Under the pieces are notes generated by a model, which searched no databases, was not told the DNA's origin, and saw nothing but the letters and a program-made list of their open reading frames with translations. Below, piece by piece: positions 1 through 64,000 of a stretch of DNA of 64,000 nucleotides (position 1 is the first letter of the stretch; the number at the start of each line of letters is the position of its first letter). The DNA comes from Tridacna crocea (taxonomy: Eukaryota > Mollusca > Bivalvia > Cardiida > Cardiidae): NCBI GenBank assembly GCA_943736015.1, contig OX031057.1, positions 61,276,001 to 61,340,000 on the forward strand, read 5' to 3'. The position numbers and the translations under genes were made by a program.

Positions 1-151
1 TGCAAGAATTACTTCCCTTAGACCCTCGATGCAAGCCCCCCCCCCCCCCGAAGCACTTCACTGGATTCGCTTTTCTAACTCAGCCCACAATAAATGCTGC
101 ACATTGAAACTTTCAATAAGCCAAAGTGATCAATGTACAGTGTAAAAAAAG
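1..151 (+). repeat. Partial unit at left edge (3' end of a unit)
   Basis: This is the last 151 bp of a unit that begins outside the window. It contains the C14 run at 36-49, the AATAAA hexamer and the GT-rich tail, and matches the end of M1. Confidence 0.95.
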
Positions 152-331
152 CCCCAGAAATTAATGCAACAAATGGCTAAAAAAAGACTGAAAACTCTTT
201 TTGTTGCTTCCTATTGCATATATCAAACAAAGGCAACTGAAGTGTAATTTTTCTAATCTCTTCAAACCGCAACAAGAAACCCAGTTACGTTGACTACAGT
301 CTCATATATGCCAGTTACGCTCATGCGAAAA
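152..331 (+). repeat. Inner subrepeat A (180 bp)
   Basis: It starts CCCCAGAAATTAATG and ends TCATGCGAAAA. It aligns with B over its whole length: CCCCAGAAA start, GTGGCTAAAAAAAGACTGAA-type block, TTGCATA, then TTGACTACRGTCTCA and GCCRGTTACG at the end. It carries a second CAGTTACG 35-40 bp upstream of the terminal one. Confidence 0.85.
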
Positions 332-511
332 CCCCAGAAAATAATGTGACAAGTGGCTAAAAAAAGACTGAATGCTTCTTATTGCATAAATCAAACAAAT
401 GGAACAAAATTTTTAATGTATATTTTTTTCCTCCAATCTCTTTATACCATAAAGACAAGTCTATTTATGTTGACTACGGTCTCAAAGGTGCCGGTTACGT
501 ATCCGTGAAAA
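332..511 (+). repeat. Inner subrepeat B (180 bp)
   Basis: It is exactly 180 bp, like A and C. It shares the 5' block with A and the 3' block (GACTACGGTCTC, GCCGGTTACGTA) with A and C. The transposon in M9 and the deletion in M21 both fall in this subrepeat. Confidence 0.85.
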
Positions 512-691
512 CGCGAAAAATCGACTTACGGAACAGTTCATAGCAGATGACACCTGTTGCTTGATAGGTCAAATATAGGGAACTTAATTTCTAATATCTG
601 TTTTTTACTCCTCTAGCCTTTTTTTACCGTGACAACAAACCCATTTAGGTTGTCTATTGTCTCGCAGGTGCCAGTTACGTACCCGCGAAAA
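512..691 (+). repeat. Inner subrepeat C (180 bp)
   Basis: It starts CGCGAAAAATCGACTTACGG and ends GTACCCGCGAAAA. Its 5' part pairs with D (both AAAAATCGACTTACGGAACA, then TAGCAGAYGACAMCTGTTGCTT), and its 3' part pairs with A and B. It has a pyrimidine tract ending in AG at 615-616. Confidence 0.85.
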
Positions 692-860
692 CATGAAAAA
701 TCGACTTACGGAACATTTTATAGCAGACGACAACTGTTGCTTAAAGTCAATTATAGGGATTTTTCTATTTTTTCTTTTTCATTTTCTCTCACTAGGGCCA
801 ATGATTTGGTTACGATGACCATCTCACCCATACTTGACTGATACGTGCTGCGCATAAAAT
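692..860 (+). repeat. Inner subrepeat D (169 bp)
   Basis: Its first ~50 bp match C closely. The remainder is diverged but keeps GGTTACGATGACC and CATCTCACCC in the place of the terminal conserved block, and ends with a TGCTGCGCA motif shared with E. Confidence 0.75.
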
Positions 861-1030
861 CGTAAAATCAACTTTGACATTTTCGGAGGCAACTGATACC
901 TGTTAAACAAATCAAAGAAAGGTAATCAAAATTTTTCCCTGTTTTCTTACCAGGGTCATGAAAACATTAAACCAATTTTGACGACCGTGCGAGTCAAAAG
1001 TCAATTTTATGTTTAATCGCTGCGCAAAAA
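861..1030 (+). repeat. Inner subrepeat E (170 bp)
   Basis: This is a diverged copy. CGTAAAATCAACTTTGACAT corresponds to the start of D, then GCAACTGATACCTGTT corresponds to the CAACTGTTGCTT region, with TTGACGACCGTGCGAGTC and CGCTGCGCA at the end. Confidence 0.65.
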
Positions 1031-1078
1031 TATAAAATTCAGAAGCAACTGGTTGCTGTTGCGGAAACTTTTTCCGAT
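1031..1078 (+). repeat. Inner subrepeat F (stub)
   Basis: TATAAAATTCAGAAGCAACTG followed by GTTGCTGTTGCGG matches the first quarter of D and E, after which similarity stops. It marks the end of the inner satellite and the start of the unique half of the unit. Confidence 0.5.
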
Positions 1079-1190
1079 AAAAAAATCTTGTTCTTGTTTG
1101 AAGAATTTAGAAGTAGGCCATAAAGATACAATAAGATGTAAGAATAACTAAAAATCAGTTTTTTTCTTTGATAGGGTAGAAAACATTGTG

Positions 1191-1231
1191 GGAAAAGGAG
1201 AAAATGCTGGTAACCTGCATTTCTCCTTTCC
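1191..1231. repeat. 41-bp quasi-palindrome / hairpin
   Basis: The left arm GGAAAAGGAGAAAATGC (1191-1207) and right arm GCATTTCTCCTTTCC (1217-1231) pair over 15 bp with two single-A bulges. The centre TGGTAACCT is itself nearly symmetric. It can form a cruciform in DNA or a hairpin in RNA. It is present in every unit; M35 has one arm change at 60013 (C to T). Confidence 0.8.
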
Positions 1232-1319
1232 TCAGATTATTTTCAAAAGCCTTCTCTTTCAGGGGTGTTAATAAAAGGCGTCATTGTGTGGTAAAAGGTT
1301 AATAAGAATAAACAGATAT

Positions 1320-1326
1320 CCCCCCC
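1320..1326 (+). repeat. C7 tract, length-variable between units
   Basis: This is a run of seven C after GATAT. It is C8 in M10, M17, M18 and M19, and C-T-C6 in M9. The extra base removes the short non-ATG frame that crosses this site in other units, which indicates neutral slippage. Confidence 0.85.
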
Positions 1327-1337
1327 TTTCCCATCAG

Positions 1338-1460
1338 CCAATCAAATCTCTTCCCTCTCTGAAATTATCCAATCAGAGAAGCTTTAAGGAAATCAGAATG
1401 GGAACCAAGAGCCAAAATCAGAATGGGAACCAACAGCCAATCAGATATTCAACAGCCAAT
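1338..1460 (+). promoter_or_regulatory. Cluster of four CCAAT boxes
   Basis: CCAAT occurs at 1338-1342, 1369-1373, 1437-1441 and 1456-1460, each in the context CCAATCA. The first, third and fourth read AGCCAATCA, an excellent fit to the NF-Y consensus RRCCAATSR. A degenerate CCAAAAT lies at 1412. The cluster is conserved in nearly all units; in M17 the second box is CCGAT (29817-29821), and M33, M34 and M37 have CCAATCAAAG. Four same-strand boxes 71-193 bp upstream of a TATA-like element are typical of Pol II promoters. Activity is inferred. Confidence 0.6.
1391..1459 (+). repeat. 25-bp micro-tandem repeat (3 related copies)
   Basis: AATCAGAATGGGAACCAAGA at 1391 recurs at 1416 with period 25. 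A shorter relative (AATCAGATATTCAACAGCCA) follows at 1440. The two junctions with the following AATCAG create the last two CCAAT boxes of the cluster. Confidence 0.85.
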
Positions 1461-1480
1461 CAGAGAGCTTCAAAATCGCT

Positions 1481-1495
1481 CCAAAATGGCGCCAT
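1481..1495. promoter_or_regulatory. ATGGCGCCAT palindrome (YY1/E2F-like)
   Basis: CCAAAATGGCGCCAT contains the perfect 10-bp palindrome ATGGCGCCAT (1486-1495). AAAATGGCG resembles a YY1 site and TGGCGCCA an E2F or NF-I half-site. It lies between the CCAAT cluster and the TATA-like box and was unchanged in all units I compared. Confidence 0.4.
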
Positions 1496-1513
1496 AATTT
1501 ATCGAAAAAAACA

Positions 1514-1524
1514 GTGAAAAAAAA
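1514..1524 (+). repeat. A-run after CAGTG, 9 or 8 A
   Basis: The A run between CAGTG and CGGCATAAAAG is nine in M1-M17, M19, M23, M27 and M37. It is eight in most units from M20 on, and M18 has A8 followed by CC. It works as a haplotype marker and shifts any reading frame crossing it. Confidence 0.8.
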
Positions 1525-1528
1525 ACGG

Positions 1529-1536
1529 CATAAAAG
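1529..1536 (+). promoter_or_regulatory. TATA-like box CATAAAAG
   Basis: CATAAAAG sits about 70 bp downstream of the last CCAAT box, in GC-flanked context (CGG upstream, TGG downstream). The spacing would place a start of transcription near 1558-1568. The box is intact in all units. This is a candidate, not a demonstrated promoter. Confidence 0.5.
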
Positions 1537-1560
1537 TGGATTTAAAGTCTTCTTTAAAGG

Positions 1561-1611
1561 CTGCTGTGCAGTCCTTGGCGAACTGCCAGGCATGCACCAT
1601 CCACACATGCC
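1561..1611 (+). other. Hairpin-rich segment of the putative transcript
   Basis: Three short hairpins lie in a row: CTGC-TGT-GCAG (1561-1571); CTTGGC-GAACT-GCCAGG (1574-1590, six pairs with one G-T); and GGCATG...CATGCC (1589-1611, six pairs, 11-nt loop). The last two share 1589-1590, so they would be alternatives. No tRNA, snRNA or snoRNA signature was recognised. Confidence 0.35.
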
Positions 1612-1730
1612 AGATTTCACTGAAAATGGGCAAACATTTAAGAAAATAGGGGCGCAGCAGACCTCGTTATGGTCTTTTGAAGCCCCTTGCAAGAATGCAA
1701 GAATTACTTCCCTTAGACCCTCGATGCAAG

Positions 1731-1744
1731 CCCCCCCCCCCCCC
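1731..1744 (+). repeat. Poly-C tract C14 (C8-C16 across units)
   Basis: This is an uninterrupted C14 run between GATGCAAG and GAAGCAC. Lengths are 14 in the left-edge unit and M1-M8, 10 in M9, C10T in M10, 13-14 in M11-M16, 11-12 in M17-M20 and 9-16 afterwards. M25 and M28 are interrupted by a G, M24 by a T. Several late units lack the following G. The complementary strand is a G run able to form quadruplex, and the C strand an i-motif. Confidence 0.95.
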
Positions 1745-1783
1745 GAAGCACTTCACTGGATTCGCTTTTCTAACTCAGCCCAC

Positions 1784-1838
1784 AATAAATGCTGCACATT
1801 GAAACTTTCAATAAGCCAAAGTGATCAATGTACAGTGT
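1784..1838 (+). terminator. AATAAA hexamer with GT-rich tail
   Basis: AATAAA at 1784-1789 is followed about 35-50 bp later by GTGATCAATGTACAGTGT, a plausible downstream GU-rich element. It is the natural 3' end of the transcription unit suggested by the CCAAT/TATA module. In AT-rich DNA the hexamer alone is weak evidence. Confidence 0.35.
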
Positions 1839-1846
1839 AAAAAAAG

Positions 1847-4800
1847 CCCCAGAAATTAATGCAACAAATGGCTAAAAAAAGACTGAAAACTCTTTTTGTT
1901 GCTTCCTATTGCATATATCAAACAAAGGCAACTGAAGTGTAATTTTTCTAATCTCTTCAAACCGCAACAAGAAACCCAGTTACGTTGACTACAGTCTCAT
2001 ATATGCCAGTTACGCTCATGCGAAAACCCCAGAAAATAATGTGACAAGTGGCTAAAAAAAGACTGAATGCTTCTTATTGCATAAATCAAACAAATGGAAC
2101 AAAATTTTTAATGTATATTTTTTTCCTCCAATCTCTTTATACCATAAAGACAAGTCTATTTATGTTGACTACGGTCTCAAAGGTGCCGGTTACGTATCCG
2201 TGAAAACGCGAAAAATCGACTTACGGAACAGTTCATAGCAGATGACACCTGTTGCTTGATAGGTCAAATATAGGGAACTTAATTTCTAATATCTGTTTTT
2301 TACTCCTCTAGCCTTTTTTTACCGTGACAACAAACCCATTTAGGTTGTCTATTGTCTCGCAGGTGCCAGTTACGTACCCGCGAAAACATGAAAAATCGAC
2401 TTACGGAACATTTTATAGCAGACGACAACTGTTGCTTAAAGTCAATTATAGGGATTTTTCTATTTTTTCTTTTTCATTTTCTCTCACTAGGGCCAATGAT
2501 TTGGTTACGATGACCATCTCACCCATACTTGACTGATACGTGCTGCGCATAAAATCGTAAAATCAACTTTGACATTTTCGGAGGCAACTGATACCTGTTA
2601 AACAAATCAAAGAAAGGTAATCAAAATTTTTCCCTGTTTTCTTACCAGGGTCATGAAAACATTAAACCAATTTTGACGACCGTGCGAGTCAAAAGTCAAT
2701 TTTATGTTTAATCGCTGCGCAAAAATATAAAATTCAGAAGCAACTGGTTGCTGTTGCGGAAACTTTTTCCGATAAAAAAATCTTGTTCTTGTTTGAAGAA
2801 TTTAGAAGTAGGCCATAAAGATACAATAAGATGTAAGAATAACTAAAAATCAGTTTTTTTCTTTGATAGGGTAGAAAACATTGTGGGAAAAGGAGAAAAT
2901 GCTGGTAACCTGCATTTCTCCTTTCCTCAGATTATTTTCAAAAGCCTTCTCTTTCAGGGGTGTTAATAAAAGGCGTCATTGTGTGGTAAAAGGTTAATAA
3001 GAATAAACAGATATCCCCCCCTTTCCCATCAGCCAATCAAATCTCTTCCCTCTCTGAAATTATCCAATCAGAGAAGCTTTAAGGAAATCAGAATGGGAAC
3101 CAAGAGCCAAAATCAGAATGGGAACCAACAGCCAATCAGATATTCAACAGCCAATCAGAGAGCTTCAAAATCGCTCCAAAATGGCGCCATAATTTATCGA
3201 AAAAAACAGTGAAAAAAAAACGGCATAAAAGTGGATTTAAAGTCTTCTTTAAAGGCTGCTGTGCAGTCCTTGGCGAACTGCCAGGCATGCACCATCCACA
3301 CATGCCAGATTTCACTGAAAATGGGCAAACATTTAAGAAAATAGGGGCGCAGCAGACCTCGTTATGGTCTTTTGAAGCCCCTTGCAAGAATGCAAGAATT
3401 ACTTCCCTTAGACCCTCGATGCAAGCCCCCCCCCCCCCCGAAGCACTTCACTGGATTCGCTTTTCTAACTCAGCCCACAATAAATGCTGCACATTGAAAC
3501 TTTCAATAAGCCAAAGTGATCAATGTACAGTGTAAAAAAAGCCCCAGAAATTAATGCAACAAATGGCTAAAAAAAGACTGAAAACTCTTTTTGTTGCTTC
3601 CTATTGCATATATCAAACAAAGGCAACTGAAGTGTAATTTTTCTAATCTCTTCAAACCGCAACAAGAAACCCAGTTACGTTGACTACAGTCTCATATATG
3701 CCAGTTACGCTCATGCGAAAACCCCAGAAAATAATGTGACAAGTGGCTAAAAAAAGACTGAATGCTTCTTATTGCATAAATCAAACAAATGGAACAAAAT
3801 TTTTAATGTATATTTTTTTCCTCCAATCTCTTTATACCATAAAGACAAGTCTATTTATGTTGACTACGGTCTCAAAGGTGCCGGTTACGTATCCGTGAAA
3901 ACGCGAAAAATCGACTTACGGAACAGTTCATAGCAGATGACACCTGTTGCTTGATAGGTCAAATATAGGGAACTTAATTTCTAATATCTGTTTTTTACTC
4001 CTCTAGCCTTTTTTTACCGTGACAACAAACCCATTTAGGTTGTCTATTGTCTCGCAGGTGCCAGTTACGTACCCGCGAAAACATGAAAAATCGACTTACG
4101 GAACATTTTATAGCAGACGACAACTGTTGCTTAAAGTCAATTATAGGGATTTTTCTATTTTTTCTTTTTCATTTTCTCTCACTAGGGCCAATGATTTGGT
4201 TACGATGACCATCTCACCCATACTTGACTGATACGTGCTGCGCATAAAATCGTAAAATCAACTTTGACATTTTCGGAGGCAACTGATACCTGTTAAACAA
4301 ATCAAAGAAAGGTAATCAAAATTTTTCCCTGTTTTCTTACCAGGGTCATGAAAACATTAAACCAATTTTGACGACCGTGCGAGTCAAAAGTCAATTTTAT
4401 GTTTAATCGCTGCGCAAAAATATAAAATTCAGAAGCAACTGGTTGCTGTTGCGGAAACTTTTTCCGATAAAAAAATCTTGTTCTTGTTTGAAGAATTTAG
4501 AAGTAGGCCATAAAGATACAATAAGATGTAAGAATAACTAAAAATCAGTTTTTTTCTTTGATAGGGTAGAAAACATTGTGGGAAAAGGAGAAAATGCTGG
4601 TAACCTGCATTTCTCCTTTCCTCAGATTATTTTCAAAAGCCTTCTCTTTCAGGGGTGTTAATAAAAGGCGTCATTGTGTGGTAAAAGGTTAATAAGAATA
4701 AACAGATATCCCCCCCTTTCCCATCAGCCAATCAAATCTCTTCCCTCTCTGAAATTATCCAATCAGAGAAGCTTTAAGGAAATCAGAATGGGAACCAAGA

Positions 4801-7800
4801 GCCAAAATCAGAATGGGAACCAACAGCCAATCAGATATTCAACAGCCAATCAGAGAGCTTCAAAATCGCTCCAAAATGGCGCCATAATTTATCGAAAAAA
4901 ACAGTGAAAAAAAAACGGCATAAAAGTGGATTTAAAGTCTTCTTTAAAGGCTGCTGTGCAGTCCTTGGCGAACTGCCAGGCATGCACCATCCACACATGC
5001 CAGATTTCACTGAAAATGGGCAAACATTTAAGAAAATAGGGGCGCAGCAGACCTCGTTATGGTCTTTTGAAGCCCCTTGCAAGAATGCAAGAATTACTTC
5101 CCTTAGACCCTCGATGCAAGCCCCCCCCCCCCCCGAAGCACTTCACTGGATTCGCTTTTCTAACTCAGCCCACAATAAATGCTGCACATTGAAACTTTCA
5201 ATAAGCCAAAGTGATCAATGTACAGTGTAAAAAAAGCCCCAGAAATTAATGCAACAAATGGCTAAAAAAAGACTGAAAACTCTTTTTGTTGCTTCCTATT
5301 GCATATATCAAACAAAGGCAACTGAAGTGTAATTTTTCTAATCTCTTCAAACCGCAACAAGAAACCCAGTTACGTTGACTACAGTCTCATATATGCCAGT
5401 TACGCTCATGCGAAAACCCCAGAAAATAATGTGACAAGTGGCTAAAAAAAGACTGAATGCTTCTTATTGCATAAATCAAACAAATGGAACAAAATTTTTA
5501 ATGTATATTTTTTTCCTCCAATCTCTTTATACCATAAAGACAAGTCTATTTATGTTGACTACGGTCTCAAAGGTGCCGGTTACGTATCCGTGAAAACGCG
5601 AAAAATCGACTTACGGAACAGTTCATAGCAGATGACACCTGTTGCTTGATAGGTCAAATATAGGGAACTTAATTTCTAATATCTGTTTTTTACTCCTCTA
5701 GCCTTTTTTTACCGTGACAACAAACCCATTTAGGTTGTCTATTGTCTCGCAGGTGCCAGTTACGTACCCGCGAAAACATGAAAAATCGACTTACGGAACA
5801 TTTTATAGCAGACGACAACTGTTGCTTAAAGTCAATTATAGGGATTTTTCTATTTTTTCTTTTTCATTTTCTCTCACTAGGGCCAATGATTTGGTTACGA
5901 TGACCATCTCACCCATACTTGACTGATACGTGCTGCGCATAAAATCGTAAAATCAACTTTGACATTTTCGGAGGCAACTGATACCTGTTAAACAAATCAA
6001 AGAAAGGTAATCAAAATTTTTCCCTGTTTTCTTACCAGGGTCATGAAAACATTAAACCAATTTTGACGACCGTGCGAGTCAAAAGTCAATTTTATGTTTA
6101 ATCGCTGCGCAAAAATATAAAATTCAGAAGCAACTGGTTGCTGTTGCGGAAACTTTTTCCGATAAAAAAATCTTGTTCTTGTTTGAAGAATTTAGAAGTA
6201 GGCCATAAAGATACAATAAGATGTAAGAATAACTAAAAATCAGTTTTTTTCTTTGATAGGGTAGAAAACATTGTGGGAAAAGGAGAAAATGCTGGTAACC
6301 TGCATTTCTCCTTTCCTCAGATTATTTTCAAAAGCCTTCTCTTTCAGGGGTGTTAATAAAAGGCGTCATTGTGTGGTAAAAGGTTAATAAGAATAAACAG
6401 ATATCCCCCCCTTTCCCATCAGCCAATCAAATCTCTTCCCTCTCTGAAATTATCCAATCAGAGAAGCTTTAAGGAAATCAGAATGGGAACCAAGAGCCAA
6501 AATCAGAATGGGAACCAACAGCCAATCAGATATTCAACAGCCAATCAGAGAGCTTCAAAATCGCTCCAAAATGGCGCCATAATTTATCGAAAAAAACAGT
6601 GAAAAAAAAACGGCATAAAAGTGGATTTAAAGTCTTCTTTAAAGGCTGCTGTGCAGTCCTTGGCGAACTGCCAGGCATGCACCATCCACACATGCCAGAT
6701 TTCACTGAAAATGGGCAAACATTTAAGAAAATAGGGGCGCAGCAGACCTCGTTATGGTCTTTTGAAGCCCCTTGCAAGAATGCAAGAATTACTTCCCTTA
6801 GACCCTCGATGCAAGCCCCCCCCCCCCCCGAAGCACTTCACTGGATTCGCTTTTCTAACTCAGCCCACAATAAATGCTGCACATTGAAACTTTCAATAAG
6901 CCAAAGTGATCAATGTACAGTGTAAAAAAAGCCCCAGAAATTAATGCAACAAATGGCTAAAAAAAGACTGAAAACTCTTTTTGTTGCTTCCTATTGCATA
7001 TATCAAACAAAGGCAACTGAAGTGTAATTTTTCTAATCTCTTCAAACCGCAACAAGAAACCCAGTTACGTTGACTACAGTCTCATATATGCCAGTTACGC
7101 TCATGCGAAAACCCCAGAAAATAATGTGACAAGTGGCTAAAAAAAGACTGAATGCTTCTTATTGCATAAATCAAACAAATGGAACAAAATTTTTAATGTA
7201 TATTTTTTTCCTCCAATCTCTTTATACCATAAAGACAAGTCTATTTATGTTGACTACGGTCTCAAAGGTGCCGGTTACGTATCCGTGAAAACGCGAAAAA
7301 TCGACTTACGGAACAGTTCATAGCAGATGACACCTGTTGCTTGATAGGTCAAATATAGGGAACTTAATTTCTAATATCTGTTTTTTACTCCTCTAGCCTT
7401 TTTTTACCGTGACAACAAACCCATTTAGGTTGTCTATTGTCTCGCAGGTGCCAGTTACGTACCCGCGAAAACATGAAAAATCGACTTACGGAACATTTTA
7501 TAGCAGACGACAACTGTTGCTTAAAGTCAATTATAGGGATTTTTCTATTTTTTCTTTTTCATTTTCTCTCACTAGGGCCAATGATTTGGTTACGATGACC
7601 ATCTCACCCATACTTGACTGATACGTGCTGCGCATAAAATCGTAAAATCAACTTTGACATTTTCGGAGGCAACTGATACCTGTTAAACAAATCAAAGAAA
7701 GGTAATCAAAATTTTTCCCTGTTTTCTTACCAGGGTCATGAAAACATTAAACCAATTTTGACGACCGTGCGAGTCAAAAGTCAATTTTATGTTTAATCGC

Positions 7801-10800
7801 TGCGCAAAAATATAAAATTCAGAAGCAACTGGTTGCTGTTGCGGAAACTTTTTCCGATAAAAAAATCTTGTTCTTGTTTGAAGAATTTAGAAGTAGGCCA
7901 TAAAGATACAATAAGATGTAAGAATAACTAAAAATCAGTTTTTTTCTTTGATAGGGTAGAAAACATTGTGGGAAAAGGAGAAAATGCTGGTAACCTGCAT
8001 TTCTCCTTTCCTCAGATTATTTTCAAAAGCCTTCTCTTTCAGGGGTGTTAATAAAAGGCGTCATTGTGTGGTAAAAGGTTAATAAGAATAAACAGATATC
8101 CCCCCCTTTCCCATCAGCCAATCAAATCTCTTCCCTCTCTGAAATTATCCAATCAGAGAAGCTTTAAGGAAATCAGAATGGGAACCAAGAGCCAAAATCA
8201 GAATGGGAACCAACAGCCAATCAGATATTCAACAGCCAATCAGAGAGCTTCAAAATCGCTCCAAAATGGCGCCATAATTTATCGAAAAAAACAGTGAAAA
8301 AAAAACGGCATAAAAGTGGATTTAAAGTCTTCTTTAAAGGCTGCTGTGCAGTCCTTGGCGAACTGCCAGGCATGCACCATCCACACATGCCAGATTTCAC
8401 TGAAAATGGGCAAACATTTAAGAAAATAGGGGCGCAGCAGACCTCGTTATGGTCTTTTGAAGCCCCTTGCAAGAATGCAAGAATTACTTCCCTTAGACCC
8501 TCGATGCAAGCCCCCCCCCCCCCCGAAGCACTTCACTGGATTCGCTTTTCTAACTCAGCCCACAATAAATGCTGCACATTGAAACTTTCAATAAGCCAAA
8601 GTGATCAATGTACAGTGTAAAAAAAGCCCCAGAAATTAATGCAACAAATGGCTAAAAAAAGACTGAAAACTCTTTTTGTTGCTTCCTATTGCATATATCA
8701 AACAAAGGCAACTGAAGTGTAATTTTTCTAATCTCTTCAAACCGCAACAAGAAACCCAGTTACGTTGACTACAGTCTCATATATGCCAGTTACGCTCATG
8801 CGAAAACCCCAGAAAATAATGTGACAAGTGGCTAAAAAAAGACTGAATGCTTCTTATTGCATAAATCAAACAAATGGAACAAAATTTTTAATGTATATTT
8901 TTTTCCTCCAATCTCTTTATACCATAAAGACAAGTCTATTTATGTTGACTACGGTCTCAAAGGTGCCGGTTACGTATCCGTGAAAACGCGAAAAATCGAC
9001 TTACGGAACAGTTCATAGCAGATGACACCTGTTGCTTGATAGGTCAAATATAGGGAACTTAATTTCTAATATCTGTTTTTTACTCCTCTAGCCTTTTTTT
9101 ACCGTGACAACAAACCCATTTAGGTTGTCTATTGTCTCGCAGGTGCCAGTTACGTACCCGCGAAAACATGAAAAATCGACTTACGGAACATTTTATAGCA
9201 GACGACAACTGTTGCTTAAAGTCAATTATAGGGATTTTTCTATTTTTTCTTTTTCATTTTCTCTCACTAGGGCCAATGATTTGGTTACGATGACCATCTC
9301 ACCCATACTTGACTGATACGTGCTGCGCATAAAATCGTAAAATCAACTTTGACATTTTCGGAGGCAACTGATACCTGTTAAACAAATCAAAGAAAGGTAA
9401 TCAAAATTTTTCCCTGTTTTCTTACCAGGGTCATGAAAACATTAAACCAATTTTGACGACCGTGCGAGTCAAAAGTCAATTTTATGTTTAATCGCTGCGC
9501 AAAAATATAAAATTCAGAAGCAACTGGTTGCTGTTGCGGAAACTTTTTCCGATAAAAAAATCTTGTTCTTGTTTGAAGAATTTAGAAGTAGGCCATAAAG
9601 ATACAATAAGATGTAAGAATAACTAAAAATCAGTTTTTTTCTTTGATAGGGTAGAAAACATTGTGGGAAAAGGAGAAAATGCTGGTAACCTGCATTTCTC
9701 CTTTCCTCAGATTATTTTCAAAAGCCTTCTCTTTCAGGGGTGTTAATAAAAGGCGTCATTGTGTGGTAAAAGGTTAATAAGAATAAACAGATATCCCCCC
9801 CTTTCCCATCAGCCAATCAAATCTCTTCCCTCTCTGAAATTATCCAATCAGAGAAGCTTTAAGGAAATCAGAATGGGAACCAAGAGCCAAAATCAGAATG
9901 GGAACCAACAGCCAATCAGATATTCAACAGCCAATCAGAGAGCTTCAAAATCGCTCCAAAATGGCGCCATAATTTATCGAAAAAAACAGTGAAAAAAAAA
10001 CGGCATAAAAGTGGATTTAAAGTCTTCTTTAAAGGCTGCTGTGCAGTCCTTGGCGAACTGCCAGGCATGCACCATCCACACATGCCAGATTTCACTGAAA
10101 ATGGGCAAACATTTAAGAAAATAGGGGCGCAGCAGACCTCGTTATGGTCTTTTGAAGCCCCTTGCAAGAATGCAAGAATTACTTCCCTTAGACCCTCGAT
10201 GCAAGCCCCCCCCCCCCCCGAAGCACTTCACTGGATTCGCTTTTCTAACTCAGCCCACAATAAATGCTGCACATTGAAACTTTCAATAAGCCAAAGTGAT
10301 CAATGTACAGTGTAAAAAAAGCCCCAGAAATTAATGCAACAAATGGCTAAAAAAAGACTGAAAACTCTTTTTGTTGCTTCCTATTGCATATATCAAACAA
10401 AGGCAACTGAAGTGTAATTTTTCTAATCTCTTCAAACCGCAACAAGAAACCCAGTTACGTTGACTACAGTCTCATATATGCCAGTTACGCTCATGCGAAA
10501 ACCCCAGAAAATAATGTGACAAGTGGCTAAAAAAAGACTGAATGCTTCTTATTGCATAAATCAAACAAATGGAACAAAATTTTTAATGTATATTTTTTTC
10601 CTCCAATCTCTTTATACCATAAAGACAAGTCTATTTATGTTGACTACGGTCTCAAAGGTGCCGGTTACGTATCCGTGAAAACGCGAAAAATCGACTTACG
10701 GAACAGTTCATAGCAGATGACACCTGTTGCTTGATAGGTCAAATATAGGGAACTTAATTTCTAATATCTGTTTTTTACTCCTCTAGCCTTTTTTTACCGT

Positions 10801-13711
10801 GACAACAAACCCATTTAGGTTGTCTATTGTCTCGCAGGTGCCAGTTACGTACCCGCGAAAACATGAAAAATCGACTTACGGAACATTTTATAGCAGACGA
10901 CAACTGTTGCTTAAAGTCAATTATAGGGATTTTTCTATTTTTTCTTTTTCATTTTCTCTCACTAGGGCCAATGATTTGGTTACGATGACCATCTCACCCA
11001 TACTTGACTGATACGTGCTGCGCATAAAATCGTAAAATCAACTTTGACATTTTCGGAGGCAACTGATACCTGTTAAACAAATCAAAGAAAGGTAATCAAA
11101 ATTTTTCCCTGTTTTCTTACCAGGGTCATGAAAACATTAAACCAATTTTGACGACCGTGCGAGTCAAAAGTCAATTTTATGTTTAATCGCTGCGCAAAAA
11201 TATAAAATTCAGAAGCAACTGGTTGCTGTTGCGGAAACTTTTTCCGATAAAAAAATCTTGTTCTTGTTTGAAGAATTTAGAAGTAGGCCATAAAGATACA
11301 ATAAGATGTAAGAATAACTAAAAATCAGTTTTTTTCTTTGATAGGGTAGAAAACATTGTGGGAAAAGGAGAAAATGCTGGTAACCTGCATTTCTCCTTTC
11401 CTCAGATTATTTTCAAAAGCCTTCTCTTTCAGGGGTGTTAATAAAAGGCGTCATTGTGTGGTAAAAGGTTAATAAGAATAAACAGATATCCCCCCCTTTC
11501 CCATCAGCCAATCAAATCTCTTCCCTCTCTGAAATTATCCAATCAGAGAAGCTTTAAGGAAATCAGAATGGGAACCAAGAGCCAAAATCAGAATGGGAAC
11601 CAACAGCCAATCAGATATTCAACAGCCAATCAGAGAGCTTCAAAATCGCTCCAAAATGGCGCCATAATTTATCGAAAAAAACAGTGAAAAAAAAACGGCA
11701 TAAAAGTGGATTTAAAGTCTTCTTTAAAGGCTGCTGTGCAGTCCTTGGCGAACTGCCAGGCATGCACCATCCACACATGCCAGATTTCACTGAAAATGGG
11801 CAAACATTTAAGAAAATAGGGGCGCAGCAGACCTCGTTATGGTCTTTTGAAGCCCCTTGCAAGAATGCAAGAATTACTTCCCTTAGACCCTCGATGCAAG
11901 CCCCCCCCCCCCCCGAAGCACTTCACTGGATTCGCTTTTCTAACTCAGCCCACAATAAATGCTGCACATTGAAACTTTCAATAAGCCAAAGTGATCAATG
12001 TACAGTGTAAAAAAAGCCCCAGAAATTAATGCAACAAATGGCTAAAAAAAGACTGAAAACTCTTTTTGTTGCTTCCTATTGCATATATCAAACAAAGGCA
12101 ACTGAAGTGTAATTTTTCTAATCTCTTCAAACCGCAACAAGAAACCCAGTTACGTTGACTACAGTCTCATATATGCCAGTTACGCTCATGCGAAAACCCC
12201 AGAAAATAATGTGACAAGTGGCTAAAAAAAGACTGAATGCTTCTTATTGCATAAATCAAACAAATGGAACAAAATTTTTAATGTATATTTTTTTCCTCCA
12301 ATCTCTTTATACCATAAAGACAAGTCTATTTATGTTGACTACGGTCTCAAAGGTGCCGGTTACGTATCCGTGAAAACGCGAAAAATCGACTTACGGAACA
12401 GTTCATAGCAGATGACACCTGTTGCTTGATAGGTCAAATATAGGGAACTTAATTTCTAATATCTGTTTTTTACTCCTCTAGCCTTTTTTTACCGTGACAA
12501 CAAACCCATTTAGGTTGTCTATTGTCTCGCAGGTGCCAGTTACGTACCCGCGAAAACATGAAAAATCGACTTACGGAACATTTTATAGCAGACGACAACT
12601 GTTGCTTAAAGTCAATTATAGGGATTTTTCTATTTTTTCTTTTTCATTTTCTCTCACTAGGGCCAATGATTTGGTTACGATGACCATCTCACCCATACTT
12701 GACTGATACGTGCTGCGCATAAAATCGTAAAATCAACTTTGACATTTTCGGAGGCAACTGATACCTGTTAAACAAATCAAAGAAAGGTAATCAAAATTTT
12801 TCCCTGTTTTCTTACCAGGGTCATGAAAACATTAAACCAATTTTGACGACCGTGCGAGTCAAAAGTCAATTTTATGTTTAATCGCTGCGCAAAAATATAA
12901 AATTCAGAAGCAACTGGTTGCTGTTGCGGAAACTTTTTCCGATAAAAAAATCTTGTTCTTGTTTGAAGAATTTAGAAGTAGGCCATAAAGATACAATAAG
13001 ATGTAAGAATAACTAAAAATCAGTTTTTTTCTTTGATAGGGTAGAAAACATTGTGGGAAAAGGAGAAAATGCTGGTAACCTGCATTTCTCCTTTCCTCAG
13101 ATTATTTTCAAAAGCCTTCTCTTTCAGGGGTGTTAATAAAAGGCGTCATTGTGTGGTAAAAGGTTAATAAGAATAAACAGATATCCCCCCCTTTCCCATC
13201 AGCCAATCAAATCTCTTCCCTCTCTGAAATTATCCAATCAGAGAAGCTTTAAGGAAATCAGAATGGGAACCAAGAGCCAAAATCAGAATGGGAACCAACA
13301 GCCAATCAGATATTCAACAGCCAATCAGAGAGCTTCAAAATCGCTCCAAAATGGCGCCATAATTTATCGAAAAAAACAGTGAAAAAAAAACGGCATAAAA
13401 GTGGATTTAAAGTCTTCTTTAAAGGCTGCTGTGCAGTCCTTGGCGAACTGCCAGGCATGCACCATCCACACATGCCAGATTTCACTGAAAATGGGCAAAC
13501 ATTTAAGAAAATAGGGGCGCAGCAGACCTCGTTATGGTCTTTTGAAGCCCCTTGCAAGAATGCAAGAATTACTTCCCTTAGACCCTCGATGCAAGCCCCC
13601 CCCCCCCCCGAAGCACTTCACTGGATTCGCTTTTCTAACTCAGCCCACAATAAATGCTGCACATTGAAACTTTCAATAAGCCAAAGTGATCAATGTACAG
13701 TGTAAAAAAAG
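1847..13711 (+). repeat. Units M2-M8, seven 1,695-bp copies identical to M1
   Basis: Unit starts are 1847, 3542, 5237, 6932, 8627, 10322 and 12017. Because four units equal 6,780 bp, lines 1-6780 and 6781-13560 can be compared base for base, and I saw no difference, including the C14 run. All sub-features described for M1 recur at +1,695 steps. Such identity implies very recent amplification or homogenisation, or assembler copying. Confidence 0.93.
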
Positions 13712-13977
13712 CCCCAGAAATTAATGCAACAAATGGCTAAAAAAAGACTGAAAACTCTTTTTGTTGCTTCCTATTGCATATATCAAACAAAGGCAACTGA
13801 AGTGTAATTTTTCTAATCTCTTCAAACCGCAACAAGAAACCCAGTTACGTTGACTACAGTCTCATATATGCCAGTTACGCTCATGCGAAAACCCCAGAAA
13901 ATAATGTGACAAGTGGCTAAAAAAAGACTGAATGCTTCTTATTGCATAAATCAAACAAATGGAACAAAATTTTTAAT

Positions 13978-13983
13978 GTATAT
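13978..13983 (+). repeat. Target-site duplication GTATAT, left copy
   Basis: GTATAT occurs once at this place in uninterrupted units (418-423 in M1) and on both sides of the insertion here. The duplication is exactly 6 bp. Confidence 0.93.
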
Positions 13984-13999
13984 CAGTGCTCTCAATAAG
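13984..13999 (+). repeat. Left terminal inverted repeat (16 bp)
   Basis: CAGTGCTCTCAATAAG is the exact reverse complement of 15298-15313. With one inserted base, similarity extends a few bases inward (GGAC on the left, CGGAC read inward from the right). Confidence 0.95.
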
Positions 14000-14009
14000 G
14001 GACCATTTC

Positions 14010-14070
14010 AGGAATTTTTGTAATTCCATGTTCAAATTTTAGGAATTTTTTTTAAAAAATCAGGAATTTT
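14010..14070 (+). repeat. Left subterminal repeats AGGAATTTT x3
   Basis: AGGAATTTT is found at 14010, 14041 and 14062, with an inverted partial copy (AATTCC) near 14022. Clustered short repeats just inside a TIR are typical transposase-binding sites in hAT elements; that role is inferred here. Confidence 0.6.
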
Positions 14071-15120
14071 TTTTCCACATCGGTCAATGTGGTCTTGAGC
14101 TTAGATTTATTTTGATTGTGTTGCGGAATGACCAACCTTATGTTGTGGTTACACTAAAGTTTTATCCAGGAAGACATGTCCTTAGAATAACCATATATTG
14201 GGGGTAAAAATGCATATACATGTATATCTATAACAAAACTGATCATGACATGTGATTGGCTGGTAACTTAAGGTGGTATAATTCTCATGGAAAACAGCTA
14301 TTTCCACTATAATAATTATAATCCTAAAAAAAAGTTGCTACAATTGAAAATGAGCATTTTTGTACTACTTTGACCGAGCCACTTTTTCCATTTTTTTCCT
14401 TTTAAAAATTATCATTTATAAATCTAGGGCCACTCTATTTTCATTACAAAAGGAAATAAGAATTACCTCCCTTTTCTGAAAAAAGAACAAAATATCAACA
14501 AATATCTTCAAGATGGACATCAAATAAATTTCTGGTCCATTAGAAATGTGCAAAAATATTATACCATTATAAATCCTTATTTATCAATTAATAAGAAATT
14601 TCATTCCATTTTGCGCTAGAAGTGTTAGGATGGTAATAACTGAAGAATTATAACCATAACCATGTTTCATAATTGTTAAAATGACGTGTTGCACAACAGC
14701 CTGTTTCTTTCTTCATTTGTTTCAAACCAAGTGAACATGCGAAACCATCCATCTTGTATTTTTGATGTGCATGGATTTCTTTGAGTTTCCTAGTGGATTA
14801 TGGAAGACACGTATTTCAGACAGACGTGAATTCCTTCGTAAACGACGGTCACGTCGCACAATGATTCTTTCAAAAAAAAAAACTCCTTTATAAGTACGCT
14901 GCATAATTCCCGAAAGAAATCTATCGCTGCAGTCAAATTAAAGACGATTGCTTACTAAGTGATCTTAATTGATGGACCAATTAAACACGTACCATAATCC
15001 GGTCATAAATTGGATAAACAATCGCATATGTGTAATTGTCATCGGTACACCGTAATCTGGATCACCAAAACGCTTTTACATGACTATAGAGGCTCTTTGT
15101 AAAGCGCCTTCCTTACATTG
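14071..15120. other. Transposon interior, no gene recognised
   Basis: This is about 1 kb of AT-rich sequence with no protein motif I recognise. A 60-codon ATG frame on the minus strand (14722-14904) has no recognisable domain. AATTACCTCCCTT at 14461-14473 is a motif I associate with mollusc repeats. A CATATACATGTATAT palindromic patch lies near 14213-14227 and an A11 run near 14872-14882. Confidence 0.5.
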
Positions 15121-15123
15121 AAT

Positions 15124-15296
15124 GGACGTTATCGAAGTTTTCCACACGCGTCAAACCCTTTGTGCATTAAAAAAAAAAAACGTCCGGGTTGAAATTCTCG
15201 GACGTTTTTGTCATAATATGGACGTTAAAAAAACGTCCGACTTGGAAAATGCCGACGTTTTTTCTAAAAATTTGGACGTAATACACGTCGACGTCC
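15124..15296 (+). repeat. Right subterminal GGACGT/ACGTCC array with hairpins
   Basis: GGACGT lies at 15124, 15200, 15220 and 15274, ACGTCC at 15180, 15233 and 15291, and a variant CGACGT at 15253. Inverted pairs form hairpins: AAAAACGTCCG (15176-15186) with CGGACGTTTTT (15199-15209), 11 bp; and GGACGTT (15220-15226) with AACGTCC (15232-15238), 7 bp. A 10-bp palindrome ACGTCGACGT lies at 15285-15294. Transposase binding is the likely role. Confidence 0.75.
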
Positions 15297-15297
15297 G

Positions 15298-15313
15298 CTT
15301 ATTGAGAGCACTG
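15298..15313 (-). repeat. Right terminal inverted repeat (16 bp)
   Basis: CTTATTGAGAGCACTG is the perfect inverse of the left end and is followed at once by the second GTATAT. Confidence 0.95.
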
Positions 15314-15319
15314 GTATAT
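15314..15319 (+). repeat. Target-site duplication GTATAT, right copy
   Basis: This is the second copy of the 6-bp target. The subrepeat B sequence resumes here in register with other units. Confidence 0.93.
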
Positions 15320-16738
15320 TTTTTTCCTCAATCTCTTTATACCATAAAGACAAGTCTATTTATGTTGACTACGGTCTCAAAGGTGCCGGTTACGTATCCG
15401 TGAAAACGCGAAAAATCGACTTACGGAACAGTTCATAGCAGATGACACCTGTTGCTTGATAGGTCAAATATAGGGAATTTAATTTCTAATATCTGTTTTT
15501 TACTCCTCTAGCCTTTTTTTACCGTGACAACAAACCCATTTAGGTTGTCTATTGTCTCGCAGGTGCCAGTTACGTACCCGCGAAAACATGAAAAATCGAC
15601 TTACGGAACATTTTATAGCAGACGACAACTGTTGCTTAAAGTCAATTATAGGGATTTTTCTATTTTTTCTTTTTCATTTTCTCTCACTAGGGCCAATGAT
15701 TTGGTTACGATGACCATCTCACCCATACTTGACTGATACGTGCTGCGCATAAAATCGTAAAATCAACTTTGACATTTTCGGAGGCAACTGATACCTGTTA
15801 AACAAATCAAAGAAAGGTAATCAAAATTTTTCCCTGTTTTCTTACCAGGGTCATGAAAACATTAAACCAATTTTGACGACCGTGCGAGTCAAAAGTCAAT
15901 TTTATGTTTAATCGCTGCGCAAAAATATAAAATTCAGAAGCAACTGGTTGCTGTTGCGGAAACTTTTTCCGATAAAAAAATCTTGTTCTTGTTTGAAGAA
16001 TTTAGAAGTAGGCCATAAAGATACAATAAGATGTAAGAATAACTAAAAATCAGTTTTTTTCTTTGATAGGGTAGAAAACATTGTGGGAAAAGGAGAAAAT
16101 GCTGGTAACCTGCATTTCTCCTTTCCTCAGATTATTTTCAAAAGCCTTCTCTTTCAGGGGTGTTAATAAAAGGCGTCATTGTGTGGTAAAAGGTTAATAA
16201 GAATAAACAGATATCTCCCCCCTTTCCCATCAGCCAATCAAATCTCTTCCCTCTCTGAAATTATCCAATCAGAGAAGCTTTAAGGAAATCAGAATGGGAA
16301 CCAAGAGCCAAAATCAGAATGGGAACCAACAGCCAATCAGATATTCAACAGCCAATCAGAGAGCTTCAAAATCGCTCCAAAATGGCGCCATAATTTATCG
16401 AAAAAAACAGTGAAAAAAAAACGGCATAAAAGTGGATTTAAAGTCTTCTTTAAAGGCTGCTGTGCAGTCCTTGGCGAACTGCCAGGCATGCACCATCCAC
16501 ACATGCCAGATTTCACTGAAAATGGGCAAACATTTAAGAAAATAGGGGCGCAGCAGACCTCGTTATGGTCTTTTGAAGCCCCTTGCAAGAATGCAAGAAT
16601 TACTTCCCTTAGACCCTCGATGCAAGCCCCCCCCCCGAAGCACTTCACTGGATTCGCTTTTCTAACTCAGCCCACAATAAATGCTGCACATTGAAACTTT
16701 CAATAAGCCAAAGTGATCAATGTACAGTGTAAAAAAAG

Positions 16739-18431
16739 CCCCAGAAATTAATGCAACAAATGGCTAAAAAAAGACTGAAAACTCTTTTTGTTGCTTCCTA
16801 TTGCATATATCAAACAAAGGCAACTGAAGTGTAATTTTTCTAATCTCTTCAAACCGCAACAAGAAACCCAGTTACGTTGACTACAGTCTCATATATGCCA
16901 GTTACGCTCATGCGAAAACCCCAGAAAATAATGTGACAAGTGGCTAAAAAAAGACTGAATGCTTCTTATTGCATAAATCAAACAAATGGAACAAAATTTT
17001 TAATGTATATTTTTTTCCTCCAATCTCTTTATACCATAAAGACAAGTCTATTTATGTTGACTACGGTCTCAAAGGTGCCGGTTACGTATCCGTGAAAACG
17101 CGAAAAATCGACTTACGGAACAGTTCATAGCAGATGACACCTGTTGCTTGATAGGTCAAATATAGGGAACTTAATTTCTAATATCTATTTTTTACTCCTC
17201 TAGCCTTTTTTTACCGTGACAACAAACCCATTTAGGTTGTCTATTGTCTCGCAGGTGCCAGTTACGTACCCGCGAAAACATGAAAAATCGACTTACGGAA
17301 CATTTTATAGCAGACGACAACTGTTGCTTAAAGTCAATTATAGGGATTTTTCTATTTTTTCTTTTTCATTTTCTCTCACTAGGGCCAATGATTTGGTTAC
17401 GATGACCATCTCACCCATACTTGACTGATACGTGCTGCGCATAAAATCGTAAAATCAACTTTGACATTTTCGGAGGCAACTGATACCTGTTAAACAAATC
17501 AAAGAAAGGTAATCAAAATTTTTCCCTGTTTTCTTACCAGGGTCATGAAAACATTAAACCAATTTTGACGACCGTGCGAGTCAAAAGTCAATTTTATGTT
17601 TAATCGCTGCGCAAAAATATAAAATTCAGAAGCAACTGGTTGCTGTTGCGGAAACTTTTTCCGATAAAAAAATCTTGTTCTTGTTTGAAGAATTTAGAAG
17701 TAGGCCATAAAGATACAATAAGATGTAAGAATAACTAAAAATCAGTTTTTTTCTTTGATAGGGTAGAAAACATTGTGGGAAAAGGAGAAAATGCTGGTAA
17801 CCTGCATTTCTCCTTTCCTCAGATTATTTTCAAAAGCCTTCTCTTTCAGGGGTGTTAATAAAAGGCGTCATTGTGTGGTAAAAGGTTAATAAGAATAAAC
17901 AGATATCCCCCCCCTTTCCCATCAGCCAATCAAATCTCTTCCCTCTCTGAAATTATCCAATCAGAGAAGCTTTAAGGATATCAGAATGGGAACCAAGAGC
18001 CAAAATCAGAATGGGAACCAACAGCCAATCAGATATTCAACAGCCAATCAGAGAGCTTCAAAATCGCTCCAAAATGGCGCCATAATTTATCGAAAAAAAC
18101 AGTGAAAAAAAAACGGCATAAAAGTGGATTTAAAGTCTTCCTTAAAGGCTGCTGTGCAGTCCTTGGCGAACTGCCAGGCATGCACCATCCACACATGCCA
18201 GATTTCACTGAAAATGGGCAAACATTTAAGAAAATAGGGGCGCAGCAGACCACGTTATGGTCTTTTGAAGCCCCTTGCAAGAATGCAAGAATTACTTCCC
18301 TTAGACCCTCGATGCAAGCCCCCCCCCCTGAAGCACTTCACTGGATTCGCTTTTCTAACTCAGCCCACAATAAATGCTGCACATTGAAACTTTCAATAAG
18401 CCAAAGTGATCAATGTACAGTGTAAAAAAAG
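16739..18431 (+). repeat. Unit M10 (1,693 bp), most private changes in the left half
   Basis: It differs from M1 by A at 17187, T at 17979, C at 18141, A at 18252 and a C10-T run ending at 18329, and it has C8 in the first C tract. It is the next unit to the right of the transposon-bearing one. Confidence 0.93.
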
Positions 18432-21400
18432 CCCCAGAAATTAATGCAACAAATGGCTAAAAAAAGACTGAAAACTCTTTTTGTTGCTTCCTATTGCATA
18501 TATCAAACAAAGGCAACTGAAGTGTAATTTTTCTAATCTCTTCAAACCGCAACAAGAAACCCAGTTACGTTGACTACAGTCTCATATATGCCAGTTACGC
18601 TCATGCGAAAACCCCAGAAAATAATGTGACAAGTGGCTAAAAAAAGACTGAATGCTTCTTATTGCATAAATCAAACAAATGGAACAAAATTTTTAATGTA
18701 TATTTTTTTCCTCCAATCTCTTTATACCATAAAGACAAGTCTATTTATGTTGACTACGGTCTCAAAGGTGCCGGTTACGTATCCGTGAAAACGCGAAAAA
18801 TCGACTTACGGAACAGTTCATAGCAGATGACACCTGTTGCTTGATAGGTCAAATATAGGGAACTTAATTTCTAATATCTGTTTTTTACTCCTCTAGCCTT
18901 TTTTTACCGTGACAACAAACCCATTTAGGTTGTCTATTGTCTCGCAGGTGCCAGTTACGTACCCGCGAAAACATGAAAAATCGACTTACGGAACATTTTA
19001 TAGCAGACGACAACTGTTGCTTAAAGTCAATTATAGGGATTTTTCTATTTTTTCTTTTTCATTTTCTCTCACTAGGGCCAATGATTTGGTTACGATGACC
19101 ATCTCACCCATACTTGACTGATACGTGCTGCGCATAAAATCGTAAAATCAACTTTGACATTTTCGGAGGCAACTGATACCTGTTAAACAAATCAAAGAAA
19201 GGTAATCAAAATTTTTCCCTGTTTTCTTACCAGGGTCATGAAAACATTAAACCAATTTTGACGACCGTGCGAGTCAAAAGTCAATTTTATGTTTAATCGC
19301 TGCGCAAAAATATAAAATTCAGAAGCAACTGGTTGCTGTTGCGGAAACTTTTTCCGATAAAAAAATCTTGTTCTTGTTTGAAGAATTTAGAAGTAGGCCA
19401 TAAAGATACAATAAGATGTAAGAATAACTAAAAATCAGTTTTTTTCTTTGATAGGGTAGAAAACATTGTGGGAAAAGGAGAAAATGCTGGTAACCTGCAT
19501 TTCTCCTTTCCTCAGATTATTTTCAAAAGCCTTCTCTTTCAGGGGTGTTAATAAAAGGCGTCATTGTGTGGTAAAAGGTTAATAAGAATAAACAGATATC
19601 CCCCCCTTTCCCATCAGCCAATCAAATCTCTTCCCTCTCTGAAATTATCCAATCAGAGAAGCTTTAAGGAAATCAGAATGGGAACCAAGAGCCAAAATCA
19701 GAATGGGAACCAACAGCCAATCAGATATTCAACAGCCAATCAGAGAGCTTCAAAATCGCTCCAAAATGGCGCCATAATTTATCGAAAAAAACAGTGAAAA
19801 AAAAACGGCATAAAAGTGGATTTAAAGTCTTCTTTAAAGGCTGCTGTGCAGTCCTTGGCGAACTGCCAGGCATGCACCATCCACACATGCCAGATTTCAC
19901 TGAAAATGGGCAAACATTTAAGAAAATAGGGGCGCAGCAGACCTCGTTATGGTCTTTTGAAGCCCCTTGCAAGAATGCAAGAATTACTTCCCTTAGACCC
20001 TCGATGCAAGCCCCCCCCCCCCCGAAGCACTTCACTGGATTCGCTTTTCTAACTCAGCCCACAATAAATGCTGCACATTGAAACTTTCAATAAGCCAAAG
20101 TGATCAATGTACAGTGTAAAAAAAGCCCCAGAAATTAATGCAACAAATGGCTAAAAAAAGACTGAAAACTCTTTTTGTTGCTTCCTATTGCATATATCAA
20201 ACAAAGGCAACTGAAGTGTAATTTTTCTAATCTCTTCAAACCGCAACAAGAAACCCAGTTACGTTGACTACAGTCTCATATATGCCAGTTACGCTCATGC
20301 GAAAACCCCAGAAAATAATGTGACAAGTGGCTAAAAAAAGACTGAATGCTTCTTATTGCATAAATCAAACAAATGGAACAAAATTTTTAATGTATATTTT
20401 TTTCCTCCAATCTCTTTATACCATAAAGACAAGTCTATTTATGTTGACTACGGTCTCAAAGGTGCCGGTTACGTATCCGTGAAAACGCGAAAAATCGACT
20501 TACGGAACAGTTCATAGCAGATGACACCTGTTGCTTGATAGGTCAAATATAGGGAACTTAATTTCTAATATCTGTTTTTTACTCCTCTAGCCTTTTTTTA
20601 CCGTGACAACAAACCCATTTAGGTTGTCTATTGTCTCGCAGGTGCCAGTTACGTACCCGCGAAAACATGAAAAATCGACTTACGGAACATTTTATAGCAG
20701 ACGACAACTGTTGCTTAAAGTCAATTATAGGGATTTTTCTATTTTTTCTTTTTCATTTTCTCTCACTAGGGCCAATGATTTGGTTACGATGACCATCTCA
20801 CCCATACTTGACTGATACGTGCTGCGCATAAAATCGTAAAATCAACTTTGACATTTTCGGAGGCAACTGATACCTGTTAAACAAATCAAAGAAAGGTAAT
20901 CAAAATTTTTCCCTGTTTTCTTACCAGGGTCATGAAAACATTAAACCAATTTTGACGACCGTGCGAGTCAAAAGTCAATTTTATGTTTAATCGCTGCGCA
21001 AAAATATAAAATTCAGAAGCAACTGGTTGCTGTTGCGGAAACTTTTTCCGATAAAAAAATCTTGTTCTTGTTTGAAGAATTTAGAAGTAGGCCATAAAGA
21101 TACAATAAGATGTAAGAATAACTAAAAATCAGTTTTTTTCTTTGATAGGGTAGAAAACATTGTGGGAAAAGGAGAAAATGCTGGTAACCTGCATTTCTCC
21201 TTTCCTCAGATTATTTTCAAAAGCCTTCTCTTTCAGGGGTGTTAATAAAAGGCGTCATTGTGTGGTAAAAGGTTAATAAGAATAAACAGATATCCCCCCC
21301 TTTCCCATCAGCCAATCAAATCTCTTCCCTCTCTGAAATTATCCAATCAGAGAAGCTTTAAGGAAATCAGAATGGGAACCAAGAGCCAAAATCAGAATGG

Positions 21401-24400
21401 GAACCAACAGCCAATCAGATATTCAACAGCCAATCAGAGAGCTTCAAAATCGCTCCAAAATGGCGCCATAATTTATCGAAAAAAACAGTGAAAAAAAAAC
21501 GGCATAAAAGTGGATTTAAAGTCTTCTTTAAAGGCTGCTGTGCAGTCCTTGGCGAACTGCCAGGCATGCACCATCCACACATGCCAGATTTCACTGAAAA
21601 TGGGCAAACATTTAAGAAAATAGGGGCGCAGCAGACCTCGTTATGGTCTTTTGAAGCCCCTTGCAAGAATGCAAGAATTACTTCCCTTAGACCCTCGATG
21701 CAAGCCCCCCCCCCCCCCGAAGCACTTCACTGGATTCGCTTTTCTAACTCAGCCCACAATAAATGCTGCACATTGAAACTTTCAATAAGCCAAAGTGATC
21801 AATGTACAGTGTAAAAAAAGCCCCAGAAATTAATGCAACAAATGGCTAAAAAAAGACTGAAAACTCTTTTTGTTGCTTCCTATTGCATATATCAAACAAA
21901 GGCAACTGAAGTGTAATTTTTCTAATCTCTTCAAACCGCAACAAGAAACCCAGTTACGTTGACTACAGTCTCATATATGCCAGTTACGCTCATGCGAAAA
22001 CCCCAGAAAATAATGTGACAAGTGGCTAAAAAAAGACTGAATGCTTCTTATTGCATAAATCAAACAAATGGAACAAAATTTTTAATGTATATTTTTTTCC
22101 TCCAATCTCTTTATACCATAAAGACAAGTCTATTTATGTTGACTACGGTCTCAAAGGTGCCGGTTACGTATCCGTGAAAACGCGAAAAATCGACTTACGG
22201 AACAGTTCATAGCAGATGACACCTGTTGCTTGATAGGTCAAATATAGGGAACTTAATTTCTAATATCTGTTTTTTACTCCTCTAGCCTTTTTTTACCGTG
22301 ACAACAAACCCATTTAGGTTGTCTATTGTCTCGCAGGTGCCAGTTACGTACCCGCGAAAACATGAAAAATCGACTTACGGAACATTTTATAGCAGACGAC
22401 AACTGTTGCTTAAAGTCAATTATAGGGATTTTTCTATTTTTTCTTTTTCATTTTCTCTCACTAGGGCCAATGATTTGGTTACGATGACCATCTCACCCAT
22501 ACTTGACTGATACGTGCTGCGCATAAAATCGTAAAATCAACTTTGACATTTTCGGAGGCAACTGATACCTGTTAAACAAATCAAAGAAAGGTAATCAAAA
22601 TTTTTCCCTGTTTTCTTACCAGGGTCATGAAAACATTAAACCAATTTTGACGACCGTGCGAGTCAAAAGTCAATTTTATGTTTAATCGCTGCGCAAAAAT
22701 ATAAAATTCAGAAGCAACTGGTTGCTGTTGCGGAAACTTTTTCCGATAAAAAAATCTTGTTCTTGTTTGAAGAATTTAGAAGTAGGCCATAAAGATACAA
22801 TAAGATGTAAGAATAACTAAAAATCAGTTTTTTTCTTTGATAGGGTAGAAAACATTGTGGGAAAAGGAGAAAATGCTGGTAACCTGCATTTCTCCTTTCC
22901 TCAGATTATTTTCAAAAGCCTTCTCTTTCAGGGGTGTTAATAAAAGGCGTCATTGTGTGGTAAAAGGTTAATAAGAATAAACAGATATCCCCCCCTTTCC
23001 CATCAGCCAATCAAATCTCTTCCCTCTCTGAAATTATCCAATCAGAGAAGCTTTAAGGAAATCAGAATGGGAACCAAGAGCCAAAATCAGAATGGGAACC
23101 AACAGCCAATCAGATATTCAACAGCCAATCAGAGAGCTTCAAAATCGCTCCAAAATGGCGCCATAATTTATCGAAAAAAACAGTGAAAAAAAAACGGCAT
23201 AAAAGTGGATTTAAAGTCTTCTTTAAAGGCTGCTGTGCAGTCCTTGGCGAACTGCCAGGCATGCACCATCCACACATGCCAGATTTCACTGAAAATGGGC
23301 AAACATTTAAGAAAATAGGGGCGCAGCAGACCTCGTTATGGTCTTTTGAAGCCCCTTGCAAGAATGCAAGAATTACTTCCCTTAGACCCTCGATGCAAGC
23401 CCCCCCCCCCCCCGAAGCACTTCACTGGATTCGCTTTTCTAACTCAGCCCACAATAAATGCTGCACATTGAAACTTTCAATAAGCCAAAGTGATCAATGT
23501 ACAGTGTAAAAAAAGCCCCAGAAATTAATGCAACAAATGGCTAAAAAAAGACTGAAAACTCTTTTTGTTGCTTCCTATTGCATATATCAAACAAAGGCAA
23601 CTGAAGTGTAATTTTTCTAATCTCTTCAAACCGCAACAAGAAACCCAGTTACGTTGACTACAGTCTCATATATGCCAGTTACGCTCATGCGAAAACCCCA
23701 GAAAATAATGTGACAAGTGGCTAAAAAAAGACTGAATGCTTCTTATTGCATAAATCAAACAAATGGAACAAAATTTTTAATGTATATTTTTTTCCTCCAA
23801 TCTCTTTATACCATAAAGACAAGTCTATTTATGTTGACTACGGTCTCAAAGGTGCCGGTTACGTATCCGTGAAAACGCGAAAAATCGACTTACGGAACAG
23901 TTCATAGCAGATGACACCTGTTGCTTGATAGGTCAAATATAGGGAACTTAATTTCTAATATCTGTTTTTTACTCCTCTAGCCTTTTTTTACCGTGACAAC
24001 AAACCCATTTAGGTTGTCTATTGTCTCGCAGGTGCCAGTTACGTACCCGCGAAAACATGAAAAATCGACTTACGGAACATTTTATAGCAGACGACAACTG
24101 TTGCTTAAAGTCAATTATAGGGATTTTTCTATTTTTTCTTTTTCATTTTCTCTCACTAGGGCCAATGATTTGGTTACGATGACCATCTCACCCATACTTG
24201 ACTGATACGTGCTGCGCATAAAATCGTAAAATCAACTTTGACATTTTCGGAGGCAACTGATACCTGTTAAACAAATCAAAGAAAGGTAATCAAAATTTTT
24301 CCCTGTTTTCTTACCAGGGTCATGAAAACATTAAACCAATTTTGACGACCGTGCGAGTCAAAAGTCAATTTTATGTTTAATCGCTGCGCAAAAATATAAA

Positions 24401-27400
24401 ATTCAGAAGCAACTGGTTGCTGTTGCGGAAACTTTTTCCGATAAAAAAATCTTGTTCTTGTTTGAAGAATTTAGAAGTAGGCCATAAAGATACAATAAGA
24501 TGTAAGAATAACTAAAAATCAGTTTTTTTCTTTGATAGGGTAGAAAACATTGTGGGAAAAGGAGAAAATGCTGGTAACCTGCATTTCTCCTTTCCTCAGA
24601 TTATTTTCAAAAGCCTTCTCTTTCAGGGGTGTTAATAAAAGGCGTCATTGTGTGGTAAAAGGTTAATAAGAATAAACAGATATCCCCCCCTTTCCCATCA
24701 GCCAATCAAATCTCTTCCCTCTCTGAAATTATCCAATCAGAGAAGCTTTAAGGAAATCAGAATGGGAACCAAGAGCCAAAATCAGAATGGGAACCAACAG
24801 CCAATCAGATATTCAACAGCCAATCAGAGAGCTTCAAAATCGCTCCAAAATGGCGCCATAATTTATCGAAAAAAACAGTGAAAAAAAAACGGCATAAAAG
24901 TGGATTTAAAGTCTTCTTTAAAGGCTGCTGTGCAGTCCTTGGCGAACTGCCAGGCATGCACCATCCACACATGCCAGATTTCACTGAAAATGGGCAAACA
25001 TTTAAGAAAATAGGGGCGCAGCAGACCTCGTTATGGTCTTTTGAAGCCCCTTGCAAGAATGCAAGAATTACTTCCCTTAGACCCTCGATGCAAGCCCCCC
25101 CCCCCCCCGAAGCACTTCACTGGATTCGCTTTTCTAACTCAGCCCACAATAAATGCTGCACATTGAAACTTTCAATAAGCCAAAGTGATCAATGTACAGT
25201 GTAAAAAAAGCCCCAGAAATTAATGCAACAAATGGCTAAAAAAAGACTGAAAACTCTTTTTGTTGCTTCCTATTGCATATATCAAACAAAGGCAACTGAA
25301 GTGTAATTTTTCTAATCTCTTCAAACCGCAACAAGAAACCCAGTTACGTTGACTACAGTCTCATATATGCCAGTTACGCTCATGCGAAAACCCCAGAAAA
25401 TAATGTGACAAGTGGCTAAAAAAAGACTGAATGCTTCTTATTGCATAAATCAAACAAATGGAACAAAATTTTTAATGTATATTTTTTTCCTCCAATCTCT
25501 TTATACCATAAAGACAAGTCTATTTATGTTGACTACGGTCTCAAAGGTGCCGGTTACGTATCCGTGAAAACGCGAAAAATCGACTTACGGAACAGTTCAT
25601 AGCAGATGACACCTGTTGCTTGATAGGTCAAATATAGGGAACTTAATTTCTAATATCTGTTTTTTACTCCTCTAGCCTTTTTTTACCGTGACAACAAACC
25701 CATTTAGGTTGTCTATTGTCTCGCAGGTGCCAGTTACGTACCCGCGAAAACATGAAAAATCGACTTACGGAACATTTTATAGCAGACGACAACTGTTGCT
25801 TAAAGTCAATTATAGGGATTTTTCTATTTTTTCTTTTTCATTTTCTCTCACTAGGGCCAATGATTTGGTTACGATGACCATCTCACCCATACTTGACTGA
25901 TACGTGCTGCGCATAAAATCGTAAAATCAACTTTGACATTTTCGGAGGCAACTGATACCTGTTAAACAAATCAAAGAAAGGTAATCAAAATTTTTCCCTG
26001 TTTTCTTACCAGGGTCATGAAAACATTAAACCAATTTTGACGACCGTGCGAGTCAAAAGTCAATTTTATGTTTAATCGCTGCGCAAAAATATAAAATTCA
26101 GAAGCAACTGGTTGCTGTTGCGGAAACTTTTTCCGATAAAAAAATCTTGTTCTTGTTTGAAGAATTTAGAAGTAGGCCATAAAGATACAATAAGATGTAA
26201 GAATAACTAAAAATCAGTTTTTTTCTTTGATAGGGTAGAAAACATTGTGGGAAAAGGAGAAAATGCTGGTAACCTGCATTTCTCCTTTCCTCAGATTATT
26301 TTCAAAAGCCTTCTCTTTCAGGGGTGTTAATAAAAGGCGTCATTGTGTGGTAAAAGGTTAATAAGAATAAACAGATATCCCCCCCTTTCCCATCAGCCAA
26401 TCAAATCTCTTCCCTCTCTGAAATTATCCAATCAGAGAAGCTTTAAGGAAATCAGAATGGGAACCAAGAGCCAAAATCAGAATGGGAACCAACAGCCAAT
26501 CAGATATTCAACAGCCAATCAGAGAGCTTCAAAATCGCTCCAAAATGGCGCCATAATTTATCGAAAAAAACAGTGAAAAAAAAACGGCATAAAAGTGGAT
26601 TTAAAGTCTTCTTTAAAGGCTGCTGTGCAGTCCTTGGCGAACTGCCAGGCATGCACCATCCACACATGCCAGATTTCACTGAAAATGGGCAAACATTTAA
26701 GAAAATAGGGGCGCAGCAGACCTCGTTATGGTCTTTTGAAGCCCCTTGCAAGAATGCAAGAATTACTTCCCTTAGACCCTCGATGCAAGCCCCCCCCCCC
26801 CCGAAGCACTTCACTGGATTCGCTTTTCTAACTCAGCCCACAATAAATGCTGCACATTGAAACTTTCAATAAGCCAAAGTGATCAATGTACAGTGTAAAA
26901 AAAGCCCCAGAAATTAATGCAACAAATGGCTAAAAAAAGACTGAAAACTCTTTTTGTTGCTTCCTATTGCATATATCAAACAAAGGCAACTGAAGTGTAA
27001 TTTTTCTAATCTCTTCAAACCGCAACAAGAAACCCAGTTACGTTGACTACAGTCTCATATATGCCAGTTACGCTCATGCGAAAACCCCAGAAAATAATGT
27101 GACAAGTGGCTAAAAAAAGACTGAATGCTTCTTATTGCATAAATCAAACAAATGGAACAAAATTTTTAATGTATATTTTTTTCCTCCAATCTCTTTATAC
27201 CATAAAGACAAGTCTATTTATGTTGACTACGGTCTCAAAGGTGCCGGTTACGTATCCGTGAAAACGCGAAAAATCGACTTACGGAACAGTTCATAGCAGA
27301 TGACACCTGTTGCTTGATAGGTCAAATATAGGGAACTTAATTTCTAATATCTGTTTTTTACTCCTCTAGCCTTTTTTTACCGTGACAACAAACCCATTTA

Positions 27401-28598
27401 GGTTGTCTATTGTCTCGCAGGTGCCAGTTACGTACCCGCGAAAACATGAAAAATCGACTTACGGAACATTTTATAGCAGACGACAACTGTTGCTTAAAGT
27501 CAATTATAGGGATTTTTCTATTTTTTCTTTTTCATTTTCTCTCACTAGGGCCAATGATTTGGTTACGATGACCATCTCACCCATACTTGACTGATACGTG
27601 CTGCGCATAAAATCGTAAAATCAACTTTGACATTTTCGGAGGCAACTGATACCTGTTAAACAAATCAAAGAAAGGTAATCAAAATTTTTCCCTGTTTTCT
27701 TACCAGGGTCATGAAAACATTAAACCAATTTTGACGACCGTGCGAGTCAAAAGTCAATTTTATGTTTAATCGCTGCGCAAAAATATAAAATTCAGAAGCA
27801 ACTGGTTGCTGTTGCGGAAACTTTTTCCGATAAAAAAATCTTGTTCTTGTTTGAAGAATTTAGAAGTAGGCCATAAAGATACAATAAGATGTAAGAATAA
27901 CTAAAAATCAGTTTTTTTCTTTGATAGGGTAGAAAACATTGTGGGAAAAGGAGAAAATGCTGGTAACCTGCATTTCTCCTTTCCTCAGATTATTTTCAAA
28001 AGCCTTCTCTTTCAGGGGTGTTAATAAAAGGCGTCATTGTGTGGTAAAAGGTTAATAAGAATAAACAGATATCCCCCCCTTTCCCATCAGCCAATCAAAT
28101 CTCTTCCCTCTCTGAAATTATCCAATCAGAGAAGCTTTAAGGAAATCAGAATGGGAACCAAGAGCCAAAATCAGAATGGGAACCAACAGCCAATCAGATA
28201 TTCAACAGCCAATCAGAGAGCTTCAAAATCGCTCCAAAATGGCGCCATAATTTATCGAAAAAAACAGTGAAAAAAAAACGGCATAAAAGTGGATTTAAAG
28301 TCTTCTTTAAAGGCTGCTGTGCAGTCCTTGGCGAACTGCCAGGCATGCACCATCCACACATGCCAGATTTCACTGAAAATGGGCAAACATTTAAGAAAAT
28401 AGGGGCGCAGCAGACCTCGTTATGGTCTTTTGAAGCCCCTTGCAAGAATGCAAGAATTACTTCCCTTAGACCCTCGATGCAAGCCCCCCCCCCCCCGAAG
28501 CACTTCACTGGATTCGCTTTTCTAACTCAGCCCACAATAAATGCTGCACATTGAAACTTTCAATAAGCCAAAGTGATCAATGTACAGTGTAAAAAAAG
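18432..28598 (+). repeat. Units M11-M16, M1-like copies
   Basis: Starts are 18432, 20126, 21821, 23516, 25211 and 26905. M12-M14 are 1,695 bp with C14 and look the same as M1. M11, M15 and M16 are 1,694 bp because the run is C13. I noted no other differences. Confidence 0.92.
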
Positions 28599-30291
28599 CC
28601 CCAGAAATTAATGCAACAAATGGCTAAAAAAAGACTGAAAACTCTTTTTGTTGCTTCCTATTGCATATATCAAACAAAGGCAACTGAAGTGTAATTTTTC
28701 TAATCTCTTCAAACCGCAACAAGAAACCCAGTTACGTTGACTACAGTCTCATATATGCCAGTTACGCTCATGCGAAAACCCCAGAAAATAATGTGACAAG
28801 TGGCTAAAAAAAGACTGAATGCTTCTTATTGCATAAATCAAACAAATGGAACAAAATTTTTAATGTATATTTTTTTCCTCCAATCTCTTTATACCATAAA
28901 GACAAGTCTATTTATGTTGACTACGGTCTCAAAGGTGCCGGTTACGTATCCGTGAAAACGCGAAAAATCGACTTACGGAACAGTTCATAGCAGATGACAC
29001 CTGTTGCTTGATAGGTCAAATATAGGGAACTTAATTTCTAATATCTGTTTTTTACTCCTCTAGCCTTTTTTTACCGTGACAACAAACCCATTTAGGTTGT
29101 CTATTGTCTCGCAGGTGCCAGTTACGTACCCGCGAAAACATGAAAAATCGACTTACGGAACATTTTATAGCAGACGACAACTGTTGCTTAAAGTCAATTA
29201 TAGGGATTTTTCTATTTTTTCTTTTTCATTTTCTCTCACTAGGGCCAATGATTTGGTTACGATGACCATCTCACCCATACTTGACTGATACGTGCTGCGC
29301 ATAAAATCGTAAAATCAACTTTGACATTTTCGGAGGCAACTGATACCTGTTAAACAAATCAAAGAAAGGTAATCAAAATTTTTCCCTGTTTTCTTACCAG
29401 GGTCATGAAAACATTAAACCAATTTTGACGACCGTGCGAGTCAAAAGTCAATTTTATGTTTAATCGCTGCGCAAAAATATAAAATTCAGAAGCAACTGGT
29501 TGCTGTTGCGGAAACTTTTTCCGATAAAAAAATCTTGTTCTTGTTTGAAGAATTTAGAAGTAGGCCATAAAGATACAATAAGATGTAAGAATAACTAAAA
29601 ATCAGTTTTTTTCTTTGATAGGGTAGAAAACATTGTGGGAAAAGGAGAAAATGCTGGTAACCTGCATTTCTCCTTTCCTCAGATTATTTTCAAAAGCCTT
29701 CTCTTTCAGGGGTGTTAATAAAAGGCGTCATTGTGTGGTAAAAGGTTAATAAGAATAAACAGATATCCCCCCCCTTTCCCATCAGCCAATCAAATCTCTT
29801 CCCTCTCTGAAATTATCCGATCAGAGAAGCTTTAAGGAAATCAGAATGGGAACCAAGAGCCAAAATCAGAATGGGAACCAACAGCCAATCAGATATTCAA
29901 CAGCCAATCAGAGAGCTTCAAAATCGCTCCAAAATGGCGCCATAATTTATCGAAAAAAACAGTGAAAAAAAAACGGCATAAAAGTGGATTTAAAGTCTTC
30001 TTTAAAGGCTGCTGTGCAGTCCTTGGCGAACTGCCAGGCATGCACCATCCACACATGCCAGATTTCACTGAAAATGGGCAAACATTTAAGAAAATAGGGG
30101 CGCAGCAGACCTCGTTATGGTCTTTTGAAGCCCCTTGCAAGAATGCAAGAATTACTTCCCTTAGACCCTCGATGCAAGCCCCCCCCCCCGAAGCACTTCA
30201 CTGGATTCGCTTTTCTAACTCAGCCCACAATAAATGCTGCACATTGAAACTTTCAATAAGCCAAAGTGATCAATGTACAGTGTAAAAAAAG
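28599..30291 (+). repeat. Unit M17 (1,693 bp), second CCAAT box lost
   Basis: C8 in the first C tract, C11 in the long run, and CCGAT in place of the second CCAAT box (29817-29821). Confidence 0.93.
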
Positions 30292-31984
30292 CCCCAGAAA
30301 TTAATGCAACAAATGGCTAAAAAAAGACTGAAAACTCTTTTTGTTGCTTCCTATTGCATATATCAAACAAAGGCAACTGAAGTGTAATTTTTCTAATCTC
30401 TTCAAACCGCAACAAGAAACCCAGTTACGTTGACTACAGTCTCATATATGCCAGTTACGCTCATGCGAAAACCCCAGAAAATAATGTGACAAGTGGCTAA
30501 AAAAAGACTGAATGCTTCTTATTGCATAAATCAAACAAATGGAACAAAATTTTTAATGTATATTTTTTTCCTCCAATCTCTTTATACCATAAAGACAAGT
30601 CTATTTATGTTGACTACGGTCTCAAAGGTGCCGGTTACGTATCCGTGAAAACGCGAAAAATCGACTTACGGAACAGTTCATAGCAGATGACACCTGTTGC
30701 TTGATAGGTCAAATATAGGGAACTTAATTTCTAATATCTGTTTTTTACTCCTCTAGCCTTTTTTTACCGTGACAACAAACTCATTTAGGTTGTCTATTGT
30801 CTCGCAGGTGCCAGTTACGTACCCGCGAAAACATGAAAAATCGACTTACGGAACATTTTATAGCAGACGACAACTGTTGCTTAAAGTCAATTATAGGGAT
30901 TTTTCTATTTTTTCTTTTTCATTTTCTCTCACTAGGGCCAATGATTTGGTTACGATGACCATCTCACCCATACTTGACTGATACGTGCTGCGCATAAAAT
31001 CGTAAAATCAACTTTGACATTTTCGGAGGCAACTGATACCTGTTAAACAAATCAAAGAAAGGTAATCAAAATTTTTCCCTGTTTTCTTACCAGGGTCATG
31101 AAAACATTAAACCAATTTTGACGACCGTGCGAGTCAAAAGTCAATTTTATGTTTAATCGCTGCGCAAAAATATAAAATTCAGAAGCAACTGGTTGCTGCT
31201 GCGGAAACTTTTTCCGATAAAAAAATCTTGTTCTTGTTTGAAGAATTTAGAAGTAGGCCATAAAGATACAATAAGATGTAAGAATAACTAAAAATCAGTT
31301 TTTTTCTTTGATAGGGTAGAAAACATTGTGGGAAAAGGAGAAAATGCTGGTAACCTGCATTTCTCCTTTCCTCAGATTATTTTCAAAAGCCTTCTCTTTC
31401 AGGGGTGTTAATAAAAGGCGTCATTGTGTGGTAAAAGGTTAATAAGAATAAACAGATATCCCCCCCCTTTCCCATCAGCCAATCAAATCTCTTCCCTCTC
31501 TGAAATTATCCAATCAGAGAAGCTTTAAGGAAATCAGAATGGGAACCAAGAGCCAAAATCAGAATGGGAACCAACAGCCAATCAGATATTCAACAGCCAA
31601 TCAGAGAGCTTCAAAATCGCTCCAAAATGGCGCCATAATTTATCGAAAAAAACAGTGAAAAAAAACCGGCATAAAAGTGGATTTAAAGTCTTCTTTAAAG
31701 GCTGCTGTGCAGTCCTTGGCGAACTGCCAGGCATGCACCATCCACACATGCCAGATTTCACTGAAAATGGGCAAACATTTAAGAAAATAGGGGCGCAGCA
31801 GACCTCGTTATGGTCTTTTGAAGCCCCTTGCAAGAATGCAAGAATTACTTCCCTTAGACCCTCGATGCAAGCCCCCCCCCCCGAAGCACTTCACTGGATT
31901 CGCTTTTCTAACTCAGCCCACAATAAATGCTGCACATTGAAACTTTCAATAAGCCAAAGTGATCAATGTACAGTGTAAAAAAAG
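30292..31984 (+). repeat. Unit M18 (1,693 bp)
   Basis: Private T at 30781, C at 31199 and C at 31666 (A8CC instead of A9C). C8 in the first tract and C11 in the long run. Confidence 0.93.
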
Positions 31985-33678
31985 CCCCAGAAATTAATGC
32001 AACAAATGGCTAAAAAAAGACTGAAAACTCTTTTTGTTGCTTCCTATTGCATATATCAAACAAAGGCAACTGAAGTGTAATTTTTCTAATCTCTTCAAAC
32101 CGCAACAAGAAACCCAGTTACGTTGACTACAGTCTCATATATGCCAGTTACGCTCATGCGAAAACCCCAGAAAATAATGTGACAAGTGGCTAAAAAAAGA
32201 CTGAATGCTTCTTATTGCATAAATCAAACAAATGGAACAAAATTTTTAATGTATATTTTTTTCCTCCAATCTCTTTATACCATAAAGACAAGTCTATTTA
32301 TGTTGACTACGGTCTCAAAGGTGCCGGTTACGTATCCGTGAAAACGCGAAAAATCGACTTACGGAACAGTTCATAGCAGATGACACCTGTTGCTTGATAG
32401 GTCAAATATAGGGAACTTAATTTCTAATATCTGTTTTTTACTCCTCTAGCCTTTTTTTACCGTGACAACAAACCCATTTAGGTTGTCTATTGTCTCGCAG
32501 GTGCCAGTTACGTACCCGCGAAAACATGAAAAATCGACTTACGGAACATTTTATAGCAGACGACAACTGTTGCTTAAAGTCAATTATAGGGATTTTTCTA
32601 TTTTTTCTTTTTCATTTTCTCTCACTAGGGCCAATGATTTGGTTACGATGACCATCTCACCCATACTTGACTGATACGTGCTGCGCATAAAATCGTAAAA
32701 TCAACTTTGACATTTTCGGAGGCAACTGATACCTGTTAAACAAATCAAAGAAAGGTAATCAAAATTTTTCCCTGTTTTCTTACCAGGGTCATGAAAACAT
32801 TAAACCAATTTTGACGACCGTGCGAGTCAAAAGTCAATTTTATGTTTAATCGCTGCGCAAAAATATAAAATTCAGAAGCAACTGGTTGCTGTTGCGGAAA
32901 CTTTTTCCGATAAAAAAATCTTGTTCTTGTTTGAAGAATTTAGAAGTAGGCCATAAAGATACAATAAGATGTAAGAATAACTAAAAATCAGTTTTTTTCT
33001 TTGATAGGGTAGAAAACATTGTGGGAAAAGGAGAAAATGCTGGTAACCTGCATTTCTCCTTTCCTCAGATTATTTTCAAAAGCCTTCTCTTTCAGGGGTG
33101 TTAATAAAAGGCGTCATTGTGTGGTAAAAGGTTAATAAGAATAAACAGATATCCCCCCCCTTTCCCATCAGCCAATCAAATCTCTTCCCTCTCTGAAATT
33201 ATCCAATCAGAGAAGCTTTAAGGAAATCAGAATGGGAACCAAGAGCCAAAATCAGAATGGGAACCAACAGCCAATCAGATATTCAACAGCCAATCAGAGA
33301 GCTTCAAAATCGCTCCAAAATGGCGCCATAATTTATCGAAAAAAACAGTGAAAAAAAAACGGCATAAAAGTGGATTTAAAGTCTTCTTTAAAGGCTGCTG
33401 TGCAGTCCTTGGCGAACTGCCAGGCATGCACCATCCACACATGCCAGATTTCACTGAAAATGGGCAAACATTTAAGAAAATAGGGGCGCAGCAGACCTCG
33501 TTATGGTCTTTTGAAGCCCCTTGCAAGAATGCAAGAATTACTTCCCTTAGACCCTCGATGCAAGCCCCCCCCCCCCGAAGCACTTCACTGGATTCGCTTT
33601 TCTAACTCAGCCCACAATAAATGCTGCACATTGAAACTTTCAATAAGCCAAAGTGATCAATGTACAGTGTAAAAAAAG
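31985..33678 (+). repeat. Unit M19 (1,694 bp)
   Basis: C8 in the first tract and C12 in the long run. It is the last unit of the CTCGTTATGG type before the haplotype switch. Confidence 0.93.
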
Positions 33679-35369
33679 CCCCAGAAATTAATGCAACAAA
33701 TGGCTAAAAAAAGACTGAAAACTCTTTTTGTTGCTTCCTATTGCATATATCAAACAAAGGCAACTGAAGTGTAATTTTTCTAATCTCTTCAAACCGCAAC
33801 AAGAAACCCAGTTACGTTGACTACAGTCTCATATATGCCAGTTACGCTCATGCGAAAACCCCAGAAAATAATGTGACAAGTGGCTAAAAAAAGACTGAAT
33901 GCTTCTTATTGCATAAATCAAACAAATGGAACAAAATTTTTAATGTATATTTTTTTCCTCCAATCTCTTTATACCATAAAGACAAGTCTATTTATGTTGA
34001 CTACGGTCTCAAAGGTGCCGGTTACGTATCCGTGAAAACGCGAAAAATCGACTTACGGAACAGTTCATAGCAGATGACACCTGTTGCTTGATAGGTCAAA
34101 TATAGGGAACTTAATTTCTAATATCTGTTTTTTACTCCTCTAGCCTTTTTTTACCGTGACAACAAACCCATTTAGGTTGTCTATTGTCTCGCAGGTGCCA
34201 GTTACGTACCCGCGAAAACATGAAAAATCGACTTACGGAACATTTTATAGCAGACGACAACTGTTGCTTAAAGTCAATTATAGGGATTTTTCTATTTTTT
34301 CTTTTTCATTTTCTCTCACTAGGGCCAATGATTTGGTTACGATGACCATCTCACCCATACTTGACTGATACGTGCTGCGCATAAAATCGTAAAATCAACT
34401 TTGACATTTTCGGAGGCAACTGATACCTGTTAAACAAATCAAAGAAAGGTAATCAAAATTTTTCCCTGTTTTCTTACCAGGGTCATGAAAACATTAAACC
34501 AATTTTGACGACCGTGCGAGTCAAAAGTCAATTTTATGTTTAATCGCTGCGCAAAAATATAAAATTCAGAAGCAACTGGTTGCTGTTGCGGAAACTTTTT
34601 CCGATAAAAAAATCTTGTTCTTGTTTGAAGAATTTAGAAGTAGGCCATAAAGATACAATAAGATGTAAGAATAACTAAAAATCAGTTTTTTTCTTTGATA
34701 GGGTAGAAAACATTGTGGGAAAAGGAGAAAATGCTGGTAACCTGCATTTCTCCTTTCCTCAGATTATTTTCAAAAGCCTTCTCTTTCAGGGGTGTTAATA
34801 AAAGGCGTCATTGTGTGGTAAAAGGTTAATAAGAATAAACAGATATCCCCCCCTTTCCCATCAGCCAATCAAATCTCTTCCCTCTCTGAAATTATCCAAT
34901 CAGAGAAGCTTTAAGGAAATCAGAATGGGAACCAAGAGCCAAAATCAGAATGGGAACCAACAGCCAATCAGATATTCAACAGCCAATCAGAGAGCTTCAA
35001 AATCGCTCCAAAATGGCGCCATAATTTATCGAAAAAAACAGTGAAAAAAAACGGCATAAAAGTGGATTTAAAGTCTTCTTTAAAGGCTGCTGTGCAGTCC
35101 TTGGCGAACTGCCAGGCATGCACCATCCACACATGCCAGATTTCACTGAAAATGGGCAAACATTTAAGAAAATAGGGGCGCAGCAGACCTTGTTATGGTC
35201 TTTTGAAGCCCCTTGCAAGAATGCAAGAATTACTTCCCTTAGACCCTCGATGCAAGCCCCCCCCCCCGAAGCACTTCACTGGATTCGCTTTTCTAACTCA
35301 GCCCACAATAAATGCTGCACATTGAAACTTTCAATAAGCCAAAGTGATCAATGTACAGTGTAAAAAAAG
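33679..35369 (+). repeat. Unit M20 (1,691 bp), first of the right haplotype
   Basis: The first unit with T at the diagnostic site (35191, CTTGTTATGG) and with A8. The first C tract returns to C7 and the long run is C11. Confidence 0.93.
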
Positions 35370-36947
35370 CCCCAGAAATTAATGCAACAAATGGCTAAAA
35401 AAAGACTGAAAACTCTTTTTGTTGCTTCCTATTGCATATATCAAACAAAGGCAACTGAAGTGTAATTTTTCTAATCTCTTCAAACCGCAACAAGAAACCC
35501 AGTTACGTTGACTACAGTCTCATATATGCCAGTTACGCTCATGCGGAAACCCCAGAAAATAATGTGACAAGTGGCTAAAAAAAGACTGAATGCTTCTTAT
35601 TGCATAAATCAAACAAAGTCGAAAAATCGACTTACGGAACAGTTCATAGCAGATGACACCTGTTGCTTGATAGGTCAAATATAGGGAACTTAATTTCTAA
35701 TATCTGTTTTTTACTCCTCTAGCCTTTTTTTACCGTCACAACAAACCCATTTAGGTTGTCTATTGTCTCGCAGGTGCCAGTTACGTACCCGCGAAAACAT
35801 AAAAAATCGACTTACGGAACATTTTATAGCAGACGACAACTGTTGCTTAAAGTCAATTATAGGGATTTTTCTATTTTTTCTTTTTCATTTTCTCTCACTA
35901 GGGCCAATGATTTGGTTACGATGACCATCTCACCCATACTTGACGGATACGTGCTGCGCATAAAATCGTAAAATCAACTTTGACATTTTCGGAGGCAACT
36001 GATACCTGTTAAACAAATCAAAGAAAGGTAATCAAAATTTTTCCCTGTTTTCTTACCAGGGTCATGAAAACATTAAACCAATTTTGACGACCGTGCGAGT
36101 CAAAAGTCAATTTTATGTTTAATCGCTGCGCAAAAATATAAAATTCAGAAGCAACTGGTTGCTGTTGCGGAAACTTTTTCCGATAAAAAAATCTTGTTCT
36201 TGTTTGAAGAATTTAGAAGTAGGCCATAAAGATACAATAAGATGTAAGAATAACTAAAAATCAGTTTTTTTCTTTGATAGGGTAGAAAACATTGTGGGAA
36301 AAGGAGAAAATGCTGGTAACCTGCATTTCTCCTTTCCTCAGATTATTTTCAAAAGCCTTCTCTTTCAGGGGTGTTAATAAAAGGCGTCATTGTGTGGTAA
36401 AAGGTTAATAAGAATAAACAGATATCCCCCCCTTTCCCATCAGCCAATCAAATCTCTTCCCTCTCTGAAATTATCCAATCAGAGAAGCTTTAAGGAAATC
36501 AGAATGGGAACCAAGAGCCAAAATCAGAATGGGAACCAACAGCCAATCAGATATTCAACAGCCAATCAGAGAGCTTCAAAATCGCTCCAAAATGGCGCCA
36601 TAATTTATCGAAAAAAACAGTGAAAAAAAACGGCATAAAAGTGGATTTAAAGTCTTCTTTAAAGGCTGCTGTGCAGTCCTTGGCGAACTGCCAGGCATGC
36701 ACCATCCACACATGCCAGATTTCACTGAAAATGGGCAAACATTTAAGAAAATAGGGGCGCAGCAGACCTTGTTATGGTCTTTTGAAGCCCCTTGCAAGAA
36801 TGCAAGAATTACTTCCCTTAGACCCTCGATGCAAGCCCCCCCCCCGAAGCACTTCACTGGATTCGCTTTTCTAACTCAGCCCACAATAAATGCTGCACAT
36901 TGAAACTTTCAATAAGCCAAAGTGATCAATGTACAGTGTAAAAAAAG
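35370..36947 (+). repeat. Unit M21 (1,578 bp), internal deletion
   Basis: 114 bp corresponding to 400-513 of M1 are missing, with two bases (GT, 35618-35619) at the junction, joining subrepeat B to C. Further variants are G at 35546, C at 35737, A at 35801 and G at 35945; the last two are shared with M24. Long run C10. Confidence 0.95.
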
Positions 36948-38638
36948 CCCCAGAAATTAATGCAACAAATGGCTAAAAAAAGACTGAAAACTCTTTTTGT
37001 TGCTTCCTATTGCATATATCAAACAAAGGCAACTGAAGTGTAATTTTTCTAATCTCTTCAAACCGCAACAAGAAACCCAGTTACGTTGACTACAGTCTCA
37101 TATATGCCAGTTACGCTCATGCGAAAACCCCAGAAAATAATGTGACAAGTGGCTAAAAAAAGACTGAATGCTTCTTATTGCATAAATCAAACAAATGGAA
37201 CAAAATTTTTAATGTATATTTTTTTCCTCCAATCTCTTTATACCATAAAGACAAGTCTATTTATGTTGACTACGGTCTCAAAGGTGCCGGTTACGTATCC
37301 GTGAAAACGCGAAAAATCGACTTACGGAACAGTTCATAGCAGATGACACCTGTTGCTTGATAGGTCAAATATAGGGAACTTAATTTCTAATATCTGTTTT
37401 TTACTCCTCTAGCCTTTTTTTACCGTGACAACAAACCCATTTAGGTTGTCTATTGTCTCGCAGGTGCCAGTTACGTACCCGCGAAAACATGAAAAATCGA
37501 CTTACGGAACATTTTATAGCAGACGACAACTGTTGCTTAAAGTCAATTATAGGGATTTTTCTATTTTTTCTTTTTCATTTTCTCTCACTAGGGCCAATGA
37601 TTTGGTTACGATGACCATCTCACCCATACTTGACTGATACGTGCTGCGCATAAAATCGTAAAATCAACTTTGACATTTTCGGAGGCAACTGATACCTGTT
37701 AAACAAATCAAAGAAAGGTAATCAAAATTTTTCCCTGTTTTCTTACCAGGGTCATGAAAACATTAAACCAATTTTGACGACCGTGCGAGTCAAAAGTCAA
37801 TTTTATGTTTAATCGCTGCGCAAAAATATAAAATTCAGAAGCAACTGGTTGCTGTTGCGGAAACTTTTTCTGATAAAAAAATCTTGTTCTTGTTTGAAGA
37901 ATTTAGAAGTAGGCCATAAAGATACAATAAGATGTAAGAATAACTAAAAATCAGTTCTTTTCTTTGATAGGGTAGAAAACATTGTGGGAAAAGGAGAAAA
38001 TGCTGGTAACCTGCATTTCTCCTTTCCTCAGATTATTTTCAAAAGCCTTCTCTTTCAGGGGTGTTAATAAAAGGCGTCATTGTGTGGTAAAAGGTTAATA
38101 AGAATAAACAGATATCCCCCCCTTTCCCATCAGCCAATCAAATCTCTTCCCTCTCTGAAATTATCCAATCAGAGAAGCTTTAAGGAAATCAGAATGGGAA
38201 CCAAGAGCCAAAATCAGAATGGGAACCAACAGCCAATCAGATATTCAACAGCCAATCAGAGAGCTTCAAAATCGCTCCAAAATGGCGCCATAATTTATCG
38301 AAAAAAACAGTGAAAAAAAACGGCATAAAAGTGGATTTAAAGTCTTCTTTAAAGGCTGCTGTGCAGTCCTTGGCGAACTGCCAGGCATGCACCATCCACA
38401 CATGCCAGATTTCACTGAAAATGGGCAAACATTTAAGAAAATAGGGGCGCAGCAGACCTTGTTATGGTCTTTTGAAGCCCCTTGCAAGAATGCAAGAATT
38501 ACTTCCCTTAGACCCTCGATGCAAGCCCCCCCCCCCGAAGCACTTCACTGGATTCGCTTTTCTAACTCAGCCCACAATAAATGCTGCACATTGAAACTTT
38601 CAATAAGCCAAAGTGATCAATGTACAGTGTAAAAAAAG
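36948..38638 (+). repeat. Unit M22 (1,691 bp)
   Basis: Private T at 37871 and C at 37957. Right haplotype with A8 and C11. Confidence 0.93.
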
Positions 38639-40329
38639 CCCCAGAAATTAATGCAACAAATGGCTAAAAAAAGACTGAAAACTCTTTTTGTTGCTTCCTA
38701 TTGCATATATCAAACAAAGGCAACTGAAGTGTAATTTTTCTAATCTCTTCAAACCGCAACAAGAAACCCAGTTACGTTGACTACAGTCTCATATATGCCA
38801 GTTACGCTCATGCGAAAACCCCAGAAAATAATGTGACAAGTGGCTAAAAAAAGACTGAATGCTTCTTATTGCATAAATCAAACAAATGGAACAAAATTTC
38901 TAATGTATATTTTTTTCCTCCAATCTCTTTATACCATAAAGACAAGTCTATTTATGTTGACTACGGTCTCAAAGGTGCCGGTTACGTATCCGTGAAAACG
39001 CGAAAAATCGACTTACGGAACAGTTCATAGCAGATGACACCTGTTGCTTGATAGGTCAAATATAGGGAACTTAATTTCTAATATCTGTTTTTTACTCCTC
39101 TAGCCTTTTTTTACCGTGACAACAAACCCATTTAGGTTGTCTATTGTCTCGCAGGTGCCAGTTACGTACCCGCGAAAACATGAAAAATCGACTTACGGAA
39201 CATTTTATAGCAGACGACAACTGTTGCTTAAAGTCAATTATAGGGATTTTTCTATTTTTTCTTTTTCATTTTCTCTCACTAGGGCCAATGATTTGGTTAC
39301 GATGACCATCTCACCCATACTTGACTGATACGTGCTGCGCATAAAATCGTAAAATCAACTTTGACATTTTCGGAGGCAACTGATACCTGTTAAACAAATC
39401 AAAGAAAGGTAATCAAAATTTTTCCCTGTTTTCTTACCAGGGTCATGAAAACATTAAACCAATTTTGACGACCGTGCGAGTCAAAAGTCAATTTTATGTT
39501 TAATCGCTGCGCAAAAATATAAAATTCAGAAGCAACTGGTTGCTGTTGCGGAAACTTTTTCCGATAAAAAAATCTTGTTCTTGTTTGAAGAATTTAGAAG
39601 TAGGCCATAAAGATACAATAAGATGTAAGAATAACTAAAAATCAGTTTTTTTCTTTGATAGGGTAGAAAACATTGTGGGAAAAGGAGAAAATGCTGGTAA
39701 CCTGCATTTCTCCTTTCCTCAGATTATTTTCAAAAGCCTTCTCTTTCAGGGGTGTTAATAAAAGGCGTCATTGTGTGGTAAAAGGTTAATAAGAATAAAC
39801 AGATATCCCCCCCTTTCCCATCAGCCAATCAAATCTCTTCCCTCTCTGAAATTATCCAATCAGAGAAGCTTTAAGGAAATCAGAATGGGAACCAAGAGCC
39901 AAAATCAGAATGGGAACCAACAGCCAATCAGATATTCAACAGCCAATCAGAGAGCTTCAAAATCGCTCCAAAATGGCGCCATAATTTATCGAAAAAAACA
40001 GTGAAAAAAAAACGGCATAAAAGTGGATTTAAAGTCTTCTTTAAAGGCTGCTGTGCAGTCCTTGGCGAACTGCCAGGCATGCACCATCCACACATGCCAG
40101 ATTTCACTGAAAATGGGCAAACATTTAAGAAAATAGGGGCGCAGCAGACCTTGTTATGGTCTTTTGAAGCCCCTTGCAAGAATGCAAGAATTACTTCCCT
40201 TAGACCCTCGATGCAAGCCCCCCCCCCGAAGCACTTCACTGGATTCGCTTTTCTAACTCAGCCCACAATAAATGCTGCACATTGAAACTTTCAATAAGCC
40301 AAAGTGATCAATGTACAGTGTAAAAAAAG
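38639..40329 (+). repeat. Unit M23 (1,691 bp), recombinant haplotype
   Basis: Private C at 38900. It combines the left-type A9 run with the right-type TTGTTATGG, as would a crossover or conversion between the two markers. Long run C10. Confidence 0.92.
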
Positions 40330-42021
40330 CCCCAGAAATTAATGCAACAAATGGCTAAAAAAAGACTGAAAACTCTTTTTGTTGCTTCCTATTGCATATA
40401 TCAAACAAAGGCAACTGAAGTGTAATTTTTCTAATCTCTTCAAACCGCAACAAGAAACCCAGTTACGTTGACTACAGTCTCATATATGCCAGTTACGCTC
40501 ATGCGAAAACCCCAGAAAATAATGTGACAAGTGGCTAAAAAAAGACTGAATGCTTCTTATTGCATAAATCAAACAAATGGAACAAAATTTTTAATGTATA
40601 TTTTTTTCCTCCAATCTCTTTATACCATAAAGACAAGTCTATTTATGTTGACTACGGTCTCAAAGGTGCCGGTTACGTATCCGTGAAAACGCGAAAAATC
40701 GACTTACGGAACAGTTCATAGCAGATGACACCTGTTGCTTGATAGGTCAAATATAGGGAACTTAATTTCTAATATCTGTTTTTTACTCCTCTAGCCTTTT
40801 TTTACCGTGACAACAAACCCATTTAGGTTGTCTATTGTCTCGCAGGTGCCAGTTACGTACCCGCGAAAACATAAAAAATCGACTTACGGAACATTTTATA
40901 GCAGACGACAACTGTTGCTTAAAGTCAATTATAGGGATTTTTCTATTTTTTCTTTTTCATTTTCTCTCACTAGGGCCAATGATTTGGTTACGATGACCAT
41001 CTCACCCATACTTGACGGATACGTGCTGCGCATAAAATCGTAAAATCAACTTTGACATTTTCGGAGGCAACTGATACCTGTTAAACAAATCAAAGAAAGG
41101 TAATCAAAATTTTTCCCTGTTTTCTTACCAGGGTCATGAAAACATTAAACCAATTTTGACGACCGTGCGAGTCAAAAGTCAATTTTATGTTTAATCGCTG
41201 CGCAAAAATATAAAATTCAGAAGCAACTGGTTGCTGTTGCGGAAACTTTTTCCGATAAAAAAATCTTGTTCTTGTTTGAAGAATTTAGAAGTAGGCCAAA
41301 AAGATACAATAAGATGTAAGAATAACTAAAAATCAGTTTTTTTCTTTGATAGGGTAGAAAACATTGTGGGAAAAGGAGAAAATGCTGGTAACCTGCATTT
41401 CTCCTTTCCTCAGATTTTTTTCAAAAGCCTTCTCTTTCAGGGGTGTTAATAAAAGGCGTCATTGTGTGGTAAAAGGTTAATAAGAATAAACAGATATCCC
41501 CCCCTTTCCCATCAGCCAATCAAATCTCTTCCCTCTCTGAAATTATCCAATCAGAGAAGCTTTAAGGAAATCAGAATGGGAACCAAGAGCCAAAATCAGA
41601 ATGGGAACCAACAGCCAATCAGATATTCAACAGCCAATCAGAGAGCTTCAAAATCGCTCCAAAATGGCGCCATAATTTATCGAAAAAAACAGTGAAAAAA
41701 AACGGCATAAAAGTGGATTTAAAGTCTTCTTTAAAGGCTGCTGTGCAGTCCTTGGCGAACTGCCAGGCATGCACCATCCACACATGCCAGATTTCACTGA
41801 AAATGGGCAAACATTTAAGAAAATAGGGGCGCAGCAGACCTTGTTATGGTCTTTTGAAGCCCCTTGCAAGAATGCAAGAATTACTTCCCTTAGACCCTCG
41901 ATGCAAGCCCCCCCCCTCCGAAGCACTTCACTGGATTCGCTTTTCTAACTCAGCCCACAATAAATGCTGCACATTGAAACTTTCAATAAGCCAAAGTGAT
42001 CAATGTACAGTGTAAAAAAAG
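40330..42021 (+). repeat. Unit M24 (1,692 bp)
   Basis: Shares A at 40873 and G at 41017 with M21. Private A at 41299 and T at 41417. The long run is C9-T-CC. Confidence 0.93.
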
Positions 42022-43714
42022 CCCCAGAAATTAATGCAACAAATGGCTAAAAAAAGACTGAAAACTCTTTTTGTTGCTTCCTATTGCATATATCAAACAA
42101 AGGCAACTGAAGTGTAATTTTTCTAATCTCTTCAAACCGCAACAAGAAACCCAGTTACGTTGACTACAGTCTCATATATGCCAGTTACGCTCATGCGAAA
42201 ACCCCAGAAAATAATGTGACAAGTGGCTAAAAAAAGACTGAATGCTTCTTATTGCATAAATCAAACAAATGGAACAAAATTTTTAATGTATATTTTTTTC
42301 CTCCAATCTCTTTATACCATAAAGACAAGTCTATTTATGTTGACTACGGTCTCAAAGGTGCCGGTTACGTATCCGTGAAAACGCGAAAAATCGACTTACG
42401 GAACAGTTCATAGCAGATGACACCTGTTGCTTGATAGGTCAAATATAGGGAACTTAATTTCTAATATCTGTTTTTTACTCCTCTAGCCTTTTTTTACCGT
42501 GACAACAAACCCATTTAGGTTGTCTATTGTCTCGCAGGTGCCAGTTACGTACCCGCGAAAACATGAAAAATCGACTTACGGAACATTTTATAGCAGACGA
42601 CAACTGTTGCTTAAAGTCAATTATAGGGATTTTTCTATTTTTTCTTTTTCATTTTCTCTCACTAGGGCCAATGATTTGGTTACGATGACCATCTCACCCA
42701 TACTTGACTGATACGTGCTGCGCATAAAATCGTAAAATCAACTTTGACATTTTCGGAGGCAACTGATACCTGTTAAACAAATCAAAGAAAGGTAATCAAA
42801 ATTTTTCCCTGTTTTCTTACCAGGGTCATGAAAACATTAAACCAATTTTGACGACCGTGCGAGTCAAAAGTCAATTTTATGTTTAATCGCTGCGCAAAAA
42901 TATAAAATTCAGAAGCAACTGGTTGCTGTTGCGGAAACTTTTTCCGATAAAAAAATCTTGTTCTTGTTTGAAGAATTTAGAAGTAGGCCATAAAGATACA
43001 ATAAGATGTAAGAATAACTAAAAATCAGTTTTTTTCTTTGATAGGGTAGAAAACATTGTGGGAAAAGGAGAAAATGCTGGTAACCTGCATTTCTCCTTTC
43101 CTCAGATTATTTTCAAAAGCCTTCTCTTTCAGGGGTGTTAATAAAAGGCGTCATTGTGTGGTAAAAGGTTAATAAGAATAAACAGATATCCCCCCCTTTC
43201 CCATCAGCCAATCAAATCTCTTCCCTCTCTGAAATTATCCAATCAGAGAAGCTTTAAGGAAATCAGAATGGGAACCAAGAGCCAAAATCAGAATGGGAAC
43301 CAACAGCCAATCAGATATTCAACAGCCAATCAGAGAGCTTCAAAATCGCTCCAAAATGGCGCCATAATTTATCGAAAAAAACAGTGAAAAAAAACGGCAT
43401 AAAAGTGGATTTAAAGTCTTCTTTAAAGGCTGCTGTGCAGTCCTTGGCGAACTGCCAGGCATGCACCATCCACACATGCCAGATTTCACTGAAAATGGGC
43501 AAACATTTAAGAAAATAGGGGCGCAGCAGACCTTGTTATGGTCTTTTGAAGCCCCTTGCAAGAATGCAAGAATTACTTCCCTTAGACCCTCGATGCAAGC
43601 CCCCCCCGCCCCGAAGCACTTCACTGGATTCGCTTTTCTAACTCAGCCCACAATAAATGCTGCACATTGAAACTTTCAATAAGCCAAAGTGATCAATGTA
43701 CAGTGTAAAAAAAG
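42022..43714 (+). repeat. Unit M25 (1,693 bp), G-interrupted C run
   Basis: The long run is C8-G-C4, with the G at 43608, the same as in M28. Otherwise right haplotype with A8. Confidence 0.93.
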
Positions 43715-45408
43715 CCCCAGAAATTAATGCAACAAATGGCTAAAAAAAGACTGAAAACTCTTTTTGTTGCTTCCTATTGCATATATCAAACAAAGGCAAC
43801 TGAAGTGTAATTTTTCTAATCTCTTCAAACCGCAACAAGAAACCCAGTTACATTGACTACAGTCTCATATATGCCAGTTACGCTCATGCGAAAACCCCAG
43901 AAAATAATGTGACAAGTGGCTAAAAAAAGACTGAATGCTTCTTATTGCATAAATCAAACAAATGGAACAAAATTTTTAATGTATATTTTTTTCCTCCAAT
44001 CTCTTTATACCATAAAGACAAGTCTATTTATGTTGACTACGGTCTCAAAGGTGCCGGTTACGTATCCGTGAAAACGCGAAAAATCGACTTACGGAACAGT
44101 TCATAGCAGATGACACCTGTTGCTTGATAGGTCAAATATAGGGAACTTAATTTCTAATATCTGTTTTTTACTCCTCTAGCCTTTTTTTACCGTGACAACA
44201 AACCCATTTAGGTTGTCTATTGTCTCGCAGGTGCCAGTTACGTACCCGCGAAAACATGAAAAATCGACTTTCGGAACATTTTATAGCAGACGACAACTGT
44301 TGCTTAAAGTCAATTATAGGGATTTTTCTATTTTTTCTTTTTCATTTTCTCTCACTAGGGCCAATGATTTGGTTACGATGACCATGTCACCCATACTTGA
44401 CTGATACGTGCTGCGCATAAAATCGTAAAATCAACTTTGACATTTTCGGAGGCAACTGATACCTGTTAAACAAATCAAAGAAAGGTAATCAAAATTTTTC
44501 CCTGTTTTCTTACCAGGGTCATGAAAACATTAAACCAATTTTGACGACCGTGCGAGTCAAAAGTCAATTTTATGTTTAATCGCTGCGCAAAAATATAAAA
44601 TTCAGAAGCAACTGGTTGCTGTTGCGGAAACTTTTTCCGATAAAAAAATCTTGTTCTTGTTTGAAGAATTTAGAAGTAGGCCATAAAGATACAATAAGAT
44701 GTAAGAATAACTAAAAATCAGTTTTTTTCTTTGATAGGGTAGAAAACATTGTGGGAAAAGGAGAAAATGCTGGTAACCTGCATTTCTCCTTTCCTCAGAT
44801 TATTTTCAAAAGCCTTCTCTTTCAGGGGTGTTAATAAAAGGCGTCATTGTGTGGTAAAAGGTTAATAAGAATAAACAGATATCCCCCCCTTTCCCATCAG
44901 CCAATCAAATCTCTTCCCTCTCTGAAATTATCCAATCAGAGAAGCTTTAAGGAAATCAGAATGGGAACCAAGAGCCAAAATCAGAATGGGAACCAACAGC
45001 CAATCAGATATTCAACAGCCAATCAGAGAGCTTCAAAATCGCTCCAAAATGGCGCCATAATTTATCGAAAAAAACAGTGAAAAAAAACGGCATAAAAGTG
45101 GATTTAAAGTCTTCTTTAAAGGCTGCTGTGCAGTCCTTGGCGAACTGCCAGGCATGCACCATCCACAAATGCCAGATTTCACTGAAAATGGGCAAACATT
45201 TAAGAAAATAGGGGCGCAGCAGACCTTGTTATGGTCTTTTGAAGCCCCTTGCAAGAATGCAAGAATTACTTCCCTTAGACCCTCGATGCAAGCCCCCCCC
45301 CCCCCCGAAGCACTTCACTGGATTCGCTTTTCTAACTCAGCCCACAATAAATGCTGCACATTGAAACTTTCAATAAGCCAAAGTGATCAATGTACAGTGT
45401 AAAAAAAG
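43715..45408 (+). repeat. Unit M26 (1,694 bp)
   Basis: Four private substitutions: A at 43852, T at 44271, G at 44386 and A at 45168. The last changes the right arm of the GGCATG/CATGCC hairpin's neighbourhood (CACAAATGCC). A8, C14. Confidence 0.93.
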
Positions 45409-47105
45409 CCCCAGAAATTAATGCAACAAATGGCTAAAAAAAGACTGAAAACTCTTTTTGTTGCTTCCTATTGCATATATCAAACAAAGGCAACTGAAGT
45501 GTAATTTTTCTAATCTCTTCAAACCGCAACAAGAAACCCAGTTACGTTGACTACAGTCTCATATATGCCAGTTACGCTCATGCGAAAACCCCAGAAAATA
45601 ATGTGACAAGTGGCTAAAAAAAGACTGAATGCTTCTTATTGCATAAATCAAACAAATGGAACAAAATTTTTAATGTATATTTTTTTCCTCCAATCTCTTT
45701 ATACCATAAAGACAAGTCTATTTATGTTGACTACGGTCTCAAAGGTGCCGGTTACGTATCCGTGAAAACGCGAAAAATCGACTTACGGAACAGTTCATAG
45801 CAGATGACACCTGTTGCTTGATAGGTCAAATATAGGGAACTTAATTTCTAATATCTGTTTTTTACTCCTCTAGCCTTTTTTTACCGTGACAACAAACCCA
45901 TTTAGGTTGTCTATTGTCTCGCAGGTGCCAGTTACGTACCCGCGAAAACATGAAAAATCGACTTACGGAACATTTTATAGCAGACGACAACTGTTGCTTA
46001 AAGTCAATTATAGGGATTTTTCTATTTTTTCTTTTTCATTTTCTCTCACTAGGGCCAATGATTTGGTTACGATGACCATCTCACCCATACTTGACTGATA
46101 CGTGCTGCGCATAAAATCATAAAATCAACTTTGACATTTTCGGAGGCAACTGATACCTGTTAAACAAATCAAAGAAAGGTAATCAAAATTTTTCCCTGTT
46201 TTCTTACCAGGGTCATGAAAACATTAAACCAATTTTGACGACCGTGCGAGTCAAAAGTCAATTTTATGTTTAATCGCTGCGCAAAAATATAAAATTCAGA
46301 AGCAACTGGTTGCTGTTGCGGAAACTTTTTCCGATAAAAAAATCTTGTTCTTGTTTGAAGAATTTAGAAGTAGGCCATAAAGATACAATAAGATGTAAGA
46401 ATAACTAAAAATCAGTTTTTTTCTTTGATAGGGTAGAAAACATTGTGGGAAAAGGAGAAAATGCTGGTAACCTGCATTTCTCCTTTCCTCAGATTATTTT
46501 CAAAAGCCTTCTCTTTCAGGGGTGTTAATAAAAGGCGTCATTGTGTGGTAAAAGGTTAATAAGAATAAACAGATATCCCCCCCTTTCCCATCAGCCAATC
46601 AAATCTCTTCCCTCTCTGAAATTATCCAATCAGAGAAGCTTTAAGGAAATCAGAATGGGAACCAAGAGCCAAAATCAGAATGGGAACCAACAGCCAATCA
46701 GATATTCAACAGCCAATCAGAGAGCTTCAAAATCGCTCCAAAATGGCGCCATAATTTATCGAAAAAAACAGTGAAAAAAAAACGGCATAAAAGTGGATTT
46801 AAAGTCTTCTTTAAAGGCTGCTGTGCAGTCCTTGGCGAACTGCCAGGCATGCACCATCCACACATGCCAGATTTCACTGAAAATGGGCAAACATTTAAGA
46901 AAATAGGGGCGCAGCAGACCTCGTTATGGTCTTTTGAAGCCCCTTGCAAGAATGCAAGAATTACTTCCCTTAGACCCTCGATGCAAGCCCCCCCCCCCCC
47001 CCCGAAGCACTTCACTGGATTCGCTTTTCTAACTCAGCCCACAATAAATGCTGCACATTGAAACTTTCAATAAGCCAAAGTGATCAATGTACAGTGTAAA
47101 AAAAG
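45409..47105 (+). repeat. Unit M27 (1,697 bp), left-type unit in the right block
   Basis: It carries CTCGTTATGG and A9 like M1-M19, surrounded by right-type units. Private A at 46119. The long run is C16 (46988-47003), the longest in the window. Confidence 0.93.
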
Positions 47106-48798
47106 CCCCAGAAATTAATGCAACAAATGGCTAAAAAAAGACTGAAAACTCTTTTTGTTGCTTCCTATTGCATATATCAAACAAAGGCAACTGAAGTGTA
47201 ATTTTTCTAATCTCTTCAAACCGCAACAAGAAACCCAGTTACGTTGACTACAGTCTCATATATGCCAGTTACGCTCATGCGAAAACCCCAGAAAATAATG
47301 TGACAAGTGGCTAAAAAAAGACTGAATGCTTCTTATTGCATAAATCAAACAAATGGAACAAAATTTTTAATGTATATTTTTTTCCTCCAATCTCTTTATA
47401 CCATAAAGACAAGTCTATTTATGTTGACTACGGTCTCAAAGGTGCCGGTTACGTATCCGTGAAAACGCGAAAAATCGACTTACGGAACAGTTCATAGCAG
47501 ATGACACCTGTTGCTTGATAGGTCAAATATAGGGAACTTAATTTCTAATATCTGTTTTTTACTCCTCTAGCCTTTTTTTACCGTGACAACAAACCCATTT
47601 AGGTTGTCTATTGTCTCGCAGGTGCCAGTTACGTACCCGCGAAAACATGAAAAATCGACTTACGGAACATTTTATAGCAGACGACAACTGTTGCTTAAAG
47701 TCAATTATAGGGATTTTTCTATTTTTTCTTTTTCATTTTCTCTCACTAGGGCCAATGATTTGGTTACGATGACCATCTCACCCATACTTGACTGATACGT
47801 GCTGCGCATAAAATCGTAAAATCAACTTTGACATTTTCGGAGGCAACTGATACCTGTTAAACAAATCAAAGAAAGGTAATCAAAATTTTTCCCTGTTTTC
47901 TTACCAGGGTCATGAAAACATTAAACCAATTTTGACGACCGTGCGAGTCAAAAGTCAATTTTATGTTTAATCGCTGCGCAAAAATATAAAATTCAGAAGC
48001 AACTGGTTGCTGTTGCGGAAACTTTTTCCGACAAAAAAATCTTGTTCTTGTTTGAAGAATTTAGAAGTAGGCCATAAAGATACAATAAGATGTAAGAATA
48101 ACTAAAAATCAGTTTTTTTCTTTGATAGGGTAGAAAACATTGTGGGAAAAGGAGAAAATGCTGGTAACCTGCATTTCTCCTTTCCTCAGATTATTTTCAA
48201 AAGCCTTCTCTTTCAGGGGTGTTAATAAAAGGCGTCATTGTGTGGTAAAAGGTTAATAAGAATAAACAGATATCCCCCCCTTTCCCATCAGCCAATCAAA
48301 TCTCTTCCCTCTCTGAAATTATCCAATCAGAGAAGCTTTAAGGAAATCAGAATGGGAACCAAGAGCCAAAATCAGAATGGGAACCAACAGCCAATCAGAT
48401 ATTCAACAGCCAATCAGAGAGCTTCAAAATCGCTCCAAAATGGCGCCATAATTTATCGAAAAAAACAGTGAAAAAAAACGGCATAAAAGTGGATTTAAAG
48501 TCTTCTTTAAAGGCTGCTGTGCAGTCCTTGGCGAACTGCCAGGCATGCACCATCCACACATGCCAGATTTCACTGAAAATGGGCAAACATTTAAGAAAAT
48601 AGGGGCGCAGCAGACCTTGTTATGGTCTTTTGAAGCCCCTTGCAAGAATGCAAGAATTACTTCCCTTAGACCCTCGATGCAAGCCCCCCCCGCCCCGAAG
48701 CACTTCACTGGATTCGCTTTTCTAACTCAGCCCACAATAAATGCTGCACATTGAAACTTTCAATAAGCCAAAGTGATCAATGTACAGTGTAAAAAAAG
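47106..48798 (+). repeat. Unit M28 (1,693 bp), G-interrupted C run
   Basis: C8-G-C4 with the G at 48692, exactly 5,084 bp (three units) from the same variant in M25. Private C at 48032. Confidence 0.93.
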
Positions 48799-50490
48799 CC
48801 CCAGAAATTAATGCAACAAATGGCTAAAAAAAGACTGAAAACTCTTTTTGTTGCTTCCTATTGCATATATCAAACAAAGGCAACTGAAGTGTAATTTTTC
48901 TAATCTCTTCAAACCGCAACAAGAAACCCAGTTACGTTGACTACAGTCTCATATATGCCAGTTACGCTCATGCGAAAACCCCAGAAAATAATGTGACAAG
49001 TGGCTAAAAAAAGACTGAATGCTTCTTATTGCATAAATCAAACAAATGGAACAAAATTTTTAATGTATATTTTTTTCCTCCAATCTCTTTATACCATAAA
49101 GACAAGTCTATTTATGTTGACTACGGTCTCAAAGGTGCCGGTTACGTATCCGTGAAAACGCGAAAAATCGACTTACGGAACAGTTCATAGCAGATGACAC
49201 CTGTTGCTTGATAGGTCAAATATAGGGAACTTAATTTCTAATATCTGTTTTTTACTCCTCTAGCCTTTTTTTACCGTGACAACAAACCCATTTAGGTTGT
49301 CTATTGTCTCGCAGGTGCCAGTTACGTACCCGCGAAAACATGAAAAATCGACTTACGGAACATTTTATAGCAGACGACAACTGTTGCTTAAAGTCAATTA
49401 TAGGGATTTTTCTATTTTTTCTTTTTCATTTTCTCTCACTAGGGCCAATGATTTGGTTACGATGACCATCTCACCCATACTTGACTGATACGTGCTGCGC
49501 ATAAAATCGTAAAATCAACTTTGACATTTTCGGAGGCAACTGATACCTGTTAAACAAATCAAAGAAAGGTAATCAAAATTTTTCCCTGTTTTCTTACCAG
49601 GGTCATGAAAACATTAAACCAATTTTGACGACCGTGCGAGTCAAAAGTCAATTTTATGTTTAATCGCTGCGCAAAAATATAAAATTCAGAAGCAACTGGT
49701 TGCTGTTGCGGAAACTTTTTCCGATAAAAAAATCTTGTTCTTGTTTGAAGAATTTAGAAGTAGGCCATAAAGATACAATAAGATGTAAGAATAACTAAAA
49801 ATCAGTTTTTTTCTTTGATAGGGTAGAAAACATTGTGGGAAAAGGAGAAAATGCTGGTAACCTGCATTTCTCCTTTCCTCAGATTATTTTCAAAAGCCTT
49901 CTCTTTCAGGGGTGTTAATAAAAGGCGTCATTGTGTGGTAAAAGGTTAATAAGAATAAACAGATATCCCCCCCTTTCCCATCAGCCAATCAAATCTCTTC
50001 CCTCTCTGAAATTATCCAATCAGAGAAGCTTTAAGGAAATCAGAATGGGAACCAAGAGCCAAAATCAGAATGGGAACCAACAGCCAATCAGATATTCAAC
50101 AGCCAATCAGAGAGCTTCAAAATCGCTCCAAAATGGCGCCATAATTTATCGAAAAAAACAGTGAAAAAAAACGGCATAAAAGTGGATTTAAAGTCTTCTT
50201 TAAAGGCTGCTGTGCAGTCCTTGGCGAACTGCCAGGCATGCACCATCCACACATGCCAGATTTCACTGAAAATGGGCAAACATTTAAGAAAATAGGGGCG
50301 CAGCAGACCTTGTTATGGTCTTTTGAAGCCCCTTGCAAGAATGCAAGAATTACTTCCCTTAGACCCTCGATGCAAGCCCCCCCCCCCCGAAGCACTTCAC
50401 TGGATTCGCTTTTCTAACTCAGCCCACAATAAATGCTGCACATTGAAACTTTCAATAAGCCAAAGTGATCAATGTACAGTGTAAAAAAAG
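48799..50490 (+). repeat. Unit M29 (1,692 bp)
   Basis: Right haplotype, A8, C12; I noted no private substitution. Confidence 0.92.
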
Positions 50491-52181
50491 CCCCAGAAAT
50501 TAATGCAACAAATGGCTAAAAAAAGACTGAAAACTCTTTTTGTTGCTTCCTATTGCATATATCAAACAAAGGCAACTGAAGTGTAATTTTTCTAATCTCT
50601 TCAAACCGCAACAAGAAACCCAGTTACGTTGACTACAGTCTCATATATGCCAGTTACGCTCATGCGAAAACCCCAGAAAATAATGTGACAAGTGGCTAAA
50701 AAAAGACTGAATGCTTCTTATTGCATAAATCAAACAAATGGAACAAAATTTTTAATGTATATTTTTTTCCTCCAATCTCTTTATACCATAAAGACAAGTC
50801 TATTTATGTTGACTACGGTCTCAAAGGTGCCGGTTACGTATCCGTGAAAACGCGAAAAATCGACTTACGGAACAGTTCATAGCAGATGACACCTGTTGCT
50901 TGATAGGTCAAATATAGGGAACTTAATTTCTAATATCTGTTTTTTACTCCTCTAGCCTTTTTTTACCGTGACAACAAACCCATTTAGGTTGTCTATTGTC
51001 TCGCAGGTGCCAGTTACGTACCCGCGAAAACATGAAAAATCGACTTACGGAACATTTTATAGCAGACGACAACTGTTGCTTAAAGTCAATTATAGGGATT
51101 TTTCTATTTTTTCTTTTTCATTTTCTCTCACTAGGGCCAATGATTTGGTTACGATGACCATCTCACCCATACTTGACTGATACGTGCTGCGCATAAAATC
51201 GTAAAATCAACTTTGACATTTTCGGAGGCAACTGATACCTGTTAAACAAATCAAAGAAAGGTAATCAAAATTTTTCCCTGTTTTCTTACCAGGGTCATGA
51301 AAACATTAAACCAATTTTGACGACCGTGCGAGTCAAAAGTCAATTTTATGTTTAATCGCTGCGCAAAAATATAAAATTCAGAAGCAACTGGTTGCTGTTG
51401 CGGAAACTTTTTCCGATAAAAAAATCTTGTTCTTGTTTGAAGAATTTAGAAGTAGGCCATAAAGATACAATAAGATGTAAGAATAACTAAAAATCAGTTT
51501 TTTTCTTTGATAGGGTAGAAAACATTGTGGGAAAAGGAGAAAATGCTGGTAACCTGCATTTCTCCTTTCCTCAGATTATTTTCAAAAGCCTTCTCTTTCA
51601 GGGGTGTTAATAAAAGGCGTCATTGTGTGGTAAAAGGTTAATAAGAATAAACAGATATCCCCCCCTTTCCCATCAGCCAATCAAATCTCTTCCCTCTCTG
51701 AAATTATCCAATCAGAGAAGCTTTAAGGAAATCAGAATGGGAACCAAGAGCCAAAATCAGAATGGGAACCAACAGCCAATCAGATATTCAACAGCCAATC
51801 AGAGAGCTTCAAAATCGCTCCAAAATGGCGCCATAATTTATCGAAAAAAACAGTGAAAAAAAACGGCATAAAAGTGGATTTAAAGTCTTCTTTAAAGGCT
51901 GCTGTGCAGTCCTTGGCGAACTGCCAGGCATGCACCATCCACACATGCCAGATTTCACTGAAAATGGGCAAACATTTAAGAAAATAGGGGCGCAGCAGAC
52001 CTTGTTATGGTCTTTTGAAGCCCCTTGCAAGAATGCAAGAATTACTTCCCTTAGATCCTCGATGCAAGCCCCCCCCCCCCAAGCACTTCACTGGATTCGC
52101 TTTTCTAACTCAGCCCACAATAAATGCTGCACATTGAAACTTTCAATAAGCCAAAGTGATCAATGTACAGTGTAAAAAAAG
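50491..52181 (+). repeat. Unit M30 (1,691 bp)
   Basis: T at 52056 (TTAGATCCTC). C12 is followed directly by AAGCAC, so the usual G after the run is missing. Confidence 0.92.
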
Positions 52182-53872
52182 CCCCAGAAATTAATGCAAC
52201 AAATGGCTAAAAAAAGACTGAAAACTCTTTTTGTTGCTTCCTATTGCATATATCAAACAAAGGCAACTGAAGTGTAATTTTTCTAATCTCTTCAAACCGC
52301 AACAAGAAACCCAGTTACGTTGACTACAGTCTCATATATGCCAGTTACGCTCATGCGAAAACCCCAGAAAATAATGTGACAAGTGGCTAAAAAAAGACTG
52401 AATGCTTCTTATTGCATAAATCAAACAAATGGAACAAAATTTTTAATGTATATTTTTTTCCTCCAATCTCTTTATACCATAAAGACAAGTCTATTTATGT
52501 TGACTACGGTCTCAAAGGTGCCGGTTACGTATCCGTGAAAACGCGAAAAATCGACTTACGGAACAGTTCATAGCAGATGACACCTGTTGCTTGATAGGTC
52601 AAATATAGGGAACTTAATTTCTAATATCTGTTTTTTACTCCTCTAGCCTTTTTTTACCGTGACAACAAACCCATTTAGGTTGTCTATTGTCTCGCAGGTG
52701 CCAGTTACGTACCCGCGAAAACATGAAAAATCGACTTACGGAACATTTTATAGCAGACGACAACTGTTGCTTAAAGTCAATTATAGGGATTTTTCTATTT
52801 TTTCTTTTTCATTTTCTCTCACTAGGGCCAATGATTTGGTTACGATGACCATCTCACCCATACTTGACTGATACGTGCTGCGCATAAAATCGTAAAATCA
52901 ACTTTGACATTTTCGGAGGCAACTGATACCTGTTAAACAAATCAAAGAAAGGTAATCAAAATTTTTCCCTGTTTTCTTACCAGGGTCATGAAAACATTAA
53001 ACCAATTTTGACGACTGTGCGAGTCAAAAGTCAATTTTATGTTTAATCGCTGCGCAAAAATATAAAATTCAGAAGCAACTGGTTGCTGTTGCGGAAACTT
53101 TTTCCGATAAAAAAATCTTGTTCTTGTTTGAAGAATTTAGAAGTAGGCCATAAAGATACAATAAGATGTAAGAATAACTAAAAATCAGTTTTTTTCTTTG
53201 ATAGGGTAGAAAACATTGTGGGAAAAGGAGAAAATGCTGGTAACCTGCATTTCTCCTTTCCTCAGATTATTTTCAAAAGCCTTCTCTTTCAGGGGTGTTA
53301 ATAAAAGGCGTCATTGTGTGGTAAAAGGTTAATAAGAATAAACAGATATCCCCCCCTTTCCCATCAGCCAATCAAATCTCTTCCCTCTCTGAAATTATCC
53401 AATCAGAGAAGCTTTAAGGAAATCAGAATAGGAACCAAGAGCCAAAATCAGAATGGGAACCAACAGCCAATCAGATATTCAACAGCCAATCAGAGAGCTT
53501 CAAAATCGCTCCAAAATGGCGCCATAATTTATCGAAAAAAACAGTGAAAAAAAACGGCATAAAAGTGGATTTAAAGTCTTCTTTAAAGGCTGCTGTGCAG
53601 TCCTTGGCGAACTGCCAGGCATGCACCATCCACACATGCCAGATTTCACTGAAAATGGGCAAACATTTAAGAAAATAGGGGCGCAGCAGACCTTGTTATG
53701 GTCTTTTGAAGCCCCTTGCAAGAATGCAAGAATTACTTCCCTTAGACCCTCGATGCAAGCCCCCCCCCCCGAAGCACTTCACTGGATTCGCTTTTCTAAC
53801 TCAGCCCACAATAAATGCTGCACATTGAAACTTTCAATAAGCCAAAGTGATCAATGTACAGTGTAAAAAAAG
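52182..53872 (+). repeat. Unit M31 (1,691 bp)
   Basis: Private T at 53016 and A at 53430. C11 followed by G. Confidence 0.92.
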
Positions 53873-55564
53873 CCCCAGAAATTAATGCAACAAATGGCTA
53901 AAAAAAGACTGAAAACCCTTTTTGTTGCTTCCTATTGCATATATCAAACAAAGGCAACTGAAGTGTAATTTTTCTAATCTCTTCAAACCGCAACAAGAAA
54001 CCCAGTTACGTTGACTACAGTCTCATATATGCCAGTTACGCTCATGCGAAAACCCCAGAAAATAATGTGACAAGTGGCTAAAAAAAGACTGAATGCTTCT
54101 TATTGCATAAATCAAACAAATGGAACAAAATTTTTAATGTATATTTTTTTCCTCCAATCTCTTTATACCATAAAGACAAGTCTATTTATGTTGACTACGG
54201 TCTCAAAGGTGCCGGTTACGTATCCGTGAAAACGCGAAAAATCGACTTACGGAACAGTTCATAGCAGATGACACCTGTTGCTTGATAGGTCAAATATAGG
54301 GAACTTAATTTCTAATATCTGTTTTTTACTCCTCTAGCCTTTTTTTACCGTGACAACAAACCCATTTAGGTTGTCTATTGTCTCTCAGGTGCCAGTTACC
54401 TACCCGCGAAAACATGAAAAATCGACTTACGGAACATTTTATAGCAGACGACAACTGTTGCTTAAAGTCAATTATAGGGATTTTTCTATTTTTTCTTTTT
54501 CATTTTCTCTCACTAGGGCCAATGATTTGGTTACGATGACCATCTCACCCATACTTGACTGATACGTGCTGCGCATAAAATCGTAAAATCAACTTTGACA
54601 TTTTCGGAGGCAACTGATACCTGTTAAACAAATCAAAGAAAGGTAATCAAAATTTTTCCCTGTTTTCTTACCAGGGTCATGAAAACATTAAACCAATTTT
54701 GACGACCGTGCGAGTCAAAAGTCAATTTTATGTTTAATCGCTGCGCAAAAATATAAAATTCAGAAGCAACTGGTTGCTGTTGCGGAAACTTTTTCCGATA
54801 AAAAAATCTTGTTCTTGTTTGAAGAATTTAGAAGTAGGCCATAAAGATACAATAAGATGTAAGAATAACTAAAAATCAGTTTTTTTCTTTGATAGGGTAG
54901 AAAACATTGTGGGAAAAGGAGAAAATGCTGGTAACCTGCATTTCTCCTTTCCTCAGATTATTTTCAAAAGCCTTCTCTTTCAGGGGTGTTAATAAAAGGC
55001 GTCATTGTGTGGTAAAAGGTTAATAAGAATAAACAGATATCCCCCCCTTTCCCATCAGCCAATCAAATCTCTTCCCTCTCTGAAATTATCCAATCAGAGA
55101 AGCTTTAAGGAAATCAGAATGGGAACCAAGAGCCAAAATCAGAATGGGAACCAACAGCCAATCAGATATTCAACAGCCAATCAGAGAGCTTCAAAATCGC
55201 TCCAAAATGGCGCCATAATTTATCGAAAAAAACAGTGAAAAAAAACGGCATAAAAGTGGATTTAAAGTCTTCTTTAAAGGCTGCTGTGCAGTCCTTGGCG
55301 AACTGCCAGGCATGCACCATCCACACATGCCAGATTTCACTGAAAATGGGCAAACATTTAAGAAAATAGGGGCGCAGCAGACCTTGTTATGGTCTTTTGA
55401 AGCCCCTTGCAAGAATGCAAGAATTACTTCCCTTAGACCCTCGATGCAAGCCCCCCCCCCCCGAAGCACTTCACTGGATTCGCTTTTCTAACTCAGCCCA
55501 CAATAAATGCTGCACATTGAAACTTTCAATAAGCCAAAGTGATCAATGTACAGTGTAAAAAAAG
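53873..55564 (+). repeat. Unit M32 (1,692 bp)
   Basis: Private C at 53917, T at 54385 and C at 54400; the last two lie in the otherwise conserved block at the end of subrepeat C. C12 followed by G. Confidence 0.92.
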
Positions 55565-57252
55565 CCCCAGAAATTAATGCAACAAATGGCTAAAAAAAGA
55601 CTGAAAACTCTTTTTGTTGCTTCCTATTGCATATATCAAACAAAGGCAACTGAAGTGTAATTTTTCTAATCTCTTCAAACCGCAACAAGAAACCCAGTTA
55701 CGTTGACTACAGTCTCATATATGCCAGTTACGCTCATGCGAAAACCCCAGAAAATAATGTGACAAGTGGCTAAAAAAAGACTGAATGCTTCTTATTGCAT
55801 AAATCAAACAAATGGAACAAAATTTTTAATGTATATTTTTTTCCTCCAATCTCTTTATACCATAAAGACAAGTCTATTTATGTTGACTACGGTCTCAAAG
55901 GTGCCGGTTACGTATCCATGAAAACGCGAAAAATCGACTTACGGAACAGTTCATAGCAGATGACACCTGTTGCTTGATAGGTCAAATATAGGGAACTTAA
56001 TTTCTAATATCTGTTTTTTACTCCTCTAGCCTTTTTTTACCGTGACAACAAACCCATTTAGGTTGTCTATTGTCTCGCAGGTGCCAGTAACGTACCCGCG
56101 AAAACATGAAAAATCGACTTACGGAACATTTTATAGCAGACGACAACTGTTGCTTAAAGTCAATTATAGGGATTTTTCTATTTTTTCTTTTTCATTTTCT
56201 CTCACTAGGGCCAATGATTTGGTTACGATGACCATCTCACCCATACTTGACTGATACGTGCTGCGCATAAAATCGTAAAATCAACTTTGACATTTTCGGA
56301 GGCAACTGATACCTGTTAAACAAATCAAAGAAAGGTAATCAAAATTTTTCCCTGTTTTCTTACCAGGGTCATGAAAACATTAAACCAATTTTGACGACCG
56401 TGCGAGTCAAAAGTCAATTTTATGTTTAATCGCTGCGCAAAAATATAAAATTCAGAAGCAACTGGTTGCTGTTGCGGAAACTTTTTCCGATAAAAAAATC
56501 TTGGTTGTTTGAAGAATTTAGAAGTAGGCCATAAAGATACAATAAGATGTAAGAATAACTAAAAATCAGTTTTTTTCTTTGATAGGGTAGAAAACATTGT
56601 GGGAAAAGGAGAAAATGCTGGTAACCTGCATTTCTCCTTTCCTCAGATTATTTTCAAAAGCCTTCTCTTTCAGGGGTGTTAATAAAAGGCGTCATTGTGT
56701 GGTAAAAGGTTAATAAGAATAAACAGATATCCCCCCCTTTCCCATCAGCCAATCAAATCTCTTCCCTCTCTGAAATTATCCAATCAAAGAAGCTTTAAGG
56801 AAATCAGAATGGGAACCAAGAGCCAAAATCAGAATGGGAACCAACAGCCAATCAGATATTCAACAGCCAATCAGAGAGCTTCAAAATCGCTCCAAAATGG
56901 CGCCATAATTTATCGAAAAAAACAGTGAAAAAAAACGGCATAAAAGTGGATTTAAAGTCTTCTTTAAAGGCTGCTGTGCAGTCCTTGGCGAACTGCCAGG
57001 CATGCACCATCCACACATGCCAGATTTCACTGAAAATGGGCAAACATTTAAGAAAATAGGGGCGCAGCAGACCTTGTTATGGTCTTTTGAAGCCCCTTGC
57101 AAGAATGCAAGAATTACTTCCCTTAGACCCTCGATGCAAGCCCCCCCCCCCAAGCACTTCACTGGATTCGCTTTTCTAACTCAGCCCACAATAAATGCTG
57201 CACATTGAAACTTTCAATAAGCCAAAGTGATCAATGTACAGTGTAAAAAAAG
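55565..57252 (+). repeat. Unit M33 (1,688 bp)
   Basis: A at 55918, A at 56089, a 2-bp loss near 56504 (CTTGGTTGTTTG) and A at 56787. C11 without the following G. All of these states recur in M37. Confidence 0.94.
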
Positions 57253-58941
57253 CCCCAGAAATTAATGCAACAAATGGCTAAAAAAAGACTGAAAACTCTT
57301 TTTGTTGCTTCCTATTGCATATATCAAACAAAGGCAACTGAAGTGTAATTTTTCTAATCTCTTCAAACCGCAACAAGAAACCCAGTTACGTTGACTACAG
57401 TCTCATATATGCCAGTTACGCTCATGCGAAAACCCCAGAAAATAATGTGACAAGTGGCTAAAAAAAGACTGAATGCTTCTTATTGCATAAATCAAACAAA
57501 TGGAACAAAATTTTTAATGTATATTTTTTTCCTCCAATCTCTTTATACCATAAAGACAAGTCTATTTATGTTGACTACGGTCTCAAAGGTGCCGGTTACG
57601 TATCCGTGAAAACGCGAAAAATCGACTTACGGAACAGTTCATAGCAGATGACACCTGTTGCTTGATAGGTCAAATATAGGGAACTTAATTTCTAATATCT
57701 GTTTTTTACTCCTCTAGCCTTTTTTTACCGTGACAACAAACCCATTTAGGTTGTCTATTGTCTCGCAGGTGCCATTTACGTACCCGCGAAAACATGAAAA
57801 ATCGACTTACGGAACATTTTATAGCAGACGACAACTGTTGCTTAAAGTCAATTATAGGGATTTTTCTATTTTTTCTTTTTCATTTTCTCTCACTAGGGCC
57901 AATGATTTGGTTACGATGACCATCTCACCCATACTTGACTGATACGTGCTGCGCATAAAATCGTAAAATCAACTTTGACATTTTCGGAGGCAACTGATAC
58001 CTGTTAAACAAATCAAAGAAAGGTAATCAAAATTTTTCCCTGTTTTCTTACCAGGGTCATGAAAACATTAAACCAATTTTGACGACCGTGCGAGTCAAAA
58101 GTCAATTTTATGTTTAATCGCTGCGCAAAAATATAAAATTCAGAAGCAACTGGTTGCTGTTGCGGAAACTTTTTCCGATAAAAAAATCTTGTTCTTGTTT
58201 GAAGAATTTAGAAGTAGGCCATAAAGATACAATAAGATGTAAGAATAACTAAAAATCAGTTTTTTTCTTTGATAGGGTAGAAAACATTGTGGGAAAAGGA
58301 GAAAATGCTGGTAACCTGCATTTCTCCTTTCCTCAGATTATTCTCAAAAGCCTTCTCTTTCAGGGGTGTTAATAAAAGGCGTCATTGTGTGGTAAAAGGT
58401 TAATAAGAATAAACAGATATCCCCCCCTTTCCCATCAGCCAATCAAATCTCTTCCCTCTCTGAAATTATCCAATCAAAGAAGCTTTAAGGAAATCAGAAT
58501 GGGAACCAAGAGCCAAAATCAGAATGGGAACCAACAGCCAATCAGATATTCAACAGCCAATCAGAGAGCTTCAAAATCGCTCCAAAATGGCGCCATAATT
58601 TATCGAAAAAAACAGTGAAAAAAAACGGCATAAAAGTGGATTTAAAGTCTTCTTTAAAGGCTGCTGTGCAGTCCTTGGCGAACTGCCAGGCATGCACCAT
58701 CCACACATGCCAGATTTCACTGAAAATGGGCAAACATTTAAGAAAATAGGGGCGCAGCAGACCTTGTTATGGTCTTTTGAAGCCCCTTGCAAGAATGCAA
58801 GAATTACTTCCCTTAGACCCTCGATGCAAGCCCCCCCCCCAAGCACTTCACTGGATTCGCTTTTCTAACTCAGCCCACAATAAATGCTGCACATTGAAAC
58901 TTTCAATAAGCCAAAGTGATCAATGTACAGTGTAAAAAAAG
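57253..58941 (+). repeat. Unit M34 (1,689 bp)
   Basis: Private T at 57775 and C at 58343. CCAATCAAAG (A at 58477) is shared with M33 and M37. C10 without the following G. Confidence 0.92.
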
Positions 58942-60631
58942 CCCCAGAAATTAATGCAACAAATGGCTAAAAAAAGACTGAAAACTCTTTTTGTTGCTTC
59001 CTATTGCATATATCAAACAAAGGCAACTGAAGTGTAATTTTTCTAATCTCTTCAAACCGCAACAAGAAACCCAGTTACGTTGACTACAGTCTCATATATG
59101 CCAGTTACGCTCATGCGAAAACCCCAGAAAATAATGTGACAAGTGGCTAAAAAAAGACTGAATGCTTCTTATTGCATAAATCAAACAAATGGAACAAAAT
59201 TTTTAATGTATATTTTTCTCCTCCAATCTCTTTATACCATAAAGACAAGTCTATTTATGTTGACTACGGTCTCAAAGGTGCCGGTTACGTATCCGTGAAA
59301 ACGCGAAAAATCGACTTACGGAACAGTTCATAGCAGATGACACCTGTTGCTTGATAGGTCAAATATAGGGAACTTAATTTCTAATATCTGTTTTTTACTC
59401 CTCTAGCCTTTTTTTACCGTGACAACAAACCCATTTAGGTTGTCTATTGTCTCGCAGGTGCCAGTTACGTACCCGCGAAAACATGAAAAATCGACTTACG
59501 GAACATTTTATAGCAGACGACAACTGTTGCTTAAAGTCAATTATAGGGATTTTTCTATTTTTTCTTTTTCATTTTCTCTCACTAGGGCCAATGATTTGGT
59601 TACGATGACCATCTCACCCATACTTGACTGATACGTGCTGCGCATAAAATCGTAAAATCAACTTTGACATTTTCGGAGGCAACTGATACCTGTTAAACAA
59701 ATCAAAGAAAGGTAATCAAAATTTTTCCCTGTTTTCTTACCAGGGTCATGAAAACATTAAACCAATTTTGACGACCGTGCGAGTCAAAAGTCAATTTTAT
59801 GTTTAATCGCTGCGCAAAAATATAAAATTCAGAAGCAACTGGTTGCTGTTGCGGAAACTTTTTCCGATAAAAAAGTCTTGTTCTTGTTTGAAGAATTTAG
59901 AAGTAGGCCATAAAGATACAATAAGATGTAAGAATAACTAAAAATCAGTTTTTTTCTTTGATAGGGTAGAAAACATTGTGGGAAAAGGAGAAAATGCTGG
60001 TAACCTGCATTTTTCCTTTCCTCAGATTATTTTCAAAAGCCTTCTCTTTCAGGGGTGTTAATAAAAGGCGTCATTGTGTGGTAAAAGGTTAATAAGAATA
60101 AACAGATATCCCCCCCTTTCCCATCAGCCAATCAAATCTCTTCCCTCTCTGAAATTATCCAATCAGAGAAGCTTTAAGGAAATCAGAATGGGAACCAAGA
60201 GCCAAAATCAGAATGGGAACCAACAGCCAATCAGATATTCAACAGCCAATCAGAGAGCTTCAAAATCGCTCCAAAATGGCGCCATAATTTATCGAAAAAA
60301 ACAGTGAAAAAAAACGGCATAAAAGTGGATTTAAAGTCTTCTTTAAAGGCTGCTGTGCAGTCCTTGGCGAACTGCCAGGCATGCACCATCCACACATGCC
60401 AGATTTCACTGAAAATGGGCAAACATTTAAGAAAATAGGGGCGCAGCAGACCTTGTTATGGTCTTTTGAAGCCCCTTGCAAGAATGCAAGAATTACTTCC
60501 CTTAGACCCTCGATGCAAGCCCCCCCCCCCAAGCACTTCACTGGATTCGCTTTTCTAACTCAGCCCACAATAAATGCTGCACATTGAAACTTTCAATAAG
60601 CCAAAGTGATCAATGTACAGTGTAAAAAAAG
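58942..60631 (+). repeat. Unit M35 (1,690 bp)
   Basis: Private C at 59219, G at 59875 and T at 60013, the last in the right arm of the quasi-palindrome. C11 without the following G. Confidence 0.92.
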
Positions 60632-62323
60632 CCCCAGAAATTAATGCAACAAATGGCTAAAAAAAGACTGAAAACTCTTTTTGTTGCTTCCTATTGCATA
60701 TATCAAACAAAGGCAACTGAAGTGTAATTTTTCTAATCTCTTCAAACCGCAACAAGAAACCCAGTTACGTTGACTACAGTCTCATATATGCCAGTTACGC
60801 TCATGCGAAAACCCCAGAAAATAATGTGACAAGTGGCTAAAAAAAGACTGAATGCTTCTTATTGCATAAATCAAACAAATGGAACAAAATTTTTAATGTA
60901 TATTTTTTTCCTCCAATCTCTTTATACCATAAAGACAAGTCTATTTATATTGACTACGGTCTCAAAGGTGCCGGTTACGTATCCGTGAAAACGCGAAAAA
61001 TCGACTTACGGAACAGTTCATAGCAGATGACACCTGTTGCTTGATAGGTCAAATATAGGGAACTTAATTTCTAATATCTGTTTTTTACTCCTCTAGCCTT
61101 TTTTTACCGTGACAACAAACCCATTTAGGTTGTCTATTGTCTCGCAGGTGCCAGTTACGTACCCGCGAAAACATGAAAAATCGACTTACGGAACATTTTA
61201 TAGCAGACGACAACTGTTGCTTAAAGTCAATTATAGGGATTTTTCTATTTTTTCTTTTTCATTTTCTCTCACTAGGGCCAATGATTTGGTTACGATGACC
61301 ATCTCACCCATACTTGACTGATACGTGCTGCGCATAAAATCGTAAAATCAACTTTGACATTTTCGGAGGCAACTGATACCTGTTAAACAAATCAAAGAAA
61401 GGTAATCAAAATTTTTCCCTGTTTTCTTACCAGGGTCATGAAAACATTAAACCAATTTTGACGACCGTGCGAGTCAAAAGTCAATTTTATGTTTAATTGC
61501 TGCGCAAAAATATAAAATTCAGAAGCAACTGGTTGCTGTTGCGGAAACTTTTTCCGATAAAAAAATCTTGTTCTTGTTTGAAGAATTTAGAAGTAGGCCA
61601 TAAAGATACAATAAGATGTAAGAATAACTAAAAATCAGTTTTTTTCTTTGATAGGGTAGAAAACATTGTGGGAAAAGGAGAAAATGCTGGTAACCTGCAT
61701 TTCTCCTTTCCTCAGATTATTTTCAAAAGCCTTCTCTTTCAGGGGTGTTAATAAAAGGCGTCATTGTGTGGTAAAAGGTTAATAAGAATAAACAGATATC
61801 CCCCCCTTTCCCATCAGCCAATCAAATCTCTTCCCTCTCTGAAATTATCCAATCAGAGAAGCTTTAAGGAAATCAGAATGGGAACCAAGAGCCAAAATCA
61901 GAATGGGAACCAACAGCCAATCAGATATTCAACAGCCAATCAGAGAGCTTCAAAATCGCTCCAAAATGGCGCCATAATTTATCGAAAAAAACAGTGAAAA
62001 AAAACGGCATAAAAGTGGATTTAAAGTCTTCTTTAAAGGCTGCTGTGCAGTCCTTGGCGAACTGCCAGGCATGCACCATCCACACATGCCAGATTTCACT
62101 GAAAATGGGCAAACATTTAAGAAAATAGGGGCGCAGCAGACCTTGTTATGGTCTTTTGAAGCCCCTTGCAAGAATGCAAGAATTACTTCCCTTAGACCCT
62201 CGATGCAAGCCCCCCCCCCCCGAAGCACTTCACTGGATTCGCTTTTCTAACTCAGCCCACAATAAATGCTGCACATTGAAACTTTCAATAAGCCAAAGTG
62301 ATCAATGTACAGTGTAAAAAAAG
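60632..62323 (+). repeat. Unit M36 (1,692 bp)
   Basis: Private A at 60949 and T at 61498. C12 followed by G. Confidence 0.92.
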
Positions 62324-64000
62324 CCCCAGAAATTAATGCAACAAATGGCTAAAAAAAGACTGAAAACTCTTTTTGTTGCTTCCTATTGCATATATCAAAC
62401 AAAGGCAACTGAAGTGTAATTTTTCTAATCTCTTCAAACCGCAACAAGAAACCCAGTTACGTTGACTACAGTCTCATATATGCCAGTTACGCTCATGCGA
62501 AAACCCCAGAAAATAATGTGACAAGTGGCTAAAAAAAGACTGAATGCTTCTTATTGCATAAATCAAACAAATGGAACAAAATTTTTAATGTATATTTTTT
62601 TCCTCCAATCTCTTTATACCATAAAGACAAGTCTATTTATGTTGACTACGGTCTCAAAGGTGCCGGTTACGTATCCATGAAAACGCGAAAAATCGACTTA
62701 CGGAACAGTTCATAGCAGATGACACCTGTTGCTTGATAGGTCAAATATAGGGAACTTAATTTCTAATATCTGTTTTTTACTCCTCTAGCCTTTTTTTACC
62801 GTGACAACAAACCCATTTAGGTTGTCTATTGTCTCGCAGGTGCCAGTAACGTACCCGCGAAAACATGAAAAATCGACTTACGGAACATTTTATAGCAGAC
62901 GACAACTGTTGCTTAAAGTCAATTATAGGGATTTTTCTATTTTTTCTTTTTCATTTTCTCTCACTAGGGCCAATGATTTGGTTACGATGACCATCTCACC
63001 CATACTTGACTGATACGTGCTGCGCATAAAATCGTAAAATCAACTTTGACATTTTCGGAGGCAACTGATACCTGTTAAACAAATCAAAGAAAGGTAATCA
63101 AAATTTTTCCCTGTTTTCTTACCAGGGTCATGAAAACATTAAACCAATTTTGACGACCGTGCGAGTCAAAAGTCAATTTTATGTTTAATCGCTGCGCAAA
63201 AATATAAAATTCAGAAGCAACTGGTTGCTGTTGCGGAAACTTTTTCCGATAAAAAAATCTGGGTTGTTTGAAGAATTTAGAAGTAGGCCATAAAGATACA
63301 ATAAGATGTAAGAATAACTAAAAATCAGTTTTTTTCTTTGATAGGGTAGAAAACATTGTGGGAAAAGGAGAAAATGCTGGTAACCTGCATTTCTCCTTTC
63401 CTCAGATTATTTTCAAAAGCCTTCTCTTTCAGGGGTGTTAATAAAAGGCGTCATTGTGTGGTAAAAGGTTAATAAGAATAAACAGATATCCCCCCCTTTC
63501 CCATCAGCCAATCAAATCTCTTCCCTCTCTGAAATTATCCAATCAAAGAAGCTTTAAGGAAATCAGAATGGGAACCAAGAGCCAAAATCAGAATGGGAAC
63601 CAACAGCCAATCAGATATTCAACAGCCAATCAGAGAGCTTCAAAATCGCTCCAAAATGGCGCCATAATTTATCGAAAAAAACAGTGAAAAAAAAACGGCA
63701 TAAAAGTGGATTTAAAGTCTTCTTTAAAGGCTGCTGTGCAGTCCTTGGCGAACTGCCAGGCATGCACCATCCACACATGCCAGATTTCACTGAAAATGGG
63801 CAAACATTTAAGAAAATAGGGGCGCAGCAGACCTTGTTATGGTCTTTTGAAGCCCCTTGCAAGAATGCAAGAATTACTTCCCTTAGACCCTCGATGCAAG
63901 CCCCCCCCCAAGCACTTCACTGGATTCGCTTTTCTAACTCAGCCCACAATAAATGCTGCACATTGAAACTTTCAATAAGCCAAAGTGATCAATGTACAGT
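62324..64000 (+). repeat. Unit M37, cut by the right window edge
   Basis: It shares A at 62677, A at 62848, the 2-bp loss near 63260 (here CTGGGTTGTTTG) and A at 63546 with M33. It differs from M33 in having A9 and C9. The last few bases of the unit lie outside the window. Confidence 0.94.

Follow-up and report, generated by a model that had tools for sequence, protein, structure and literature searches.

The window, a 64,000-nucleotide stretch of the Tridacna crocea genome (C2:61276001-61340000; 1.05 Gb in 31 contigs), is one tandem array on the forward strand, which fills positions 1-64000 except for a single inserted element. The array starts abruptly at 61,268,687 and ends near 61,490,161 on C2, a span of ∼221 kb, and decayed pieces of it reach up to 61,504,689 on the right. 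Anchor spacing places the first complete unit, of 1,695 bp, at window positions 1-1695. There are 37 unit anchors in the window, and 34 of the 36 intervals between them measure 1,689-1,697 bp; the other two, of 3,031 and 1,579 bp, are due to the inserted element and to a deletion. Over the whole array, 114 repeats (1,662-1,696 bp) align across at least 1,600 bp, and 112 of them are more than 98% identical to the window's first unit. Identity is mostly 99-100% and drops to 94.6%, 89%, and 86% at the right edge. With its 1.69-kb unit in a homogenised head-to-tail array of this length, the locus has the makeup of a macrosatellite.

Each unit contains a smaller repeat. Monomers A (152-331), B (332-511), and C (512-691) are each exactly 180 bp, as the initial annotation had stated, and are followed on the same strand by D (692-861) and a decayed E (862-1031). 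The length of D varies from 163 to 170 bp with the placement of its end. Monomer similarity declines with distance along the unit, from 67% identity for A-B to 63% for B-C and 51% for C-D; A and C share 54%. None of 1000 dinucleotide shuffles reached any of these four local scores, including the three among A, B, and C, for which similarity no better than shuffled had been named beforehand as a refuting outcome. The similarity of D to A (220 of 1000 shuffles as good) and to B (865 of 1000) is not above chance, so D is linked to the family via C. E is weak in pairwise comparison (1, 11, 20, and 88 per 1000 shuffles against B, C, A, and D, respectively); a profile of the window's A-D alone detects it, with E = 0.005 for the window and ∼1e-11 for another array, L033, in which E is better preserved. 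The stub after 1031 has no clear relation to the monomers (best pair, E-stub, 26 of 1000 shuffles). In an ungapped self-comparison of 152-1078 at offsets of 120-399, identity exceeds 36% only at 180 (46.3%) and 360 (37.4%). Diverged monomers in a fixed order, 51-67% identical between neighbours from A to D, thus lie within a far more uniform larger unit, the organisation of a higher-order repeat.

Several copies of the unit have been altered individually. The 1,579-bp unit (window 34917-36594) owes its length to a deletion of ∼114 bp inside monomer B, bounded by unit positions 399 and 514. A 1,330-bp insert in one unit (window 13984-15313) has CAGTGCTCTCAATAAG as its inverted ends, shows a duplicated 6-bp target, GTATAT, and looks like a non-autonomous DNA transposon. 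Elsewhere in the array, two copies of an LTR retrotransposon of ∼5.6 kb with LTRs of ∼520 bp (99% alike) lie at C2 61436741-61442352 and 61459467-61465073. Both sit at unit position 591-595, in units 22.7 kb apart, and they are 99.9% identical; a block of ∼13 units was therefore duplicated after the insertion.

The rest of the unit is made of other material. The segment at 1160-1302 corresponds to the 3' half of a dispersed, MITE-like element that has a palindromic core and may be piggyBac-like. Dispersed copies start near TTAAC-NC-NTTACCA and end near GGTAANGGGTTAA. To the left of the array, 42 kb contain 39 non-overlapping copies, or ∼1 per kb; the 15 kb on the right contain five, one of which is a decayed unit. 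The 1.05-Gb genome has 183,553 exact matches to the 31-bp core of the dispersed form, ∼1 per 5.7 kb. Downstream lies a promoter-like block (1325-1495) of CCAATCA boxes on one strand followed by AAAATGGCGCC, a YY1-like site. RRCCAATSR occurs 149 times in the window against 10.95 expected, a count that comes from one unit copied 37 times and so does not represent 149 independent sites. CCAATCA on one strand only (0 on the other) and AAAATGGYGCC are found in all ten arrays sampled (see below), and the number and spacing of the boxes vary by array, with one to five upstream of the first YY1-like site and, in one case, a box downstream. A 25-bp duplication at 1390-1440 falls in a stretch that is poorly conserved in most other arrays. 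The initial annotation had the unit capture ∼770 bp of unrelated, promoter-like DNA. Promoter-like DNA is indeed present as real sequence, with putative promoter activity; the non-monomer part can now be identified in part, and the segment at 1160-1302 belongs to the MITE.

Conservation between arrays is high at ∼226-360, 991-1215, and 1531-1620. The last of these stretches, with a mean identity of 0.93-0.96 over nine arrays, has no match to a known RNA or protein. A search of window 1-20000 against Rfam gave 12 matches, all far below the gathering scores (BSR0626, 33 bits versus 155; trpB, 32 versus 59), and ARAGORN returned 0 in the window; known RNA genes were rejected on these scores, and the array is not a tandem RNA gene array or rDNA spacer with a known RNA gene in each unit. 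Protein coding was likewise rejected: an open reading frame at 1514-1840 has no Pfam family (best E of 0.16, below the cut-off), and its frame is shifted in two of the ten arrays.

The array belongs to a family that extends across the genome. A 31-base monomer core has 13,315 copies (7,000 on one strand and 6,315 on the other; none for the reversed control), and a 21-base mark that occurs once per window unit has 14,738 (8,602 and 6,136; control, 0), a lower bound because units altered in the 21-mer escape the count. At ∼1.7 kb per unit, the family amounts to ∼25 Mb, or 2.4% of the genome. The core marks do not outnumber the unit marks, which gives no hint of monomer-only arrays. Five exact searches with variant cores found 1,661, 1,893, 333, 258, and 9 copies. 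Among the matches listed, which are complete for the 9-copy core, sites occur on at least 11 of the 31 contigs (C1-C10 and C13). On C2, they lie at 8.2, 11.6-11.9, 55.2, and 61.3 Mb; C13 has single marks, at which array size is not visible, at 1.9, 4.9, 35.4, and 40.2 Mb; on C4 (31.8 and 32.2 Mb) and C7 (12.9-15.9 Mb), neighbouring sites lie within a few Mb. Contig C31 carries COX1 at 26,516-27,850 with three in-frame TGA codons and is presumed to be mitochondrial; at 27.8 kb or more, it would be large for an animal mitochondrion unless it is a concatemer. A literature search, a weak test with queries that omitted the species name, found no description of the repeat.

Nine further arrays (L031-L039: one on C1, one on C2 at 8.2 Mb, four on C6, two on C7, and one on C8) were sampled from the matches listed, mostly via variant cores and thus not at random. 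Each aligns, at 78-94% identity, over 1,632-1,695 of the unit's 1,695 positions. Unit periods differ between arrays: ∼1,666 bp (C1), 1,643 bp (C2, 8.2 Mb), 1,678 bp (C8), 1,858 bp (C6, 11.1 Mb), 2,037 bp (C2, 11.7 Mb), and 2,096 bp (C6, 6.9 Mb). In a tree of 43 monomers from the ten arrays, the grouping mainly follows monomer type and not array of origin; the exceptions are four monomers, from the more diverged L032, L033, and L035, which are placed near the D group. This clustering bears out the earlier description of the 1.69-kb unit as a higher-order repeat, and that of a satellite within a satellite stands as well. All ten samples also contain the non-monomer part, which together with the clustering by type indicates that the monomer order, the MITE part, and the CCAAT block were joined before the arrays diverged and spread.

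Monomer number is not fixed. Sampled blocks have four or five monomers above the score cut, and one edge block has up to seven. Monomers have been gained as extra A-type copies and as duplications of 166-168 bp at the array's right edge, and two C6 arrays carry tandem copies of unit positions 1-172. We read the varying monomer number and the duplications as marks of unequal exchange. In L033 (763-1351; C6, 1.28 Mb), oppositely oriented units abut head to head and form an inversion junction within the array. Diversity within the window's array is 0.0036 for A, 0.0041 for B, 0.0052 for C, 0.0057 for D, 0.0038 for E, and 0.0030 for the CCAAT block, with no sign of special constraint on the monomers.

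The left edge of the array suggests one way in which a site may be acquired. Dispersed MITE sequence there gives way to exact unit sequence from within a shared run of ∼36 bp, forming a hybrid of the MITE and the unit's own MITE part. The exact hybrid string has a single genome copy, the edge itself, in a search made narrow by the variant letters of other arrays. This structure, seen once, fits recombination between two MITEs as a putative mechanism. The flank just upstream of the array is weakly unit-like (four of 1000 shuffles as good; none of 1098 other flank windows, the best scoring 23 against 24), and this likeness leaves a second reading of the edge, in which the flank may be an old unit that retains the full MITE.

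The initial annotation took the equal lengths of A, B, and C, kept while their sequences drift, as evidence of selection on spacing. Other arrays of the family do not bear this out. One block from each of the ten arrays and five right-edge blocks yielded 51 start-to-start spacings, with a mean of 179.9 bp, an SD of 9.9 bp, and a range of 157-204 bp. Exactly 180 bp was found for 14 and 178-182 bp for 26; ten of the 14 belong to the array of the window, its right edge included. The exact lengths hold in the window's array and nearly so in two C7 relatives, and not across the family. In alignments of the A and B types, three of the more diverged arrays have an A of 184-185 bp. B measures 186-202 bp in five arrays with an additional 18-bp segment, which is absent from the window and from the two C7 arrays. 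Most simply, A and B of the window would have arrived at 180 bp by separate deletions.

Indels offer a second view of the same question. Between arrays, the signs of indels in monomers of the same type show no compensation for A (ratio 1.24; 42 of 45 pairs kept after removal of indel-free pairs), B (0.94; 43 of 45), or C (1.02; 33 of 36), compared with 1.03 for 285 control chunks from the rest of the unit; indels longer than 40 columns were excluded. D has a ratio of 0.69 (42 of 45 pairs), which six of 1000 random-sign trials matched. Pairs within an array appear length-compensated (7 of 1000 trials for the window's A-B-C, 1 of 1000 for all within-array pairs), although these pairs are few in number or of shared ancestry, and their compensation is not matched between arrays for A, B, or C. 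Selection on spacing was therefore rejected. The equal lengths of 180 bp seem to be a chance feature of this locus, and most likely nothing maintains monomer length. The within-array compensation, the behaviour of D, and the mean of 179.9 bp leave room for a weak length constraint that may act on the monomers.

A periodic signal in the monomers is suggestive of nucleosomes. WW power at 10.0-10.6 bp in A-D, a value inflated by repetition, was reached by 0 of 200 shuffles, and that of the rest of the unit by 35 of 200. The strongest of 39 harmonics is a period of 10.59 bp, and the strongest mean period over the 43 monomers is 10.5 bp, which is what nucleosome-related selection would predict. The best period varies among single monomers.

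These observations make it likely that the array is one of a genome-wide, multi-locus, higher-order satellite family, with a composite unit that includes a MITE fragment and a CCAAT/YY1-like block and is homogenised within each array, and most likely without any control of monomer length. The course of events and the mode of exchange, as we infer them, would begin with monomers of ∼150-205 bp that diverged into types A to E and were then joined to non-monomer DNA with the MITE fragment and the CCAAT/YY1-like block. The composite unit of 1.6-2.1 kb would have become the unit of amplification and spread to many chromosomal sites, where unequal exchange and conversion would have homogenised each array separately. 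The common MITE within every unit may help arrays to join new sites.

Other readings account for parts of the data. The arrays could be a transcribed macrosatellite, in which a CCAAT/YY1-type Pol II promoter in each unit would drive a non-coding RNA, either cis-acting or a source for small-RNA silencing. The strand-constant boxes and AAAATGGYGCC in every sampled array, the excess of RRCCAATSR, and the well-conserved stretch at 1531-1620 immediately downstream of the block would all suit such a role. However, the boxes differ in number and spacing between arrays, no RNA family was found, and the low diversity of the CCAAT block is nearly equalled by that of A and E. We hold this reading to be possible, and on balance unlikely. 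The macrosatellites D4Z4 and DXZ4, which occupy one or a few loci, resemble the array in having a kilobase-scale unit, more than 100 near-identical copies, and promoter-like motifs, whereas the Tridacna family is spread over many sites, with 14,738 or more unit marks, and no protein was found in it.

Alternatively, a non-autonomous Helentron-like element (HINE), with central repeats of 140-180 bp between constant flanks, may have been amplified in tandem and later become a satellite. The architecture is similar, a run of monomers between constant flanks, and the Cg_HINE elements and Cg170/HindIII satellite of the Pacific oyster have repeats of 140-180 bp between constant flanks, in arrays mostly of five monomers or fewer within dispersed elements (PMC7492417). 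Compared by description, the two systems also share a link between mobile elements and satellite DNA, but whole units form long tandem arrays in T. crocea and the oyster arrays are short and dispersed (PMC7492417). Within the ∼57 kb of flank covered, no dispersed single copy was seen left of the array, where apart from the MITE part no unit sequence was found in ∼42 kb; the right-hand pieces resemble decayed array, and element ends are not visible inside a tandem array. This origin seems distinctly unlikely.

A more ambitious version of the preferred reading, a genome-wide composite satellite family, would give its captured parts functions: recombination between MITEs would seed new sites, and the promoter block would keep the arrays transcribed and open to exchange. 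Such a scheme would account for the large number of sites, the hybrid at the left edge, and the constant strand of the CCAAT boxes, and we regard it as a speculative and improbable one.

The initial annotation had also pointed to centromeric satellites, of which a nucleosome-scale period is typical. In a centromeric reading, the ∼180-bp monomers would phase CENP-A nucleosomes in arrays marking centromeres or their surroundings; monomer scale, higher-order organisation, array-specific variants, the WW period of 10.5-10.6 bp, and the close sites on C4 and C7 speak for it, but it is distinctly unlikely, since monomer length is not kept, the window has no CENP-B-like box with up to one mismatch (0 against 6.39 expected by chance), and the far-apart sites on C2, C6, and C13 among the matches listed argue against a single centromeric array per chromosome. 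No feature found marks the arrays as centromeres, and a centromere is not likely to be their sole role. In higher-order-repeat satellites such as primate alpha satellite, nucleosome-scale monomers stand in fixed order in a larger homogenised unit. The Tridacna family shares this plan and the array-specific variants; it differs in that about half of its unit is non-monomer DNA, several sites occur per contig, and the window lacks the CENP-B-like box.

Among bivalves, an abundant satellite at intercalary sites of several chromosomes has a parallel in SSUsat of Spisula subtruncata, which makes up at least 1.3% of that genome (PMC5537241). By that description, SSUsat differs in its 315-bp monomer, and no higher-order organisation is reported in it (PMC5537241).

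For the composite family in T. crocea, the ten array samples within one genome serve as replicates. Monomer length differs between sister arrays within the family, and equal repeat lengths in one array are thus a poor sign of spacing selection. If the scheme of seeding through MITEs were true, the MITE would give each array homology to hundreds of thousands of places. In this genome, nucleosome-scale monomers, a mobile-element fragment, and promoter-like DNA have been fused in one unit that spread to many sites.
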